Positions 1 through 64,000 of a DNA stretch of 64,000 bases are shown here, piece after piece. Position 1 is the stretch's first letter. Every line of letters starts with the position of its first letter. Origin of the DNA: Flavobacterium haoranii. Lineage in GTDB: Bacteria; Bacteroidota; Bacteroidia; Flavobacteriales; Flavobacteriaceae. The position numbers and the translations under genes were made by a program. The notes beneath the pieces were generated by a model, which saw nothing but the letters and a program-made list of their open reading frames with translations, made no database searches and was not told the origin of the DNA. The stretch is from NCBI RefSeq assembly GCF_009363055.1, contig NZ_CP045292.1:248001-312000 (forward strand), written 5' to 3'.

Positions 1-1
1 A

Positions 2-736
2 AATTTAATGGCTTCTTATGGTTATGCTATCCAAATTTATTGCGACTTTTCAGGATATTCCGATATGGCAATTGGTTTAGCTTTATTAATGGGTTTTACT
101 TTACCTCCCAATTTTTTAACGCCTTATAAATCGGCTTCAATTACCGAGTTTTGGAGAAGATGGCATATTTCCTTATCGAGTTGGTTACGCGATTACTTAT
201 ACATTTCAATGGGTGGAAATCGCAAAGGGAAAATTAGAACTTATTTCAATTTATTCATGACAATGTTATTAGGTGGATTATGGCATGGAGCCAATTGGAA
301 ATTTGTTTTTTGGGGCGTTTTACACGGTTTAGCTTTAGCTGTTGAACGCTTTTTTCAAACAAGAATTAAATTGCCGAAAAATGCACTTATTAAAGGAATT
401 CAAATATTTTTAACCTTTCACTTCGTTGTTTTTTGTTGGTTATTTTTCCGTGCTAAAGATTTTGAAACCGTTTTTGTAATGTTACATAATATTTCAAATA
501 TTAAATGGAATTGGAACCAAATTCAAACGATAATATTAGGATACAAAAATGTATTTTTATTGATGTTGTTCGGATATATTTGGCATTTTATACCAAGTAA
601 GTTTACTCGTTTAAATGAAAATTACTTTGGAAAGTTATCTTGGGTTATACAAGCTATAATCTTAGGTTTTGTATTTTGGATTGTTTATGCAACAGCTGCC
701 GAAGGAACACAACCGTTTATTTACTTTCAGTTTTAG
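2..736 (+). CDS. MBOAT family O-acyltransferase, C-terminal part
   Basis: The reading frame is open at the left edge, so the 5' part of the gene lies outside the window; at least 244 residues are visible. The sequence is typical of the AlgI/DltB-like membrane-bound O-acyltransferase family, which transfers acyl (often acetyl) groups to exported polysaccharides at the cytoplasmic membrane. Visible features, counted from the first Met at base 8, are the YCDFSGYSDMAIG block (about residues 11-23), the FWRRWHISLSSWLRDYLY block (49-66), and the GGLWHGANW motif whose His93 is the conserved family histidine. Several hydrophobic membrane segments follow. The substrate cannot be told from this fragment. 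Confidence 0.88.
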   Translation, partial: NLMASYGYAIQIYCDFSGYSDMAIGLALLMGFTLPPNFLTPYKSASITEFWRRWHISLSSWLRDYLYISMGGNRKGKIRTYFNLFMTMLLGGLWHGANWKFVFWGVLHGLALAVERFFQTRIKLPKNALIKGIQIFLTFHFVVFCWLFFRAKDFETVFVMLHNISNIKWNWNQIQTIILGYKNVFLLMLFGYIWHFIPSKFTRLNENYFGKLSWVIQAIILGFVFWIVYATAAEGTQPFIYFQF

Positions 737-779
737 TAACTAAAGTTACATTATGTACTTGTAGGTATAATTATCTTTG
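735..779 (+). promoter_or_regulatory. Crp/Fnr-type operator plus -7 box upstream of the di-heme lipoprotein gene
   Basis: A perfect 14-bp inverted repeat, GTAAC-TAAA-GTTAC, lies at 736-749 with its centre at 742.5. A Bacteroidetes -7 element, TATCTTTG (consensus TAnnTTTG), lies at 772-779. The centre is 36.5 bp before the last base of the -7 box, the same distance as at three other promoters in this window. No TTTG -33 element is visible, as expected for an activator-dependent promoter. Confidence 0.7.
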
Positions 780-1772
780 AAAAAAAGATTTATAGTGTAT
801 AAGTTTTCGATATTTTCAGTTTTTGTGTTTTTTTTTATTTCTTGTAACTCAAAGCAAGAATCTACTTTACAAGATGTAACTCAATTTAATTACAATCCTT
901 TTGAAGCAAAAGAGTTAATGGAAAAACATTGCTATTTATGTCATAGTCCAATTGCAGATGAAATGGAAGGAAGAATTGCTCCGCCTATGGTTGCCATAAA
1001 AGCAAGATATATTGATAAAGAAGGCTATAATAGAGAAGAATTTATTAAGTATGTTTCAGAATTTATAGAAAATCCAACAGAAGATAGAGCACTATTATAC
1101 GGTGCCGTTAAACGTTTTCAGGTAATGCCAAAACAAACTTTTCCCGATAGTGCCGTTCTTAAGATAGCGGCCTATATGTTTGATTATAAAATTGAAGAAC
1201 CAACTTGGTTCAAAGAACATTGGCAAGGACATGGAAACGATAATTGGGAACAATCAGGTAAAGAATTTGTTTCCAAAGAAAAAGAAAAAACCTTTGCTGA
1301 TATTGGTTTAGAATATGCTTTAGGAACCAAAAAAGTGTTAGGCAAAAACTTAATGGGAACCATTCAAAAAGAAGGAACTGAAAAAGCATTGGCGTTTTGC
1401 AATCATGAAGCGATACCTTTAACAGATAGCATGTCAGTTCATTACAATGCTAAAATTAAACGAGTTTCAGATAAAAATAGAAATCCAAATAATAGGGCAA
1501 ATGAAGAAGAACTAATCTACATTGAGCAATTCAAAAAAGATTTAGCGGAGAAAAAAGAGGTTAAGCCGATTGTAGTTGAGGGAGCAGAGCAAGTACATTT
1601 TTACTATCCAATTGAGACTAACACGATGTGTTTACAATGTCATGGAAAATCTGAAAATATCAAGCCTGAAGTTTCAAAAAAAATAAAAGAATTGTATCCA
1701 AATGATTTAGCTGTTGGTTATGGTGAAAACGAAGTAAGAGGAATTTGGAGTATTGTATTTGATAAAAAATAA
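777..1772 (+). CDS. Di-heme c-type cytochrome lipoprotein with DUF3365 domain
   Basis: Predicted exported lipoprotein: a basic start, a hydrophobic stretch and a lipobox ending in Cys23 (FISC). Two heme c attachment motifs are visible: CYLCH at residues 52-56 and CLQCH at 285-289. The C-terminal half (from about residue 170) matches the DUF3365/Tll0287-like heme domain, with the CNHEA and RNPNNRAN stretches. It is probably a periplasmic electron carrier or heme-based redox sensor. It is the first gene of a tight five-gene cluster. The TTG start used here overlaps the predicted -7 promoter box; if that promoter is real, translation more likely starts at the in-frame GTG at 795, which still leaves a signal peptide. 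Confidence 0.82.
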   Translation: MKKRFIVYKFSIFSVFVFFFISCNSKQESTLQDVTQFNYNPFEAKELMEKHCYLCHSPIADEMEGRIAPPMVAIKARYIDKEGYNREEFIKYVSEFIENPTEDRALLYGAVKRFQVMPKQTFPDSAVLKIAAYMFDYKIEEPTWFKEHWQGHGNDNWEQSGKEFVSKEKEKTFADIGLEYALGTKKVLGKNLMGTIQKEGTEKALAFCNHEAIPLTDSMSVHYNAKIKRVSDKNRNPNNRANEEELIYIEQFKKDLAEKKEVKPIVVEGAEQVHFYYPIETNTMCLQCHGKSENIKPEVSKKIKELYPNDLAVGYGENEVRGIWSIVFDKK

Positions 1773-1773
1773 T

Positions 1774-1974
1774 ATGAAAAAGAAAGCATATATTATTACA
1801 GGAATAGGTGTTGTTGTTGGTTTAATTGCGGGTTATGCATATTACTATTATGTAGGTTGTGCATCGGGAACATGTGCCATTACATCGAAACCTTTAAATA
1901 GTACACTTTATGGTGGTTTAATGGGAGGCTTATTGTTTAATATGTTGGTTACTTCTCCCAAAAAAGAAAGATAA
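1774..1974 (+). CDS. DUF6132 family small membrane protein
   Basis: A 66-residue protein with an N-terminal membrane segment (ITGIGVVVGLIAGYAYYYYV), a VGCASGTCAITSKP stretch with two cysteines spaced CxxxxC, and a second hydrophobic segment. This arrangement matches the Bacteroidetes DUF6132 family, of unknown function. The ATG at 1774 is one base after the upstream stop codon; an upstream in-frame TTG would overlap that gene and is less likely. The paired cysteines and the neighbouring thioredoxin and heme protein suggest a redox role, which is inference. Confidence 0.75.
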   Translation: MKKKAYIITGIGVVVGLIAGYAYYYYVGCASGTCAITSKPLNSTLYGGLMGGLLFNMLVTSPKKER

Positions 1975-2577
1975 ATGATGAAAGAATTTTGGAATAATAG
2001 ATATGCCGAAAATGAATACGCATACGGAGTTGAACCCAATCAATTTTTAAAAGAAAATTTACATTTACTAACTAAAGGCAAAATTTTATTTGTTGCTGAA
2101 GGAGAAGGACGAAACGCAGTATTTGCAGCTCAAAATGGATATGATGTTTATGCTTTTGATTATAGCGAATCGGCTAAAGATAAAGCACTACGATTGGCAA
2201 AAGAAAAAAAAGTTACTATAAATTACAATGTTTTTGATGTATTACAATGTAGTTATCCAAACGACTTTTTTGATGCAGTAGTTTTTATTTTTGCTCATTT
2301 TCCTTCTGAAATTAGAAAAAAAGCACATCAACGTATACAATCTTTCTTGAAACCAAATGGAAAAATTTTATTTGAAGCGTTTACAAAAGAACAATTAAAT
2401 TATGAATCAGGTGGTCCAAAAGAGATTACTATGCTATTTTCTGAAAAAGAAATAAAAGATGAGTTTAGTGAAGTTTCATTTGATTTTATAAACACAGAAA
2501 TTATCAAGTTAAATGAAGGTCCGTATCATCAAGGTAAAGGAGCTGTAATTCGATTTTTAGCTACAAAAAGAAATTAA
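1975..2577 (+). CDS. Class I SAM-dependent methyltransferase (TehB/thiopurine-type)
   Basis: A 200-residue methyltransferase. It opens with FWNNRYAENEYAYGVEPNQF, typical of TehB- and thiopurine-type enzymes. The SAM-binding motif I is ILFVAEGEGRNAVFAA, followed by the acidic motif II YAFDYS and the post-motif region DVLQCSYPNDFFDAVVFIFAHF. It starts at the base after the upstream stop (ATGATG, two possible starts). Such enzymes often methylate thiols, selenium or tellurium species. The location between DUF6132 and thioredoxin genes fits handling of reactive sulfur or chalcogen compounds, but the substrate is not shown. Confidence 0.8.
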   Translation: MMKEFWNNRYAENEYAYGVEPNQFLKENLHLLTKGKILFVAEGEGRNAVFAAQNGYDVYAFDYSESAKDKALRLAKEKKVTINYNVFDVLQCSYPNDFFDAVVFIFAHFPSEIRKKAHQRIQSFLKPNGKILFEAFTKEQLNYESGGPKEITMLFSEKEIKDEFSEVSFDFINTEIIKLNEGPYHQGKGAVIRFLATKRN

Positions 2578-2778
2578 ATGAAAAATATAAATTGGAAGAA
2601 GTTACTCTTTACAAATTGGCACATTATGCGTTTTGTTCGATTGGTTTTGGCAATGGGAATAAGTCTTCATGCTTATAAAAGTGGTGAAAGTTTCTTTTAT
2701 TTATTTGCGTTATATTTTTTAATACAAACAATTTTTGATTTTGGATGTCATCAAGGAAGTTGTTCCATAAAAAAGTAA
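2578..2778 (+). CDS. Small DUF2892/rhodanese-associated-type membrane protein
   Basis: A 66-residue protein that begins directly after the upstream stop. It has the pattern NWHIMRFVRLVLAMGISLHA, then a second hydrophobic segment, then a C-terminal Cys pair (GCHQGSC). This resembles small Bacteroidetes membrane proteins found next to rhodanese and thioredoxin genes, in which the C-terminal cysteines may carry or pass on sulfur or redox equivalents. The family assignment is by pattern only. Confidence 0.6.
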   Translation: MKNINWKKLLFTNWHIMRFVRLVLAMGISLHAYKSGESFFYLFALYFLIQTIFDFGCHQGSCSIKK

Positions 2779-2779
2779 A

Positions 2780-3085
2780 ATGATTATGGATAATGCACTA
2801 CAAAAAATCATTAATAATGAAATACCAACATTAGTTGAATTCATAAACTCAAATTGTGAGCCATGTGCCATGATTGAGCCTACATTACAACAAGTTAAAA
2901 ATTTAATAGGCAAACGTTTAAGTATTTTTGTAGTAAATATCGATGACGTTCCTATTGTAGCTGATGAGTTTTCAATTTCAAGCGCGCCGATGTTAGCATT
3001 GTTCCAGAGTGGAGATATGGTTTGGAAAACTCCAAACGTATTATCAAAACAAGAAATTATAGAAAAAGTGCTCAATTCAATTTAA
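2780..3085 (+). CDS. Thioredoxin family protein
   Basis: A 101-residue thioredoxin-fold protein with no signal peptide, so it should act in the cytoplasm. The active site is CEPC at residues 26-29 (canonical CGPC), and the cis-proline loop appears as SAPML. The strand pattern (VEFINSNCEPCAMIEP, IFVVNIDD, LALFQSGDMVW) is classical. It is the last gene of the cluster beginning with the di-heme lipoprotein and starts two bases after the upstream stop. It probably reduces a protein disulfide or sulfur carrier made by its neighbours. An alternative start is the ATG at 2786. Confidence 0.85.
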   Translation: MIMDNALQKIINNEIPTLVEFINSNCEPCAMIEPTLQQVKNLIGKRLSIFVVNIDDVPIVADEFSISSAPMLALFQSGDMVWKTPNVLSKQEIIEKVLNSI

Positions 3086-3101
3086 TTTTTATCTTTACAA
3101 C

Positions 3102-3412
3102 TTGAAATTTAAAATTCACATATTGCTTTTTTATTTAGTTGTACTTACAGTATTACCTTCAGCTAGAGCTTTAAAAGTTCAATTTGGAGGTGAGTGTAAA
3201 ATGTCTTGTCAAAAAGTGAAGATTCTGAATGTGAAAAGGGCAAATTTATCATGAGTTTAAATTTTAGTCCTGTTCAGTTTGTTAAAGAGATTATTATTTA
3301 TCCTACAGTGTATTTTATTCCATTAAAGGAAAAAACTAAAACAATTTATAGATTTTTTTTAGTTTCTAATTACTTTTCAAGTATTTGGCATCCTCCAAAG
3401 TTTTTGTTGTAA
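3102..3412 (+). pseudogene. Small exported protein, frameshifted (likely sequencing error)
   Basis: From the TTG at 3102 the frame encodes an N-terminal signal peptide (KIHILLFYLVVLTVLPSARA) followed by VQFGGECKMSCQK. A better continuation, SEDSECEKGKFIMSLNFSPV and onward, is in another frame and ends at 3412. Adding one A to the A5 run at 3211-3215 joins the two into a protein of about 103 residues with at least three cysteines. A TATCTTTA sequence at 3090-3097 is one base off the -7 consensus. I do not recognise the family. Confidence 0.5.
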
Positions 3413-3447
3413 TCCTGTTTTTTTTAATAAAATTTAATTTACAACAA

Positions 3448-5046
3448 ATGAAAAAAATAATTTTTTTGTTTGCGAATTTTCTGTTTTTAATTTCGCAAGC
3501 GCAAAGCTCATTTCCATTTGATGTAGTCTTAACGCCTATAAATGTAACTGGTTTGCCAGGACTGCATTCATATGCTTTTGCTCAACATAACGGGAAATGG
3601 TTAATAATAGGTGGAAGAAAAGATGGTATTCACGCAAGGCAACCATTCAATGCTTTCCCAGAAAATCAAAATAATACCGATATTTATGTGGTTGATGTGG
3701 TAAATAATCAATTATGGTCCGCATCAGTTAATTCATTGCCTGTAGGTTTAAAAGAACAATTACAGTCAACAAATATGAATTTTTACCAAGATGATGATAC
3801 TTTGTATATAATTGGTGGTTATGCATTTTCTACTTCTGCAAATGATCATATTTCTCATAATAAATTGACTGCAATTGATGTGGTTGGATTAATGAGTGCT
3901 ATTGAAAATGGAACTTCTATAACTTCTTTTTTTAAGCAAATTTCTAGCTCAAATTTTGCTATAACTGGAGGACAGTTAGGGAAAATTGGTAATGAGTTTT
4001 ATTTAGTAGGCGGACATGAATTTACAGGAAGATATAATCCTATGAATGGGCCTTCTTTTACACAAACTTATTCTAGTGCAATAAGAAAATTTGAAATTGA
4101 TAATTCTGGAGCGAACCCTATTGTTTCTAATTATACTGAAATTCTAGATGCAGTTCATTTACATCGAAGAGATTATAACTTAGTGCCTCAAGTATTTCCT
4201 AATGGAGAATTGGGATATACAATCTCATCAGGTGTTTTCCAAATTAGTGCCGATTTACCTTTTTTGTATCCTGTAGATATTAAAGCTAGCGGATATTTTC
4301 CGCAAACACAATTTAACCAATATTTGAGCAATTATCATAGCGGTAAGGTCGGACTTTACGATGCTAATTCAAACCAAATGCATAGTTTGTTTTTTGGAGG
4401 AATGAGTCAATATTATTATCAAAATGGAAGTTTAGTTCAAGATAATACAGTTCCTTTTGTTAAAACTATAAGTCGTGTTACTCGATTAGCTAATGGTGAT
4501 TTAGAAGAATATCAATTTCCAGTTGAAATGCCAAATTTAAAAGGCGCTGGAGCCGAATTTATTCCTAATGTAAATTTACCTCGTTATGCTAACGAAGTAA
4601 TTCAGTTGTCGAATATTTTGAGTTCCGAATTTGTAATTGGACATTTATTTGGTGGAATTTTAAGTACTTCACCAACAGCTTTTACAGATAATCAAACGGG
4701 TTTAACAAGTGCCGATTCTTCTATTTATGAAGTAAAATTGATATATAATCCAACATTGTCTACTCAAAGTATTGATGGAAGTAATCCTTTTACTTTTAAT
4801 GTTTTTCCAAATCCAACAGATGGAGATAATATTCAGGTAAAATTTACGGTACCTTATCAAGGAAAAGTAGAATATTTAATTTCATCAATGAATGGAAAAA
4901 TTTTATCTGAAGGCGATATTTTGGATTACAAAATTGGTGAAAACACTATGAGTTTTAATTTAGAATCACCAAAAGAAAAAATGGTAATTCTAACCTTTAT
5001 CTTTGATCAAAAATATTATGTTTCAAAGAAAGTCATAAAAAAATAA
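3448..5046 (+). CDS. Kelch-type beta-propeller protein with T9SS type A sorting domain
   Basis: A 532-residue exported protein. The signal peptide is MKKIIFLFANFLFLISQAQS, supporting the start at 3448 rather than an in-frame start 63 bases upstream. The body has repeated kelch-like blades, for example KWLIIGGRKDG, DTLYIIGGYAF, EFYLVGGHEF and SLFFGGM. The last 80 residues (FNVFPNPTDGDNIQVKF ... YYVSKKVIKK) form a Por-type type IX secretion C-terminal sorting domain, so the protein should be moved across the outer membrane and either attached to the cell surface or released. Its ligand is unknown. It shows that the organism is a Bacteroidota member with a type IX secretion system. Confidence 0.85.
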   Translation: MKKIIFLFANFLFLISQAQSSFPFDVVLTPINVTGLPGLHSYAFAQHNGKWLIIGGRKDGIHARQPFNAFPENQNNTDIYVVDVVNNQLWSASVNSLPVGLKEQLQSTNMNFYQDDDTLYIIGGYAFSTSANDHISHNKLTAIDVVGLMSAIENGTSITSFFKQISSSNFAITGGQLGKIGNEFYLVGGHEFTGRYNPMNGPSFTQTYSSAIRKFEIDNSGANPIVSNYTEILDAVHLHRRDYNLVPQVFPNGELGYTISSGVFQISADLPFLYPVDIKASGYFPQTQFNQYLSNYHSGKVGLYDANSNQMHSLFFGGMSQYYYQNGSLVQDNTVPFVKTISRVTRLANGDLEEYQFPVEMPNLKGAGAEFIPNVNLPRYANEVIQLSNILSSEFVIGHLFGGILSTSPTAFTDNQTGLTSADSSIYEVKLIYNPTLSTQSIDGSNPFTFNVFPNPTDGDNIQVKFTVPYQGKVEYLISSMNGKILSEGDILDYKIGENTMSFNLESPKEKMVILTFIFDQKYYVSKKVIKK

Positions 5047-5124
5047 TAAAATTATATACGAAAATCAAAATATGTATATATTTGTTAATATAGTTAAAAA
5101 CAATAAAATTTAAAAAATCTAACA

Positions 5125-5382
5125 ATGAAAAAAATAGTTTCAATGGTTGCTTTAGCAGCTTTCGTATTTTCAATGAGTGTTAATGCTCAAGAGCCAAAAC
5201 AAGCAAAAAAAGATAAATCTAAAACAGAGAAATCTTGTTGTGCTGATAAAGCTTCTGCAGAAAAAAAATCATGTGGATCTGAAGCAAAAGCTGGTGGATG
5301 TTGTTCTGCAAAAAAAATGGATGAAAAAAATCTTAATAAATTGATTTTCAAAAGCTCCCAATTTGGGAGCTTTTTTTTGTAA
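5125..5382 (+). CDS. Small secreted Cys/Lys-rich protein, C-terminus probably misread
   Basis: An N-terminal signal peptide (MKKIVSMVALAAFVFSMSVN, then AQ) is followed by a Lys-rich mature region with repeated cysteines (SCCADK, KSCGSE, GGCCSAKK), suggesting periplasmic metal or thiol binding. As written, the frame runs through the rho-independent terminator at 5351-5378, giving an odd tail ending in SSQFGSFFL. One extra A in the A7 run at 5324-5330 would end the protein as MDEKKS with a stop at about 5334-5336, just before the terminator. I think that is the true end. Exact function unknown. Confidence 0.7.
   Translation: MKKIVSMVALAAFVFSMSVNAQEPKQAKKDKSKTEKSCCADKASAEKKSCGSEAKAGGCCSAKKMDEKNLNKLIFKSSQFGSFFL
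5351..5378 (+). terminator. Rho-independent terminator
   Basis: A perfect 10-bp stem (AAAGCTCCCA / TGGGAGCTTT) with a 3-base loop, followed by a run of T to 5378. It ends the Cys-rich protein transcript and directly abuts the cydA operator. Confidence 0.88.
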
Positions 5383-5422
5383 TTATTGTTACAATTATTT
5401 TAAAATTTAATAGCCAACTTTG
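5378..5422 (+). promoter_or_regulatory. Crp/Fnr-type operator plus -7 box of cydAB
   Basis: A perfect TGTAA-N6-TTACA palindrome lies at 5378-5393 with its centre at 5385.5. A near-consensus -7 box, CAACTTTG, lies at 5415-5422 (one mismatch to TAnnTTTG). The spacing is again 36.5 bp from the operator centre to the end of the -7 box. The cydA start codon follows 17 bases later. Confidence 0.72.
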
Positions 5423-5438
5423 CAGAAATATTTAATTT

Positions 5439-6770
5439 ATGGAAGAAATGCTATTTTACGATAGAATGCAATTTGCATTTACTATCACATTTCACTACTT
5501 ATTTCCACAGCTAACAATGGGTTTATCTTTAATGATTGTTTATTTTAAGTGGAAATTTCTAAAAACAAATCTGGAACAATATAATGATGCTGCTAAGTTT
5601 TGGATGAAAATTTTTGCCTTGAATTTTGCCATGGGTGTAGTTACAGGGATTCCAATGGAATTTCAGTTTGGAACCAATTGGGCAAAGTTTTCGGAATTAA
5701 CAGGAGGAATCATCGGGCAAACTTTAGCCATGGAAGGTATGTTTTCCTTTTTCTTAGAATCGTCTTTTTTAGGTTTGTTTTTATTTGGTGAAAAATTATT
5801 AGGCCATAAACTTCATTTTTTAACCGGATTTTTAGTTTTCTTAGGTTCGTGGATGAGCGGATTTTTAATCATTGCAACGCATTCTTGGATGCAAAATCCT
5901 GTAGGTTATGAAATTTTAGAAAACGTAAAATTTGTACTCAATAATTTTAGCGCCCTCTTTACAAACCCTTGGCTTTGGCCTTCATATTTACACAATCAAG
6001 CAGCTTCACTTGTTACAAGTTCTTTTGTAGTAGCTGGAATTGGTGCATTTTATATTTTAAACAAAAAGAATATCGAGTTTGGTAAGCTTTTTCTAAAAAC
6101 AGGTGTTGTTTTCGGATTGATTTCTTCTGTTATAGTAGCTATGCCAACAGGTGATTTGTTAGCTAAAAATGTAGTAAAATATCAGCCTGTTACTTTTGCA
6201 GCTATGGAAGGAATTTTTCATACCGAAAAAGGTGGTTCTGAAATTGTATTAATTGGTCAACCCGATGTTCAAAATAAAAAATTAGACAACAAAATTGCTG
6301 TTCCTAATATCTTGAGCTTTTTAACGTATGGAAATTGGGACCAAGAAGTTAAAGGTTTAAATGAATTTCCGGAAGAGAATTATCCAACCAATATTTCGGG
6401 TTTGTATTACGGATATCATATTATGGTTGGTTTAGGAACTATCTTCATCGGAATGATGTTTTTAGCTTTGATACAATTAGTTCGTAAAAAGTTATTTGAA
6501 ACCAATTGGTTATTGTGGGCGTTTATGTTTGCCATGCCTTTTCCATATATTGCAAATACCACCGGATGGTACACTGCCGAATTAGGTCGCCAACCTTGGC
6601 TAGTCTACAATTTATTACGAACTTCTGAAGGAGCTTCGCCAACAGTTTCTTCAGGAAACACATTGTTTACATTCTTAGGTTTTATTGGTTTATACCTTTT
6701 ATTGGGAATGTTGTTTTTAATTTTAGTTGGAAAAATAATTAGAAAAGGTCCGCAGCCTCAAACACACTAA
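5439..6770 (+). CDS. cydA: Cytochrome bd quinol oxidase subunit I
   Basis: A 443-residue polytopic membrane protein, the heme-bearing subunit of cytochrome bd, which oxidises quinol and reduces oxygen to water with high affinity. His19 in TFHYLFPQLTMG matches the conserved N-terminal heme ligand. The GRQPW signature (ELGRQPWLVYN) near the C-terminus and the MEFQFGTNWAKFSE stretch are diagnostic. At 443 residues it has a short Q-loop. It is followed by cydB after a 3-base gap. A Crp/Fnr-type site upstream suggests activation by low oxygen, sulfide or nitrosative signals. Confidence 0.95.
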   Translation: MEEMLFYDRMQFAFTITFHYLFPQLTMGLSLMIVYFKWKFLKTNLEQYNDAAKFWMKIFALNFAMGVVTGIPMEFQFGTNWAKFSELTGGIIGQTLAMEGMFSFFLESSFLGLFLFGEKLLGHKLHFLTGFLVFLGSWMSGFLIIATHSWMQNPVGYEILENVKFVLNNFSALFTNPWLWPSYLHNQAASLVTSSFVVAGIGAFYILNKKNIEFGKLFLKTGVVFGLISSVIVAMPTGDLLAKNVVKYQPVTFAAMEGIFHTEKGGSEIVLIGQPDVQNKKLDNKIAVPNILSFLTYGNWDQEVKGLNEFPEENYPTNISGLYYGYHIMVGLGTIFIGMMFLALIQLVRKKLFETNWLLWAFMFAMPFPYIANTTGWYTAELGRQPWLVYNLLRTSEGASPTVSSGNTLFTFLGFIGLYLLLGMLFLILVGKIIRKGPQPQTH

Positions 6771-6773
6771 GTC

Positions 6774-7850
6774 ATGGAATATTTTTGGTATATTGTACTA
6801 GTTGCTATGTTAGCCGTTTATGTCGTTTTAGACGGTTACGATTTTGGAGCAGGTATCATTCACTTATTTTTTGCAAAAGAAGAAAAAGATAAAAAGGCAA
6901 TAACAAATGCAATTGGTCCATTTTGGGATGCTAATGAAGTTTGGTTGATTGCAGCCGGAGGCGTTTTGTTTTTTGCTTTTCCCACTTTATATGCGTCGTC
7001 TTTTAGCGGATTTTATCTGCCTTTAATGATGGTATTATGGTTGCTCATTTTTAGAGCAGTCGGATTGGAATTGCGCGGACAAATTCATCATCCATTGTGG
7101 GAAGCGATTTGGGATAAAGCTTTTGGTATTGCAAGTTTATTGTTGGCTTTATTTTTTGGAGCCGCTCTTGGGAATGTCGTTCGCGGTGTAAATTTAGGAA
7201 TGGTTCAAAATGGAATTTCTACTCATGAACCTCATTATTTCTTCTTGCCATTATGGAACGAATCTTTTAGTCCACAGGCAGAACATCAGGGAATTATAGA
7301 TTGGTTTACATTAATGTTAGGAATTATTGCTGTTGTTGCCTTGACAATTCATGGAGCAAACTGGATTATTTTTAAAACTAATTCCGATTTAAATTCAAAG
7401 CTAAAAAATGTAGTTTTTAAACTAAATTTTGTTTTGCTTGCTTTAGTAATTTTGTCATTATTTATATGGCATATAATTGAACCTCAACCTTTTCATAATT
7501 TTATTAAATATCCATTTCTTTGGGTTTTACCAATAATTACTTTTATTGGAATATTTGGACTTTTTAAAGTAAGAACTTTCAAAAAAGATGGTTATGGTTT
7601 TATATTTTCAAGTTTGTTTTTGGTGGGAGGATTAGCTTCAACAGTTGCCTCAATATTCCCCAAATTATTACCATCGACTAATGCTATTAATCCATCATTA
7701 ACCGTTGAGAATGTCGCAACTCATGAATATGGACTGTCTGTGGGTATGAGTTGGTTTTTTATTGCTGTAGTTTTAGTAGCTATTTATTTCACCATACAAT
7801 ATCGTGTTTTTAAAGGGAAAATGGATGATATTGGTTACGGAGAACATTAA
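6774..7850 (+). CDS. cydB: Cytochrome bd quinol oxidase subunit II
   Basis: A 358-residue polytopic membrane protein, partner of CydA. Family signatures include YVVLDGYDFGAGI near the N-terminus, GPFWDANEVWLIAAGG, and RAVGLELRG. It starts three bases after the cydA stop and is followed by a terminator, so cydAB is a two-gene operon. I see no CydX-like small frame after it. The bd oxidase resists inhibition by sulfide and nitric oxide, which fits the neighbouring SQR-like gene sharing the same operator type. Confidence 0.95.
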   Translation: MEYFWYIVLVAMLAVYVVLDGYDFGAGIIHLFFAKEEKDKKAITNAIGPFWDANEVWLIAAGGVLFFAFPTLYASSFSGFYLPLMMVLWLLIFRAVGLELRGQIHHPLWEAIWDKAFGIASLLLALFFGAALGNVVRGVNLGMVQNGISTHEPHYFFLPLWNESFSPQAEHQGIIDWFTLMLGIIAVVALTIHGANWIIFKTNSDLNSKLKNVVFKLNFVLLALVILSLFIWHIIEPQPFHNFIKYPFLWVLPIITFIGIFGLFKVRTFKKDGYGFIFSSLFLVGGLASTVASIFPKLLPSTNAINPSLTVENVATHEYGLSVGMSWFFIAVVLVAIYFTIQYRVFKGKMDDIGYGEH

Positions 7851-7857
7851 AATATTT

Positions 7858-7887
7858 AAAGCATCATTTTTAAATGGTGCTTTTTTA
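7858..7887 (+). terminator. Rho-independent terminator of cydAB
   Basis: Stem AAAGCATCATTT / AAATGGTGCTTT (one G-T pair) followed by a T run. It lies 8 bases after the cydB stop and just before the operator of the next gene. Confidence 0.85.
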
Positions 7888-7889
7888 TT

Positions 7890-7934
7890 TGTAACAAAAG
7901 TAGCTGTCGTTCAATTACAATACTAATACTTTTG
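7890..7934 (+). promoter_or_regulatory. Degenerate Crp/Fnr-type operator plus -7 box of the SQR-like gene
   Basis: TGTAAC-AAAA-GTAGCT at 7890-7905 has a perfect left half-site and a weak right half (three mismatches). The centre is 7897.5. A consensus -7 box, TACTTTTG, lies at 7927-7934. The 36.5-bp spacing equals that at the other three sites, which is the main reason to accept it despite the weak half. Confidence 0.55.
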
Positions 7935-7953
7935 ATTAATTAAACGAATCAAA

Positions 7954-9414
7954 ATGTCAAAAATAGTAATATTAGGAGCTGGAATTGCAGGACATACTGC
8001 TGCTTCACATTTAAGAAGAAAACTTTCGGAAGAACATGAGGTTTTGGTAGTTTCTCCTAACAGAAATTACCAATGGGTACCCTCAAATATTTGGGTAGGA
8101 ATAGGAAGAATGAAACGCGAAGATGTAATTTTTCCACTTGAACCATTATATAAAAGAAAAGGAATAGGATATAAGCAAGCTAAAGCAATTTCATTTCATC
8201 CTGAAGGCGATATTTCAGAATTAAAACCTTATATTTTAGTTGAAGGAGTTTTTGGTGATAACTTAGGGAAGCAAGAAAAAGTTACCTATGATTATCTAAT
8301 CAACGCAACTGGGCCAAAATTAGCTTTCGATTTAACAGAAGGATTATTGCCAGCTACAAATAAAGTGTATTCCGTATGTACTTATGATCATGCAGAGCAT
8401 GCATCGGAAGCTTTACATAAGTTAATTGATACTTTAAAAAAATCTGATCATAAAGTTAAAATATTAATTGGTACTGGTCACCCTAAAGCAACTTGTCAAG
8501 GTGCCGCATTTGAATATATCCTAAACGTGGAAAAAGAATTGCAAAAATTTGGTGTTCGCGACAAAGCAGAAATTACTTGGATTTCAAACGAATACGAATT
8601 AGGAGATTTTGGTATGGATGGTATGTTGATGGAATATAATGGATTCAACATGAAATCTAAAGATATGGTCGAAATGATTTTTGAAGATCGTGGAATTAAA
8701 TGGATTTTAGAAGCAGGTGTAACAAAAGTTGAAGATGGATTGGTTCATTATGAAAACTTAGATGGTGAATTTAAAACTGAAAGTTTCGATTTCGGAATGT
8801 TAATTCCTGCATTTTCAGGACACGGTTTTCAAGCTTATGATAAAGAAGGACAGAATATTACCGATAAATTATTTAAAGGTTTTATGATTGTAGATGCTGA
8901 TTATACATCAAAGCCTTATGAAGAATGGACGGTTCAAGATTGGCCAGAAACCTATCAAAACCCTTCATATAAAAATATTTTTGCACCAGGAATTGCTTTT
9001 GCACCACCACATTCTATTTCTAAACCTAGAAAAAGTAAGAATGGAACAGAAATTTTTCCTTCGCCACCGCGTACAGGAATGCCTTCAGGAATTACAGCAA
9101 AATTAGTAGCTGATAATATTATAGATTCAATCAAGTTAGGTAAAGAATCATTACATCATAAAGGGTCTTTAGGAAACATGGGGGCAGCTTGTATTGCTTC
9201 TGCTGGTTACGGAATTACACAAGGTAGCGGTGTTTCAATCACAACTTATCCTATTGTTCCAGATTATAAAAAATACCCAAAAACTCAAGGACGCGATATT
9301 AATAAAACCTTTGGCGATATAGGTTTAGCAGGACATTGGGTAAAATTAGCATTACACTATGCTTTTATCTGGAAAGCAAAAATGAAGCCATTTTGGTGGT
9401 TAATTCCTGAATAA
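7954..9414 (+). CDS. Sulfide:quinone oxidoreductase-like flavoprotein
   Basis: A 486-residue FAD-dependent oxidoreductase of the SQR/flavocytochrome c sulfide dehydrogenase superfamily. The N-terminal FAD-binding motif is IVILGAGIAGHTAA, with the second strand LINATGPKL. Three cysteines sit where SQR enzymes carry theirs: Cys142 (VYSVCTYDHAEHA), Cys181 in the TCQGAAFEY signature, and Cys413 (NMGAACIASAGYG). The C-terminus is amphipathic and aromatic (MKPFWWLIPE), suiting attachment to the membrane. It would oxidise sulfide to sulfane sulfur and pass electrons to quinone, then to the cytochrome bd encoded just upstream. Substrate is inferred from the cysteines and context. Confidence 0.78.
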   Translation: MSKIVILGAGIAGHTAASHLRRKLSEEHEVLVVSPNRNYQWVPSNIWVGIGRMKREDVIFPLEPLYKRKGIGYKQAKAISFHPEGDISELKPYILVEGVFGDNLGKQEKVTYDYLINATGPKLAFDLTEGLLPATNKVYSVCTYDHAEHASEALHKLIDTLKKSDHKVKILIGTGHPKATCQGAAFEYILNVEKELQKFGVRDKAEITWISNEYELGDFGMDGMLMEYNGFNMKSKDMVEMIFEDRGIKWILEAGVTKVEDGLVHYENLDGEFKTESFDFGMLIPAFSGHGFQAYDKEGQNITDKLFKGFMIVDADYTSKPYEEWTVQDWPETYQNPSYKNIFAPGIAFAPPHSISKPRKSKNGTEIFPSPPRTGMPSGITAKLVADNIIDSIKLGKESLHHKGSLGNMGAACIASAGYGITQGSGVSITTYPIVPDYKKYPKTQGRDINKTFGDIGLAGHWVKLALHYAFIWKAKMKPFWWLIPE

Positions 9415-9427
9415 AAAAAATAAAATT

Positions 9428-9556
9428 ATGACACAAAGAATATCAAAAGCACAAAAGCGTAAAATGCAGAATCCACTTTTGCAATTGTTTAAATTCTTCT
9501 ATTTAAATGTTAGAATTTTAAAAATTGTTGCGGGCGGTCATGGAGGAACGCGATAA
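9428..9556 (+). CDS. 42-residue basic small protein downstream of the SQR-like gene
   Basis: A short open frame with an ATG 14 bases after the SQR-like stop. The predicted protein is basic at the N-terminus (TQRISKAQKRKMQNP), has an amphipathic or hydrophobic middle (LLQLFKFFYLNVRILKIVAG) and ends in GGHGGTR. Composition and position in the same transcription unit, before a terminator, support a real gene. It may be a membrane-associated partner of the flavoprotein. I do not recognise a family. Confidence 0.55.
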   Translation: MTQRISKAQKRKMQNPLLQLFKFFYLNVRILKIVAGGHGGTR

Positions 9557-9603
9557 TAACACATCGTCATTGTTGATGATTGTTTTTAGTTTTATTGGTT
9601 AGT

Positions 9604-9638
9604 ACGAAAGCATCTTTTTAGGTGCTTTCGTCTTTTTT
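9604..9638 (+). terminator. Rho-independent terminator
   Basis: Stem ACGAAAGCA / TGCTTTCGT around a short loop, followed by a T run to 9638. It closes the SQR-like transcription unit. Confidence 0.85.
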
Positions 9639-9704
9639 GTAATAATGGTTACAATTAAGTGTAACTCTTGTTACTGAGTAAGGAAAATTGTCAACCTAAA
9701 TTTG
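9638..9704 (+). promoter_or_regulatory. Tandem Crp/Fnr-type operators plus -7 box of the RND efflux operon
   Basis: Two operators lie in phase: TGTAA-N6-TTACA at 9638-9653 (centre 9645.5) and TGTAA-N6-TTACT at 9660-9675 (centre 9667.5), exactly 22 bp apart. A consensus -7 box, TAAATTTG, lies at 9697-9704. The proximal site is centred 36.5 bp from the end of the -7 box. The half-sites between the two also form GTTACA-ATTAAG-TGTAAC. Confidence 0.75.
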
Positions 9705-9720
9705 CTAAAAAATAATAACG

Positions 9721-11031
9721 ATGAACAAAGTAAAATTAAGTCTTGCAATTATTATCTCAACAGGATTAAGTGTAGTAGCTCAAGATACTTTATCAGTCTC
9801 TAAGAGCGATGTACTTGAAAAAGTGAATGATAAAAATTTGCAAATAAAAATTGCAGAAAAAGCATTCAAATCTGCTCAAGCTGATTATCGTCAGTCGAAT
9901 GCTTTGTTTATGCCAAACATTTCGGCGTCACACACAGCAATTACAACTACAAACCCTTTAATGGCTTTTGGTTCAAAATTAAATCAGGAAATTTTAACAA
10001 TGAATGATTTTAATCCAGCTCTGCTAAATGACCCTGAACATGTTGAAAATTTTGCTACGATGATTGAAGTGCAACAACCGTTAATCAATTTAGATGGTTT
10101 GTACGAAAGAAAAGCAGCAAAAGCAAAGATGGATGCAATGAGTTTGCAAACGGAACGCACAAAAGAGTATTTACAGTTAGAAGTTTCAAAAGCGTATATG
10201 CAATTACAATTAGCGTACAAAGCAGTTGGTGTTTTAACAAAAGCTAATGAAACAGCTCAAGGAAACTTAAAAATGGTAGAAAACTACTTCAAAAATGGAA
10301 TGCTTCAAAAAACAGATTTATTAGATGTACAAGTTAGAGTTAATGAAGTAGCGAATCAATTACAATATGCAAAAAGTAATGTAAAAAATGCTTCAGATTA
10401 CTTAGGGTTTCTTTTGAATGAAGATATGAAAGAGAAGGTTTTTAAACCTACAGAAACTTTAGAAAATGAAATTCAAGTTGAGGAAATGGTAGCAACTATT
10501 TCTGAAAACAGAAAAGATATTCAAGCGATGGATAAAGCAACAGAAGCGTACGGGAAAATGTTCCAATCTACAAAATTAGGTTTCCTACCAAGATTAAACG
10601 CCTTTGGGAATTACCAAATGTATGATGACAAATTATTCGGAACTTCTGCAAAAGGATATTTATTAGGTGCTCAATTATCATGGAACGTGTTTGATGGTTA
10701 TAAAAGCATTGGTAAAAACCAAAAAGCAAAAGCCGATTTCCAAAAAGCTGAATCCGAAGCCGAACAATATAAAAAACAAAGTCAGCTAGAATTGAACAAA
10801 ACCAATCGTCAATTAGCCGATGCTGAAAATAAAGTGAACTTATCAAAATTAGCATTCGAACAAGCACAAGAATCATACAGAATTCGTAAAAATAGATTCG
10901 AACAAGGTTTAGAAAAAACAACCGATTTATTAATGGCGGAAACCCAACAATCAAAAAAAGAATTAGAGTTTTTACAAGCTGTTTTCGAATATAATTTCAC
11001 TAAACAATACCAAAAATTTTTAACTAACTAA
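9721..11031 (+). CDS. TolC family outer membrane efflux protein
   Basis: A 436-residue outer membrane factor. It has a signal peptide (MNKVKLSLAIIISTGLSVVA, then Q) and the two repeated OEP domains with long coiled-coil helices, for example the stretch from SKAYMQLQLAYKAVGVLTKA and the C-terminal KTTDLLMAETQQSKKELEF. It would form the outer membrane channel for the RND pump encoded downstream. It is the first gene of a five-gene operon (tolC-type, membrane fusion, RND, PII-like, DUF2892) driven by the tandem operators upstream. Confidence 0.9.
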   Translation: MNKVKLSLAIIISTGLSVVAQDTLSVSKSDVLEKVNDKNLQIKIAEKAFKSAQADYRQSNALFMPNISASHTAITTTNPLMAFGSKLNQEILTMNDFNPALLNDPEHVENFATMIEVQQPLINLDGLYERKAAKAKMDAMSLQTERTKEYLQLEVSKAYMQLQLAYKAVGVLTKANETAQGNLKMVENYFKNGMLQKTDLLDVQVRVNEVANQLQYAKSNVKNASDYLGFLLNEDMKEKVFKPTETLENEIQVEEMVATISENRKDIQAMDKATEAYGKMFQSTKLGFLPRLNAFGNYQMYDDKLFGTSAKGYLLGAQLSWNVFDGYKSIGKNQKAKADFQKAESEAEQYKKQSQLELNKTNRQLADAENKVNLSKLAFEQAQESYRIRKNRFEQGLEKTTDLLMAETQQSKKELEFLQAVFEYNFTKQYQKFLTN

Positions 11032-11038
11032 ATGAGTT

Positions 11039-11065
11039 TGTCACATCGAGCGGAGTCAAGATGTT
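11039..11065. repeat. Short dispersed repeat (GAGCGGAGTC core)
   Basis: TGTCACATCGAGCGGAGTC followed by AAGATGTTT sits in the gap between the efflux tolC-type and fusion protein genes. It shares its core with the two copies inside prmC and the longer element before hisS. ACATC at one end and GATGT at the other are inverted. Confidence 0.8.
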
Positions 11066-11087
11066 TAAGACTAAAAATAATAGAAAT

Positions 11088-12170
11088 ATGAAAAAAACAA
11101 TCGCAATATTAATAGTAACTTCTACATTATTAATTTCTTGTGGAGGTGATAAAAGAGAAGAAGTAGCTACTTTACCAGCAATTGCAGTAAAAGTAGCTGG
11201 TATATCAGAAACAGACTCAAGTCCATACGTTTCAGCAAGTGGAAAAATCGAAGCAGAAAACAGTGCTAATTTAAGTACGCGTATGATGGGATTTGTTACA
11301 AAAGTAAATGTAAAAGTCGGACAAAAAGTTACAAAAGGACAATTATTAGTTTCGGTAAACAATACCGATTTACAAGCTAAAAAAGCACAAGTAGATGCTT
11401 CTATTATTCAAGCACAAGCTGCTTATAATAATGCGAAAAAAGATTATGATCGTTTCGTGAATTTATTTGCACAACAAAGTGCTTCGCAAAAAGAATTAGA
11501 CGATATGACGGCTCGCTACGAAATGGCTAAAGCTGGTTTAGAAGCTGCAAAACAAATGCGAAATGAAATCAATGCTCAGTTTGCCTATTCAAATATTTCA
11601 GCGCCTTTTAATGGAGTTGTAACAAATACTTTCGTAAAAGAAGGTGATATGGCAAATCCAGGAATGCCTTTAGTAAGCGTTGAAGGTGCCAAAAAATTGC
11701 AAGTAACAGCGATGGTTTCTGAAAGTGATATTGCTTCAATTACTAACGGAATGAAAGTAAAAGTTTTAGTAAAATCATTAGGAACTGAAGTAAATGGAAC
11801 AGTAAGCGAAGTAAGTTTATCTGCTAAAAATACAGGCGGACAATATTTAGTAAAAATCGATTTAGATAAAACGGATGCTAAAATCTTATCAGGGATGTTT
11901 GTAAATGTTCAATTTCCAGTGGAAAAGAAAGCAAATGTTACTACATCAGATGTGGTTTTAGTTCCAGAAAGTGCATTAGTGAAACAAGGTCAGTTAACAG
12001 GGATTTACACGATTGGCGCAAATAATACAGCCATCTTACGTTGGTTGCGTTTAGGAAAGACTTTTGGAAACCAAGTAGAGGTATTGTCAGGTTTAAACAA
12101 TAAAGAACAATACATTGTTTCTGCTGAAGGTAAGTTATTCAATGGTGCTAAAATTCAATTAGCCAATTAA
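11088..12170 (+). CDS. RND efflux periplasmic adaptor (membrane fusion) lipoprotein
   Basis: A 360-residue HlyD-like adaptor. The lipobox LLISC near residue 20 predicts a lipoprotein held in the membrane. Domains in order are barrel-sandwich half one (GKIEAENSANLSTRMMGFVT), an alpha-helical hairpin (about residues 100-160), the second half (ISAPFNGVVTNTFVKEGDM), then beta-barrel and membrane-proximal domains. The start at 11088 is chosen because an upstream in-frame ATG lies inside the dispersed repeat. It links the RND pump to the outer membrane channel. Confidence 0.9.
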   Translation: MKKTIAILIVTSTLLISCGGDKREEVATLPAIAVKVAGISETDSSPYVSASGKIEAENSANLSTRMMGFVTKVNVKVGQKVTKGQLLVSVNNTDLQAKKAQVDASIIQAQAAYNNAKKDYDRFVNLFAQQSASQKELDDMTARYEMAKAGLEAAKQMRNEINAQFAYSNISAPFNGVVTNTFVKEGDMANPGMPLVSVEGAKKLQVTAMVSESDIASITNGMKVKVLVKSLGTEVNGTVSEVSLSAKNTGGQYLVKIDLDKTDAKILSGMFVNVQFPVEKKANVTTSDVVLVPESALVKQGQLTGIYTIGANNTAILRWLRLGKTFGNQVEVLSGLNNKEQYIVSAEGKLFNGAKIQLAN

Positions 12171-12236
12171 TCAATATGTCATTTAGCCAATTTTAATTGA
12201 CACATAGACAAATTGACAAATTAACACATTAAGATT

Positions 12237-15200
12237 ATGCAAGAAGGTATTTCAGGTAAAATAGCCAATTTTTTCATCAATTCGAAACTAACCATTTTAT
12301 TAATGGTAGCGTTGATGATTATTGGATCCTATAGTTCGTTCTTAATTCCAAGGGAAGAAGAACCACAAATTAACGTTCCTATGGCCGATGTTATGGTCAT
12401 GTATCCAGGAGCAAATCCAAGTGAAGTTGAAAGTAGAGTAGTTAAACCACTTGAGAAAATCATTGGAAACATCAAAGGAGTTGAACATATTCACAGTATG
12501 GCATTTAACGGCTATTCGATGATGGTAGTTCAATTCTATGTAGGTGAAAACAGCGAAGATTCGTATGTGAAATTATACGATGAGTTAATGAAACACCAAG
12601 ACATGTTTCCAGAAGGTGTAATGCAACCAATGGTTAAAACACGTTCTATTGACGATGTTCCTATGCTTGGTTTAACACTATGGAGTGAAAACTATGATGA
12701 TTTTCAATTACGTCAATTAGCAGAAGAAGTTACGAATGAAATTGAAAAAGTAAAAGATGTTGCCATTACAAAAGAAATTGGTGGTAGAACACGAGAGCTA
12801 AAAGTAGTTTTAGATAAAGATAAAATGGCTGAAAACGGTGTAGATGCATTGAGCATTATGCAAATGGTTAAAGCCAATAACGGAAGTTCACAATCAGGGT
12901 CTTTTGTGCAAAATGATCAAGAATATTTAGTTACTACGGGTAAGTTTTTAGCAAATAAAGAAGATGTTGAGAATTTAGTTGTAGGTGTGAACAAAAACAT
13001 GCCTGTTTATTTAAAACAAGTAGCGACTATTCAAGATGGACCACAAACTCCAAAGAATTATGTTTCTTTTGGATACGGAAAAGCTAATGAGAATTTCAAA
13101 TCTCACAATTCTGAATATCCAGCGGTAACCATTTCTGTTGCCAAAGTAAAAGGAGCCGATGCGATGAAGATTTCAGAGAAAATCTTAACGCATGTTGAAG
13201 AACTAAAGAAAAACTTAATTCCGTCTGATGTTCATGTAGAAATTACACGTAACTATGGAGAAACAGCATCACACAAAGTAGGTGAGTTGTTATTACACTT
13301 AGGTGTTGCCATTTTAGCAGTAACTGTTTTAGTAATGCTAGCTATGGGCTGGAGAGGCGGATTAGTGGTTTTCTTCTCCGTTCCGTTAACGTTTGCACTA
13401 ACGCTTTTCAGTTATTACATGTTAGGTTATACCTTAAATCGAATCACCCTTTTTGCCCTAGTATTCGTTGTTGGTATTGTCGTTGACGATAGTATTATCA
13501 TTGCCGAAAATATGCACAGGCACTTTAAAATGAAGCGCCTACCGTTTAAACAAGCAGCTATTTACGCTATTAATGAAGTAGGAAACCCTACAATTTTAGC
13601 AACGTTTACAGTAATCGCAGCAATTTTACCAATGGCTTTCGTAAGTGGTATGATGGGGCCTTATATGAGTCCGATGCCAATTGGAGCGTCAATCGCGATG
13701 ATGTTGTCTTTATTCGTAGCCTTAACAGTTACACCGTATTTAGGCTATCACTTGTTACAAGAAAAAGATGAGCAAGAACATAAAGAAGAACAAGGATTGG
13801 AAACTTCATGGATTTTCAAAATATATAAAAAGTTTGAAGAGCCATTATTGAATAGTTCAGCGAAGAGAAACGTAATGTTTGCCATTACAATCTTCTTATT
13901 ACTAGGTTCTGTTGCAATGTTCTTTACCAAATCGGTGGCGGTAAAAATGTTACCTTTTGATAATAAAAACGAATTCCAAGTGGTAATCGATATGCCAGAA
14001 GGAACAACTTTAGAAAGAACGGCTGCAGTTACAAAAGAAATTGCGCAATATCTTTCTACAGTTCCAGAAGTGGTAGATTATCAAAATTACATTGGAGCTT
14101 CTGCACCAATAACATTCAACGGTTTAGTGCGTCATTATGATATGCGTGGCGGAAGTAATATGGCTGATATTCAAGTGAATTTGTTACACAAAGAAGACAG
14201 AGATTTACAAAGTCATGACATAGCAAAATTAGTTCGTCCAGAGGTACAAAAAATTGCAAAGAAATATGGTGCCAATGTAAAAATTGTTGAAGTTCCGCCA
14301 GGACCACCAGTGTTGTCAACTTTGGTTGCTGAGGTTTACGGACCAGATTATAAACAACAAATTGAAGTGGCCAATCAAGTAAAAGGAATTCTTGAAAATA
14401 CTTCAGACGTCGTTGATATCGATTGGATGGTTGAAGCACCACAAGTTGAATACAAATTAGAAGTAGATAAAGAAAAAGCAATGCTAAACGGAATTGCACC
14501 ACAACAGGTAGTTGGAAATTTAACATATCTACTTCGTGAGATGCCAGTTTCAAATTTATATGATGAGCGTTCTGTTGATCCTGTTGGAATTGTATTAGCA
14601 TTAGACGATTCTGAAAAAACATCATTACAAGATATTCAAAATTTAAAAATTAAAGGAAGTCAAGGTAATGTTGTTCCTGTAAGTGATTTGGTAAAAGTAA
14701 AAGTTGATACGTTACAAAATGCAATTTATCGCAAAGACCAAAAAAGAGTAGTATACGTTTTAGCCGATATGGCTGGAGCTTTGGAAAGTCCAGTATATGC
14801 AATCTTAGGAATGAACGAGAAATTACAAGAAATGAAATTACCTAAAGGTTATGCTGTAAATGAAATTTACATGGGTCAACCTGATTCTGAAAATGATTTT
14901 ACAGTAAAATGGGATGGAGAATGGCAAATTACTTTAGAAGTTTTCCGTGATTTAGGAGCTGCTTTCTTAGTCGTAATTATAGTAATTTATATGTTGATTG
15001 TTGGTTGGTTTCAAAACTTTAAAACGCCAATTGTAATGATGGTTGCTATTCCACTTTCACTGGTTGGGATTGTATTGGGTCACTGGTTATTAGGAGCATT
15101 CTTCACCGCAACTTCTTTTATCGGAATGATTGCTTTAGCGGGAGTAATGGTTCGAAACTCCGTCTTGTTAATCGACTTTATCGAGATTCGTTTAAATGAT

Positions 15201-15434
15201 GGAATTCCAATGAAACAAGCTATTATTGAAGCTGGTGCAGTAAGAACAACACCAATTCTATTAACAACAGGAGCGGTTGTAATTGGAGCATCAATCATAT
15301 TATTTGATCCAATTTTCCAAGGATTAGCCATTTCGTTAGTTGCTGGAGCGATTGTATCAACTTTACTAACATTAATTGTAGTTCCATTGATTTATTACAT
15401 CACAGAGCGTAAAAAATGGGAAAACAATAATTAA
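12237..15434 (+). CDS. RND family efflux transporter permease
   Basis: A 1065-residue inner membrane pump of the AcrB/CusA/MdtB superfamily, driven by proton uptake. Visible features are the N-terminal membrane segment followed by FLIPREEEPQINVP, the periplasmic porter domain, a membrane block with VFVVGIVVDDSIIIAENMHR that carries the conserved acidic pair (DD) of proton relay, the second porter domain, and a C-terminal block with AGVMVRNSVLLIDFIE. The cargo is not evident. The operon shares its operator type with cydAB and the SQR-like gene. Confidence 0.93.
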   Translation: MQEGISGKIANFFINSKLTILLMVALMIIGSYSSFLIPREEEPQINVPMADVMVMYPGANPSEVESRVVKPLEKIIGNIKGVEHIHSMAFNGYSMMVVQFYVGENSEDSYVKLYDELMKHQDMFPEGVMQPMVKTRSIDDVPMLGLTLWSENYDDFQLRQLAEEVTNEIEKVKDVAITKEIGGRTRELKVVLDKDKMAENGVDALSIMQMVKANNGSSQSGSFVQNDQEYLVTTGKFLANKEDVENLVVGVNKNMPVYLKQVATIQDGPQTPKNYVSFGYGKANENFKSHNSEYPAVTISVAKVKGADAMKISEKILTHVEELKKNLIPSDVHVEITRNYGETASHKVGELLLHLGVAILAVTVLVMLAMGWRGGLVVFFSVPLTFALTLFSYYMLGYTLNRITLFALVFVVGIVVDDSIIIAENMHRHFKMKRLPFKQAAIYAINEVGNPTILATFTVIAAILPMAFVSGMMGPYMSPMPIGASIAMMLSLFVALTVTPYLGYHLLQEKDEQEHKEEQGLETSWIFKIYKKFEEPLLNSSAKRNVMFAITIFLLLGSVAMFFTKSVAVKMLPFDNKNEFQVVIDMPEGTTLERTAAVTKEIAQYLSTVPEVVDYQNYIGASAPITFNGLVRHYDMRGGSNMADIQVNLLHKEDRDLQSHDIAKLVRPEVQKIAKKYGANVKIVEVPPGPPVLSTLVAEVYGPDYKQQIEVANQVKGILENTSDVVDIDWMVEAPQVEYKLEVDKEKAMLNGIAPQQVVGNLTYLLREMPVSNLYDERSVDPVGIVLALDDSEKTSLQDIQNLKIKGSQGNVVPVSDLVKVKVDTLQNAIYRKDQKRVVYVLADMAGALESPVYAILGMNEKLQEMKLPKGYAVNEIYMGQPDSENDFTVKWDGEWQITLEVFRDLGAAFLVVIIVIYMLIVGWFQNFKTPIVMMVAIPLSLVGIVLGHWLLGAFFTATSFIGMIALAGVMVRNSVLLIDFIEIRLNDGIPMKQAIIEAGAVRTTPILLTTGAVVIGASIILFDPIFQGLAISLVAGAIVSTLLTLIVVPLIYYITERKKWENNN

Positions 15435-15445
15435 AAATTAAGCAT

Positions 15446-15751
15446 ATGAAATTAGTAGTTATTACAGCTATAGCTGAGTTTGACAAAGAAGTTAAAAAAA
15501 TGCTTAAAGAAGCAAAAGTTTTGTCCTATTCGTATCGTGATGTAAAAGGATATCGAGATAGTACAGAAGATGCAGTTGAAACCAATTGGTTTGGTTCCGA
15601 AATGAACGAAACAGAATCAGTAGTTTTCTTTGCATTTGTTCAAAAACAAAATGTAGAAGCTATTTTCGATTCAGTAGAAAAATTTAATTTAAAACAAGAA
15701 ACAATTTCACATATTCACGCAGCAGTTTTATCTGTTGAAAAACACAATTAA
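15446..15751 (+). CDS. PII-like / DUF3240-type small protein linked to RND efflux
   Basis: A 101-residue protein with an alternating beta-alpha-beta pattern (KLVVITAIAEF, VKGYRDSTEDAVETNW, ESVVFFAFVQKQNVEAIFDS, ISHIHAAVLSVEK) like the ferredoxin-fold PII and DUF3240 proteins found at the end of efflux operons. It starts 11 bases after the RND gene and probably binds or senses the transported compound or modulates the pump. The family call is by fold pattern and context only. Confidence 0.6.
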   Translation: MKLVVITAIAEFDKEVKKMLKEAKVLSYSYRDVKGYRDSTEDAVETNWFGSEMNETESVVFFAFVQKQNVEAIFDSVEKFNLKQETISHIHAAVLSVEKHN

Positions 15752-15752
15752 A

Positions 15753-15941
15753 ATGATAAATAGAATAATAAGAGCAATTGCCGGAGCCTTCATAATTATA
15801 AGTGTCCTTTTAGCAATGTATGTTAACCAAAATTGGTTGTGGTTTACCATTTTTGTAGGCGCTAATTTGTTACAATCATCCATTACAAAATGGTGCTTAA
15901 TGGAAGATATACTTCGAAAAGTTTTTAAAATTAAAGATTGA
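15753..15941 (+). CDS. DUF2892 (YgaP-like) membrane protein
   Basis: A 62-residue protein with the DUF2892 pattern: MINRIIRAIAGAFIIISVLL, a second membrane segment (WLWFTIFVGANLLQSSIT) and the conserved KWCLMEDILRKV tail with one cysteine. The start is the ATG at 15753, two bases after the PII-like stop; an in-frame TTG 18 bases upstream overlaps that gene. DUF2892 segments are often joined to or encoded beside rhodaneses. It is the last gene of the efflux operon and the second such small membrane protein in this region. Confidence 0.75.
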   Translation: MINRIIRAIAGAFIIISVLLAMYVNQNWLWFTIFVGANLLQSSITKWCLMEDILRKVFKIKD

Positions 15942-15947
15942 TTTTTG

Positions 15948-15973
15948 AATCCCAACTTCGGTTGGGATTTTTT
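15948..15973 (+). terminator. Rho-independent terminator with TTCG loop
   Basis: Perfect 9-bp stem AATCCCAAC / GTTGGGATT closed by a TTCG tetraloop and followed by T residues. It ends the RND operon. Confidence 0.92.
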
Positions 15974-15996
15974 CTTTTGTATAAAGAAAGTAAACT

Positions 15997-16027
15997 TTTG
16001 AAACTATTATCTAAAATACTATCTTTG
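15997..16027 (+). promoter_or_regulatory. Consensus Bacteroidetes promoter of ffh
   Basis: TTTG at 15997-16000, 19 bases, then TATCTTTG at 16020-16027. This matches the Bacteroidetes housekeeping sigma consensus TTTG-N19-TAnnTTTG. Confidence 0.82.
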
Positions 16028-16049
16028 CAGCTTACAAAAATTAGACAAG

Positions 16050-17389
16050 ATGTTTGATAATTTAACCGATAAGTTAGACAAAGCGTTTCATATATTAAAA
16101 GGTCACGGTAAAATTACCGATGTAAATGTTGCCGATACTTTAAAAGAAGTTCGTCGTGCATTACTTGATGCCGATGTTAACTTTAAAATTGCAAAAGATT
16201 TTACTACAAGAGTAAAAGATAAAGCAATTGGTTCTGATGTATTAACAACGTTACAACCTGGACAATTAATGGTTAAAATCGTTAAAGACGAATTAACCGA
16301 ATTAATGGGTGGGGAAACTGCTGGTGTAAACTTATCAGGAAATCCTTCAATTATTTTAATGTCTGGTTTGCAAGGTTCTGGTAAAACAACTTTTTCTGGT
16401 AAACTTGCCAATTTTCTTAAGACTAAGAAAAACAAAAAACCTTTATTAGTAGCCTGTGATATTTATCGCCCTGCGGCTATTAATCAGTTGCATGTTGTTG
16501 GAGATCAAATTGGTGTAGAAGTTTATTCTGAACCTGAAAATAAAAATGCTGTTGAAATTGCTCAAAATGCAATTAAACATGCAAAAGCAAACGGATTTAA
16601 TGTAGTTATTGTCGATACGGCTGGTCGTTTAGCTGTAGACGAACAAATGATGAACGAAATTGCAAATGTTCACGCTGCCATTCAACCTCACGAAACGTTA
16701 TTTGTAGTAGATTCAATGACAGGTCAAGATGCGGTAAATACTGCTAAAGCCTTCAATGATAGATTAGACTTTGACGGAGTTGTATTAACTAAATTAGACG
16801 GTGATACTCGTGGTGGAGCTGCTATTACAATTAAGTCGGTAGTAAACAAACCTATTAAGTTTATTGGTACAGGAGAAAAATGGATGCTATCGATGTATTC
16901 CATCCTTCTCGTATGGCTGATAGAATTTTAGGAATGGGAGACGTTGTTTCCTTAGTAGAAAGAGCGCAAGAACAATATGATGAGGAAGAAGCTCGAAAAT
17001 TACAAAAGAAAATTGCTAAAAATGAATTCGGTTTTGACGATTTCTTAACGCAAATCCAACAAATTAAAAAAATGGGTAACATGAAGGATTTGGTTGGAAT
17101 GATTCCTGGTGCTGGAAAAGCGTTAAAAGATGTTGAAATTGAAGACGATGCATTTAAACATATTGAGGCTATTATTCATTCGATGACACCTTCAGAAAGA
17201 AGTAAACCTTCAATTATAGATGGTAAGCGTAAAATACGAATTGCTAAAGGTTCTGGAACTAAGGTTGAACAAGTAAACCAACTAATGAAGCAGTTTGACC
17301 AAATGAGCAAAATGATGAAGATGATGCAAGGTGGTGCGGGTAAAAATTTGATGCGCGCTATGGGCGGTGGAATGAAAGGAATGAGGTAA
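16050..17389 (+). CDS. ffh: Signal recognition particle protein Ffh (frameshifted as sequenced)
   Basis: SRP54 GTPase that targets nascent membrane proteins to the translocon with the SRP RNA and FtsY. The N and G domains are clear: G1 loop GLQGSGKTTFSGKLA, then DIYRPAAINQL, VDTAGRL and TKLDGDTRGGAA. The Met-rich M domain ends in MMKMMQGGAGKNLMRAMGGG. The frame breaks after FIGTGEK at 16876-16880. One extra A in the A5 run there restores GEKMDAIDVFHPSRMADRIL and a 446-residue protein. The gene is essential in most bacteria, so a missing base in the sequence is far more likely than a real mutation. Confidence 0.92.
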
Positions 17390-17397
17390 AAACATAT

Positions 17398-17426
17398 AAG
17401 ACGCGATTTTTCGCGTCTTCTTTTTT
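17398..17426 (+). terminator. Rho-independent terminator of ffh
   Basis: Perfect 9-bp stem AAGACGCGA / TCGCGTCTT with a TTTT loop and a downstream T run. Confidence 0.9.
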
Positions 17427-17455
17427 ATAAATAAACAACACAACGACACAACGAA

Positions 17456-18337
17456 ATGGTATTATTAGACGGTAAAAAAGTATCGGAAGACATTAAAAAT
17501 GAAATCACTGCCGAAGTAGCTAAAATGAAAGAGAACGGCGAAAAAGTTCCTCATTTAGCAGCAATTATTGTGGGTAACGATGGCGCGAGTTTAACTTATG
17601 TAGGAAGTAAGGTTAAAGCTTGTGAGCGTGTAGGTTTCGAATCTACTTTGGTTAAAATGCCAAGTACAACAACTGAAATTGAGCTTTTAAAGAAAATTAA
17701 AGAACTTAATGAAAATGACGATATTGATGGTTTTATAGTTCAGCTTCCGCTACCTAAACAAATTGATACACAAAAAATATTAATGGCAATCGACCCAAGT
17801 AAAGATGTTGATGGTTTCCATCCTGAAAACTTTGGAAAAATGGCTTTAGATATGAGTACATTTATTCCAGCAACTCCATTTGGTATTTTAGAATTATTAG
17901 AACGTTATAATGTTGAAACAAAAGGAAAACATACTGTTGTAATTGGTCGTAGTCACATTGTAGGTCGCCCTATGAGTATTTTAATGGGAAGAAAAGGGTT
18001 TCCGGGAAATTCAACAGTTACTTTAACGCATAGTCATACTAAAAATATTAACCAAATTACTTCACAAGCCGATATTATCATTACAGCTTTAGGTGTTCCT
18101 AATTATTTAAAAGCTGAAATGGTAAAAGACGATGTTGTTGTAATTGATGTAGGTATTACTCGTGTTGCCGATGAAACTACTGAAAAAGGATATCGAATAA
18201 CTGGAGATGTTGATTTTGAAAATGTATCTAAAAAAGCTTCACATATTACACCAGTTCCTGGTGGTGTTGGACCAATGACAATTGCAATGTTATTGAAAAA
18301 CACTTTATTGGCTAGAGAAGGTAGAAAAATGAAATAA
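17456..18337 (+). CDS. folD: Bifunctional methylenetetrahydrofolate dehydrogenase/cyclohydrolase
   Basis: A 293-residue FolD, which interconverts 5,10-methylene-THF, methenyl-THF and 10-formyl-THF in the cytoplasm. Signatures are YVGSKVKACERVGF (with the catalytic Lys in the YxxxK motif), DGFIVQLPLPKQID, the GRSHIVGRPMSILM motif of the NADP-binding fold, and the C-terminal PVPGGVGPMTIAMLL. It stands alone between two terminators. Confidence 0.96.
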   Translation: MVLLDGKKVSEDIKNEITAEVAKMKENGEKVPHLAAIIVGNDGASLTYVGSKVKACERVGFESTLVKMPSTTTEIELLKKIKELNENDDIDGFIVQLPLPKQIDTQKILMAIDPSKDVDGFHPENFGKMALDMSTFIPATPFGILELLERYNVETKGKHTVVIGRSHIVGRPMSILMGRKGFPGNSTVTLTHSHTKNINQITSQADIIITALGVPNYLKAEMVKDDVVVIDVGITRVADETTEKGYRITGDVDFENVSKKASHITPVPGGVGPMTIAMLLKNTLLAREGRKMK

Positions 18338-18355
18338 TTAATTTATTGATAAAAA

Positions 18356-18385
18356 AAAGCGTTGAAATTTTCAACGCTTTTTTTA
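18356..18385. terminator. Bidirectional terminator between folD and the minus-strand small gene
   Basis: Stem AAAGCGTTGA / TCAACGCTTT with an AATTT loop, flanked by an A run on the left and a T run on the right, so it can work on both strands. Confidence 0.85.
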
Positions 18386-18604
18386 TTATTTTGATTCTTT
18401 AATCGAATTTCTTTTGTTTAATGTGTAAAGGATATATGAAATTCCTAAAACAGCTAACCAAATTAAATAAGAATTAATAGTTGCAGCTGGTGCATCAGCA
18501 TCTGCTGGTGGATTAACAGGGGTGTTGTTATCTTGAGCAACGCTAATAAAACTTACAAAAGAAAGTAATAAAGTTGCTTAAAATTTAAAAATATTTGATT
18601 TCAT
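18386..18604 (-). pseudogene. Small secreted/membrane protein gene with an in-frame stop at codon 9
   Basis: Read on the minus strand, the frame gives MKSNIFKF, a TAA stop, then ATLLLSFVSFISVAQDNN, a Pro/Ala-rich linker (NPPADADAPAA) and a membrane segment (SYLIWLAVLGISYILYTL) with a basic tail NKRNSIKESK. Apart from the stop, the 72-residue protein looks intact and resembles small flavobacterial proteins with a signal peptide, short linker and one membrane helix. A single substitution (TTA Leu to TAA) would explain it. This is not a homopolymer error, so it may be real decay or a base error. Confidence 0.55.
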
Positions 18605-18669
18605 AATAATCATTTAATCATTTTAGGTTAAGCCAGATTTTAGATTTAGGGCACAAGTATATAAAAAAA

Positions 18670-20264
18670 TTATTTAGTTTGAAAATCTGATGTAAAAAAT
18701 AATTTAACACTTGGATATTTTTGTTGAGTCATCTGAATTGAAAACTCGCTATCTGCTAAAAATACTAATTGTCCGTGCTTGTCTTTTCCTAAAAATTTTT
18801 GTTTCACACGTTTAAATTCAGCAAATTCTTCGTTCTTTTCATCATCAGGCTTTATCCAACAAGCTTTATGTGCTGGGAAGTTTTCATAACTACATTTTGC
18901 GCCATATTCATGTTCTAAACGATATTGTATTACTTCATATTGTAAAGCTCCAACAGTTCCAATAACTTTTCTTCCGTTCATTTCTAAAGTAAATAACTGT
19001 GCTACTCCTTCGTCCATTAATTGATCAATACCTTTTTCAAGTTGTTTTGCTTTTAATGGATCGGCATTATTGATATAACGGAAATGTTCTGGAGAGAAAC
19101 TTGGAATTCCTTTAAAAGCCATTACTTCTCCTTCAGTTAATGTATCACCAATTTTAAAGTTTCCAGTATCATGTAAACCAACAATATCACCAGCATAAGA
19201 GATATCAACTATTTCTTTTTTCTCAGCAAAAAAGCATTCGGACTAGAGAATTTTAAATTTTTATTATGACGTACATGTAAATAAGGTTTATTTCTTTCGA
19301 ACGTTCCAGATACAATTTTAATGAAAGCTAAACGGTCACGGTGTTTTGGATCCATGTTGGCATGAATTTTAAAAACAAATCCACTAAATTTATTTTCATC
19401 AGGTTGTACTAATCGGGTGTCAGATTCTTTTGGTCTTGGTTGTGGCGCAATTTCAATAAAGCAGTCTAGTAATTCTCTTACACCAAAATTATTTAAAGCC
19501 GAACCAAAGAATACAGGTTGTAATGCTCCTTTTAAATAGGCGTCTCTATCAAAACTTGGATAAATTTCAGTAACCAATTCTAGTTCTTCACGAAGTTTAT
19601 CAGCGTGTTTTTGGCCTACAATTTTATCCAATTCCGGATTGTTTACATCGTCAAAAGCAATAGTTTCTTCAATGTCTTTACGACTATCGCCAGTAAACAA
19701 GTTGATGTTCTTTTCCCAAATATTATAAATTCCTTTAAAATCGTAACCCATACCAATTGGGAAACTTAAAGGTGTAACTTTTAGTTTTAATTTTTGTTCT
19801 ACTTCATCTAATAAATCAAAAGCATCTTTACCTTCACGGTCTAATTTATTAATGAAAACAATCATAGGAATGTTTCTCATTCTACAAACTTCTACTAATT
19901 TTTCAGTTTGTTCCTCAACCCCTTTTGCTACGTCAATTACTACAATTACGCTATCAACAGCAGTTAAGGTTCTATAAGTATCTTCAGCAAAATCTTTGTG
20001 ACCAGGAGTATCAAGAATATTAATTTTTTTATCTTGATAGTTAAAAGCTAATACCGAAGTTGCAACAGAGATTCCTCTTTGGCGCTCAATTTCCATGAAA
20101 TCGGAAGTAGCTCCTTTTTTAATTTTATTACTTTTTACCGCACCAGCTTCCTGAATAGCTCCACCAAATAATAATAATTTTTCAGTTAATGTAGTTTTAC
20201 CAGCATCGGGGTGAGATATAATACCAAAGGTTCGTCTTTTTGCAATTTCGTCTTTAAAACTCAT
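18670..20264 (-). CDS. prfC: Peptide chain release factor 3 (frameshifted as sequenced)
   Basis: Translational GTPase that removes RF1/RF2 from the ribosome after termination. On the minus strand the N-terminus has [20 protein letters not shown] (G1), [25 protein letters not shown] (G3) and NKLDREGKD (G4). The frame breaks at 19228-19233 (A6 on the plus strand). One extra T on the coding strand restores [20 protein letters not shown] and joins the C-terminal domain ([14 protein letters not shown] ...), giving 531 residues, the normal RF3 size. A missing base call is the simplest reading. Confidence 0.92.
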
Positions 20265-20364
20265 TTTTGTTTTTTTAATTCGGGTGCAAAATTACTCATA
20301 ATTATTTGTTTTTAAAAGAAATGTAAACATGTTTGAAAATCAGTTTATTGAATTCATTATTTTG

Positions 20365-20372
20365 TATATTTG
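20365..20372 (+). promoter_or_regulatory. -7 promoter element of the hybrid kinase operon
   Basis: TATATTTG matches TAnnTTTG and lies 20 bases before the TTG start at 20392. No clear TTTG -33 element is seen. Confidence 0.5.
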
Positions 20373-20391
20373 TACGGAATTTTGTTAAGAT

Positions 20392-22813
20392 TTGAACCCC
20401 TACCTAAAAGACATTCAACGCCTACAGGATTTGTTGGCCCTGAAAATTTTGGACACTCCAGAAGAAGAGTATTTAAATGATTTAGCTCAGCTAACATCAA
20501 TTATTTGTAATACTCCGGTAACTCTTATATCTTTTATTGACGACAAAAGACAGTGGTATAAAGCTAAAATTGGTACTTCAGCAATTGAGGTTCCTGTTGA
20601 AGAAACTATTTGTCAATATACATTAGTTCAACAAGATATTCTTGAATTTGAGGATACTTGGAACGAACGTTTGTTAGATTCAAATCCGCATGTACATTCG
20701 GAAAATGCAGTTCGTTTTTACGCAGGAATTAATTTGTATTCGGAAAATGGACATGCCATTGGAACAATTTGTACGGTTAATTTGAAACCTCAAAAATTAG
20801 ATGATAATCAAAAAGAGTCTTTGAGAATTATTGCCAAACAGGTAATGCTACATCTTAATAAGAACAAAGAAAATGATTCATTGCGAAATGAACTGAAACT
20901 TTTTGTTGACGAAAAAATTGAATTTGCAGAAAGACAATTGAAAGTTCAGGAGCAAGCATATAATAACTTATATAACGCTATTGAGAAATCAAATGCAGTT
21001 ATTGAGTTTGATCCAGAGGGAATTGTTATCAATGTAAATAATAATTTCCTTGATATTTTTGGTTACAAGAAAAATGAATTAATTAATTGGACAAGAAAAT
21101 ACCATTTTATTAGACGAGGAAGATTTAGCGCAATATGAAAAATTTTGGGAAAAATTAAAGTCCGGAATTTCGCAGTCGGGTAAATTTAAACGTGTAACAA
21201 AAAGCGGAGAAACTATTTGGATTCAAGCTTCTTATAGTCCGGTTTTAGATTTTGAAGGAAATTTGGTAAAAATCACCAAAATTGCTCAAGATATTACAGC
21301 AGAAGTCGCGACACAAAAAAGTTTAGGTTTAGCAAAACAATTAGCCGATGAACTTAATGTTCAAAAAGACAATTTTATTGCTAATATGAGTCACGAACTT
21401 CGAACGCCTCTTAATGCAATTGTAGGATTTAGTGATTTGTTGTTTCATCAAGAACAAGATTCTAAAAAACTTCAATATTTATCAGCAATTAAATCGGCTA
21501 GTGATTCTTTGTTGTATTTAGTTAACGATATTTTAGATTTAAGTAAAATTGAATCGGGAATTATTCAATTCGATAAAACATCATTTTCAGTTAAAGACGT
21601 TGTAAAAGATGTTTTCAATGTTTTAGGCTTAAAAGCCAAACAAAAAGGAATTTCATTTAAGTTTTACATCAGTAATGCAGTTCCTAAATATGTTATTGGA
21701 GATAAAAATAGATTGGTTCAAGTGCTTAATAATTTATTGAACAATGCTATTAAGTTTACACAAGAAGGAAATGTGATGTTGTTTGTTGATGCAATTCGAA
21801 CTCAGTCTAATGAATTACAATTACATTTTTCTGTAGAAGATACTGGAATTGGGATTCCTAAAGATAAATTAAAAACCATTTTTAATCGGTTTACGCAAGC
21901 CGAATCTTCAACCACTCGTTTGTATGGTGGAACAGGTTTAGGTCTAAATATTTCGCAATTAATTGTGGAAAGACAAGGTGGAACTCTAGGAGTTGAAAGC
22001 GAATATAACAAAGGAAGTAAATTTTGGTTTGTGTTGCCTTTTGATGAAATTGATGAAGAGAATCAAACCTTTGAAATTTTTGAAAACCTAAGTGTAGATT
22101 ATTATAGCGCTAAAATTCTAATTTGTGAAGATAACGAGCTGAATAGAATATTAATGGATTCTATTTTTAAAGAAACTGATTTCGAAATCGAATTTGCCGA
22201 AAACGGTTTGCAGGCGTTAGATTTAGTAAAAGAAAAAAGTTTCGATTTAATCTTAATGGATTTACATATGCCATTTTTAGATGGTTACGAAACGGTGAAA
22301 CTTATTCGACAAGAATTGCAATTGTCAATGCCTATAATTGCTTTAACTGCCAATTCGTTAATAAAAGAAAAAGAAGTTTGTTTAGCATTAGGAATGAATG
22401 ATTATTTAGCAAAACCATTCAAGACAAATGAACTGCTAACAAAAATAGTTAGTCTTTTAGAAGTTGAAGGAAAACAAAAAACTATTTCTCTTGAAGCTTT
22501 AGAAGAATATTCGGGAGGAAATATTGCATTTCAAAAACAAATGATAGAATTGTTTTTAGAAACTTCAGAAAAAGAAATACAAAAAATGAATGCGTTTTTA
22601 AATCAGGAAAGTTTAAAAGAAGCTTCCCAAGTGGTTCATAAACTAAAATCTTCTTTAGGAATTTTAGGAGTAGATTTAGCTTTAGCTCAAGATTTTGAAA
22701 ACGAATTAATTCAAGCAAACGACAGCAAAAAAATAGAGAGTTGCAAAACCGTTTTCTTGGAACAATTACAACAAATAAGAAAAGAACTAATCCAAATATT
22801 AAAATCAGAATAG
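20392..22813 (+). pseudogene. GAF-PAS hybrid histidine kinase, disrupted by a 4-bp duplication
   Basis: Sensor kinase of about 805 residues once repaired. Domains in order: GAF (LDTPEEEYLNDLAQLTSIIC, RQWYKAKIG), PAS (FGYKKNELI), HisKA with the phosphorylated His in NFIANMSHELRTPLNA, HATPase (LLNNAIKF, EDTGIGIP, GGTGLGLNIS), receiver (ILICEDNELN, LILMDLHMPFLDGYE) and HPt (VVHKLKSSLGILG). The PAS frame is lost near 21083, where a TTAATT repeat holds an extra four bases; removing them gives ELIGQENTILLDEEDL and an open frame to the end. The TTG start gives the usual start of this family. It heads an operon with a receiver, a barrel and a GT2 synthase. Confidence 0.82.
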
Positions 22814-23172
22814 ATGAAAATCACTTTGATTGAAGACGATGATATGTTAAGAAAATCATTAGCCTTTTTTTGAAAGCTAATGGTTATGAAGTAACAGAAT
22901 TTGATAACGGTTCCGATGCAATTTCGCATATTTCGGAACAACCTTCAGAAATTGAATTGGTTATTACCGATTTGAATTTGCCTTTTGCTAGCGGAAAACA
23001 AGTGGTAAATACTTGTAAAACTACGTGCGAAAATGCTAAAGTTATTGTACTAACCTCAATGGCTGTAGAAACTTCAGAAGTAGAGTTGTTTGATTTAGGA
23101 GCCGATGATTTTGTGGCAAAACCATTTAGTCCTCAAGTGTTATTAAAAAGAATTCAAAAAGTAGTTCGATAG
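22814..23172 (+). CDS. Single-domain response regulator (frameshifted as sequenced)
   Basis: The ATG follows the kinase stop directly. The frame reads MKITLIEDDDMLRKSLAFF and then stops; one extra T in the T7 run at 22865-22871 restores FFLKANGYEVTEFDNGSDAI and a 119-residue receiver. Acidic pocket residues (EDDD), the phosphorylated Asp in LVITDLNLPF, the conserved Thr/Ser (VLTSMA) and Lys (VAKPF) are present, with no output domain. It probably takes phosphate from the hybrid kinase encoded upstream. Confidence 0.85.
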
Positions 23173-24395
23173 TGAAATCTATATTTTACACAGTATTATT
23201 TTGTCTCTTCTCATCGGTTTTATGGTCGCAAAACTACAATGCCGATTCTTTATTTGTGGAAGTTAAGAAAATGGCAGAAGCCAAAGAATATACAAAAGCG
23301 ATTCAACTAACGAAGCAATTGGAAAAAGATGTTCCAAACGATAAAACGTATAGTTATTATTTGGTTTCGCTGTACAATTGGAACGAACAATATAATGAAG
23401 CTTTACAGCAATTAAAATCGATTTCAAATCAAGGATTAGATAATGCAGAAGTAACACAATTGTATCTTTCAACTTATCGCAATTTAAAAGATTACGAAAA
23501 AGTAGTTTTCTATAGTGAAAAAGCTAAAAATGAAGATAGTTCTAATGCGGATCGATATGCAATAATTCAAGCAGAAGCGTTATTAGAATTAAATGAAACT
23601 GAAAAAGCAACTACTATTTTAAAAGCTATTTCAAAAGAAAGTCAGTCTTATGAAGCGGCTCAATATCTGTTGACCATTAGCAATAGAAAAAAGAAAAATA
23701 GCATTGCTTTAGGTTATTTGTTAACGACTTATAACAAACCAGAAAGTCAAAACAATCATTACACAAATCTAGAATATACAAGAAAGTGGAATAAAGATGC
23801 CATAACAGCTCGATTGAATTATGGAAATGCTTTTTCGGAAAATGGTGTTTCAGGCGAAGTCGATTTTTATAAAGGTTTAAAAAAGAGCTATTTCTATTTT
23901 AATGCTGGAATTTCTGATGGCGAATTTGTTTTTCCGCAATACAAAGCCGCTGCCGAATGGTATAAAGAAACGCAAAAATTGTCTTTTTCAATCGGAAGTA
24001 AATTTTTAGGTTTTAAAACAACCGATGATGTGTACATTTTTACAGGACATTTTGGTTATAAACTAAGTGGAAATTATCTTTTGGGTTACCGACCTTATTA
24101 TGTGGTAAATTCGGATCAAAATAATGTAACACATGCTTTATTTTTAAAGAAAACCAATGAAATAAAAGAATCATTTTGGCAAATTGATTTACAATATGGA
24201 ATAGTTCCTTATTATTTTTTAAGCAATCAAGTAACATCAGATTTAAGTTCCTACCGAATTGGTTTCAATATGAAAACAAAAGTAGCAACAGATGTTTTTC
24301 TTCAACCAGTTGTATTGTATGAATATCAAGAATTTGTACCAAGTGAATATCGAAATGTGTTGAATATTCAATTAATTGCTACTTACCGTTTTTAG
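23172..24395 (+). CDS. YaiO-like outer membrane beta-barrel protein with TPR region
   Basis: A 407-residue exported protein. The GTG start overlaps the receiver gene stop by one base (TAGTG), and the signal peptide SIFYTVLFCLFSSVLWSQ is clear. Residues about 25-190 form TPR-like helix pairs (YTKAIQLTKQLEKDVPNDKT, AEALLELNETEKA). The C-terminal half (about 195-407) alternates aromatic residues and ends in LNIQLIATYRF, as in YaiO family barrels. It is likely the export channel or scaffold for the polysaccharide made by the GT2 synthase two genes downstream. Confidence 0.8.
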   Translation: MKSIFYTVLFCLFSSVLWSQNYNADSLFVEVKKMAEAKEYTKAIQLTKQLEKDVPNDKTYSYYLVSLYNWNEQYNEALQQLKSISNQGLDNAEVTQLYLSTYRNLKDYEKVVFYSEKAKNEDSSNADRYAIIQAEALLELNETEKATTILKAISKESQSYEAAQYLLTISNRKKKNSIALGYLLTTYNKPESQNNHYTNLEYTRKWNKDAITARLNYGNAFSENGVSGEVDFYKGLKKSYFYFNAGISDGEFVFPQYKAAAEWYKETQKLSFSIGSKFLGFKTTDDVYIFTGHFGYKLSGNYLLGYRPYYVVNSDQNNVTHALFLKKTNEIKESFWQIDLQYGIVPYYFLSNQVTSDLSSYRIGFNMKTKVATDVFLQPVVLYEYQEFVPSEYRNVLNIQLIATYRF

Positions 24396-24396
24396 T

Positions 24397-25209
24397 ATGA
24401 AAGCTACTTTTTCAATGCATCACAACGAACGGAGTTTAGAATTAGAATTGATTCTTGCGGTTTGCTTTTTAGCTTTAGTAGCGTTAATTTTTTTAGTATT
24501 AACATTTTACAAAAGATCAAAAAAACTAGCCAAAGTAAAAAGAGCAACACACTACCAAAACATCGTAGACGATTTGGTGTTTAAAATTTTGTTTGGCGAA
24601 CAAGATTTAGCCGAATGTCTTACGATTTATACTACTTACGAAAATAAAAAGTTATTCAATAAAACTTTGATCAAATCCTTAGTTTCTTTGCATAAAAGTT
24701 ATGTTGGCGAACCAAAAAATAGAATTGAAAAGTTTTACGAAGTTTCAGGCTTGTATCAATTTTCGTTGAAAAAATTAAAGTCTAAAAGTTGGGTAAACCA
24801 AGTTGAAGCTATTCGCGATTTATCGAAACTAAATTATACCAAAGCATTTGCTGAAATTTCTGCGTTAACAATTTCTAAAAGAGAAGAAATTAAGAAAGAA
24901 GCGATAATTGGTTCGGTTTTATTAAATGGAATTTCGGAATTAGAAAAGTTTAAAAACGAAGAGTTGTATTTTGACGATTGGATGCAATCTAATTTTTTGT
25001 ATTCGTTAAAAATTAAGCAATGGGAAATTTTTGAACTAAAAGAAACGTTGTTTCAATCTAAAAATGAATCTTTTTTAGTGTTGGTTGCCCGAATTATAGA
25101 ATTGTATCAATTGCATATCTATTATGATGTTTTGGTACAAATGATGCAAAATTGTCAAAAGACAAAAACAAAAAATGATTTAAAAAATATAATCTCAAGA
25201 CTGAAATAA
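24397..25209 (+). CDS. HEAT-repeat-like membrane-anchored protein of the GT2 operon
   Basis: A 270-residue protein. An N-terminal membrane anchor (ELILAVCFLALVALIFLVLT) is followed by an all-helical cytoplasmic part with HEAT-like pairs, e.g. WVNQVEAIRDLSKLNYTKAF followed by AEISALTISKREEIKKEAII. The ATG at 24397 follows the YaiO-like stop by one base. The gene lies between the barrel and the glycosyltransferase in one operon and probably scaffolds that machinery. No catalytic motif is seen. Confidence 0.65.
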   Translation: MKATFSMHHNERSLELELILAVCFLALVALIFLVLTFYKRSKKLAKVKRATHYQNIVDDLVFKILFGEQDLAECLTIYTTYENKKLFNKTLIKSLVSLHKSYVGEPKNRIEKFYEVSGLYQFSLKKLKSKSWVNQVEAIRDLSKLNYTKAFAEISALTISKREEIKKEAIIGSVLLNGISELEKFKNEELYFDDWMQSNFLYSLKIKQWEIFELKETLFQSKNESFLVLVARIIELYQLHIYYDVLVQMMQNCQKTKTKNDLKNIISRLK

Positions 25210-25210
25210 A

Positions 25211-26641
25211 ATGACAGGAAATTTTAATATAGATTTTGGAATTGAAATATTTAACTATTTCATTTTATTCTTTGCCATTTCGGTAATGGCTTCCTATGTT
25301 GTTTTGGCAATGATTTCTGCCTACGGATTAAAGAAGTATTTAAAGCACAACCGTTATGTAAATTACGATTCGTTATTGGTTTTACAAGATGCTCCAAAAG
25401 TCTCTTTATTGGCTCCAGCATATAATGAAGGACGAACTATCGAAGAAAATGTAAAATCGCTTTTAGGAATTAAATACAATAATTTTGAAGTAATTGTTAT
25501 TAACGACGGAAGTAAAGATAATTCGATTGAAGTTTTGGTAAAAGCTTTCGATTTGGTAGTGTCAAATGCTGTTTATAAAGCGGAAATTCCAACCAAAAAT
25601 GTTCGAGCAATTTACAAGTCTACAAATCCTGTTTATTCAAATTTAGTAGTTATCGATAAAGAAAATGGTAGAAAAGCAGATGCTTTAAATACAGGAATAA
25701 ATTTTGCAACTAATCCTTATGTAGTTTGTATTGATGTCGATTGTATTATGGATAAAGATGTTTTACTCAAACTAGCAAAACCTTTTTTAGAATATTCCGA
25801 TAAGCGAATTATTGCAACAGGCGGAGTAGTGCGTATTGCAAATTCTTGCGAGATTAAATCGGGAAAACTGGTTCGTGTTTTTGCACCTGAAAATTATTTA
25901 GCGCGCATTCAAGTTTTAGAATATTTAAGAGCTTTTATTTTAGGAAGAATGGCTTGGTCTCACATGGATGGATTGTTGCTGATTAGTGGTGCTTTCGGAA
26001 TGTTTGATAGAGAAATTGTAATTGCAGCAGGTGGTTATAATCCTAAAACAGTTGGAGAAGACATGGAATTAGTAGTGCGAATGCGTCGTTACATGATTGA
26101 AACCAAACAAGAATATCGCATTCAATACATTCCAGATCCGTTGTGTTGGACAGAAGCACCGGAGAGTTTTCAAATTTTAAGAAAACAACGCAGTCGTTGG
26201 ACACGAGGAACTATAGAAACTCTTTGGATTCATCGTAAAATGCTATTCAATCCTAAATATAAAATTTTAGGAATGTTGAGTTTTCCGTATTGGTTTTTAT
26301 ATGAATTTTTAGCACCAATTATTGAAGCTACCGGGTTATTAATCACTTTTCTGTTTGCCTATTTAGGAATTTTAAAATGGTCATTTTTCATTTGGTTGAT
26401 ACTATTTGTGTATTCATTTGCCGTCATGTTTTCATTTATGGCGTTATATGCTGAGGAATCTACATTTAAACGCTATCAAACCTATACCGATTTGTTTAAA
26501 CTAGTGGGTGTAGCATTAATAGAGCCTATTTATTTTCATCCTTTTACCGTTTATGCTGCACTTCGTGGAAATTATGAAAAACTAAAAGGTTCGCACGGTT
26601 GGGGAGAAATGACACGCAAAGGTTTTGCTAAAACATCCTAA
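25211..26641 (+). CDS. Membrane glycosyltransferase family 2 (poly-GlcNAc synthase-like)
   Basis: A 476-residue processive GT2 enzyme like PgaC/IcaA or BcsA. It has an N-terminal membrane segment, the nucleotide-sugar region (VSLLAPAYNEGRTIEENV, VIVINDGSKDNS), the metal-binding DxD (CIDVDCIMD), the acceptor motif (GEDMELVVRMRRY) and the QxxRW motif (KQRSRWTRGT) of processive synthases. Three or more membrane segments follow. It likely polymerises an exopolysaccharide at the inner membrane, controlled by the two-component genes of the same operon. Confidence 0.88.
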   Translation: MTGNFNIDFGIEIFNYFILFFAISVMASYVVLAMISAYGLKKYLKHNRYVNYDSLLVLQDAPKVSLLAPAYNEGRTIEENVKSLLGIKYNNFEVIVINDGSKDNSIEVLVKAFDLVVSNAVYKAEIPTKNVRAIYKSTNPVYSNLVVIDKENGRKADALNTGINFATNPYVVCIDVDCIMDKDVLLKLAKPFLEYSDKRIIATGGVVRIANSCEIKSGKLVRVFAPENYLARIQVLEYLRAFILGRMAWSHMDGLLLISGAFGMFDREIVIAAGGYNPKTVGEDMELVVRMRRYMIETKQEYRIQYIPDPLCWTEAPESFQILRKQRSRWTRGTIETLWIHRKMLFNPKYKILGMLSFPYWFLYEFLAPIIEATGLLITFLFAYLGILKWSFFIWLILFVYSFAVMFSFMALYAEESTFKRYQTYTDLFKLVGVALIEPIYFHPFTVYAALRGNYEKLKGSHGWGEMTRKGFAKTS

Positions 26642-26676
26642 ATAGAAGATTTAGTATTTAAACTATTGTTAATTGT

Positions 26677-26706
26677 TTTGTTTTTATTCTCTAATTATTA
26701 CATTTG
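26677..26706 (+). promoter_or_regulatory. Promoter of the SurA/PpiC-type operon
   Basis: TTTG at 26677-26680, 18 bases, then TACATTTG at 26699-26706, a good TTTG-N18-TAnnTTTG match. The ATG follows 25 bases later. Confidence 0.78.
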
Positions 26707-26731
26707 TCAATTGCAACAAAAACTCAAAAAA

Positions 26732-28693
26732 ATGAAAAAACATAACCTAGTATTATTAGTATTAGTTTTATTTTCAACGCAATTGTTTTCTCAAAAAGCA
26801 CTTTTTAAAATTGATGATAAACCTTTTTATACAGATGAATTTTTAAGGGTTTACAACAAAAACTTAGATTTAGTAAAAGACGAATCTCAAAAAGATTTAA
26901 ATGCTTATCTAGATCTTTACATAGGTTATAAATTAAAAGTAGAGAAAGCTAAAAAATTAGGTTTACAAAACGAAGAAAAATATAAAGGAGAGTTAAATTC
27001 ATATAGAACTCAACTTGCTAAAACATATTTAAATGATGTAAAAGTTACCAAACAACTTGTTGATGAGGCTTATGATAGAATGAAACAAGAGGTAAAAGCA
27101 TCACATATTTTAGTTCTAATTAAAGATGGCGCTTTACCAAAAGATACTTTAGATTCATACAAAAGGATTTCCGATTTAAGAAATAGAATTTTAAAAGGTG
27201 AAAAGTTTGATGAGGTTGCTAAAAAATTCTCTGAAGATCCTTCAGCAAAAACAAATGGTGGCGATTTAGGTTATTTTTCGGCTTTCAAAATGGTTTATCC
27301 ATTCGAAAATGAAGCCTTCAATACGCCTGTTGGTGGAATTTCAAAAATTTTCAGAACACGTTTTGGTTATCATATTTTAAGAGTTGATGATAAAAGACCA
27401 AACAGAGGTGAAGTAACAGTTGCTCATATTATGTTATTGAATCCAAAAGATGCAAATCCTGAAAAAGAAGCAGAAGTTAAAAATACTATTGACGATATTT
27501 ATAAAAAAATACAACAAGGTGAAAGTTTTGAAGCTTTAGCAAATCAATTTTCAGATGATAAATCAACATCAACAAACGGTGGAAAATTACAACGTTTTGC
27601 TTCAGGACAATTAACTTCACAAGAATTTGAAAATGTTGCATTTTCTTTAAAAGAAAAAGGCGAAATTTCTCAACCATTTCAATCACAATTCGGTTGGCAT
27701 ATTGTAAAGTTAATCGATAAATTTCCAGTAAAATCTTTAGAAGAAGTTCAGTCAGAGCTTGAAAATAAAGTTAAAAAAGACGAGCGTTCTATTTTAATTA
27801 CAAATTCGCTAGCAAAAAAATTACAATCAAAATATTCAATTGAGAAAAACAACAAATTGTATGCACAAGTAGTTAAAGCAGTTTCAGAAGATTTTTATAA
27901 ACAATCTTGGGAAAGACCAACAGATGTAAAAAGTTTTAATGAATCGTTATTAACAATTGATAAAAAGAAGAAATTCTCAGCTAACGACTTTTTAGAGTTT
28001 GTAGAAACGCAACAAAAATTACACATTCAAACGCGTCCAGTTACTACTTTAGTTGATGAATTATATGAAAAATGGTTCGAAAATGAATTGTTGAAGTATT
28101 ATGACGACAATTTAGAAAATGAAATTCCAGAGTTTAGATATGTAATGGACGAATATAGAGACGGACTTTTATTGTTCGACTTAATGGAAAAAGAAATTTG
28201 GGATAAAGCAAAAACAGATAGTATTGGTCTTGAAAAATTCTATAACATGAACAAGGCTAACTATATGTGGAAAAAGCGTTTCGATGTAGATATTTATTCT
28301 TCAACAGATGAAAAAATAGTTGCTAAAGCGCAAAATTATATCAAGAAAGGAAAGTCTATTGAGTACATTAAAGAGAAGTTAAACAAAGATGGTAAAGTAA
28401 ATATTATGGTGAAATCAGGTATTTATGAAGAAGATTATGATGTTTTACCAGAATTAAAACCAACTAAAAAAGGAACTTCAGATGTTGTTAAAAAAGGAGA
28501 ATATTTCTTTGTTGCAAATGTGAAAGAAATTAAACCAGAAACAACTAAAACTATTGAAGAATGTAAAGGTAAATTGATAAGTGATTACCAACAATATTTG
28601 GAAAACAATTGGGTTTCTGATCTTAAAAAAGAATTTAAAGTTTCGGTAGATAATAATGTTTTTGACGAAGTTAAAAGTCAAGTAAAAAAATAA
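26732..28693 (+). CDS. Periplasmic peptidyl-prolyl isomerase with two rotamase domains
   Basis: A 653-residue exported PpiC/SurA-type protein. The signal peptide (KKHNLVLLVLVLFSTQLFSQ) supports the ATG at 26732; an in-frame TTG 66 bases upstream lies ahead of the -7 box. An N-terminal helical chaperone segment is followed by two parvulin domains: ASHILVLIKDG ... GGDLGYFSAFKMVYPFE and VAHIMLLNPKD ... GGKLQRFASGQL, both with FGYH/FGWHI motifs. It likely chaperones outer membrane proteins. It is the first gene of a three-gene operon of related proteins. Confidence 0.88.
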   Translation: MKKHNLVLLVLVLFSTQLFSQKALFKIDDKPFYTDEFLRVYNKNLDLVKDESQKDLNAYLDLYIGYKLKVEKAKKLGLQNEEKYKGELNSYRTQLAKTYLNDVKVTKQLVDEAYDRMKQEVKASHILVLIKDGALPKDTLDSYKRISDLRNRILKGEKFDEVAKKFSEDPSAKTNGGDLGYFSAFKMVYPFENEAFNTPVGGISKIFRTRFGYHILRVDDKRPNRGEVTVAHIMLLNPKDANPEKEAEVKNTIDDIYKKIQQGESFEALANQFSDDKSTSTNGGKLQRFASGQLTSQEFENVAFSLKEKGEISQPFQSQFGWHIVKLIDKFPVKSLEEVQSELENKVKKDERSILITNSLAKKLQSKYSIEKNNKLYAQVVKAVSEDFYKQSWERPTDVKSFNESLLTIDKKKKFSANDFLEFVETQQKLHIQTRPVTTLVDELYEKWFENELLKYYDDNLENEIPEFRYVMDEYRDGLLLFDLMEKEIWDKAKTDSIGLEKFYNMNKANYMWKKRFDVDIYSSTDEKIVAKAQNYIKKGKSIEYIKEKLNKDGKVNIMVKSGIYEEDYDVLPELKPTKKGTSDVVKKGEYFFVANVKEIKPETTKTIEECKGKLISDYQQYLENNWVSDLKKEFKVSVDNNVFDEVKSQVKK

Positions 28694-29541
28694 TGAAGAA
28701 GTTTTTAATCGTTACAATTATTTTATCTTTTGTTTCTTGTGAGTATTTCAAAAAACCGCAGGAACCTAAAGCTGTAGCGAGAGTTGGTGACCAATTTTTA
28801 TATCAAGAAGATATTCAAAATTTAGTACCAAAAGGAACTTCAAAAAAGGATAGTATTGCTATTGTAAAAGCTTTTATTGATAATTGGGCGACACAAAAAA
28901 TACTTTTAGAAGCAGCTGAAAAAAATTTGAATGATGATCAAATCGAAGAGTTTAACGTTTTAATTGATCAGTATAAAACCGATTTATATACAAGAGCCTA
29001 CTTAGAACAACTTGTAGTGCGACAAATTGATACAGTTGTTTCAGACGCTCAAATAAATGAGTATTATGAAGCTAACAAGCAATTTTTTAAAAATTCTAGC
29101 GAACTGGTAAAACTACGTTATATTAATTTAGTTAAAGAAAATCCAAAATTTGATAAAATTAAAACAAAGTTTAGTTCCTTTACACCCAAAGATAAAAAAG
29201 AACTAGCCGATTTAGCAGTTCAATTTAAAAGTTATGCATTTAACGATTCGGTTTGGGTAGATATTAATCAAGTTTATGAAAAACTACCTTTTATAAATGC
29301 CGATAATAAAACACAATATATAAGTGATGGAATAAATTATCAATATCCAGATTCTACAACCATGTGGCTGGTTAAAGTAAAACAAGTTTTACCAAAAGAT
29401 AGTCCAACACCTTTACAATTTGTAAAGCCCACAATAAAACAAGTAATTATTAACAAAAGAAAATTAGAATTAATACAAAAGCTGCAAAAGGAAATTACTG
29501 ATGACGCGATTAAAGATGATAAATATGAAATTTATAAATAA
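28693..29541 (+). CDS. PpiC/SurA_N-like lipoprotein chaperone
   Basis: A 282-residue predicted lipoprotein (lipobox SFVSC at about residues 12-16). It starts on the last base of the upstream stop (TAATG). The helical region around IEEFNVLIDQYKTDLYTRAY resembles SurA N-terminal and PpiC-associated domains; I see no complete parvulin domain. It probably assists the two flanking rotamases in outer membrane protein folding. Confidence 0.72.
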   Translation: MKKFLIVTIILSFVSCEYFKKPQEPKAVARVGDQFLYQEDIQNLVPKGTSKKDSIAIVKAFIDNWATQKILLEAAEKNLNDDQIEEFNVLIDQYKTDLYTRAYLEQLVVRQIDTVVSDAQINEYYEANKQFFKNSSELVKLRYINLVKENPKFDKIKTKFSSFTPKDKKELADLAVQFKSYAFNDSVWVDINQVYEKLPFINADNKTQYISDGINYQYPDSTTMWLVKVKQVLPKDSPTPLQFVKPTIKQVIINKRKLELIQKLQKEITDDAIKDDKYEIYK

Positions 29542-30874
29542 ATTATTTGCCCTTACCCTTTTATTTACAACTGTTACATTTGCTCAACCTAAAAAAACTA
29601 AAATTGACGGAGTTATTGGAGTTGTAGGAGAATATGTAATTTTAGACTCTGATATTGACTTAGAATACATTCAATTAAAAGCACAAGGAGTAGATATTAA
29701 AAATATTACACGTTGCGAACTTTTCGGAAAATCACTTGAGGATAAATTATATGCACACCAAGCTATTCAAGATAGTATTGTAGTTACAGATCAAGAAGTT
29801 ACTGATTTCATGGGTCAACAAATCGATGCTATGGTAGAGCAAGTAGGTTCTATGGATAAAGTAATTAAATTCTATAATAAAAAAGATGAAGCCGATTTCA
29901 AAAGTTATTTCTTTGACGTTATTAAAATGAATAAATTAACGTCTCAAATGCAAAAGAAAATTATTGATGAAGTTGAGATTACACCAGAAGAAGTACGTAA
30001 TTTCTTTAAAGAAATTCCAGAAGATGAGAAACCTGTTTTTGGTGCTGAAGTAGAAGTAGCTCAAATCGTTATTAAACCTAAAGTAACAGAAGAAGAAAGA
30101 AAAAAAGTTATCGATAAGTTAAAGGAAATTCGTCAAGATGTACTAAACGGCTCAAGTTTCTTTACAAAAGCAGTTTTATTTTCTCAAGATCCAGGTTCTA
30201 GTTCAAATGGTGGTTATTATAAAATGAATAGAAAAACACCTTTTGTAAAAGAATTTAAAGATGTAGCTTTTAGTTTGAATGAAGGTGAAATTTCAGAACC
30301 TTTTGAAACAGATTTTGGTTTCCATATTATTTATGTAGAAAAAATTAAAGGGCAAGAAATTGAGCTGAGACACATTTTAATTGCACCTAAAGTTTCTAAT
30401 GAAGCTGTTGCTGAAGCAAAAGTTGAAGTGGAAAAAATTAGAGAGAAAATTGTTAATGGCGAAATCACTTTTTCAGATGCTGCTAAATCATCATCAGATG
30501 AAAAAGAAACAAAAAATAATGGAGGCGTTTTATTTAATCCTAGAACCATGGAAACTAAGTTCGAGTTAACTAAAATGGATCCAGCTTTATACAACCAAAT
30601 TGTTGATTTAAAAGTGGGCGAAATTTCACAACCTATTTACGATCAAGATGAAAGAGGAAATAAATACTATAAAATTCTAACAGTAAATAGTAAACTTCCA
30701 GAGCATAAAGCAGACTATGCTAACGATTATTTAAAAATTAAAGAATTAGCGCTTAAAGACAAACAAATCAAAGCAATTTCTAAGTGGATGGATGAAAAAA
30801 TTCAAGAAACTTATGTAAAAATTGACAAAGAATACCAAGAATGTGATTTTACTAATAACTGGTTGAAAAAATAA
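29525..30874 (+). CDS. SurA-like periplasmic peptidyl-prolyl isomerase
   Basis: A 449-residue exported protein. The ATG at 29525 gives a good signal peptide (KFINKLFALTLLFTTVTFAQ) and overlaps the upstream gene by 17 bases. The SurA N-terminal domain (IDGVIGVVGEYVILDSDIDL) is clear, followed by two parvulin domains (VEVAQIVIKPK ... DFGFHIIYVE and LRHILIAPKVS ... GGVLFNPRTM). In Bacteroidetes such proteins deliver outer membrane proteins to the BAM complex. A terminator follows directly. Confidence 0.88.
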   Translation: MKFINKLFALTLLFTTVTFAQPKKTKIDGVIGVVGEYVILDSDIDLEYIQLKAQGVDIKNITRCELFGKSLEDKLYAHQAIQDSIVVTDQEVTDFMGQQIDAMVEQVGSMDKVIKFYNKKDEADFKSYFFDVIKMNKLTSQMQKKIIDEVEITPEEVRNFFKEIPEDEKPVFGAEVEVAQIVIKPKVTEEERKKVIDKLKEIRQDVLNGSSFFTKAVLFSQDPGSSSNGGYYKMNRKTPFVKEFKDVAFSLNEGEISEPFETDFGFHIIYVEKIKGQEIELRHILIAPKVSNEAVAEAKVEVEKIREKIVNGEITFSDAAKSSSDEKETKNNGGVLFNPRTMETKFELTKMDPALYNQIVDLKVGEISQPIYDQDERGNKYYKILTVNSKLPEHKADYANDYLKIKELALKDKQIKAISKWMDEKIQETYVKIDKEYQECDFTNNWLKK

Positions 30875-30876
30875 AA

Positions 30877-30905
30877 AAAAGCCCTTCATTTGAAGGGCTT
30901 TTTTT
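30877..30905 (+). terminator. Rho-independent terminator of the SurA-like operon
   Basis: Perfect stem AAGCCCTTCA / TGAAGGGCTT with a TT loop, flanked by A and T runs. Confidence 0.9.
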
Positions 30906-30933
30906 ATTAAATTGGTCGTTTAAAAATAAATTT

Positions 30934-31887
30934 ATGTCTGACGTAGCAACAATCCAACATTTAGTAGAAAAACAAAAGCAGTTAAAAGCAGAAATTAGAA
31001 AAGTAATTGTTGGACAAGATGAAGTTGTAAATCAAATTGTTTTAAGTGTTTTTTCAGGTGGTCATGCACTTTTAATTGGTGTTCCGGGTTTAGCTAAAAC
31101 ATTAATGGTAAACACTATTGCACAAGCTTTAGGATTGAATTTTAAAAGAATTCAGTTTACACCCGATTTGATGCCTTCAGATATTTTGGGAAGTGAGATA
31201 TTAGATGAAAATAGGACTTTTAAATTTATAAAAGGGCCAATTTTCTCAAACATTATTTTAGCTGATGAGATTAATAGAACGCCGCCAAAAACCCAAGCAG
31301 CACTTTTAGAAGCCATGCAAGAAAGAGCGGTAACAGTTGCCGGACATCATTATAAATTAGATTTACCTTACTTCGTTTTAGCAACTCAAAATCCAATTGA
31401 GCAAGAAGGAACTTATCCATTACCAGAAGCGCAATTAGACCGATTTATGTTTGCAATTAAACTAGATTATCCTTCATTCGAAGAAGAAATTCAAGTTGTA
31501 AAAGCTACTACAACTGATGTTAAAGTAAAAGTTGATGCATTGTTTACTGCAGATGAAATTGTGAATTTTCAAAATGTAATTAGAAAAATTCCAGTGGCCG
31601 ATAATGTTATTGAATATGCAGTGACTCTAGTTAGTAAAACACGTCCTGATAATAAATTAGCACCGGATTTTGTAAAAACTTATATCGATTGGGGTGCAGG
31701 ACCTCGAGCTTCTCAAAATTTAATTTTAGCCGCAAAAACACAAGCTGCTTTAAATGGAAAATTTTCTCCAGATATTGAAGATGTTCAAGCGGTAGCAACT
31801 GGGATTTTAAGACATCGTATTGTGAAAAATTATAAAGCTGATGCTGAAGGAATTTCTGTTGAAGAATTAATTAAGAAATTATTTTAG
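30934..31887 (+). CDS. MoxR family AAA+ ATPase
   Basis: A 317-residue cytoplasmic AAA+ protein. Visible are the Walker A (LIGVPGLAKTLM), Walker B (NIILADEINRTPPKTQAALLE), sensor 1 (VLATQNPIEQEGTYPLPEAQ) and sensor 2 region (WGAGPRASQNLIL). MoxR ATPases remodel metalloenzymes or membrane complexes, usually with VWA-domain partners, but none is encoded beside it here. Confidence 0.92.
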   Translation: MSDVATIQHLVEKQKQLKAEIRKVIVGQDEVVNQIVLSVFSGGHALLIGVPGLAKTLMVNTIAQALGLNFKRIQFTPDLMPSDILGSEILDENRTFKFIKGPIFSNIILADEINRTPPKTQAALLEAMQERAVTVAGHHYKLDLPYFVLATQNPIEQEGTYPLPEAQLDRFMFAIKLDYPSFEEEIQVVKATTTDVKVKVDALFTADEIVNFQNVIRKIPVADNVIEYAVTLVSKTRPDNKLAPDFVKTYIDWGAGPRASQNLILAAKTQAALNGKFSPDIEDVQAVATGILRHRIVKNYKADAEGISVEELIKKLF

Positions 31888-31909
31888 TAGTTAAAATTCA
31901 AGCTAATTA

Positions 31910-33025
31910 ATGAACAATGTTGAAAACGCAAATGATAAAAGAATTTTTGGTTTAGATGTAATTCGTGCATCTGCAATATTTTTTGTTTTCTTTTCACATA
32001 TTCATTATTTAATTGGTTCCAATAATGAATTATTAATTTCATTAAGTGGAATTTTTGGATATTTTGGAGTTGAATTATTTTTTGGATTAAGCGGATTTTT
32101 AATTGGCTCTATTTTAATTAATCTTTATCTCGAAGAAAAATTTAATTTAACAACAATTATTTCTTTTTTGAAAAGAAGATGGTTAAGAACGCTTCCTAAC
32201 TATTATTTAGTATTATTTCTTAATATTATGATTGCGTTATATTTTGAATTTAATCTTGATAATTGGTTTAAATATTTACTCTTCTTTCAAAATTTTTATG
32301 ATTATTCTATTACTTTTTTTACAGAATCTTGGAGTTTATCTATTGAAGAATTTGCTTATTTATTTTCGCCAATAATTTTATTTACAATTCATAAGTTTTC
32401 TAATAACAAGAAATGGAGTTTTTTAACAAGTATCTTGTTGCTCATTATTACAGTTCACTTTTTTAGATATTTCAATTATCTCAACAGCAATATAAAAGAT
32501 TTGTTTATTTGGAACGAAAGTGTAAAAGCAGTTGTTGTTTATAGATTAGATGCGATCCTTTTTGGGTTTTTAGCAGCTTGGTTTATAAAGTTTTACAAAA
32601 ATGAAATTGGAAAATTTAAAATGTTATTATTGCTAATAGCAATCCTTTTATTTTTTGTTCAATTTTTTCAATTAAGCCAAATTCTGACTATTCAAAATAC
32701 TAGTTTATATTTTAATGTGTTTTATTTTACTTTAACTTCAATCACAATTTTGTGTTTGTTGCCATTTTTTATTCTTTGGAAAAGAACTTCTAATATTATT
32801 GGTAAAAGTATTACTTGGGTAAGTAAAATATCATACAGTATTTACCTATTGCATTATAGTGTAATTTCTGTTTTACTGAAGTTTTTTATTTTAAATTCAA
32901 AATTGATAATCAGTGATGCTGTCTTAATAGCTAGCTATACTATTTTAACAACTTTTTTTTCATTCCTATTATACCAATTTTTTGAAAAACCAATTTTAAA
33001 TTGGAGAGACAAAATAAGGAAATAG
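31910..33025 (+). CDS. Acyltransferase family 3 (OafA/YrhL-like) membrane protein
   Basis: A 371-residue polytopic protein with about ten membrane segments. The N-terminal LDVIRASAIFFVFFSHIHYL holds the conserved R and H of acyltransferase 3 proteins, followed by GYFGVELFFGLSGFLIG and the later W-S-L-S-I-E-E motif. Such enzymes acetylate surface glycans. The gene is noticeably more AT-rich than its neighbours and sits 22 bases after moxR, with no functional link to the aconitases downstream, so it may be a late insertion. Confidence 0.88.
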   Translation: MNNVENANDKRIFGLDVIRASAIFFVFFSHIHYLIGSNNELLISLSGIFGYFGVELFFGLSGFLIGSILINLYLEEKFNLTTIISFLKRRWLRTLPNYYLVLFLNIMIALYFEFNLDNWFKYLLFFQNFYDYSITFFTESWSLSIEEFAYLFSPIILFTIHKFSNNKKWSFLTSILLLIITVHFFRYFNYLNSNIKDLFIWNESVKAVVVYRLDAILFGFLAAWFIKFYKNEIGKFKMLLLLIAILLFFVQFFQLSQILTIQNTSLYFNVFYFTLTSITILCLLPFFILWKRTSNIIGKSITWVSKISYSIYLLHYSVISVLLKFFILNSKLIISDAVLIASYTILTTFFSFLLYQFFEKPILNWRDKIRK

Positions 33026-33207
33026 CATATTTTTAATCCTCTATTTGTCAATTTGATAATTTAAAGTCTTGAAATTGATAATCTATCAATAAAAAACAAA
33101 AAAGCTTTGTTTTGTTGAAAAATATTCATCAAAATAGAATCTTTATAAATAAATATTCTTTGATTTTCTCGTTTTATTAAAAATTTTTAAATCTCATTAA
33201 GATTTTA

Positions 33208-33215
33208 TAAATTTG
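33208..33215 (+). promoter_or_regulatory. -7 promoter element of acnB
   Basis: TAAATTTG matches TAnnTTTG, 39 bases before the acnB start. The rest of the 229-base gap before acnB is AT-rich and shows no other clear signal. Confidence 0.55.
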
Positions 33216-33254
33216 GCATTCAAAATTTACTAACACTATAACATATTAATAAGT

Positions 33255-36044
33255 ATGGATTCTGATATTCAAAAGAATGTTTACAACGATTACATCAAGG
33301 AAATAGAAGAACGTAAAACACAAGGTCTTCATCCCAAACCTATCGATGGTGCAGAATTATTAGACGCAATTATTGCACAAATTAAAGATTCAAATAGCAC
33401 AAATCGCGAAGATTCACTTAAGTTTTTTATCTATAATACTTTACCTGGAACTACTCCAGCAGCTGGTGTTAAAGCAAAATTTTTAAAAGAAATTATTATT
33501 GGCGAGTCAGTAGTAAGTGAAATTACACCTGTTTTTGCTTTCGAATTGTTGTCTCACATGAAAGGTGGTCCTTCAATTGAAGTATTACTAGATTTAGCTT
33601 TAGGTAATGAAGAAGTTATTGCAAAACAAGCGGCTGAAGTTTTAAAAACTCAGGTATTTTTATACGATGCTGATATGGCGCGTTTAAAAGAAGCTTTTGA
33701 AAAAGGCAATGCTGTAGCTAAAGCTATTTTAGAAAGTTATGCAAAAGCAGAGTTCTTTACAAAACTTCCTGAAGTAGCGGAAGAAATTAAAGTAGTTACT
33801 TTTGTTGCTGGCGAAGGAGATATCTCAACCGATTTACTTTCTCCTGGTAACCAAGCGCACTCGCGTTCTGACCGTGAATTACACGGAAAATGTATGATTA
33901 CGCCTGAAGCTCAAGCAGAAATTAAAGCGTTACAAGCACAACATCCAGATAAATCAGTAATGTTAATTGCTGAAAAAGGTACAATGGGTGTAGGTTCTTC
34001 ACGTATGTCTGGGGTTAACAACGTAGCACTTTGGACAGGAAAACAAGCAAGTCCTTATGTGCCTTTTGTAAACTTTGCTCCAATCGTAGGTGGTACAAAC
34101 GGAATTTCCCCAATTTTCTTAACTACAGTTGACGTAACAGGTGGAATCGGAATCGATTTAAAAAACTGGGTTAAAAAAACAGATGCAAACGGAGAATTAG
34201 TTCGCGATGAAAATGGAGAGCCAATTTTAGAGCAAGTATATTCAGTTGCTACAGGTACAGTTTTAACTATCAATACCAAAACAAAAAAATTATATAATGG
34301 AGATAAAGAATTGATTGATATATCAAAAGCTTTCACTCCTCAAAAAATGGAATTTATCAAAGCAGGTGGTTCTTATGCTATCGTATTTGGTAAAAAACTA
34401 CAAACATTTGCTGCAAAAACTCTAGGAATTGAAGCTCCAGTTGTATTTGCTCCTTCAAAAGAAATTTCAATCGAAGGCCAAGGACTTACAGCGGTAGAAA
34501 AAATCTTCAACAGAAATGCAGTAGGAACTACTCCAGGAAAAGTATTGCATGCAGGATCAGATGTTCGAGTAGAAGTAAATATTGTAGGTTCTCAAGATAC
34601 AACAGGTTTAATGACTGCCCAAGAGTTAGAATCTATGGCGGCTACAACAATTTCACCTATTGTTGACGGAGCTTATCAATCAGGTTGTCATACCGCTTCA
34701 GTTTGGGATAAAAAAGCACAAACCAATATTCCGAAGTTGATGAAATTTATGAACGATTTCGGGTTAATTACGGCTCGTGACCCAAAAGGAGTGTATCATT
34801 CAATGACCGACGTTATTCACAAAGTTTTAAATGATATTACGGTTGATGAGTGGGCAATTATTATTGGAGGTGACTCTCATACTCGTATGTCAAAAGGTGT
34901 TGCGTTCGGTGCAGATTCAGGAACTGTCGCGCTTGCTTTAGCAACTGGTGAGGCTTCTATGCCAATTCCAGAATCAGTAAAAGTAACATTTAAGGGGGAA
35001 ATGAAATCGTATATGGATTTCCGCGATGTCGTTCACGCTACACAAGCTCAAATGTTGCACCAATTTGGGGGTGAAAACGTATTCCAAGGTAGAGTTATTG
35101 AAGTTCACATTGGAACATTAACTGCAGACCAAGCGTTTACATTTACTGACTGGACTGCTGAAATGAAAGCAAAAGCTTCAATCTGTATTTCTGAAGACGC
35201 TACTTTAATTGAATCATTAGAAATTGCTAAAGGTAGAATCCAAATCATGATCGATAAGGGCATGGATAATGCTAAAGGTGTATTGAAAGGTTTAATTGAA
35301 AAAGCAGATAAGAGAATTGCTGAAATTCAGTCGGGATCAAAACCTGCTTTAACGCCAGATGCTAATGCTAAATATTATGCTGAAGTAGTGGTTGATTTGG
35401 ATCAAATTGCAGAACCTATGATCGCTGACCCAGATGTAAATAATATCGATGTTTCTAAACGTTATACGCACGATACCATCAGACCATTATCATATTATGG
35501 TGGAGATAAAAAAGTAGATCTTGGATTCATCGGATCTTGTATGGTACACAAAGGCGATATGAAAATCTTAGCTCAGATGCTGAAAAATATTGAGAAACAA
35601 CAAGGTAAAGTGGAATTCAAAGCGCCTTTAGTTGTTGCTCCTCCAACATACAACATCGTTGATGAATTAAAAGCAGAAGGTGATTGGGAAGTGTTACAAA
35701 AATATTCAGGTTTTGAATTTGATGATAATGCACCAAAAGCTATTGCGCGTACAGAATACGAAAACATGTTGTATTTAGAGCGTCCAGGTTGTAACCTTTG
35801 TATGGGTAACCAAGAAAAAGCTGCTAAAGGAGATACAGTTATGGCAACATCTACACGTTTATTCCAAGGAAGAGTTGTAGAAGATTCTGCTGAGAAAAAA
35901 GGAGAATCGTTACTATCTTCAACACCAGTTGTTGTCTTGTCAACAATTTTAGGAAGAACTCCTAATATTGAAGAATATACTGCAGCTGTTGATGGTATTA
36001 ACTTGACAAAGTTTGCGCCACCGCACAAACAATTAGTTAGATAA
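33255..36044 (+). CDS. acnB: Bifunctional aconitate hydratase 2 / 2-methylisocitrate dehydratase
   Basis: A 929-residue AcnB-type aconitase of the TCA cycle. The N-terminal HEAT-like domain (NDYIKEIEERKTQGLHPKPI, FIYNTLPGTTPAAGVKAKFL) is specific to AcnB. Later regions include GGDSHTRMSKGVAFGADSG and the iron-sulfur ligands: one Cys in GFIGSCMVHKGDMK and two in GCNLCMGNQEKAAKGD. It is followed by a terminator and then a second, unrelated-type aconitase. Confidence 0.95.
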   Translation: MDSDIQKNVYNDYIKEIEERKTQGLHPKPIDGAELLDAIIAQIKDSNSTNREDSLKFFIYNTLPGTTPAAGVKAKFLKEIIIGESVVSEITPVFAFELLSHMKGGPSIEVLLDLALGNEEVIAKQAAEVLKTQVFLYDADMARLKEAFEKGNAVAKAILESYAKAEFFTKLPEVAEEIKVVTFVAGEGDISTDLLSPGNQAHSRSDRELHGKCMITPEAQAEIKALQAQHPDKSVMLIAEKGTMGVGSSRMSGVNNVALWTGKQASPYVPFVNFAPIVGGTNGISPIFLTTVDVTGGIGIDLKNWVKKTDANGELVRDENGEPILEQVYSVATGTVLTINTKTKKLYNGDKELIDISKAFTPQKMEFIKAGGSYAIVFGKKLQTFAAKTLGIEAPVVFAPSKEISIEGQGLTAVEKIFNRNAVGTTPGKVLHAGSDVRVEVNIVGSQDTTGLMTAQELESMAATTISPIVDGAYQSGCHTASVWDKKAQTNIPKLMKFMNDFGLITARDPKGVYHSMTDVIHKVLNDITVDEWAIIIGGDSHTRMSKGVAFGADSGTVALALATGEASMPIPESVKVTFKGEMKSYMDFRDVVHATQAQMLHQFGGENVFQGRVIEVHIGTLTADQAFTFTDWTAEMKAKASICISEDATLIESLEIAKGRIQIMIDKGMDNAKGVLKGLIEKADKRIAEIQSGSKPALTPDANAKYYAEVVVDLDQIAEPMIADPDVNNIDVSKRYTHDTIRPLSYYGGDKKVDLGFIGSCMVHKGDMKILAQMLKNIEKQQGKVEFKAPLVVAPPTYNIVDELKAEGDWEVLQKYSGFEFDDNAPKAIARTEYENMLYLERPGCNLCMGNQEKAAKGDTVMATSTRLFQGRVVEDSAEKKGESLLSSTPVVVLSTILGRTPNIEEYTAAVDGINLTKFAPPHKQLVR

Positions 36045-36056
36045 TTAATATAAGTT

Positions 36057-36086
36057 AAGCCTGAGTTAAAACTCAGGCTTTTTTTT
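36057..36086 (+). terminator. Rho-independent terminator of acnB
   Basis: Perfect 10-bp stem AAGCCTGAGT / ACTCAGGCTT followed by a T run. Confidence 0.9.
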
Positions 36087-36151
36087 AGTGGTTGCCAATT
36101 TTTTCGTAAATTGTGTTTTCAAATTAACTAACAAAATAAGATATATTAAGT

Positions 36152-38416
36152 ATGGCTTTTGATATTGAAATGATTGAAAAAGTGTACGAAACTATGGCAA
36201 CTCGTATTGATAGAGCTCGTGAATTAGTTGGTCGTCCACTTACATTATCCGAAAAGATTTTATATTCCCATTTATGGGATGGAATGCCAACTCAGGCGTT
36301 TACAAGAGGTAAAGATTATGTTGATTTTGCTCCTGATAGAGTAGCCTGTCAAGACGCAACCGCGCAAATGGCGTTATTGCAATTCATGCATGCTGGAAAA
36401 AGTAAAGTTGCGGTTCCAACAACAGTTCACTGCGACCATTTAATTTTAGCAAAAAATGGAGCAAAACAAGACTTAGAGTTAGCCAATAAACAATCTAAAG
36501 AAGTTTTCGATTTCTTATCATCAGTATCTAATAAATACGGAATTGGATTTTGGAAACCAGGCTCAGGAATTATTCATCAAATTGTGCTTGAAAATTATGC
36601 ATTTCCAGGAGGGATGATGATTGGTACCGATTCGCATACAGTTAATGCTGGTGGTCTAGGAATGTTAGCAATTGGTGTTGGTGGAGCTGATGCTGTTGAT
36701 GTAATGTCGGGTATGTCTTGGGAATTAAAATTTCCCAAATTAATTGGAGTAAAACTAACAGGTAAATTAAACGGTTGGACGGCTCCAAAAGATGTAATTT
36801 TAAAAGTAGCTGATATTTTAACCGTAAAAGGAGGAACTGGAGCTATTGTAGAATATTTTGGAGAAGGTGCAGAAGCAATGTCATGTACAGGTAAAGGTAC
36901 TATTTGTAATATGGGTGCTGAAATTGGAGCTACTACTTCAACTTTTGGTTACGACGATTCTATGAGAAGATATTTAGCGGCAACAGGTCGTCAAGATGTT
37001 GTAAATGCTGCAGATAAAGTAGCTTCTTATTTAACTGCAGATGCTGAAGTTTATGCAAATCCAGCTCAATATTTTGATCAATTAATAGAAATCAATTTAT
37101 CTGAATTAGAACCTCATATTAATGGACCTTTTACTCCAGATAGAGGAACGCCAGTTTCTAAAATGAAAGCTGAAGCTGAAGCTAACGGTTGGCCAATAAA
37201 AGTGGAATGGGGCTTAATTGGGTCATGTACCAATTCATCATACGAAGATATGTCGCGTGCTGCTTCTATTGTAAGGCAAGCTGTGGCGCATGGTATAACT
37301 CCAAAAGCAGAATTTGGTATTAACCCAGGTTCGGAACAAATTCGTTATACAATTGAAAGAGACGGAATTATTGCCGATTTCGAAAAGATGGGAACCAAAG
37401 TATTTACCAATGCTTGCGGACCTTGTATTGGACAATGGGATAGAGAAGGAGCAGACAAACAAGAAAAGAATACCATTGTGCATTCTTTTAATCGAAATTT
37501 TTCAAAAAGAGCCGATGGAAATCCGAATACGCATGCTTTTGTAACCTCTCCAGAGATGGTTGCTGCATTAGCAATTTCAGGACGTTTGGATTTTAACCCT
37601 ATTACAGATACCTTGTTAAATGATAAGGGAGAAGCGGTAAAATTGAATCCACCTTTTGGAGATGAATTACCAACTAAAGGTTTTGATGTTCAAGATCCTG
37701 GTTTCCAAGCACCAGCTGCAGATGGCTCTTCTGTTCAGGTTGCGGTTTCTCCAACCTCTGATCGTTTACAATTATTAGAACCATTCCCGGCTTGGGATGG
37801 AAAGAATATTACAGGAGCAAAATTGTTAATCAAAGCATTTGGAAAATGTACAACCGACCATATTTCTATGGCTGGCCCTTGGTTACGTTTTCGCGGTCAC
37901 TTAGATAATATCTCGAATAATATGTTGATTGGTGCTGTAAATGCATTTAACCAGGAAACAAATAAAGTTAAAAACCAATTAGATGGTAGTTATGATGCTG
38001 TTCCTGCTGTTCAAAGAGCATATAAAGCTGCAGGAGTTCCATCAATTGTTGTTGGTGACCAAAACTATGGAGAAGGTTCATCTCGTGAGCACGCTGCTAT
38101 GGAGCCTCGTCACTTAGGAGTTAAAGCGGTATTAGTAAAATCTTTTGCACGTATCCACGAAACCAACTTAAAAAAGCAAGGAATGTTAGCATTAACCTTT
38201 GCTAACGAAGCAGATTATGATAAAATTCAAGAAGATGATACTATCAATTTCTTAGATTTAACTGAGTTTGCTCCAGGAAAGCCATTAACTCTTGAATTTG
38301 TCCACGCTGATGGTTCGAAAGATATTATTTTGGCTAATCATACTTATAATGAAGGTCAAATAGAATGGTTTAAAGCGGGTTCTGCGCTAAATTTAATTGC
38401 AGCAGGAAAAGCATAA
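36152..38416 (+). CDS. Aconitate hydratase, mitochondrial type
   Basis: A 754-residue aconitase of the mitochondrial/Aco2-like type, which interconverts citrate and isocitrate. Signatures are [35 protein letters not shown], the cluster Cys in [14 protein letters not shown], the Cys pair in [13 protein letters not shown], and the swivel domain [20 protein letters not shown]. It lies 108 bases after acnB, behind its own terminator, so the two genes are probably transcribed separately. Confidence 0.94.
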
Positions 38417-38442
38417 AAAAGTTTATATCTTAAATAAATATT

Positions 38443-38471
38443 AAACGCTCAACTTTAGTTGGGCGTTTTTT
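38443..38471 (+). terminator. Rho-independent terminator after the second aconitase
   Basis: Stem AAACGCTCAAC / GTTGGGCGTTT (one G-T pair) with a TTTA loop, followed by T residues. Confidence 0.85.
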
Positions 38472-38497
38472 GTACATTTAATTTTAATTTTAGAAAA

Positions 38498-39160
38498 ATG
38501 AACTCGCTTTGGTATTTTGATGATGTAAATTTATTTTCGCTAATGTGTCCGCATAAGTATAATAAATCAACTCATTCACATAGATTTGATGGCTATAAAA
38601 AGAATGAATTTATTTATTTTGAAGACGATCAGGCTAATAAAATTTTTTTGATAAATAGTGGTAAAATAAAATTAGGTTATGTTAATGATGATGGGGAAGA
38701 AGTAATTACTGCTATTTTAACTAAAGGCGAAATTTTTGGTGAAAAAGCGATTTTAGGTGAAGAAAAAAGAGATGAGTTTGCTCAAGTTTTAGAAAATGGA
38801 ACGTCAGTATGTAGAATTTCTTCGGAAGAAATGTTGGAATTGCTTCGTCAACACAAAAATTTTAGCTTAAAAATTTATAAGTTTATTGGTTTCCGATTTA
38901 AAAAACTAGAGAGAAGATTGCAGTTAATGCTTTTTAAAGATGCCAAAACGAGATTAAAAGAATTTATTAATGAGTTAGCAGAAGAATTTGGTTATGTAAA
39001 TAAAGTTTCGGGTTACACGGTTATTCGACATCCTTATACTCAAAAGGAAATTGCAACCTTAATTGGAACTTCTCGACCAACATTGAATATTCTAATAAAT
39101 GAGTTGAACGATGAAGATTATCTTGATTTTAATAGAAAAGAAATAATATTAAAAAAATAG
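38498..39160 (+). CDS. Crp/Fnr family transcriptional regulator
   Basis: A 220-residue regulator with an N-terminal cyclic-nucleotide-binding-type beta-roll (IFLINSGKIKLGYVNDDGEE, KGEIFGEKAILG), a long dimer helix and a C-terminal winged HTH (YTQKEIATLIGTSRPTLNIL, about residues 180-199). Only two cysteines (17 and 105) are present, so it is not an Fnr-type iron-sulfur sensor. In the recognition helix, Arg193 aligns with E. coli CRP Arg180, while Pro194 and Ile198 replace CRP Glu181 and Arg185. That fits a TGTAA rather than TGTGA half-site. The ATG at 38498 is preferred to an in-frame TTG 39 bases upstream inside the terminator. No operator is seen at its own promoter. Confidence 0.9.
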   Translation: MNSLWYFDDVNLFSLMCPHKYNKSTHSHRFDGYKKNEFIYFEDDQANKIFLINSGKIKLGYVNDDGEEVITAILTKGEIFGEKAILGEEKRDEFAQVLENGTSVCRISSEEMLELLRQHKNFSLKIYKFIGFRFKKLERRLQLMLFKDAKTRLKEFINELAEEFGYVNKVSGYTVIRHPYTQKEIATLIGTSRPTLNILINELNDEDYLDFNRKEIILKK

Positions 39161-39184
39161 CCTTCAAATTTGAAGGCTATTTTT
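39155..39184. terminator. Bidirectional terminator between the Crp/Fnr gene and GAPDH
   Basis: Perfect palindrome ATAGCCTTCAAA / TTTGAAGGCTAT flanked by A and T runs, between two convergent genes. Confidence 0.9.
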
Positions 39185-39207
39185 GTGTAGTATAAATTTC
39201 TAACTTA

Positions 39208-40656
39208 TTAATAATAAGCGTAACGTCTTACTTTAGAAATGTATTTTGCTAATCTTATAACTTGGTGGCTGTAGCCATACTCGTTATCGTACCAAACATA
39301 CATAACAATATTTTTGCCATCAGGTGAAACAATAGTAGCATTGCTATCAAAAATTGATGGTGCTGAACTACCAACAATATCAGAAGAAACTAATTCATTG
39401 TTTAAAGAATATTTAATTTGCTCTACTAAGTTTCCTTCTAAAGCATATTTTTTAAGAATGTTATTTACTTCCTCAATAGTAGTTTCTTTACCAACTTCTA
39501 AGTTTAATACAACTAATGATCCGTTTGGAACAGGAACACGAATTGCATTCGAAGTTAATTTACCAGCTAAAGAAGGTAAGGCTTTTGCAACTGCACTACC
39601 AGCACCAGTTTCTGTAATTACCATGTTTAAAGCAGCAGCTCTACCACGACGGTATTTTTTATGCATGTTGTCAACCAAATTTTGGTCGTTTGTATAAGCA
39701 TGAATAGTTTCTAAATGTCCTTTTACAACTCCAAGAGTTTCTTCCATTGCAGCTAAAACTGGCGTAATAGCATTTGTGGTACAAGAAGCAGCAGAATAAA
39801 TTTTAACTTCGTCTGGGTTAAAATCATTATGATTAACACCATAAACAATGTTTGGAACACCTTTACCAGGAGCAGTTAACAATACTTTTTCAACTCCTTT
39901 TGAAGTTAAATGTCTGCTTAATGCTTCTTCAGTTGTAAATGCACCTGTATTATCGATTACCAATGCATCTTCAATTCCATATTTTGTATAATCAATTTCT
40001 TCTGGACTTCCAGCTGAAATAATATGTACAGTTGTACCATTAATAATTAAAGCATTGTTTTCTGGATCAGCTTGAACTGAACCTTCAAAATCACCATGTA
40101 CAGAATCATAACGTAGTAATGAAGCTCTTTTTTCTAATAAAACAGCATCATTTTTATCGCGAACTACAATTGCTCTTAATCTTAATTGTTGACCTTTACC
40201 CATTTTGCTCATCATTTCGCGAGCTAATAAACGTCCAATTCTACCAAAACCGTATAGTACTACATCTTTAGGTTTAATTTCATTGTAGCTTTTTGCATTT
40301 TTCAATTTGTCTATAACAAATGCTTTAGCATCATTATATTTTTCATCTTCTAAATGATATTCATAAGTAAGTTTACCAATGTCTAATTTTGATGGTGGTA
40401 AATCTAAGCTTTCAATTGCTCTGGCAATCTCTACAGAATCAAAAACATTAATCGGTTTTTGAACAAATGCACCTGCATATTCGTGTAGATTAATGATATC
40501 GCTTACATTTCTATCAATTAATTGATTTCTAAATAATACCAATTCGATTGATTTGTCGTACCATAAATCGCTAATAATTTTAATAAATTCTACACAAGCT
40601 TTTCTTCTGTCGGCTTGAAAAGCAAGTTCTTTCTCGTATAAAACGTTATTATTCAT
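39208..40656 (-). CDS. Glyceraldehyde-3-phosphate dehydrogenase, long form
   Basis: A 482-residue GAPDH with an extra N-terminal region of about 125 residues, typical of the long Bacteroidetes form. The NAD-binding motif VLYGFGRIGRLLAREMM follows. The catalytic Cys is in SAASCTTNAITP, the substrate region in HAYTNDQNLVDNMHKKYRRG, and the C-terminus has WYDNEYGYSHQVIRLA. It catalyses the glycolytic or gluconeogenic glyceraldehyde-3-phosphate step; cofactor preference cannot be read here. Confidence 0.93.
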   Translation of the reverse strand: MNNNVLYEKELAFQADRRKACVEFIKIISDLWYDKSIELVLFRNQLIDRNVSDIINLHEYAGAFVQKPINVFDSVEIARAIESLDLPPSKLDIGKLTYEYHLEDEKYNDAKAFVIDKLKNAKSYNEIKPKDVVLYGFGRIGRLLAREMMSKMGKGQQLRLRAIVVRDKNDAVLLEKRASLLRYDSVHGDFEGSVQADPENNALIINGTTVHIISAGSPEEIDYTKYGIEDALVIDNTGAFTTEEALSRHLTSKGVEKVLLTAPGKGVPNIVYGVNHNDFNPDEVKIYSAASCTTNAITPVLAAMEETLGVVKGHLETIHAYTNDQNLVDNMHKKYRRGRAAALNMVITETGAGSAVAKALPSLAGKLTSNAIRVPVPNGSLVVLNLEVGKETTIEEVNNILKKYALEGNLVEQIKYSLNNELVSSDIVGSSAPSIFDSNATIVSPDGKNIVMYVWYDNEYGYSHQVIRLAKYISKVRRYAYY

Positions 40657-40691
40657 GAAGTAAAAATATAGTGTTGTTTATAATTTTGGTG

Positions 40692-40699
40692 CAAAAGTA
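40692..40699 (-). promoter_or_regulatory. -7 promoter element of GAPDH (minus strand)
   Basis: On the minus strand this reads TACTTTTG, a TAnnTTTG match, with TTTA (near TTTG) 19 bases upstream. It lies 35 bases before the GAPDH start. Confidence 0.65.
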
Positions 40700-40732
40700 C
40701 TTATTTCAATCGTTTTCGTAAAACATTTTAAT

Positions 40733-40762
40733 AAAAAAAGTGCGTGTTGTAAAACACGCACT
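40733..40762 (-). terminator. Rho-independent terminator of the HtrA-type protease gene
   Basis: Perfect 10-bp stem AGTGCGTGTT / AACACGCACT; the A run on the plus strand is a T run in the minus-strand direction. Confidence 0.88.
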
Positions 40763-40783
40763 CAAACAGTAATTATTAATTGT

Positions 40784-42163
40784 TTATAAAATAGCTCTCA
40801 TTATTTCACCATTTGATGTTATCAATTGATATTGAGATTTTTGATTTCCTTTCGATTTAATATATTCGGCAGCACTTTGTGCATTAGAAGTTCTTTTTCC
40901 ATCAATGCTTAAGATAATCGCACCTTCTAATTCATTTGCATATCCTTTGTATTCATCATTGGTAACTGATTTAATTTTAATGCCATAATCTACATTGAAT
41001 TTTTGTTTGTCATTATTTGTAATGTCTTCAAATTCAATTCCGTTTGCTTCATAAACTAAAAGTTCTTTTTTGCTTAATTTAACCGGAATTATTTTTTCAT
41101 TTTCATCTCTAATAACTGTAACATTTATAACATCATCTGGTCTTTTGGTGTTGATGTAAGAAGTTAAATCGCTAAATGAGTTCACTTTTTTATCGTCTAA
41201 TTTAATAATGATATCACCTTCTTTAATTCCAGCTTTTTCAGCCCCAGATTTTTTAGTAACTCCAGCAACATAAAATCCTTGTGTTTGACTTACTCCTAAG
41301 TTGTCTGCAACAGCACTATTAAGTTCTGATCCTTCTACACCTAAAATTCCTCTTTGAACATTTCCAAATTGCATTAAATCTTCAATAATTTTTCTCGTAA
41401 TATTTGATGGTACTGCAAATGAATATCCTGCGTAACTTCCTGTTGGAGATGAAATCATGGTATTAATTCCAATTAATTCACCTCTTGTATTTACTAGAGC
41501 GCCACCACTATTTCCTGGATTTACGGCAGCATCTGTTTGAATAAATGATTGTAACCCCGAATTACTTAAATCTCTAGCCTTTGCAGAAACAATACCTGCG
41601 GTTACAGTTGAATTTAAATTGTATGGATTTCCAACCGCTAAAACCCATTCTCCAACTTTTATTGCTTCTGAATCGCCAAAAACCATGTAAGGTAGTTTTT
41701 CATCTGCATCAATTTTTAATAGTGCAATGTCCATTTTAGAATCAGTACCTACAAGTTTTGCTTTATAAGTTTTATTGTTATTTAATGTAACTTCTAATTG
41801 AGTTGCATCTTGAATTACGTGATTATTTGTAGCAATATAACCATCTTCTGAAATAATTACTCCAGAACCAGTTCCTACTTGTTCTTGTTGCATTCCTCCA
41901 CCTCTAGAGCCATAAATAAATTCCATAATGGGGTTGTATACTTTTCTTACACTTACATTCTTTACGTGTACAACGCTGTGTACAGCCATATCAGCTGCAG
42001 CCGTAAAATCAATATTTTCAGCGCCTAAACTTACATTTTTACTAAAAGTAGGAGCAACAGTCGTAATGGTATTAGATTTGGGTTCTAAAAATAATTTATA
42101 AGCTCCTAATGTGATAGCACCACTTAAAAGTGAAACTAATAATAAACTTCCTAATCTTTTCAT
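40784..42163 (-). CDS. Periplasmic trypsin-like serine protease (HtrA/DegP family)
   Basis: A 459-residue exported protease-chaperone with an N-terminal membrane/signal segment. The catalytic triad is visible: His in YIATNNHVIQDAT, Asp in SKMDIALLKID, and Ser in VNPGNSGGALVNT. Two PDZ domains follow (starting near VAGVTKKSGAEKAGIKEGDI, and the C-terminal region). It degrades or refolds damaged envelope proteins. Its upstream region holds a cluster of GTT(T)AAC elements, hinting at stress control. Confidence 0.9.
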   Translation of the reverse strand: MKRLGSLLLVSLLSGAITLGAYKLFLEPKSNTITTVAPTFSKNVSLGAENIDFTAAADMAVHSVVHVKNVSVRKVYNPIMEFIYGSRGGGMQQEQVGTGSGVIISEDGYIATNNHVIQDATQLEVTLNNNKTYKAKLVGTDSKMDIALLKIDADEKLPYMVFGDSEAIKVGEWVLAVGNPYNLNSTVTAGIVSAKARDLSNSGLQSFIQTDAAVNPGNSGGALVNTRGELIGINTMISSPTGSYAGYSFAVPSNITRKIIEDLMQFGNVQRGILGVEGSELNSAVADNLGVSQTQGFYVAGVTKKSGAEKAGIKEGDIIIKLDDKKVNSFSDLTSYINTKRPDDVINVTVIRDENEKIIPVKLSKKELLVYEANGIEFEDITNNDKQKFNVDYGIKIKSVTNDEYKGYANELEGAIILSIDGKRTSNAQSAAEYIKSKGNQKSQYQLITSNGEIMRAIL

Positions 42164-42222
42164 TTTTTAATAGCTTTTATTTTATATAGTAAAATTAAAT
42201 ACATTTTTTTAACAAAAAATCA

Positions 42223-42270
42223 GTTTAACGTGTAGTTAACAGTGTTTAACTTTTTATTAAGGATGTTAAC
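42223..42270. promoter_or_regulatory. Cluster of GTT(T)AAC elements between the HtrA gene and dapF
   Basis: Four copies are seen: GTTTAAC at 42223, GTTAAC at 42235, GTTTAAC at 42244 and GTTAAC at 42265. The last two are followed by CTTTTT and are 21 bp apart, close to two helical turns. This is likely a regulator binding array for the divergent HtrA and/or dapF promoters; the regulator is unknown. Confidence 0.5.
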
Positions 42271-42324
42271 TTTTTGCTCAATTTTTCATTTAATTAAAAT
42301 CACTATTTTATACTGTGTATTTTG

Positions 42325-42332
42325 TATTTTTG
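42325..42332 (+). promoter_or_regulatory. -7 promoter element of dapF
   Basis: TATTTTTG matches TAnnTTTG and ends only 4 bases before the dapF ATG. If used, the transcript would have almost no leader. Confidence 0.5.
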
Positions 42333-42336
42333 TATA

Positions 42337-43127
42337 ATGAAATTTACTTTTTACAAATACCAAGGAACGGGTAACGATTTTGTCATGATTGATAATCGTC
42401 AAAAAAATTTTCCCAAAAATGATACCAAACTTGTTGCATTTTTATGTGATAGACGTTTTGGTATTGGTGCAGATGGGCTCATTTTGTTAGAGAATCATGA
42501 TAAATATGATTTTAGAATGGTGTATTATAATTCTGATGGTAATGAAAGTAGTATGTGTGGAAATGGGGAAGATGTTTGGTAGCGTTTGCAAAACATTTAA
42601 ATGTAGTGGATAAGAAAGCTGAATTTGAAGCAATAGATGGTTATCATTTTGCGACTATTGATACGGAAGGAATTGTTTCACTGCAAATGATTGATGTTGA
42701 TAAAGTTGATGTTGAAAACACATATACCTTTTTAAATACAGGTTCTCCGCACCACATAGAGTTTGTTGAGAATGTTAGAAATGTGAATGTTAAAGAAAAG
42801 GGGGCTTCAATTAGATATTCTGACTTGTATGGAAAACAGGGAAGTAATGTAAATTTCGTTTCTCCATTAGAAAATGACAAATTTGCAGTACGAACATATG
42901 AAAGAGGTGTTGAAGATGAAACTTTGTCTTGTGGAACAGGTGTAACAGCGGTTGCAATAGCACTTTTTGAAAACAAAAAAGTGTTTCAAAATGAAGTCGC
43001 AATGCAAGTTGAAGGCGGCGAATTAAAAGTTAAATTCGAAGAAGATAACGGAACATATAAAAATGTTTTTTTAATAGGCCCCGCAAAATTTGTTTTTAAA
43101 GGAGAAATTGAAATAGCGAGTTATTAA
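42337..43127 (+). CDS. dapF: Diaminopimelate epimerase (frameshifted as sequenced)
   Basis: Converts LL- to meso-diaminopimelate for lysine and peptidoglycan synthesis. The N-terminal half has [16 protein letters not shown] and the first catalytic Cys in SMCGNG. The frame then stops at GEDVW. One extra G in the G4 run at 42565-42568 restores [13 protein letters not shown] and continues to the second catalytic Cys in [13 protein letters not shown], giving 263 residues. The ATG at 42337 is preferred to an in-frame TTG 15 bases upstream inside the promoter. The gene is essential in most bacteria, so the break is probably a sequence error. Confidence 0.92.
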
Positions 43128-43134
43128 AATATTG

Positions 43135-43142
43135 TATATTTG
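43135..43142 (+). promoter_or_regulatory. -7 promoter element of the polyvalent-kinase-like gene
   Basis: TATATTTG matches TAnnTTTG and ends 8 bases before the ATG at 43151, again implying a very short leader. Confidence 0.5.
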
Positions 43143-43150
43143 TTACACAA

Positions 43151-43783
43151 ATGACTATAAAAGATGAATTACACAATGTCTTTTCGGGAACGTACGAAGT
43201 TAGGTTTGGAACAATTATCCAAACAATTACCAGTTACCTTGAAAACTGCACGCGAACAAGCACAGTGGCTAAAGGAACAAAGCACTTCAAAGAAGAAGAA
43301 AAAGAGAAATTAGAACTTTTTATTTCTCAAAATAATTTATGGTTAAATACTGTTGATTTTTCTCAATATGTAAGTGAAGGTGCCGAACAAAAAGTGTATT
43401 TAACAGATTCGGAACATGTTTTAAAATTAAATGATTCAATTTATTATACTTCTTGGATAGATTATTTTCACAATTTATTACTTCATAATTATTTTTTTGC
43501 AGATACTGCGTATGAATTAATTGGTTTTACCAAAAATGATAATGTATTATATGCAATAGTCAAACAAGCTTTTGTTTCTATTACTGATAAAACAGATTTG
43601 AGTTTAGTGAAAGAGTTTTTAATACAAAACGGTTTTGAAAATACTCGAAATAATGATTATTATAATATTGAGTTAGGAATAATTTTAGAAGATTTGCATG
43701 ATGAAAATGTATTGACTAAAAATGAAACTCTTTATTTTATTGACACTGTTTTTTATATTACTGATGCATTTTGGTCGAAATAA
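43151..43783 (+). CDS. Polyvalent-type protein kinase-like domain protein
   Basis: A 210-residue protein. The region SEGAEQKVYLTDSEHVLKLN, SWIDYFHNLLLHNYFFADTA, YELIGFTKND and DLHDENVLTKNETLYFID resembles the degenerate Ser/Thr/Tyr kinase domain known from polyvalent proteins of mobile elements: a VLKLN lysine strand, a DLHDEN catalytic-loop-like motif and an FID metal site. Here it stands alone between dapF and an acetyltransferase, with no phage or conjugation genes nearby. Function unknown; it may be a domesticated element-derived kinase. Confidence 0.6.
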   Translation: MTIKDELHNVFSGTYEVRFGTIIQTITSYLENCTRTSTVAKGTKHFKEEEKEKLELFISQNNLWLNTVDFSQYVSEGAEQKVYLTDSEHVLKLNDSIYYTSWIDYFHNLLLHNYFFADTAYELIGFTKNDNVLYAIVKQAFVSITDKTDLSLVKEFLIQNGFENTRNNDYYNIELGIILEDLHDENVLTKNETLYFIDTVFYITDAFWSK

Positions 43784-43786
43784 TAA

Positions 43787-44320
43787 ATGAAAATGACTTT
43801 AAAAGGACAAAATATATTTTTACGAGCTCTTGAACCCGAAGATTTAGAGTTCATTTACTTAATTGAGAATGATGAATCTATTTGGGAAGTAAGTCATACT
43901 CAAACACCTTATAGTAAATTTTTAATTCGTCAGTATCTCGAAAATGCACATCAAGATATTTACGAGGCCAAACAATTACGTTTAGCTATTTGTAAAAATG
44001 ATACTACTCAAGCAATCGGATTAATCGATTTGTTTGATTTCGATCCACAACATTCTCGCGCAGGAATAGGAATTTTAATTCAAAATTCTTCTGATAGAAA
44101 TAAAGGAATTGGAACGGAAGCATTAGATTTATTAATAAAGTATAGTTTTTCAAATCTTCAGTTACATCAATTATATGCAAACATATCGACTGATAATGAA
44201 CCGAGTTTGCAACTTTTTACTAAATTTGGCTTTCAAAAAATTGGTATTAAAAAACAATGGAATAAAATTAACAATCAATATAAAGATGAAATTTTATTTC
44301 AGTTAATTAACGAAAAATAA
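43787..44320 (+). CDS. GNAT family N-acetyltransferase
   Basis: A 177-residue RimJ/RimL-like acetyltransferase. It starts with GQNIFLRALEPEDLEFIYLI, has the acetyl-CoA loop RNKGIGTEALDLLI, and ends with NEPSLQLFTKFGFQKIGIKK. The target amine is unknown. It follows the kinase-like gene after 3 bases and precedes mltG after 6, suggesting one operon. An alternative ATG lies at 43793. Confidence 0.85.
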   Translation: MKMTLKGQNIFLRALEPEDLEFIYLIENDESIWEVSHTQTPYSKFLIRQYLENAHQDIYEAKQLRLAICKNDTTQAIGLIDLFDFDPQHSRAGIGILIQNSSDRNKGIGTEALDLLIKYSFSNLQLHQLYANISTDNEPSLQLFTKFGFQKIGIKKQWNKINNQYKDEILFQLINEK

Positions 44321-44326
44321 GTTCCC

Positions 44327-45367
44327 TTGAATCTAAAAAAAATAATTGCAATTATTGCTGTATCAGGTTTAATTGTTTTAGGAAGTATGGCTGGTTATGT
44401 TTATTACAAAGCTTTTACAGCTAATACTACTTTTGTTCAAAAAGAAGTGTTTGTTTATATTCCTACAAATGCAACTCAAGAAGAAGTAAAAGAAGCTATA
44501 AGTCCGTTTGTAAAAGATTGGAGTAAATTTGAATTCGTAGCCAATAAAAGAAATTATTTTACCAATACTAAAGCAGGTAAGTTTTTACTAAAACAAAACA
44601 TGAACAGTTTCGATATGGTTCGTGCTTTAAGAAGTAATATTCCTGTAAATGTTGCTTTTAACAATCAAGAAAGTATCGAAAAATTTGCGCAACGTCTAGC
44701 AAATCAATTAGAGCCAGATAGCATTGAATTAATGAATGCTTTTACTAATAAAGATTTTTTGAGTAAAAATGAAATTGATAGCGAAAATGTTTTAAGTCTT
44801 TTCATTCCTAATTCTTATGAGTTTTACTGGAATACTTCAGCTGAAAAACTTGCTGATAGATTAGCTAAAGAATACCACATTTTTTGGAACGATGAAAGAA
44901 AAAGCAAAGCTGCTAGTTTAAATTTAACGCCTCAACAAGTTTCAGTATTGGCTTCAATTGTTCAAAAAGAAACTGCAAAAGTAAGTGAAAGACCACGAGT
45001 AGCTGGAGTTTATTTAAACAGATTAGCTACAGGAATGCCTTTACAAGCTGATCCAACGGTTATTTATGCAATTAAAAAACAATCAGGCGATTTTGATCAA
45101 GTAATAAAAAGAGTTTTTCACAACGATTTAATCATAGATTCTCCTTATAATACTTATAAATACGCTGGATTGCCACCTGGACCAATTTTTATGCCAGATA
45201 TTTCTTCTATCGATGCAGTTTTAAACGCAGAGAAACACGATTATCTATATTTTTGTGCTAGTCCAGATAATCCTGGTTATCATGCTTTTGCTTCTAATTA
45301 TGATGCTCATATGGTAAATGCGAGAAAGTATGCCAACTGGGTAAATAAACTAGGAATTAATAGATAA
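44327..45367 (+). CDS. mltG: Endolytic murein transglycosylase
   Basis: A 346-residue YceG/MltG family protein that cleaves new glycan strands to end their elongation. An N-terminal membrane anchor (IIAIIAVSGLIVLGSMAGYV) precedes the LysM-like part, and the catalytic domain has SVLASIVQKETAK with the conserved Glu, then MPLQADPTVIYAI, SPYNTYKYAGLPPGPIFMP and YLYFCASPDNPGYHAF. It starts at a TTG six bases after the acetyltransferase gene. Confidence 0.93.
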   Translation: MNLKKIIAIIAVSGLIVLGSMAGYVYYKAFTANTTFVQKEVFVYIPTNATQEEVKEAISPFVKDWSKFEFVANKRNYFTNTKAGKFLLKQNMNSFDMVRALRSNIPVNVAFNNQESIEKFAQRLANQLEPDSIELMNAFTNKDFLSKNEIDSENVLSLFIPNSYEFYWNTSAEKLADRLAKEYHIFWNDERKSKAASLNLTPQQVSVLASIVQKETAKVSERPRVAGVYLNRLATGMPLQADPTVIYAIKKQSGDFDQVIKRVFHNDLIIDSPYNTYKYAGLPPGPIFMPDISSIDAVLNAEKHDYLYFCASPDNPGYHAFASNYDAHMVNARKYANWVNKLGINR

Positions 45368-45370
45368 GGT

Positions 45371-46381
45371 TTGAAACGAAACTATAAGTTGTCTCAGTTT
45401 GCCTTTTTCCTGCTGTACGTTAAATCTTTTTTGTTTCTTCATACATTGTTGAAAACAAAAAAGGATATCACTTCCATCAGGGTTACGGTGTTGTCGTTTT
45501 TTTTATTTGCCAACTTTTTAAGTTTCGGACAATCAAGTTTTGATAACTTTTTTAAACCTTCAGATACTTTAAATGTTACTAGAAAAAAAACCGTTCTCAT
45601 TACAGAAGGTGTTACTCTAGGAGGAGCTTTAATAGGATTGAACCAATTATGGTATAAAGATTATCCAAAATCAAATTTTCATACGATTAATGATAATAAT
45701 CAATGGTTACAACTAGATAAGGTCGGACATTTTTATTCTACTTACCATGTTGGAAAAATTGGTGCTGATGTTTTAGCTTGGAGCGGTGCCTTAAAAAAGG
45801 AACAATTGTTATATGGTGCAACAGTTGGTTTTGGATTTTTAACAGTAGTAGAAATTTTCGATGGTTATTCTCAAGAATGGGGTTTTTCTTGGGGCGATAT
45901 GTTGGCAAATGCTTCGGGAACAGGGCTTTATGTGGGGCAAGAATTACTTTGGCACGAACAAAGAATAACACCAAAATTTTCTTTCCATCAAACTCATTTT
46001 GCTCAAAATAGACCAGAAACTCTAGGAAATTCTTTTAATGAGCAGTTATTAAAAGATTATAACGGACAAACTTATTGGCTTTCTTTTAATTTATATTCTT
46101 TTACGCATTCAAAAGTTTTACCAAAATGGTTAAATGTAGCTTTGGGTTATGGTGGAACTGGGATGATTTATGGGTCAAATTCCGAAGCTTTTGAAAACGG
46201 AATTTCCCAATCTCCAAGTCGCGAATTTTATCTTTCTCTCGATGTAGATTTGACGAAAATTGAAACAAAATCTCATTTTTTAAAGACTATTTTTTCTGCA
46301 TTTAATACCATAAAAGTTCCTGCACCAACACTTCAAATAGGTGATTTTAACGGAGTTAAAGGGCACTTTGTCTACTTTTAG
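45371..46381 (+). CDS. DUF2279 family exported protein
   Basis: A 336-residue protein. A hydrophobic start region ending LFANFLSFGQ suggests export. The DUF2279 core is seen in DKVGHFYSTYHVGKIGADV, VEIFDGYSQEWGFSWGDMLA and GTGLYVGQELLWHEQR. Most of the rest is beta-rich with a C-terminal aromatic residue, consistent with an envelope protein. It starts at a TTG three bases after mltG and may work with it in the cell wall, but its function is unknown. Confidence 0.78.
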   Translation: MKRNYKLSQFAFFLLYVKSFLFLHTLLKTKKDITSIRVTVLSFFLFANFLSFGQSSFDNFFKPSDTLNVTRKKTVLITEGVTLGGALIGLNQLWYKDYPKSNFHTINDNNQWLQLDKVGHFYSTYHVGKIGADVLAWSGALKKEQLLYGATVGFGFLTVVEIFDGYSQEWGFSWGDMLANASGTGLYVGQELLWHEQRITPKFSFHQTHFAQNRPETLGNSFNEQLLKDYNGQTYWLSFNLYSFTHSKVLPKWLNVALGYGGTGMIYGSNSEAFENGISQSPSREFYLSLDVDLTKIETKSHFLKTIFSAFNTIKVPAPTLQIGDFNGVKGHFVYF

Positions 46382-46423
46382 AAAAGTTTAACAACCTGTA
46401 AATCAATATTCTAATTTTTTTCG

Positions 46424-46478
46424 TATATTTGTCCCCGCAAATTTCAGATGGGTGACAGACGCTGAGAAATGAAAATTT
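46424..46478 (+). promoter_or_regulatory. -7 promoter and structured leader of the lysozyme-like gene
   Basis: TATATTTG at 46424-46431 is a -7 box. The leader then has AAATTTCA at 46439-46446, which can pair with TGAAAATTT at 46470-46478 (one bulge) directly before the start codon, enclosing a loop with GGGTGACAGACGCTGAGA. This could hide the translation start. The structure is inferred by eye. Confidence 0.4.
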
Positions 46479-47126
46479 ATGACGAAAAAAGGTTTGTATT
46501 TTTTGGGACTAACCATCCTAGTACTATCAGTTTTAACAGGATTTAATTCAGCAAAAACTGAAACACTTGAAGGATTCTATTTAGATAAAAACAGTAACTA
46601 TGTTTACGGAGTGCCTTCAGAAGGAAATGAGCTAGAAAGTGAAACGAGTGTTGTAATTCCGTTTGTAGGAAAAACATTCGTAGGTTTTAGAGAAGCAATT
46701 GCTTTTAAAGAATCAAGAGGAAAACTTAGTTTGGTAAATCCATTTGGATATATGGGAAAATACCAATTCGGAAGAAGTACTCTAAGAACTTTAGGAATTT
46801 ACGATTTTCAAGAATTCCTTCATAATGCCGATTGGCAAGAAAAAGCGTTTAGAGCTTTAATTGCTAGAAATAAATGGGAACTGCGCAATGAAATTGAAAA
46901 ATATTGCGGTAGAAAAATAAACGGCATTGAAATTACTGAATCTGGACTTTTAGCAGCAGCACATTTAGGTGGAGCTGGTTCTGTAAAAAAGTATTTGAGA
47001 AGTAACGGAAGAAGCGGTTTTAAAGACGGTTTCGGAACTTCATTAAGAAGTTACATTAAAAAATTTGAAGGATATGATGTATCACACATTCCTGCAAATA
47101 AAAATGCTAAAGTAGATTTAGATTAA
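46479..47126 (+). CDS. Lysozyme-like/SLT-type exported peptidoglycan hydrolase
   Basis: A 215-residue exported protein with an N-terminal hydrophobic segment (LYFLGLTILVLSVLTGFNSA). The second half has a lysozyme/SLT-like fold pattern: AIAFKESRGKLSLVNPFGYMGKYQF, where the Glu in ESRG is the likely catalytic acid, then TLRTLGI and SGLLAAAHLGGAGSVKKYL. It is close to MltG and DUF2279, fitting cell wall turnover. It has an unusual structured leader. Confidence 0.75.
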   Translation: MTKKGLYFLGLTILVLSVLTGFNSAKTETLEGFYLDKNSNYVYGVPSEGNELESETSVVIPFVGKTFVGFREAIAFKESRGKLSLVNPFGYMGKYQFGRSTLRTLGIYDFQEFLHNADWQEKAFRALIARNKWELRNEIEKYCGRKINGIEITESGLLAAAHLGGAGSVKKYLRSNGRSGFKDGFGTSLRSYIKKFEGYDVSHIPANKNAKVDLD

Positions 47127-47134
47127 AAAATTAA

Positions 47135-47857
47135 TTATTCTTTGTGAATAATGAATATGCAAGGTCGCTTATGTAAGTCGACCTTGTTTTTTTTCCACTC
47201 TTTTATAGTTTTAGTTTTAATAAACTCGGTAGGTAAAGTAATATCACAAGCAATACAAAGGTGTGTATTGGGTTGTAAAATATTTACTAAATCTTCAAAA
47301 AGTTTATTGTTTCTATAGGGAGTTTCAATAAATAATTGCGACTGGTTTTTTTCTTGTGATAGTCTTTCAAATTGTTTTATTGCAGCTTTCTTTTCATTGT
47401 TATCAATTGGTAAATAACCATTAAATGCAAAGCTTTGCCCGTTCATGCCACTCGCCATTATAGCTAATAAAATTGAACTTGGACCTACTAGAGGAACAAC
47501 TTGAATTCCTTTGTCGTGTGCTAATTTTACAATTACAGCACCTGGATCTGCAACACCAGGACAACCCGCTTCACTCATTAATCCAACATTTAAACCATTT
47601 AAAAGAGGCTCTAGCATTTTATAATGTTCGCTGGTTTCAGTATGCTTGTTAAGGAGACTAAGTTTAAGTTCTGATTGTTTTTTATCAGGCTGAACACTTT
47701 TTATAAAGCGTCTTGCAGTTTTTTCGTTTTCAACTATAAAATGGTCAATAAAATCTATGCTTCGTTTTATGGTTTGAGGTAATACATCTTCAGGATTCAT
47801 TTCTCCCAGTGTAGTTGGGATTAAGTAAAGTTTGCCTAAAAATTGTAAAGGTTTCAT
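47135..47857 (-). CDS. RsmI-like SAM-dependent methyltransferase (tetrapyrrole methylase fold)
   Basis: A 240-residue protein resembling RsmI (16S rRNA 2-prime-O-methyltransferase). Features are LYLIPTTLGEMNPEDVLPQT, IDHFIVENEKTARRFIKSV, the GLMSEAGCPGVADPGAVIVK motif and VPLVGPSSILLAIMASGMNG. Its start codon overlaps the upstream phosphatase stop by 4 bases (ATGA), as part of the dnaA operon. The rRNA target is inferred from the family; this Bacteroidetes branch is not well tested. Confidence 0.82.
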   Translation of the reverse strand: MKPLQFLGKLYLIPTTLGEMNPEDVLPQTIKRSIDFIDHFIVENEKTARRFIKSVQPDKKQSELKLSLLNKHTETSEHYKMLEPLLNGLNVGLMSEAGCPGVADPGAVIVKLAHDKGIQVVPLVGPSSILLAIMASGMNGQSFAFNGYLPIDNNEKKAAIKQFERLSQEKNQSQLFIETPYRNNKLFEDLVNILQPNTHLCIACDITLPTEFIKTKTIKEWKKNKVDLHKRPCIFIIHKE

Positions 47858-48312
47858 TTTGTTAGTTTTTCTGCAATTACATCACAAGCTTTGTCGAGCA
47901 TGTTATAAACATTCTCAAAACCATCAACTCCTCCATAGTATGGATCTGGAACTTCAACATTTTCGCCAGGAAATAATTCGTTAAGTATTAATGTAACTTT
48001 TGTTTTGTCTGCTTCATTTTCAGCTAGCGACAAAATATTTTTGTAATTCGACATATCCATAGCATAGATAAAATCAAATTCTTTAAAATCTTTTGCTGAA
48101 AATTGTCGTGCTTTTTGCTGAGAAATATCTAATCCTTTTTGTTTAGCAATGGCAATTGATCGTTTGTCTGGTTTTTCGCCTGCATGCCATCCGCCTGTTC
48201 CTGCTGAATCTACTATAAAATCATTTTTGGAAAGTTTAGCTTGTAAGATGCCTTCTGCTAATGGAGAACGACAAATGTTGCCTAAACAAACCATTAAAAT
48301 TTTAGTAGGCAT
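47854..48312 (-). CDS. Low molecular weight protein-tyrosine phosphatase
   Basis: A 152-residue LMW-PTP. The catalytic P-loop CLGNICRSP near the N-terminus follows the C(X)5R rule, and the general acid is in PDPYYGG near the C-terminus. It dephosphorylates tyrosine on proteins, often linked to exopolysaccharide kinases. Its start overlaps the dnaA stop by one base (TAATG). Confidence 0.93.
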   Translation of the reverse strand: MPTKILMVCLGNICRSPLAEGILQAKLSKNDFIVDSAGTGGWHAGEKPDKRSIAIAKQKGLDISQQKARQFSAKDFKEFDFIYAMDMSNYKNILSLAENEADKTKVTLILNELFPGENVEVPDPYYGGVDGFENVYNMLDKACDVIAEKLTK

Positions 48313-49739
48313 TATTGCGATAGTTTTTTGTTTAAATCATCAACAAACTTACGGAATTGTTTATCAGTAGAAACTAAGTTGTCTACAGTTTTACAAGCAT
48401 GAAGAACCGTTGCATGATCTCTATTTCCAATTTGACTACCAATACTTGCTAAAGAATTTTTTGTGTATTTCTTAGCGAAAAACATGGCTAATTGACGAGC
48501 TTGAACAACATCTCTTTTACGTGTTTTCGATTGTAGCGTTTCAATATCAAGTTGAAAGTAATCTGAAATAATCTTTTGGATGTAATCAACAGAAATTTCA
48601 CGTTTAATATTTTTAACAAATTTCTCTACAACTTGTTTTGCAAGTTCAATTGTAACTTCTTTTTTATTGAAAGAAGATTGAGCAATTAAAGAAATTATTG
48701 CTCCTTCAAGTTCTCTTACGTTTGATTTGATATTTTTTGCAACATATTCTATAATTTCTTCTGGCATTTCTACACCATCTCGATATAAAATGTTTTTTAA
48801 GATAGAAATACGTGTTTCATAATCAGGTTGGTGTAGCTCCGCTGAAAGTCCCCATTTGAAACGAGATAATAAACGTTGTTCAATATCTTGCATATCGACA
48901 GGAGCTTTATCAGATGTTAAAATAACCTGTTTTCCATTTTGGTGTAAATGGTTGAAAATGTGAAAGAAAACATCTTGTGTTCCAGATTTTCCTGATAAAA
49001 ATTGAACGTCATCAATAATTAGTACATCTATTAATTGATAGAAGTGAATAAAATCGTTACGTGTATTTTTCTTAACAGATTCAATATATTGTTGCGTAAA
49101 AATCTCAGCCGAAATATATAAAACTGTTTTTTCAGGATGTTTTTCTTTGATTTCAACACCAATTGCATGAGCTAAATGTGTTTTACCAAGTCCAACACCA
49201 CCAAATATTAACAAAGGATTAAATGAAGTTCCTCCTGGTTTATTGGCAACTGCCATACCAGCACTTCTAGCTAATCGGTTTGAATCTCCTTCTAAGAAAT
49301 TATCAAAACTATAATTAGAATTTAGTTGAGAATCTATGTTAATATTTCGTATACCAGGAATTATAAAAGGATTTTTTAGTTCAGGATCTTTTTGTACAAT
49401 AGGTACATCAACCTCTTGAGGTTTTACTGCTTGTCTATCGTTACTAGGAATTTGGTGTGTAAACGGAAGTTTATTGTTATAAGAGTTTTCCATCTTAATT
49501 TTATACAATAACTTTGCGTTTGGTCCAAGTTCTTTAGTTAATGCTACTTTTAAAAGTTTAACATAATGTTCTTCTAGCCATTCGTAAAAGAATTTACTAG
49601 GCACTTGAATAGAAAGCGCATTGTCTGTTAAGTCAACTGACTGTATCGGTTCGAACCAAGTTTTATAGGCTTGTTCTTGGATATTATCCTTTATGAATGA
49701 CAGACAGTTTTCCCATACTGATTGCGCAGTTTTACTCAT
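48312..49739 (-). CDS. dnaA: Chromosomal replication initiator protein DnaA
   Basis: A 475-residue AAA+ initiator. Domain I starts AQSVWENCLSFIKDNIQEQA. Domain III has Walker A (FGGVGLGKTHLAHAIG), Walker B (LIIDDVQFLSG) and LLSRFKWGLSAELHQPD. Domain IV ends with the DnaA-box-binding signature (QIGNRDHATVLHACK). It is the first gene of the dnaA-phosphatase-RsmI operon. The AT-rich upstream gap (49740-49983) may lie close to the origin, but clear DnaA boxes are not seen. Confidence 0.97.
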   Translation of the reverse strand: MSKTAQSVWENCLSFIKDNIQEQAYKTWFEPIQSVDLTDNALSIQVPSKFFYEWLEEHYVKLLKVALTKELGPNAKLLYKIKMENSYNNKLPFTHQIPSNDRQAVKPQEVDVPIVQKDPELKNPFIIPGIRNINIDSQLNSNYSFDNFLEGDSNRLARSAGMAVANKPGGTSFNPLLIFGGVGLGKTHLAHAIGVEIKEKHPEKTVLYISAEIFTQQYIESVKKNTRNDFIHFYQLIDVLIIDDVQFLSGKSGTQDVFFHIFNHLHQNGKQVILTSDKAPVDMQDIEQRLLSRFKWGLSAELHQPDYETRISILKNILYRDGVEMPEEIIEYVAKNIKSNVRELEGAIISLIAQSSFNKKEVTIELAKQVVEKFVKNIKREISVDYIQKIISDYFQLDIETLQSKTRKRDVVQARQLAMFFAKKYTKNSLASIGSQIGNRDHATVLHACKTVDNLVSTDKQFRKFVDDLNKKLSQ

Positions 49740-49785
49740 AGATAAACTTTTTTATAGTTGCTTAAAGGTTAATAAATTGTTTTTC

Positions 49786-49798
49786 AGGGCTTAGCCCT
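49786..49798. promoter_or_regulatory. 13-bp palindrome upstream of dnaA
   Basis: AGGGCT-T-AGCCCT lies about 47-59 bases before the dnaA start. It could be an operator or a small hairpin in the dnaA leader. The surrounding 244-base gap is very AT-rich, so the GC-rich palindrome stands out. Confidence 0.45.
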
Positions 49799-49983
49799 TG
49801 AGCAGGTTTTTATTTCTTTGGGATAACAAATATGTGAACAATTTTTTGTAAAAAAAAATTGATTTGGTATTGATTTTTTGAAAAAAATATTGTAAACCAT
49901 TTTTTGGTTTAGGAAATTTTTTTTTAACATTTCTTTAATATTAAAGTGTTATCTTACAAAATAAAAAAAATACGAAAATATTT

Positions 49984-50385
49984 ATGAAAATTTTTGATAT
50001 ACAAGTCCGGGTGCGATATGCTGAAACAGATCAAATGGGTGTGGTTTATCACGGGAATTATGCGCAGTATTTTGAAATGGGAAGAGTAGAGTGGTTAAGG
50101 AATCTTGGAGTCTCTTATAAATGGATGGAAGATAATGGTGTAATGCTTCCTGTAGTTTCGCTTTCTATGAATTATAAGAAATCGGCGCGTTACGATGATT
50201 TACTGACTATAAGAACAATTTTGAAGAAACTGAGTTCTGTTAAAATTGAATTTGATTACGAAATTTATAATGAAGCAAACGAGTTATTAACAACTGGAAA
50301 TTCCGTACTAGTATTTGTTGATATGAAAACGGGAAGACCAACTATGGCTCCAAAATATGTTAGTGAAAAAGTTGAGCTTTTATAA
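49984..50385 (+). CDS. YbgC/FadM-type acyl-CoA thioesterase
   Basis: A 133-residue hotdog-fold thioesterase. It has the family motif VRYAETDQMGVVYHGNYAQY with the catalytic Asp, followed by FEMGRVEWLRNLGVSY. It hydrolyses acyl-CoA thioesters in the cytoplasm; the natural substrate is not known. It is transcribed divergently from dnaA and converges with the YigZ-like gene, overlapping it by 6 bases. Confidence 0.9.
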   Translation: MKIFDIQVRVRYAETDQMGVVYHGNYAQYFEMGRVEWLRNLGVSYKWMEDNGVMLPVVSLSMNYKKSARYDDLLTIRTILKKLSSVKIEFDYEIYNEANELLTTGNSVLVFVDMKTGRPTMAPKYVSEKVELL

Positions 50386-51006
50386 ATCTTCTTTTTCTTT
50401 AATGGATACTTCGAAAAGTGTATTAAAAATGTTGAAGATTTCTTCAGCATTTTTTTTTCGTGTTGCTATTTCAATTTCACAAGCTAATTCCATTTTCTGA
50501 TTAACTATTGAAATGTTTTTTTCCTTGATAACACGCATAACTTTATTCATGTTTTTGTAATCGAAGTTTACTAAGAAATGTTTGTCAATAGTTTTTTCAA
50601 TTATTTCACATTCTTCTAAAGCCATTTGCGCAGTAGTTTTATAAGCATTTATTAAACCACTGACGCCCAATTTTACTCCGCCAAAATAACGAACTACAAC
50701 TACTAAAACATTAGTTACTTCAAAAGATTGAATTTGGCCATATATAGGCATTCCAGCACTATTGTTAGGTTCGCCATCATCATTAGCTCTATGGTATTTT
50801 GTTTCAGTTCCAATTTGAAATGCGTAACACCAGTGTCTAGCAGAAAAATGTTGTTTTTTAAGTTCTGCTAAATGTTCTTTAATTTCATCTTCACTAGTAA
50901 CTGGAATAGCGTAACCAAAAAATTTACTGTTTTTATCTTTAAATAAAACTTCAATTGAGGGTTGGTCTATGGTTTTGTAAGTGTCAATAATTTCGTTTTC
51001 ATTCAT
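50380..51006 (-). CDS. YigZ/IMPACT family protein
   Basis: A 208-residue protein with the IMPACT N-terminal domain: KDKNSKFFGYAIPVTSEDE, HWCYAFQIG, the conserved ANDDGEPNNSAGMPI loop and VVVVRYFGGVKLGVSGLINA. YigZ relatives have been linked to ribosome or translation stress, but the bacterial role is uncertain. It is the last gene of the ribD operon. Confidence 0.9.
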   Translation of the reverse strand: MNENEIIDTYKTIDQPSIEVLFKDKNSKFFGYAIPVTSEDEIKEHLAELKKQHFSARHWCYAFQIGTETKYHRANDDGEPNNSAGMPIYGQIQSFEVTNVLVVVVRYFGGVKLGVSGLINAYKTTAQMALEECEIIEKTIDKHFLVNFDYKNMNKVMRVIKEKNISIVNQKMELACEIEIATRKKNAEEIFNIFNTLFEVSIKEKEDL

Positions 51007-51007
51007 G

Positions 51008-51865
51008 TTAATTGGTAACTAAAAATAGCGCTATAATGGCTAAGGCAATTCCGAAATAATTTTGTTTGCTCATTTTTTCCTTAAAAAAGATAATGCCAAC
51101 AAATGTTGTGAACAAAATTACACCAATATTTAATATTGTAAAAATTATTGAACTGTCCATGTTTTCGGTTTGTAATGCTTTAGTTAAATAAAACATCGAA
51201 AAGAAGTTGGGAACACCTAAAGCAATTCCTGCTATGAAATTTCTAAGTTCAAAGTGAAATTCTTTTTTTAAAATTTTATAAACTATTGAAAAACAGCCAA
51301 AAATAAAAGCAAATAGAAAGGTAAAACCTGAAAATAAGCTTACTTCATCTTTTGTTAAATGAGTATGCTGTGCGTAATTAATTAAAGTGTCAATAATTCC
51401 TGCGCCAAAAAATAAAAGAATTGGAAACTTAAATGAGGAAAAATTTATTTTCTCATTTTCATTTTTGGAAACAAAGAAAACAGCAAAAAGTGCTAAAACA
51501 ATTCCTAGTACAATTAAATTTGTTACGTTTTCTTTAAAATAGAAAATTCCAAATAGAATAGGAATAATCATAGACATTTTACTGGCTACTGAAGCTACTG
51601 TTAAACCGTTAACTTGAGTAGTTTTTCCTATTACGTAAAAAACAACTATAAATAAAATGCCTAAAATTACACAATTAGCAAACCAACCTTGTTCGTAAAC
51701 TTGGTGTAATTCTATATTCGATTGGTTTAAAATTAAACCTAAAATAAAAGCAATAAGATAATTGAAAACAATTGCTTGAAAAGTATCTACATTAAAATGT
51801 TTGAAGATTTTAAAAGCAATGTACAAACACCCTGAAAAAAAGAGTGCTAATAAAATATTAATCAT
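51008..51865 (-). CDS. EamA/DMT superfamily membrane transporter
   Basis: A 285-residue protein with about ten hydrophobic segments in two halves, as in EamA/RhaT-like drug/metabolite transporters. Recognisable are the helix pattern ASVASKMSMIIPILFGIFYF of the first half and the C-terminal IGVILFTTFVGIIFFKEKMS of the second. The substrate is unknown. It overlaps the upstream HAD gene by 8 bases and precedes YigZ by 1 base. Confidence 0.85.
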   Translation of the reverse strand: MINILLALFFSGCLYIAFKIFKHFNVDTFQAIVFNYLIAFILGLILNQSNIELHQVYEQGWFANCVILGILFIVVFYVIGKTTQVNGLTVASVASKMSMIIPILFGIFYFKENVTNLIVLGIVLALFAVFFVSKNENEKINFSSFKFPILLFFGAGIIDTLINYAQHTHLTKDEVSLFSGFTFLFAFIFGCFSIVYKILKKEFHFELRNFIAGIALGVPNFFSMFYLTKALQTENMDSSIIFTILNIGVILFTTFVGIIFFKEKMSKQNYFGIALAIIALFLVTN

Positions 51866-52469
51866 TTAAGTTTTTCATATAATCTAAAAGTTGTACAACA
51901 TCTTCAGTTTTTGGATTCAAATGCCAAGTCTTAAGTCCAAGATTTTTTGCACTAGCAATATTGTCAGCGTTGTCGTCAACAAAAAGTGTTTTTTTAGGAA
52001 TTAAATGATGATTGTTTAAGATAAATTGAAATGCTTTTTCATCGGGTTTTCTAAATCCAAATTCAAAAGAAAAGTAAACCTTCTCAAAACAACTGTAAAA
52101 ATCTCTCGCAAAAGATAGTCCAAATTTATGTTCAAATTTTTCAATATGTGTTCGGTCAGTATTGCTTAGCAAGTACATTTTGTATTTTGGAGCAAGCATT
52201 TGTATAAACTCTAATCGGTTTTCAGGAAAATCTTTTAAAACAGTATTCCAAGCGTCTCTAATTTCAAGAACACTTGCATTTGGAATATGTTTTTGTAAAC
52301 CTCCCATAAATTGAATTTCGTCAATTTTTCCTATTTCATAATTATGATTAAGAATGTCTAATTCGCTATTCCATTCTTTTAACCCTAATTTTTTCAGTTG
52401 GTTATGACAATGTTCTTTGTCAATATTGATAAAAACGTCACCAAAGTCAAAAATAATAGCATCAATCAT
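51858..52469 (-). CDS. HAD family hydrolase
   Basis: A 203-residue YihX-like HAD phosphatase. Motif I is IIFDFGDVFINID with the nucleophile Asp, motif II is YLLSNTDRTH, motif III is GFRKPDEKAF and motif IV is LFVDDNADNI. It overlaps ribD by 8 bases, so it may serve the dephosphorylation step of riboflavin synthesis, but sugar phosphate substrates are equally possible. Confidence 0.88.
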   Translation of the reverse strand: MIDAIIFDFGDVFINIDKEHCHNQLKKLGLKEWNSELDILNHNYEIGKIDEIQFMGGLQKHIPNASVLEIRDAWNTVLKDFPENRLEFIQMLAPKYKMYLLSNTDRTHIEKFEHKFGLSFARDFYSCFEKVYFSFEFGFRKPDEKAFQFILNNHHLIPKKTLFVDDNADNIASAKNLGLKTWHLNPKTEDVVQLLDYMKNLND

Positions 52470-53520
52470 AATTTCTATATGTTTTTAGTTCATCATTCAT
52501 TATGAATTGATGTTCACAATGAATTGCTTTAATTTTTGGGGCTTTTAATCCGTTGTATAATTTATTTTTTCCAACAAAAACTCGAGCTTCGTCCCAAAGA
52601 TTTTTTTCAAGAAACGATTCCAAAGTTTTTTTACCACCTTCAATTATAACAGATTGAATGTTTTCGTGGTATAATTCATTTAGTAGGAAAAATAAAAAAT
52701 GAGTATCAAATATACTTTTTTTATGTGAATATTTTTGAATTTCTGTTAAAAAAATAGATTCTGAAAATATTAAAGTATTGATTTTTCCGTTTTTCACATT
52801 AAAGGACTCATCAATCTTATTGCTTTTGTCAATTATTATTCGGGTAGGATTAGTTCCAAAAAAATCTCGTGCGTCTAAACTAGGGTTGTCATCTAAGACA
52901 GTTTGTGTACCAACAAGAATACCTTGTTCTTCAGTTCGCCATTTATGAACCAATTGTCGCGAATAAATATTGGTAATCCAATAAGGGCGATTGTCATTCT
53001 GAGCTTGTCTAAGAATTTTATCTGGTGCAAGAAAACCATCTTCACTTTCGGCCCATTTTAAAATAATATAAGGGCGCTTTTTTTGATGAAATGTAAAAAA
53101 TCTTTTGTTTAACTCCTGACATTCTTTTTCTAAGATTCCAACCATTACATTTTTACCAGAATCTTTTAATTTTTGAATTCCTGTTCCTGCAACTTTAGCA
53201 AACGGATCAATGGTTCCTACAATAACATTTGGAATTTCATTTGCTATTATAAGATCGCAACAAGGTGGCGTTTTTCCAAAATGACTACATGGTTCTAGAG
53301 TTACATAAATAGTTGCTTCATTAAGTAAAGACTTATCTTTAACCGAATTTACAGCGTTAACTTCAGCATGAGGTTCACCAGCTTTTTTATGCCAACCTTC
53401 GCCAATAATTTTTCCGTTATGTACAATAACACTTCCTACAAGCGGATTTGGATAAGTTGTTCCTAATCCATTTTTTGCCAATTGAATGGCGCGTTGCATA
53501 AAATGTTCATGTGTCATCAT
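52462..53520 (-). CDS. ribD: Bifunctional riboflavin biosynthesis deaminase/reductase RibD
   Basis: A 352-residue RibD that deaminates and then reduces the pyrimidine intermediate of riboflavin synthesis. The deaminase zinc site is visible in GEPHAEVNAV and LEPCSHFGKTPPCCDLII. The reductase domain starts near RPYIILKWAESEDGFLAPDK and ends with SVIIEGGKKTLESFLE. The stretch ILRQAQNDN right after APDK is encoded by a copy of a dispersed intergenic repeat (52991-53019) inserted in frame. The start could be either of two adjacent ATG codons. Confidence 0.93.
   Translation of the reverse strand: MMTHEHFMQRAIQLAKNGLGTTYPNPLVGSVIVHNGKIIGEGWHKKAGEPHAEVNAVNSVKDKSLLNEATIYVTLEPCSHFGKTPPCCDLIIANEIPNVIVGTIDPFAKVAGTGIQKLKDSGKNVMVGILEKECQELNKRFFTFHQKKRPYIILKWAESEDGFLAPDKILRQAQNDNRPYWITNIYSRQLVHKWRTEEQGILVGTQTVLDDNPSLDARDFFGTNPTRIIIDKSNKIDESFNVKNGKINTLIFSESIFLTEIQKYSHKKSIFDTHFLFFLLNELYHENIQSVIIEGGKKTLESFLEKNLWDEARVFVGKNKLYNGLKAPKIKAIHCEHQFIMNDELKTYRNYD
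52991..53019. repeat. Dispersed repeat inside ribD
   Basis: TTGTCATTCTGAGCTTGTC followed by TAAGAATTTT matches the common Bacteroidetes repeat type (TGTCATnCTGAGC, TGTCGAAG). It is in frame in ribD, encoding ILRQAQNDN on the minus strand. Compare the copy at 60711-60743. Confidence 0.75.
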
Positions 53521-53587
53521 CTTACAAAATTAATGTTTTTAGATTGTGATTCTCAATTTCTTGTCTGAATTTAATTACTTTTACATT

Positions 53588-54064
53588 ATGAATATTAGAA
53601 CCATTAAAAAAGAAGATAATCCACAAATTGCAACAATAATTCGCAATGTTTTTGACGAGTTAGATGCACCAAAATGTGGAACAGCTTACGCTGATCCTAT
53701 TTTAGATACTTTATATGAAGTGTATCAAGAACCTAAATCTATTTATTTTGTTATTGAAAACGAAGGGAAAATAGTAGGTGGAGGAGGTTTAGCATCTCTA
53801 CAAAATGGAGAAAATGCGTATTGCGAATTGCAAAAAATGTATTTTGCACCAGAAGCTAGAGGATTGGGTTTAGGTAAACAAATTATTGAAAATTGTTTAG
53901 CATTTGCTAAAGAACAAGGCTTTAAATATTGTTATTTAGAAACTTTACCTTTTATGGAAAGTGCTCGAAAACTTTATGAAAAAATGGGTTTTCAATATTT
54001 AGATAAACCACTTGGAGCAACAGGACATACAAGTTGCGATGTTTGGATGATAAAAGAATTATAG
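53588..54064 (+). CDS. GNAT family N-acetyltransferase
   Basis: A 158-residue acetyltransferase. It has the acetyl-CoA-binding loop RGLGLGKQIIENCLAFAKEQ with the preceding strand ELQKMYFAPEA, and the C-terminal MESARKLYEKMGFQYLDKPL. The ATG at 53588 fits the family start (NIRTIKKEDNPQIATIIRNV). It is transcribed divergently from ribD. Substrate unknown. Confidence 0.88.
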   Translation: MNIRTIKKEDNPQIATIIRNVFDELDAPKCGTAYADPILDTLYEVYQEPKSIYFVIENEGKIVGGGGLASLQNGENAYCELQKMYFAPEARGLGLGKQIIENCLAFAKEQGFKYCYLETLPFMESARKLYEKMGFQYLDKPLGATGHTSCDVWMIKEL

Positions 54065-54135
54065 TTTTCGTCAGTTTGAGTGATTTTCTGAAAGAAAAAT
54101 TGTATCGAAAACAAGAGAATAATCAAATAGTTAAA

Positions 54136-55020
54136 GTGAAAATAAAAGAACTTAAAATACAATTTCAGAATCAGTTAGAAAATATTTATGATGTAGAAGA
54201 AATAGATATTTTTTTCTTCATGATAACGGAGCATTTCTATAAAATTCGTCGTATTGATTTTTCCTTAAAACCTGATTTTGAAATTCAAAATATTGCAGAG
54301 TGGGAAACTATCATTTCCGATTTAAAACAAGAAAAACCAATTCAATATATTTTAGGTGAAGCTTGGTTTTATGGTTTGCCATTTAAAGTGAATGAAAATA
54401 CTTTAATTCCTCGCTCTGAAACAGAAGAATTAGTTGAATGGATTATCGAAAGTCAAAAGTATGTCACATCGAGCGGAGTCGAGAGGACTATTCTTGACAT
54501 TGGAACTGGAACTGGCTGTATTCCCATTAGTTTAAAAACTAATTTACCAGAAGCTGAAGTTTTTGCAATTGATATTTCTGAAGAAGCATTGGAAGTTGCA
54601 AAGTTTAATGCGAAGCAAAATGAAGTTCAAGTAAATTTTATTCAGTCAGATATTTTAAAAGTCGAAGATTTATTGTCACTTCGAGCGGAGTCGAGAAGTC
54701 TTCCTAAATTTGATGTTATAGTTTCTAATCCGCCTTATGTTAGAAATTTAGAAAAAGTAGAAATCAAAAAGAATGTCTTAGAATATGAACCGCATTTGGC
54801 ACTATTTGTAGAAGACAACGATGCTTTGCTTTTCTACAGAAAAATTGCCCAACTGGCATTACAAGCTTTAAAACCTAGTGGTTTTCTTTTTTTTGAAATC
54901 AATCAATATTTAGGCAAAGAAACAGTTGAAATGTTAATCCAACTTGGTTATCAAAATATCGAATTGAGAAAAGATTTAAAAGGTAATGATAGGATGATAA
55001 AATGTAAGAGGTATGAATAA
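54136..55020 (+). CDS. prmC: Peptide chain release factor N5-glutamine methyltransferase
   Basis: PrmC/HemK of about 294 residues, which methylates the GGQ glutamine of release factors. The N-terminal domain starts VKIKELKIQFQNQLENIYDV; I choose the GTG at 54136 because that matches the family start and avoids overlap with the upstream gene. SAM motif I is ILDIGTGTGCIPISL and the catalytic motif is VSNPPYV. Two copies of a dispersed repeat lie in frame: one encodes VTSSGVERT just before motif I, the other LSLRAESRSL just before VIVSNPPY. Both sit in loops. The usual PRPETEELVEW motif here has Ser for the second Pro. Confidence 0.92.
   Translation: MKIKELKIQFQNQLENIYDVEEIDIFFFMITEHFYKIRRIDFSLKPDFEIQNIAEWETIISDLKQEKPIQYILGEAWFYGLPFKVNENTLIPRSETEELVEWIIESQKYVTSSGVERTILDIGTGTGCIPISLKTNLPEAEVFAIDISEEALEVAKFNAKQNEVQVNFIQSDILKVEDLLSLRAESRSLPKFDVIVSNPPYVRNLEKVEIKKNVLEYEPHLALFVEDNDALLFYRKIAQLALQALKPSGFLFFEINQYLGKETVEMLIQLGYQNIELRKDLKGNDRMIKCKRYE
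54462..54488. repeat. Dispersed repeat copy 1 inside prmC
   Basis: TGTCACATCGAGCGGAGTC followed by GAGAGG, in frame in prmC. It shares TCACATCGAGCGGAGTC exactly with the intergenic copy at 11041. Confidence 0.85.
54674..54700. repeat. Dispersed repeat copy 2 inside prmC
   Basis: TGTCACTTCGAGCGGAGTC followed by GAGAAGTC, in frame in prmC, 212 bases after copy 1. It differs from copy 1 at one position in the first 23 bases. Confidence 0.85.
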
Positions 55021-55059
55021 CGAGTTACGAAGTTTGAGATTTTTTAGATAAAAAATGAT

Positions 55060-55428
55060 ATGAGAATAGACATGAAATCAAGGACAAAAAAGTTTACAAT
55101 AAATTGTTCTTTGTTGTGTTCAAAATTGCCGCATACAAGAGAATTTAACGCATATGTAAATCAATTAATAAGATGTTCAAGCTCAGTAGGGGCAAATTAT
55201 AGAGCTTCTCAGCGTGCTAAATCAACAGCAGATTTTATAAATAAATTAAAAATAGTTGAGGAGGAAGCAGATGAGAGTTTATTTTTCCTTGAAATTATTT
55301 CTGAAATTAATACTGATAAAGATTTAAAAATAGAAATAGAGTATCTTTTAAAAGAAGGAAATGAAATTCTAGCTATTGTTGTGGCTTCAATAAAAACATC
55401 AAGAAACAATCAAAATTCCAGAAGCTAA
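55060..55428 (+). CDS. Four-helix bundle protein (S23 rRNA-IVS type)
   Basis: A 122-residue helical protein of the four-helix bundle/S23 family: FNAYVNQLIRCSSSVGANYR, ASQRAKSTADFINKLKIVEE and ADESLFFLEIISE are typical. In some bacteria these are encoded in 23S rRNA intervening sequences; in Bacteroidetes they are common stand-alone genes of unknown role. An alternative ATG start is at 55072. Confidence 0.85.
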   Translation: MRIDMKSRTKKFTINCSLLCSKLPHTREFNAYVNQLIRCSSSVGANYRASQRAKSTADFINKLKIVEEEADESLFFLEIISEINTDKDLKIEIEYLLKEGNEILAIVVASIKTSRNNQNSRS

Positions 55429-55486
55429 TTATTTTTAATTAAAAACAATTTTTTGTAATCCTAACTTCGTAAATTGTAATTAAAAT

Positions 55487-56728
55487 TTACTCATATCGCA
55501 ATGCTTCAACTGGATCTAATTTTGAAGCTTTAATAGCAGGAAATAGACCAGAAATAATGGTTACCAAAAATGTGGTAATAAAAGCTGCAATAATGGCTAA
55601 CCACGGAATTGAAAATATAAATCCGAATCCCATTGCGATTCCTGAACCTAAAAGAATTCCGAAGATTATTCCTAAAATTCCACCAATTTGACTAATCACA
55701 AAAGTTTCTGTAAAGAATTGCCAAGCAATTGTAGATTTTTTGGCACCTAATGCTTTTCTGATACCAATTTCTCGCGTTCTTTCTGTTACAGAAACTAACA
55801 TAATATTCATTAAAGCTACTGTAGAACCAAAAACAGTAATAGCACCAATTACAATTGCAATCCAATTGATTACAGCAATATTATCGCCCAATCGTTGAAT
55901 TAAATCATCACTTCTCGAAATACCAAAGTTTTCTTTTTCAATTGGGTTTAAATGACGAATTTGACGCATTGTAATTTTAGCATTATCCACAGCTTCATTT
56001 AAAAGTCCGTCTTTATTAACCATTACCGATAAATCATAATTAATATTAGGTTGCGAAAATATAGAACGTGCAATTTGATTAGGGATTAAAACTCTTAAAT
56101 CCTGACTGTTTCCAAAAGTGGAACCTTTTTCTTTTAAAACGCCAATTACTTTAAATTTGGCACCGCGAATTGAAATAGTTTTATCAATTGGGTTTTTATC
56201 TTTAAATAATCCTTTTTCAAAATCGGAACCCAAAACACAAACATAATTGTTGTTGATAATATCAAAAGCGTTGAAATTTCTCCCTTTAACTACTTCTAAA
56301 CCCTTGTTAGGACAAAAGTTTTCGTCTACACCAACAATTGTAATCTCAGGATCAGTTTTCTCTCCTTCGTGTTTTACTTCAATACTTGAAGCTGCGGTAA
56401 AAGAAAGTGAAGTCGTTGTAAATGGAAAATTATAGCGATCTTTAAAAGCCTTTGCTTCAGGATAACTTATGATAGGATTTGGTTTGAACTCTTCGTTATT
56501 TTGGTAAATTTCTGAAGAAAAATCATATTGACTTATCGAAAACGTATTGGCTCCCATAGAAGCAAAGTTTCCAAATAAACTATTTTCTAGTGCTTTTGTA
56601 AGTGTTAAAATACCAACAAGAAACGTAATACCAATTAAAATAATGATAACAGTAAGCGTTGTTCGTAACGCCTGACTTTTAATAGAGTCTAATGCTATCT
56701 TTGTGTTTTCTTTAAATAATCCTACCAT
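55487..56728 (-). CDS. MacB/FtsX-type ABC transporter permease
   Basis: A 413-residue permease. An N-terminal membrane segment (LTVIIILIGITFLVGILTLT) is followed by a large periplasmic MacB_PCD domain, then three membrane segments with NIMLVSVTERTREIGIRKAL, the signature of FtsX-like permeases, and the C-terminal PAIKASKLDPVEALRYE. It works with a cytoplasmic ATPase that is not encoded next to it. Likely roles are lipoprotein or peptide export or envelope mechanotransmission. Confidence 0.92.
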   Translation of the reverse strand: MVGLFKENTKIALDSIKSQALRTTLTVIIILIGITFLVGILTLTKALENSLFGNFASMGANTFSISQYDFSSEIYQNNEEFKPNPIISYPEAKAFKDRYNFPFTTTSLSFTAASSIEVKHEGEKTDPEITIVGVDENFCPNKGLEVVKGRNFNAFDIINNNYVCVLGSDFEKGLFKDKNPIDKTISIRGAKFKVIGVLKEKGSTFGNSQDLRVLIPNQIARSIFSQPNINYDLSVMVNKDGLLNEAVDNAKITMRQIRHLNPIEKENFGISRSDDLIQRLGDNIAVINWIAIVIGAITVFGSTVALMNIMLVSVTERTREIGIRKALGAKKSTIAWQFFTETFVISQIGGILGIIFGILLGSGIAMGFGFIFSIPWLAIIAAFITTFLVTIISGLFPAIKASKLDPVEALRYE

Positions 56729-56856
56729 AGTTAACTATTAGACTTAACTAACTTAAAATTGTTACAAGTAAAAAGTAAAAAGTGTAAAGTAAAAGAGTAA
56801 ATATTTAATTTTTATGAATCAGTTTTAAGTTCGATATTTGCAGTAAATATAACGTC

Positions 56857-56920
56857 TTGTCATTCCGAGTGAAAAGAGGAATCTCATTATGAGATGTTTC
56901 GACTTCGCTCAACATGACAA
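56857..56920. repeat. Longer dispersed repeat with terminal inverted ends, upstream of hisS
   Basis: A 64-bp element bounded by TTGTCAT at the left and ATGACAA at the right. Inside are GGAATCTC-ATTAT-GAGATG and TTCGACTTCGCTCAAC. This looks like a full-length copy of the repeat family whose fragments lie at 11039, in prmC and in ribD. Its ATG is not the hisS start. Confidence 0.82.
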
Positions 56921-56934
56921 AAATAAAATTTAAA

Positions 56935-58305
56935 ATGTCAAAAAAGCCAGGAATACCAAAAGGAACACGCGATTTTTCGCCAATTGAAGTTGCGAAACGC
57001 AATTATATTTTTTCGATTATTAAAGAGAATTTCGAGAAGTTTGGATTTCAACCTATAGAAACACCTTCGTTTGAAAATTCGGAAACTTTAATGGGAAAAT
57101 ATGGTGAAGAAGGTGACCGATTGATTTTTAAAATTTTAAATTCCGGAGATTACTTGGATAAAGTTTCAATGGACGAACTACAAACCATAAACTATAAACA
57201 ATTAACTTCTAAGATTTCAGAAAAAGCATTGCGTTACGATTTAACGGTTCCTTTTGCGCGTTATGTGGTAATGCACCAAAATGAAATTGAGTTTCCGTTT
57301 AAGCGTTACCAAATTCAGCCTGTTTGGCGTGCCGATCGCCCTCAAAAAGGTCGTTTCAGAGAATTTTATCAATGTGATGCGGATGTTGTAGGTTCAAATT
57401 CACTTTGGCAAGAAGTAGAATTGGTACAATTGTACGATTCTGTTTTTACACAATTAAGATTAAATGGTGTTACAATTAAAATTAATAATAGAAAAATATT
57501 ATCTGGAATTGCTGAGGTTATTGGTGCTTCAGATAAGTTGATCGATTTTACAGTTGCGTTAGATAAATTAGATAAAATAGGAGAAGATGGTGTAAAGAAA
57601 GAAATGTTAGAAAAAGGCATTTCAGAAGCAGCTATAACAAAAGTTCAACCATTATTTAATTTTACAGGTACAATTTCTGAGAAAATTGAAAAGCTTGCAC
57701 AACTTTTAGCTTCTTCAACTGAAGGAATGAAAGGAGTAGAAGAGCTACAATTTATATGTGATAATATTTCCGAAATAGGTTTACAATCGGCAAATTTTGA
57801 TTTAGATGTTACTTTAGCTCGTGGTTTAAATTATTATACAGGTGCTATTTTTGAAGTTGCTGCTCCAGAAGGCGTTGCCATGGGATCAATTGGTGGTGGC
57901 GGAAGATATGATGATTTGACTGGGATTTTTGGTTTAAAAAATATGAGTGGAGTGGGAATATCTTTTGGTTTAGATAGAATTGCCTTAGTAATTGAAGAAT
58001 TGAATTTATTTCCTGAAACGGTAACAAAAACTTCAAAAGCTTTATTTCTAAATTTAGGATTAGAAGAAGCAAAATATGCTATGAAAGCGATTGCTAAGTT
58101 AAGACAAGAAGGAATTAAAGTAGAAATGTATCCTGATAATGCTAAAATGGGAAAGCAATTTCAACATGCTGATAAAAGAGCAATTCCTTATGCTGTAATT
58201 GTTGGTGAAGAAGAAATTTCTAAACAAGTTTTTAGTATTAAGAATTTGGTAACTGGCGAACAGCAAACAGTTGACTTTGCAACATTAGTTACGTTATTGA
58301 AATAA
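56935..58305 (+). CDS. hisS: Histidyl-tRNA synthetase
   Basis: A 456-residue class II aminoacyl-tRNA synthetase. It starts [20 protein letters not shown], supporting the ATG at 56935. Motif 2 is [20 protein letters not shown], the histidine-specific region includes [15 protein letters not shown], and motif 3 is [17 protein letters not shown]. The C-terminal anticodon-binding domain ends [16 protein letters not shown]. The dispersed repeat sits directly upstream. Confidence 0.96.
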
Positions 58306-58348
58306 AAATAGTTGAACTTTGTTTTTGAACTTGTAATTAGTTTTTGAT

Positions 58349-58690
58349 ATGAATGTAGATGACGAAGCAAAAAAAGTAATTTGGTCGTTACAGAATAATA
58401 AGCGAACAGAAGAAGAAAGGAACATTTTTAAACCAACGGGTAAGAAACCAAATAAAAATGGATTAAAATATATTTTAATTGTTTTAATAGGATTGCTGTC
58501 GATAAGTTTTGTAATGACTCAATTTGTAAAAGAACCAATGGATATTTGTATTTTTTCAAATTTTTGTTTCAATTCGATAGAAGATAAATTACTCTATACT
58601 TTATATGTGTTTATTACCAATGTAATTTTAGTTTTCGGAGTTTATTTTGCATATAAAATAGGAAAATATTTAGCTAGCAAAATCTTATAG
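58349..58690 (+). CDS. Hypothetical two-helix membrane protein
   Basis: A 113-residue protein with a charged N-terminal part (DEAKKVIWSLQNNKRTEEER) and two membrane segments (YILIVLIGLLSISFVMTQF and VFITNVILVFGVYFAYKI), with Cys residues between them. I do not recognise a family. It lies between hisS and another small membrane protein on the same strand. Confidence 0.65.
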   Translation: MNVDDEAKKVIWSLQNNKRTEEERNIFKPTGKKPNKNGLKYILIVLIGLLSISFVMTQFVKEPMDICIFSNFCFNSIEDKLLYTLYVFITNVILVFGVYFAYKIGKYLASKIL

Positions 58691-58743
58691 TTTAGTTTTT
58701 TGTAACTTTTTAAAATAACAGAGCGTATAAGTAATAAAAAATT

Positions 58744-59019
58744 ATGGCTGGCGAGGGTGCAATGTCTCATGCAATTCAGAGTTTAAAGTTTAATCGTTCT
58801 CAAAAAAGAAGTCAAAGAAAAGAAAAGTTAGATTGGAGTAATTATACTTCAAATGAAAATGAAGTTGGTTATGATCCAATAAAGGCTACTCCAGAATTAT
58901 TAGAAGAAATTAGAACTAGACTTCAAAAAGAAAACAAACAACAAAAAAAGCAATTAATTGTTTTTATTGGAATTTCTGCTTTAATTTCTGTTGCTTTGTT
59001 TTATATAATTTCAAGATAA
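58744..59019 (+). CDS. Hypothetical tail-anchored small protein
   Basis: A 91-residue protein. The N-terminal part (GEGAMSHAIQSLKFNRSQKR) is basic, the middle is acidic, and the C-terminus has one membrane segment (LIVFIGISALISVALFYII). The SHAIQSLKFNRSQKR start resembles a small conserved protein often seen in Flavobacteriaceae, but no function is known. Confidence 0.65.
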   Translation: MAGEGAMSHAIQSLKFNRSQKRSQRKEKLDWSNYTSNENEVGYDPIKATPELLEEIRTRLQKENKQQKKQLIVFIGISALISVALFYIISR

Positions 59020-59034
59020 AATATTCTTAAAAGC

Positions 59035-59066
59035 AAAAAACACTAAGTCTTAACTTAGTGTTTTTT
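59035..59066. terminator. Bidirectional terminator
   Basis: Stem CACTAAGT / ACTTAGTG with a CTTA loop, flanked by A and T runs, between convergent genes. Confidence 0.88.
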
Positions 59067-59072
59067 ATTTTA

Positions 59073-59408
59073 TTATAGTTCCGAATTATTTTCAATTCCT
59101 ATGTCGTCTATAGATTCAACAACTGCAGTTTTATCTTTTTTCCATTTTCGTTCTAACAGTATGTAGAATAAATAACTAAAAACAGCTCCAATAGGAATAC
59201 CAAGTAAATTAATCGCAGTATTTCCTTCCCAATCAATATTCCAGCCAAACATGATGTCTAAAAGCCCTAAAAACACTCCTGTTAATAATTGACTTCCAAA
59301 ATAAACAGCAATTCCTAAAATTGCATAAAGCCATTTGTTTTCTTTATATTCTTCTGCTAGTTTATAAAAATATTTACCAACCCAATAAATTAAAACAAAT
59401 CCAAACAT
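59073..59408 (-). CDS. Hypothetical three-helix membrane protein
   Basis: A 111-residue protein with three hydrophobic segments (WLYAILGIAVYFGSQLLTGV, INLLGIPIGAVFSYLFYILL and the N-terminal FVLIYWVGKYFYKLA) and a charged tail. Its start overlaps the upstream GlmU-like stop by one base, so the two are likely translated together. Family not recognised. Confidence 0.65.
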   Translation of the reverse strand: MFGFVLIYWVGKYFYKLAEEYKENKWLYAILGIAVYFGSQLLTGVFLGLLDIMFGWNIDWEGNTAINLLGIPIGAVFSYLFYILLERKWKKDKTAVVESIDDIGIENNSEL

Positions 59409-60583
59409 TATTCTTTTCTGTATTTCTTAGTTTCTTCAAAAACGTGTTCTAATATAGCAGCATCTTGCTCGGTAAACGCTACATGACGGCGACTCATTAC
59501 AATTTTAGCCGTTTCAAAAGCTTTTTTGGTCAAATAAGTTGTAAAACCAGAAGCGCCGCCCCAAGAAAAACTAGGTACAAAATTTCTAGGAAATCCGCTT
59601 CCGAAAATATTAGCTGAAACGCCTACAACGGTTCCTGTATTAAACATAGTATTAATTCCGCATTTACTATGATCGCCCATCATTAATCCACAAAACTGTA
59701 ATCCAGTTTTAGCAAAACCTTCCGTTTCATAGCTCCACAAGCGAACTTCTTCGTAATTATTCTTCAAGTTAGAATTATTAGAATCGGCGCCAATATTGCA
59801 CCATTCACCTAAAACTGAATTCCCTAAAAAGCCATCGTGACCTTTGTTTGAATACGCAAATAAAACCGAATTACTTACTTCACCACCCACACGACAATGT
59901 GGTCCAACAGTCGTAGCACCATAAATTTTAGCACCTAATTTCACTTGAGCCTCTTCACACAAAGCAAATGGTCCGCGAATTAATGAACCTTCCATTATTT
60001 CAGCATTTTTCCCAATATAGATGGGTCCAGAAGATGCATTTAGTGTAACAAATTCAAGTTTTGCATCTTCTTCAATAAAAATATTTTCAGGAGCAATTAC
60101 ATTAACGCTTTTAGGAATAGTTTGCGAAAATCTACCTTCGGTCAATAATTCAAAATCTTCACGAATAGCTACATCATTTTTTGCAAAAATATCCCAAGTA
60201 TTTTCAATTCTAATAAAATCCTCTTCATAGTCAATCAAGTCATATTCATCAAAATCAATATCTTCTTGCGTGTCATTCGTGTAAAAAGCAATAATTTCTT
60301 CACCCGAAATAATCGCCTGATTTTTCTCTAAATTCAAAATCATTTCTACTAAAACTTCATTCGGAAAAAACGAAGCATTAATCATTATGTTTTCCTCCAT
60401 TTCCACCATCGGAAATTTATCCATTAAATACTCTTCCGTTAAAGTGGTGGTTGTGTAACCTAAATATTTTTCCCATTTTTCGCGAATGGTTAAAATTCCA
60501 ACACGAATATCGGCCACTGGGCGAGTAAAAGTAAACGGAAGTAAAGCATTGCGAACCGTTCCGTCAAAAAGTATATAGTTCAT
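59408..60583 (-). CDS. GlmU-like putative sugar nucleotidyltransferase with LbH domain
   Basis: A 391-residue protein. The N-terminal region MNYILFDGTVRNALLPFTFT resembles the GlmU-like proteins of Bacteroidetes. The C-terminal half is a left-handed beta-helix (hexapeptide repeats such as PIYIGKNAEIMEGSLIRGPF and HCRVGGEVSNSVLFAYSNKG) and ends MSRRHVAFTEQDAAILEHVF. It probably transfers a nucleotidyl or acyl group onto a sugar phosphate. The ATG at 60583 is chosen over one 15 bases upstream to match the family start. Confidence 0.82.
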   Translation of the reverse strand: MNYILFDGTVRNALLPFTFTRPVADIRVGILTIREKWEKYLGYTTTTLTEEYLMDKFPMVEMEENIMINASFFPNEVLVEMILNLEKNQAIISGEEIIAFYTNDTQEDIDFDEYDLIDYEEDFIRIENTWDIFAKNDVAIREDFELLTEGRFSQTIPKSVNVIAPENIFIEEDAKLEFVTLNASSGPIYIGKNAEIMEGSLIRGPFALCEEAQVKLGAKIYGATTVGPHCRVGGEVSNSVLFAYSNKGHDGFLGNSVLGEWCNIGADSNNSNLKNNYEEVRLWSYETEGFAKTGLQFCGLMMGDHSKCGINTMFNTGTVVGVSANIFGSGFPRNFVPSFSWGGASGFTTYLTKKAFETAKIVMSRRHVAFTEQDAAILEHVFEETKKYRKE

Positions 60584-60710
60584 GATTTTTGAAGTCAATA
60601 AATTTAAGTGTCGCTAAGTTACAAAGTTTTTCTAAAAAATTACTAGAAATATGAAGCACACTACAAGATTTCAAATCACCAGTTATCGTGCTGTCCACTT
60701 TATTTATTTT

Positions 60711-60743
60711 TTGTCATACTGAGCCTGTCGAAGTACAACAAAA
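60711..60743. repeat. Dispersed intergenic repeat
   Basis: TTGTCATACTGAGCCTGTC, then GAAGTACAACAAAAA, in the gap between the GlmU-like gene and rpmE2. It belongs to the same type as the copy inside ribD. Confidence 0.75.
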
Positions 60744-60805
60744 AATAAGATACCGTTTCCATCACGGCTATACCTCACCTTTTACTTTTAACAACTTTGG
60801 CACAT

Positions 60806-60834
60806 AAAAAAAAGCCCTGCAAATGCAGAGCTTT
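60806..60834 (-). terminator. Rho-independent terminator of rpmE2 (minus strand)
   Basis: Plus-strand stem AAAGCCCTGC / GCAGAGCTTT; on the minus strand it forms with one G-U pair and is followed by a U run. Confidence 0.85.
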
Positions 60835-60857
60835 TATATTTTGAAAATTGCAACAAA

Positions 60858-61109
60858 TTATTTGCTGAATTTAGCGTATTTGTTTTTGAATTTATCAATA
60901 CGACCAGCTGTATCGATAAGTTTAGATTTACCAGTATAAAATGGGTGAGACGTTCTAGAAATCTCCATTTTAAATACAGGATACTCAACACCATCAACTT
61001 CGATAGTTTCTTTAGTTTCTACTGTAGATTTTGTAATAAATACATCTTCATTTGACATATCTTTGAATGCCACTAATCTGTAATTTTCTGGGTGAATACC
61101 TTTTTTCAT
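60858..61109 (-). CDS. rpmE2: Ribosomal protein bL31 type B
   Basis: An 83-residue type B L31. It starts [20 protein letters not shown] and has [20 protein letters not shown] and the C-terminal [13 protein letters not shown]. The zinc-binding cysteines of type A L31 are absent, as expected for the C-minus form. It is a single-gene unit with its own promoter and terminator. Confidence 0.96.
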
Positions 61110-61214
61110 AATGTAAATCTTTTATTTGTGATTACCAGTTACTTCGCGGCTTTCTTTCAAAAGGTGTAAGCAACATAATAACCTTTTATTATTAATCTTT
61201 TTTATTTTAGTGTG

Positions 61215-61243
61215 CAAATTTACACTAAATTTTTAATTTACAA
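61215..61243 (-). promoter_or_regulatory. Promoter of rpmE2 (minus strand)
   Basis: On the minus strand, TAAATTTG at 61222-61215 with TTG at 61243-61241, 18 bases upstream. A good Bacteroidetes promoter. Confidence 0.75.
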
Positions 61244-61300
61244 GCAATAGTGTAACTTTTTTTAAATATTTTATACTGATAAGTAGTAATAATAAAATTC

Positions 61301-61308
61301 TATATTTG
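61301..61308 (+). promoter_or_regulatory. -7 promoter element of the DUF4199 gene
   Basis: TATATTTG matches TAnnTTTG, 21 bases before the ATG at 61330. No clear -33 element. Confidence 0.55.
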
Positions 61309-61329
61309 TATAACTAAACAACCAAAAAC

Positions 61330-61860
61330 ATGAACGAAATTATTAAAAAAAATGCCATTAAATTTGGATTAATCTCTGGAATATTTGCAATTACAGCTAC
61401 TCTTTTAATGTATTTAATTGATTATCATTTATTTACTAATATGTGGATAGGGTTCTCAATGTTATTTATTTATATTGGAATAGGAGTATTTCAGTTAATA
61501 AATTTAAGAAAAGACTTAGGTGGTTACATGAGTTTTAAAGACGGTTTTACCGGTTATTTCCTGGGTGCATTAATAGGAATTTTAATGTCTTCGCTTTTTA
61601 CTATATTATTATTTAATGTAATCGATACAGAAACTCGCGATTTAGTAACTCAAGCTTTGGTTGAATTTCAAGTAGAAAATTTACAAAAATATAATGTACC
61701 AACAGAGAAAATAAAAGAAGTTGTAACTCAAATGGAAGAAACACCTCAGTTCTCAACTATGGGAGTTGTAAAAAGTTTTGGAGGTTCTTTAATTGGTTCT
61801 ATTATTTTTGGATTAATTTTGGCAGCAATCTTCAAAAGAAAACCACAAGAATTAATATAA
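61330..61860 (+). CDS. DUF4199 family membrane protein
   Basis: A 176-residue protein with four membrane segments. The DUF4199 pattern is seen in FGLISGIFAITATLLMYLID, FIYIGIGVFQLINLRKDLGG, YMSFKDGFTGYFLGALIGI and the C-terminal SFGGSLIGSIIFGLILAAIF. Function unknown. It lies 3 bases before the GT2 gene and is probably cotranscribed with it. Confidence 0.88.
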   Translation: MNEIIKKNAIKFGLISGIFAITATLLMYLIDYHLFTNMWIGFSMLFIYIGIGVFQLINLRKDLGGYMSFKDGFTGYFLGALIGILMSSLFTILLFNVIDTETRDLVTQALVEFQVENLQKYNVPTEKIKEVVTQMEETPQFSTMGVVKSFGGSLIGSIIFGLILAAIFKRKPQELI

Positions 61861-61863
61861 TAC

Positions 61864-62814
61864 ATGAATATATCTGTAGTTATTCCTTTACTTAACGAGC
61901 AAGAATCGTTACCCGAACTATATAATTGGATTAAGAAAGTTATGACAACCCATAACTATTCCTACGAAATTTGGTTTATAGATGATGGTAGTACCGATAA
62001 TTCTTGGGATATCATACACAACCTTTCACAGCAAGATACAGCCGTGAAAGGTATTCGTTTTTTAAGAAACTACGGAAAAAGTCAAGCCTTGCATGCCGGT
62101 TTTGCTCGAACAAATGGTGATGTGGTCATTACCATGGATGCCGATTTACAAGATAGCCCTGATGAAATTCCTGAACTGTATAATATGATTACTCAACAAG
62201 GGTTTGATTTAGTTTCAGGTTGGAAAAAGAAACGCTACGATTCGGTTATTGGCAAAAACTTACCTTCAAAATTATTTAACTGGGCAGCCCGAAAAACTTC
62301 TGGTGTTGTTTTACATGATTTCAACTGTGGTTTAAAAGCTTACAATAGCAAAGTAGTAAAAAACGTAGAAGTCTCTGGTGAAATGCATCGTTATATTCCT
62401 GTTTTAGCTAAAAACGCTGGTTTCGCTAATATAGGCGAAAAAGTAGTGCAGCATCAAGCCCGAAAATACGGAGAATCTAAATTCGGAATGGAACGTTTCA
62501 TTAATGGATTTTTGGATTTAATTACCATTTGGTTTTTATCTAAATTCGGTAAACGCCCGATGCATTTATTTGGAGCTTTAGGAGTTTTAATGTTTATCAT
62601 CGGTTTTATCTCAGCAGGATTCATTGGATTTTTAAAACTTTGGAAACTATATCATCAAGAACCTACAATTTTAGTGACTGATAATCCGTGGTTTTATATT
62701 GCATTAGCAACCATGATTATTGGAACACAATTATTTTTAGCTGGCTTTTTAGGAGAAATAATTTTACGAACTAAAAATAACGAAGAACGCTATAAAATAG
62801 AGCAAGAAGTTTAA
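61864..62814 (+). CDS. Glycosyltransferase family 2, dolichol-phosphate-mannose-synthase-like
   Basis: A 316-residue GT2 with two C-terminal membrane helices, like DPM1/ArnC and bactoprenol glucosyltransferases. The N-terminal SVVIPLLNEQESLPELYNWI and FIDDGSTDNSW form the nucleotide-sugar site, with the metal-binding DxD in VITMDADLQDSPDEIPELY. It likely moves a sugar onto a lipid phosphate carrier. DUF4199 and GT2 genes are often paired in this order. Confidence 0.9.
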   Translation: MNISVVIPLLNEQESLPELYNWIKKVMTTHNYSYEIWFIDDGSTDNSWDIIHNLSQQDTAVKGIRFLRNYGKSQALHAGFARTNGDVVITMDADLQDSPDEIPELYNMITQQGFDLVSGWKKKRYDSVIGKNLPSKLFNWAARKTSGVVLHDFNCGLKAYNSKVVKNVEVSGEMHRYIPVLAKNAGFANIGEKVVQHQARKYGESKFGMERFINGFLDLITIWFLSKFGKRPMHLFGALGVLMFIIGFISAGFIGFLKLWKLYHQEPTILVTDNPWFYIALATMIIGTQLFLAGFLGEIILRTKNNEERYKIEQEV

Positions 62815-62842
62815 GTTGCTTTATTACTACTTTTATTCTTCG

Positions 62843-62850
62843 TAAATTTG
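62843..62850 (+). promoter_or_regulatory. -7 promoter element of the phospho-sugar mutase gene
   Basis: TAAATTTG matches TAnnTTTG, 19 bases before the ATG at 62870. Confidence 0.55.
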
Positions 62851-62869
62851 CTTTTTAACATATTCGAAT

Positions 62870-64000
62870 ATGCATATTGAAAAACATATTTTAGAGAAAG
62901 TCAACGAATGGCTTACTCCAGTTTTTGACGAAAAAACGCAAGAAAATATTAAAGAAATGATGACTTCTAGTCCGAAAGAATTAGAAGATAGTTTTTATAA
63001 AAATTTAGAATTCGGTACAGGCGGAATGCGTGGCGTAATGGGTGTTGGAACCAACCGAATAAACAAATATACTTTAGGGAAAAATACTCAAGGACTTTCA
63101 AATTATATGAAGAAAGTTTTTGCAGGTGAAGAGTTAAAAGTTGCTATTGCTTACGATTGTAGACATAATAGTAATACACTGGCAAAAGTTGTAGCTGATG
63201 TTTTTTCGGCAAATGGAATTAAAGTTTTTTATTTTCTGAATTACGTCCAACCCCCGAATTATCGTTTACTGTTCGTTACTTGAACTGTCACGCAGGGATT
63301 GTTTTAACGGCTTCTCACAATCCACCAGAATATAACGGATATAAAGTATATTGGCAAGATGGCGGACAATTAGTTCCACCTCAAGATGCTGAAATTATTC
63401 AAGAAATTGAAAACTTACAATATAGCGATATTAACTTTGAAGCAAATGAAAGTTTAATCGAGTATATTGATACCAAAATTGATCAAGCATTTTGGAAATC
63501 AACAGTTGAAAATGCAAGTTTTAATACACCTCAAGAAGCAAAAGACAATTTAAAAATTGTTTACACTCCTTTGCATGGCACTTCTGTAAAAGCTATTCCT
63601 AATGTTTTGGATTTAGCAGGTTATAATGATGTAAATATTGTAGAAGAGCAAAGAGAACCAAATGGAAACTTTCCAACGGTTAAATCGCCAAATCCTGAAG
63701 AACCAGAAGCACTAACAATGGCATTAGCTTTAGCTAATAAAATTAATGCCGATATTGTGGTAGGAACTGACCCTGATTCGGATAGATTGGGTGTTGCAGT
63801 ACGAGATTTAGAAGGAAATATGAAGTTGTTAAATGGGAACCAAACAATGGTTGTCATGACCGCTTTTCTTTTAGAGCAGTGGAAACGTGCTGGAAAAATT
63901 ACAGGTAAACAATTTATTGGTTCAACAATTGTTTCAACTCCATTAATGTTAGATTTAGCAGAAGCTTACGGAGTAGAGTGTAAAGTAGGTTTAACAGGTT
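62870..64000 (+). CDS. Phospho-sugar mutase (phosphoglucomutase/phosphomannomutase), frameshifted and cut by the window end
   Basis: The gene runs past the right edge. The N-terminal part has FGTGGMRGVMGVGTNRINKY. The frame is lost after FYF at 63232-63235; one extra T in the T4 run restores FYFSELRPTPELSFTVRYLN. The other frame then carries the catalytic serine loop VLTASHNPPEYNGYKV and the metal-binding GTDPDSDRLGVAV. It converts hexose 1- and 6-phosphates in sugar and cell-surface metabolism. The break is most likely a sequence error. Confidence 0.88.

Follow-up and report, generated by a model that had tools for sequence, protein, structure and literature searches.

Four operators in the window, the 64-kb stretch of DNA analysed here, are quite probably binding sites of R4, a Crp/Fnr-family protein that would act as class II activator of a regulon for the removal of sulfide and reactive sulfur, with persulfide or polysulfide as the probable signal. 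This reading builds on the computed sites, their phase, conservation and downstream genes, on the neighbourhood of the regulator and on a partial covariation of its recognition helix with the operator. From these we infer binding by R4, activation rather than repression, the signal and its chemistry. A dimer of R4 would bind TGTAAC-N4-GTTACA at -41.5 of sigma-A promoters carrying a TAnnTTTG box, adjoining position -33, and would there recruit RNA polymerase. The regulon would clear sulfide and reactive sulfur through a sulfide:quinone oxidoreductase (SQR), persulfide dioxygenase, rhodaneses and sulfur transporters, and would extend to an RND pump and a di-heme lipoprotein, joined in some species by the bd oxidase, an enzyme known to be sulfide-tolerant. 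The signal would probably be received on Cys77 and Cys83/84, predicted to be placed at the cAMP-phosphate site of CRP.

Table 1. Operators, promoter boxes and downstream genes in the window
Feature	Position	Strand	Details
Operator, centre 742.5	735..750	+	AGTAACTAAAGTTACA; upstream of di-heme lipoprotein gene; matrix 23.5 bits
-7 box, di-heme lipoprotein promoter	772..779	+	TATCTTTG
Di-heme (two CXXCH) lipoprotein	795..1772	+	Tll0287-like domain
Operator, centre 5385.5	5378..5393	+	TGTAATTATTGTTACA; upstream of cydAB; matrix 18.7 bits
-7 box, cydAB promoter	5415..5422	+	CAACTTTG
cydA	5439..6770	+	cytochrome bd oxidase; identified by Pfam
cydB	6774..7850	+	cytochrome bd oxidase; read from sequence
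Operator, centre 7897.5	7890..7905	+	TGTAACAAAAGTAGCT; upstream of SQR-like gene; right half degenerate; matrix 19.4 bits
-7 box, SQR-like promoter	7927..7934	+	TACTTTTG
SQR-like flavoprotein	7954..9414	+	match to solved SQR chain 3sz0, E 3e-38; under NCBIfam cut-off for type III SQR
Second RND operator, centre 9645.5	9638..9653	+	22 bp upstream of main RND operator; -63.5
Operator, centre 9667.5	9660..9675	+	TGTAACTCTTGTTACT; upstream of RND operon; matrix 34.6 bits
-7 box, RND promoter	9697..9704	+	TAAATTTG
Efflux operon	9721..15751	+	four genes
Outer membrane factor	9721..11031	+	efflux operon
HlyD/CusB-type adaptor	11061..12170	+	efflux operon
RND pump	12237..15434	+	efflux operon
P-II-like protein	15446..15751	+	efflux operon; below Pfam cut-off

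The geometry given in the preliminary description is exact in every case, all four operator centres and box ends falling where it had placed them, 36.5 bp apart (Table 1). The palindromes match TGTAAC-N4-GTTACA at 11, 11, 9 and 11 of 12 positions (di-heme, cydAB, SQR and RND), and a box stands at the expected place each time, the one before cydAB falling short of a full TAnnTTTG. Since 63 places in the window reach at least 9/12 on palindrome score alone, the SQR site among them, this site is credible by its phase only. A matrix of operator plus box, built from 86 unique sites in 80 loci of other genomes, put these four sites ahead of all others in the window on both strands. The fifth-best score, 9.8 bits, is the cydAB palindrome in reverse reading, in line with the earlier claim that other promoters in the window are without such a site. 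Random sequences (60 first-order Markov sequences of 64 kb) gave a mean best score of 5.3 bits and a maximum of 17.7, below all four sites and just under the two weaker ones (19.4 and 18.7). The palindrome centred at 9645.5 is an addition to the original four. At the di-heme gene, the promoter box contains the listed TTG start (777), which makes the GTG at 795 appear the likelier start.

The fixed spacing recurs well outside the window. With the pattern GTAA-N6-TTAC followed 7-37 bases on by ANNTTTG, the genome yielded 34 matches, nine on one spacing and 25 spread over the other 30; the reversed pattern gave 32, so the total itself is not raised. Likewise, palindromes with up to two mismatches occur at 331 places per strand vs 244 in the reversed control, and the palindrome count by itself is weak evidence. 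The peak returns in 121 genomes of the genus (69 of 150 in phase among the matches listed), in the 80 R4 loci (87 of 128, the other spacings averaging 0.7 each; the reversed control has three matches, none in phase) and in 45 loci belonging to named genera outside Flavobacterium (63 of 97; 0.6 per other spacing). Listed genomes of the genus that encode an R4 at least 54% identical hold together at least 54 in-phase and at least 33 other matches, and those lacking one at least 15 and at least 48; because of these 15 in-phase sites, other family members may be expected to use the same operator. Of the nine in-phase matches in the host genome, 1900542, upstream of an aldehyde-dehydrogenase-like gene, and 1985246, upstream of a LysE-type exporter gene, may or may not be operators; 1001270 and 2268285, antisense within coding sequence, are probably due to chance.

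A passage of PMC9723704 places the sigma-A promoter box of F. psychrophilum at -12 to -5. With transcription starts predicted by analogy, the operators would therefore be centred at -41.5 in fixed phase, a class II site, as the preliminary description had proposed. Fifty of 86 sites carry G at -33.

Conservation differs from promoter to promoter. The in-phase site is kept in all 30 orthologous RND promoters read, in both close SQR orthologues (92% and 79% identical, with 10/12 and 12/12 sites in the same phase) and in all three full-length di-heme orthologues, one of which has the box TATTTTTA; two fragments, one of SQR (L143) and one of CydA (G104, 42 residues), were left out of this reading. 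The expectation that all four orthologous promoters would keep the site fails for cydAB, a variable member of the regulon: CydA accounts for one of the 91 in-phase sites in R4 loci, and an in-phase site is absent from all 11 CydA copies accompanying a 42%-identical R4 relative and from G062. As a conserved core target, cydAB was rejected on these absences.

Over half of the sites close to the regulator stand ahead of sulfur genes. Those in R4 loci precede 22 persulfide-dioxygenase-like, 21 TauE, ten RND, five SQR and three di-heme genes, and once R4 itself; the persulfide-dioxygenase-like, TauE and SQR genes together make up 48 of the 91. Rhodanese genes recur downstream as well. With SQR, persulfide dioxygenase and rhodanese genes all preceded by in-phase operators, the gene set is what a persulfide regulon would comprise. 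A strict site is present in 59 of the 80 R4 loci and absent from 21, within the DNA around R4 examined. Such a recurrent operator, at a fixed distance ahead of sulfide and persulfide genes in flavobacteria, points to a Crp/Fnr-type sulfur-response activator encoded outside the window. The Crp/Fnr regulon of the preliminary description is upheld by the spacing, by the published location of the sigma-A box, by the Crp/Fnr gene adjoining the sites and by helix/operator covariation, and is recast as larger than four promoters, with sulfur genes at its core. No flavobacterial Crp/Fnr sulfur regulon appeared among the listed matches of one literature library (titles and abstract openings, where the slash spelling was possibly missed).

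R4 (genome positions 991652-992281, about 735 kb away) is the likely regulator of the sites, judging from its genomic context. It neighbours genes for a TauE-type exporter and a metallo-beta-lactamase/rhodanese (persulfide-dioxygenase-like) protein, and its relatives are flanked by in-phase sites. In its own genome, no exact-phase site occurs in the 3.6 kb around R4; the site before the persulfide-dioxygenase-like neighbour is one base short. Both Crp/Fnr domains score above their cut-offs (PF00027, 45.9 bits against 27.5; PF13545, 32.4 against 27), and a fold search with a 90%-identical orthologue also supports the fold. R4 is set apart from CRP by an equivalog score of 55.4 bits (cut-off 266) and by its operator, and from FNR by having no cysteine before residue 77, where the N-terminal [4Fe-4S] ligands of FNR would stand. 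Cys77 is invariant over the 34 relatives aligned, at least 90% of which also have Cys83 and Cys84; in the AlphaFold model of the orthologue, mean pLDDT is 87.6 and falls to 62-64 in the cysteine region (71-90), too low a confidence for reading how the cysteines are arranged. Gene content and cysteines alone suggest the sulfur signal.

Two other Crp/Fnr genes were weighed as regulators, and both were rejected on helix and location. It is very unlikely that the binding protein is the FNR-like oxygen sensor encoded at genome position 604828 and the common theme low oxygen: cydAB is a classic FNR-family target and this sensor has an N-terminal C-x2-C with one further cysteine, but its helix, TATESCIRLLSEF, shows Glu in place of the Val of R4, and the sites cluster instead at R4 and the sulfur genes. 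This FNR-like gene adjoins a cytochrome-oxidase-assembly-type P-type ATPase gene. The gene inside the window (38459-39160) shares contig and window with the sites and its domains exceed the Pfam cut-offs, yet it is a scarcely credible candidate, adjoining aconitase-type genes, with no in-phase site nearby, in contrast to the R4 relatives, and with a helix (TSRPTLNILIN) that is without the second Arg.

R4 itself could work otherwise. Known persulfide sensors are mostly repressors and many boxes are full TAnnTTTG matches, in keeping with an R4 that blocks the -33 region from -41.5 until sulfur species release it; polymerase contact would however be expected to fix one exact phase across dozens of promoters, as simple blocking would not, and the further operator that some RND promoters have at -63.5 suits an activator better, which makes repression improbable. 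It is possible, if doubtful, that R4 responds to some other redox cue or ligand (disulfide stress, NO, haem, quinone state), the sulfur genes being one part of that response: the genes for the bd oxidase, the di-heme protein and the RND pump do not strictly belong to sulfur metabolism, but the share of sulfur genes among the sites and the recurring rhodaneses speak for the persulfide or polysulfide reading.

Activation by R4 would have precedents. CRP and FNR of E. coli activate class II promoters from a centre at -41.5, the position predicted for R4, and share its fold and domains; they differ in operator (TGTGA or TTGAT vs TGTAAC), in the cysteines that R4 has in the cAMP-site loop and in the Bacteroidota sigma-A. 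NtcA, the Crp/Fnr protein of cyanobacterial class II promoters, has Val at the same helix position in the alignment, and its box, GTA-N8-TAC, lies about 22 bases upstream of the -10 box, an arrangement identical to that at R4 sites. Unlike NtcA, R4 would act on a TAnnTTTG box, in another phylum and on other genes, and it scores 46.8 bits against the NtcA model (NCBIfam TIGR03697, cut-off 244.95). The best match of R4 by sequence, and of the orthologue's model by fold, is EUBREC_1222 (PDB 3dv8), with a cysteine aligned in the same loop; identity is only 24%, and its title names just a putative Crp/Fnr-family regulator. The regulons of SqrR/BigR, CstR and FisR share the SQR, persulfide dioxygenase, rhodanese and TauE-type targets, but these persulfide sensors belong to the ArsR, CsoR and sigma-54-activator families, and with R4 the Crp/Fnr family would join those that supply sulfur sensors. 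To our knowledge, activation at Bacteroidota TAnnTTTG promoters has few worked examples; the present case would offer one in which the geometry is exact, an activator is proposed and the regulon extends over many genera.

Whether the R4 helix has Val or Glu goes with the identity of operator base 4 at RND promoters and at those adjoining the regulator, and not at rhodanese promoters. The left-half base 4 of the RND promoter is A with Val regulators (20/20) and G with Glu regulators (10/10), differences resting on only three independent helix changes on the tree; the paired test is unable to reach significance. Unique in-phase sites near the regulator have G:C at base 4 in 22/22 cases with Glu vs 6/99 with Val. 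Four loci with both helix types and three loci repeating regulators already represented were dropped before counting; 17 regulators identical in sequence to another were removed, since several named loci share their contigs with the genome set and the two overlap. The rule is not general, because in Glu-type genomes A:T occupies base 4 of both halves in 13 of 15 in-phase rhodanese sites, and also at the di-heme promoter of G070, whose regulator has Glu; the rhodanese promoters led to the rejection of a strict one-residue, one-base code. In E. coli CRP, Glu181 and Arg185 read the equivalent base pair, according to a passage of PMC11253593. We hold it an even chance that a Flavobacteriaceae Crp/Fnr lineage turned the cAMP-site loop into a persulfide cysteine sensor commanding detoxification, respiration and efflux from -41.5, its Val/Glu helix changes accompanied, in step with CRP reading, by re-tuned operators at most promoters. 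These natural variants would allow joint changes of helix and operator to be tested while one promoter group resists. In G092, where Val changed to Glu inside the R4 clade, base 4 of the RND operator is G.

The computational evidence strongly supports a regulon in which an R4-family Crp/Fnr regulator (R4 being a candidate encoded outside the window) goes with operators of the TGTAAC-N4-GTTACA type in a fixed phase to the promoter. The preliminary description had placed such operators before the di-heme lipoprotein gene, cydAB, the SQR-like gene and the RND operon, each centred 36.5 bp before the last base of a TAnnTTTG-like box (hereafter in phase). Re-reading the sequence returned all four palindromes and boxes at the positions assigned to them, with an imperfect palindrome at SQR (9/12 match) and an imperfect box at cydAB (CAACTTTG). 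Terminator-like hairpins of the upstream genes have a T-run that contains or directly precedes the start of three of the four operators.

The F. haoranii genome (2.87 Mb, one contig) contains 34 matches to GTAA-N6-TTAC followed 7-37 bases on by ANNTTTG, and the reversed control 32, so that the phase alone stands out: nine matches are in phase and 25 are spread over the other 30 spacings. Across 121 genomes of the genus, 69 of 150 among the matches listed are in phase (66 of 146 without F. haoranii). Around R4 relatives, 80 named loci, part of them on the same contigs as the genus genomes, gave 87 of 128 matches in phase over 61 spacings, with four matches one base shorter and a mean of 0.7 per other spacing; their reversed control gave three matches, none in phase. 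The exact phasing first proposed from four promoters therefore holds as a peak at that spacing in this genome and its relatives. Restricting the locus count to the 45 loci from named genera outside Flavobacterium leaves 63 of 97 matches in phase and 0.6 per other spacing. Scoring with a 50-column matrix, derived from 86 unique sites at 80 loci outside the window, ranked exactly the four promoters at the top of the 64 kb (34.6, 23.5, 19.4 and 18.7 bits); with the same matrix, the best score in 60 random first-order sequences averaged 5.3 and reached at most 17.7.

In PMC9723704, the TAnnTTTG box of F. psychrophilum is mapped to -12 to -5, which would centre the operator at -41.5. Position -33 is G in 50 of the 86 sites, and no column between it and the box is strongly conserved among them. 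A second palindrome lies 22 bp upstream in the RND promoters of F. haoranii and five near relatives and, counting one further locus, in 7 of 180 unique in-phase promoters. The nearest known architecture is that of cyanobacterial NtcA promoters, whose NtcA box has the same spacing; the NtcA helix also shares the Val of the R4 helix.

R4 certainly belongs to the Crp/Fnr family, scores far under the CRP and NtcA cut-offs, and is encoded before TauE and a persulfide-dioxygenase-like gene; four F. haoranii proteins pass the HTH_Crp_2 cut-off. An R4 match of some kind occurs in 110 of the 121 genus genomes; 45, F. haoranii included, have one that is at least 54% identical along almost its whole length, and many others a relative at about 42%. 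Among the genus matches listed, genomes with a close R4 hold 54 in phase and 33 others, and the rest 15 and 48. Cys77 occurs in all 34 R4 relatives aligned, at least 90% of which retain Cys83 and Cys84; it is likewise invariant across a wider set of 16. The loop with these cysteines corresponds to the cAMP phosphate-binding loop of CRP, and the NtcA alignment agrees.

Recognition helices of R4 are mostly TSRVVISRLLK or TSRVVVSRLLK, and those of the 42% relatives TSREV[IV]SRLLK. Base 4 of the left half-site of the RND promoter is A with Val (20/20) and G with Glu (10/10); the Glu set includes an R4-clade protein bearing Glu (genome G092), and the Val set a regulator from a third group (G059) and a genome that also encodes a more distant Glu relative (G040). 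Over unique in-phase sites of regulator loci, a half-site has G:C at base 4 in 22/22 sites with Glu and 6/99 with Val (33/33 and 6/125 before repeat removal, RND promoters included), four loci with both regulator kinds being set aside in these counts. Val-helix and Glu-helix relatives occur together at loci L283, L256, L268 and L313, and the first two carry both kinds of in-phase site. According to PMC11253593, Glu181 and Arg185 of CRP read the base pair at this position, which fits G:C with Glu. On the contrary side, 18 rhodanese promoters read in Glu genomes gave 15 in-phase sites, 13 of them A:T on both sides; the G070 di-heme promoter likewise has A:T at both. The tree holds only three helix changes, too few pairs for significance; on average 2.6 of 3 pairs agree with expectation, and none runs opposite to it.

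Conservation at orthologous promoters, a check suggested in the preliminary description, stood for three of the four but not for cydAB. All 30 RND promoters read are in phase (palindrome at least 9/12, box at least 5/6); they represent 30 of 32 strong hits in 59 genomes chosen non-randomly (44 with R4, 15 without, 13 of the latter picked for an already-seen in-phase site). Both close SQR orthologues among 30 genomes, one fragment left out, are in phase (10/12 and 12/12), as are two distant paralogues whose boxes end in A. The di-heme site is present in 3/3 full-length orthologues, once with box TATTTTTA, and absent from a fragment in G104; another partial hit, in G113, and a weak hit in G115 were left uncounted. 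None of 11 CydA copies accompanying the 42% relative (those of ten genomes plus one of the two in G083; for eight, a Glu helix was seen) has an in-phase site. The other G083 copy, with a Val-type R4, has a 12/12 site (TGTAACAAGTGTTACA) and box TACTTTTA; the G062 copy, also with a Val-type R4, lacks one. Distant paralogues carry a site in G061 and one Aquimarina locus and none in G007, G044 and G072. cydAB is thus a variable member.

In F. haoranii, in-phase sites precede a thioredoxin plus rhodanese pair and another rhodanese gene, and include those at three window promoters; single-base sequence errors could explain one further site, a base short of phase, before a metallo-beta-lactamase/rhodanese gene. 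Relatives have sites before rhodaneses, persulfide-dioxygenase-like genes, the di-heme lipoprotein, the RND operon, R4 itself and, by names read from sequences, YeeE-, DsrE-, YeiH- and DUF2892-like genes. The R4 loci hold 91 in-phase sites in 59 of the 80, labelled by eye from one member per cluster: 22 persulfide-dioxygenase-like, 21 TauE, 10 RND outer membrane factor, 5 SQR, 5 DUF983-like, 3 di-heme, 3 DUF2892-like, 3 SulP-like, 2 YeeE-like, 1 CydA and 1 R4; other targets are rare or doubtful, and four sites have no reading frame within reach. From operator position, gene content and cysteines, activation with reactive sulfur as the signal appears the best reading.

Coordinates of features in the window (W) and the F. 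haoranii genome (G)
Feature	Frame	Position	Strand	Remark
Di-heme gene, listed TTG start	W	777-797		overlaps promoter box; downstream GTG likelier
Terminator-like hairpin	W	5350-5380		
Terminator-like hairpin	W	7860-7890		
Terminator-like hairpin	W	9605-9640		
P-II-like small protein	W	15446-15751	+	3' of RND pump gene; scores 20.6 bits for Pfam P-II, under the cut-off of 25
ffh (SRP54)-like frame	W	16050-17389		
prfC-like (release factor 3) frame	W	18670-20264	-	
Second Crp/Fnr regulator	W	38459-39160	+	helix TSRPTLNILIN
Thioredoxin and rhodanese, site	G	200856		in phase
L061, FNR-like regulator locus	G	603328-606546		
R4 gene	G	991652-992281		
Metallo-beta-lactamase/rhodanese, site	G	993069		one base short of phase
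Rhodanese, site	G	1586057		in phase

The ffh-like frame is split into two ORFs at an A-run. As an ffh gene should be essential, this split probably reflects a sequencing or assembly indel, and the break of the prfC-like frame near an A-run points to an indel too. The second Crp/Fnr regulator, whose recognition helix is unusual, adjoins two genes read as aconitase-type. At L061, an FNR-like regulator bearing N-terminal cysteines neighbours two genes named from their sequences, one rhodanese-like and the other for a heavy-metal P-type ATPase of the type serving cytochrome-oxidase assembly.
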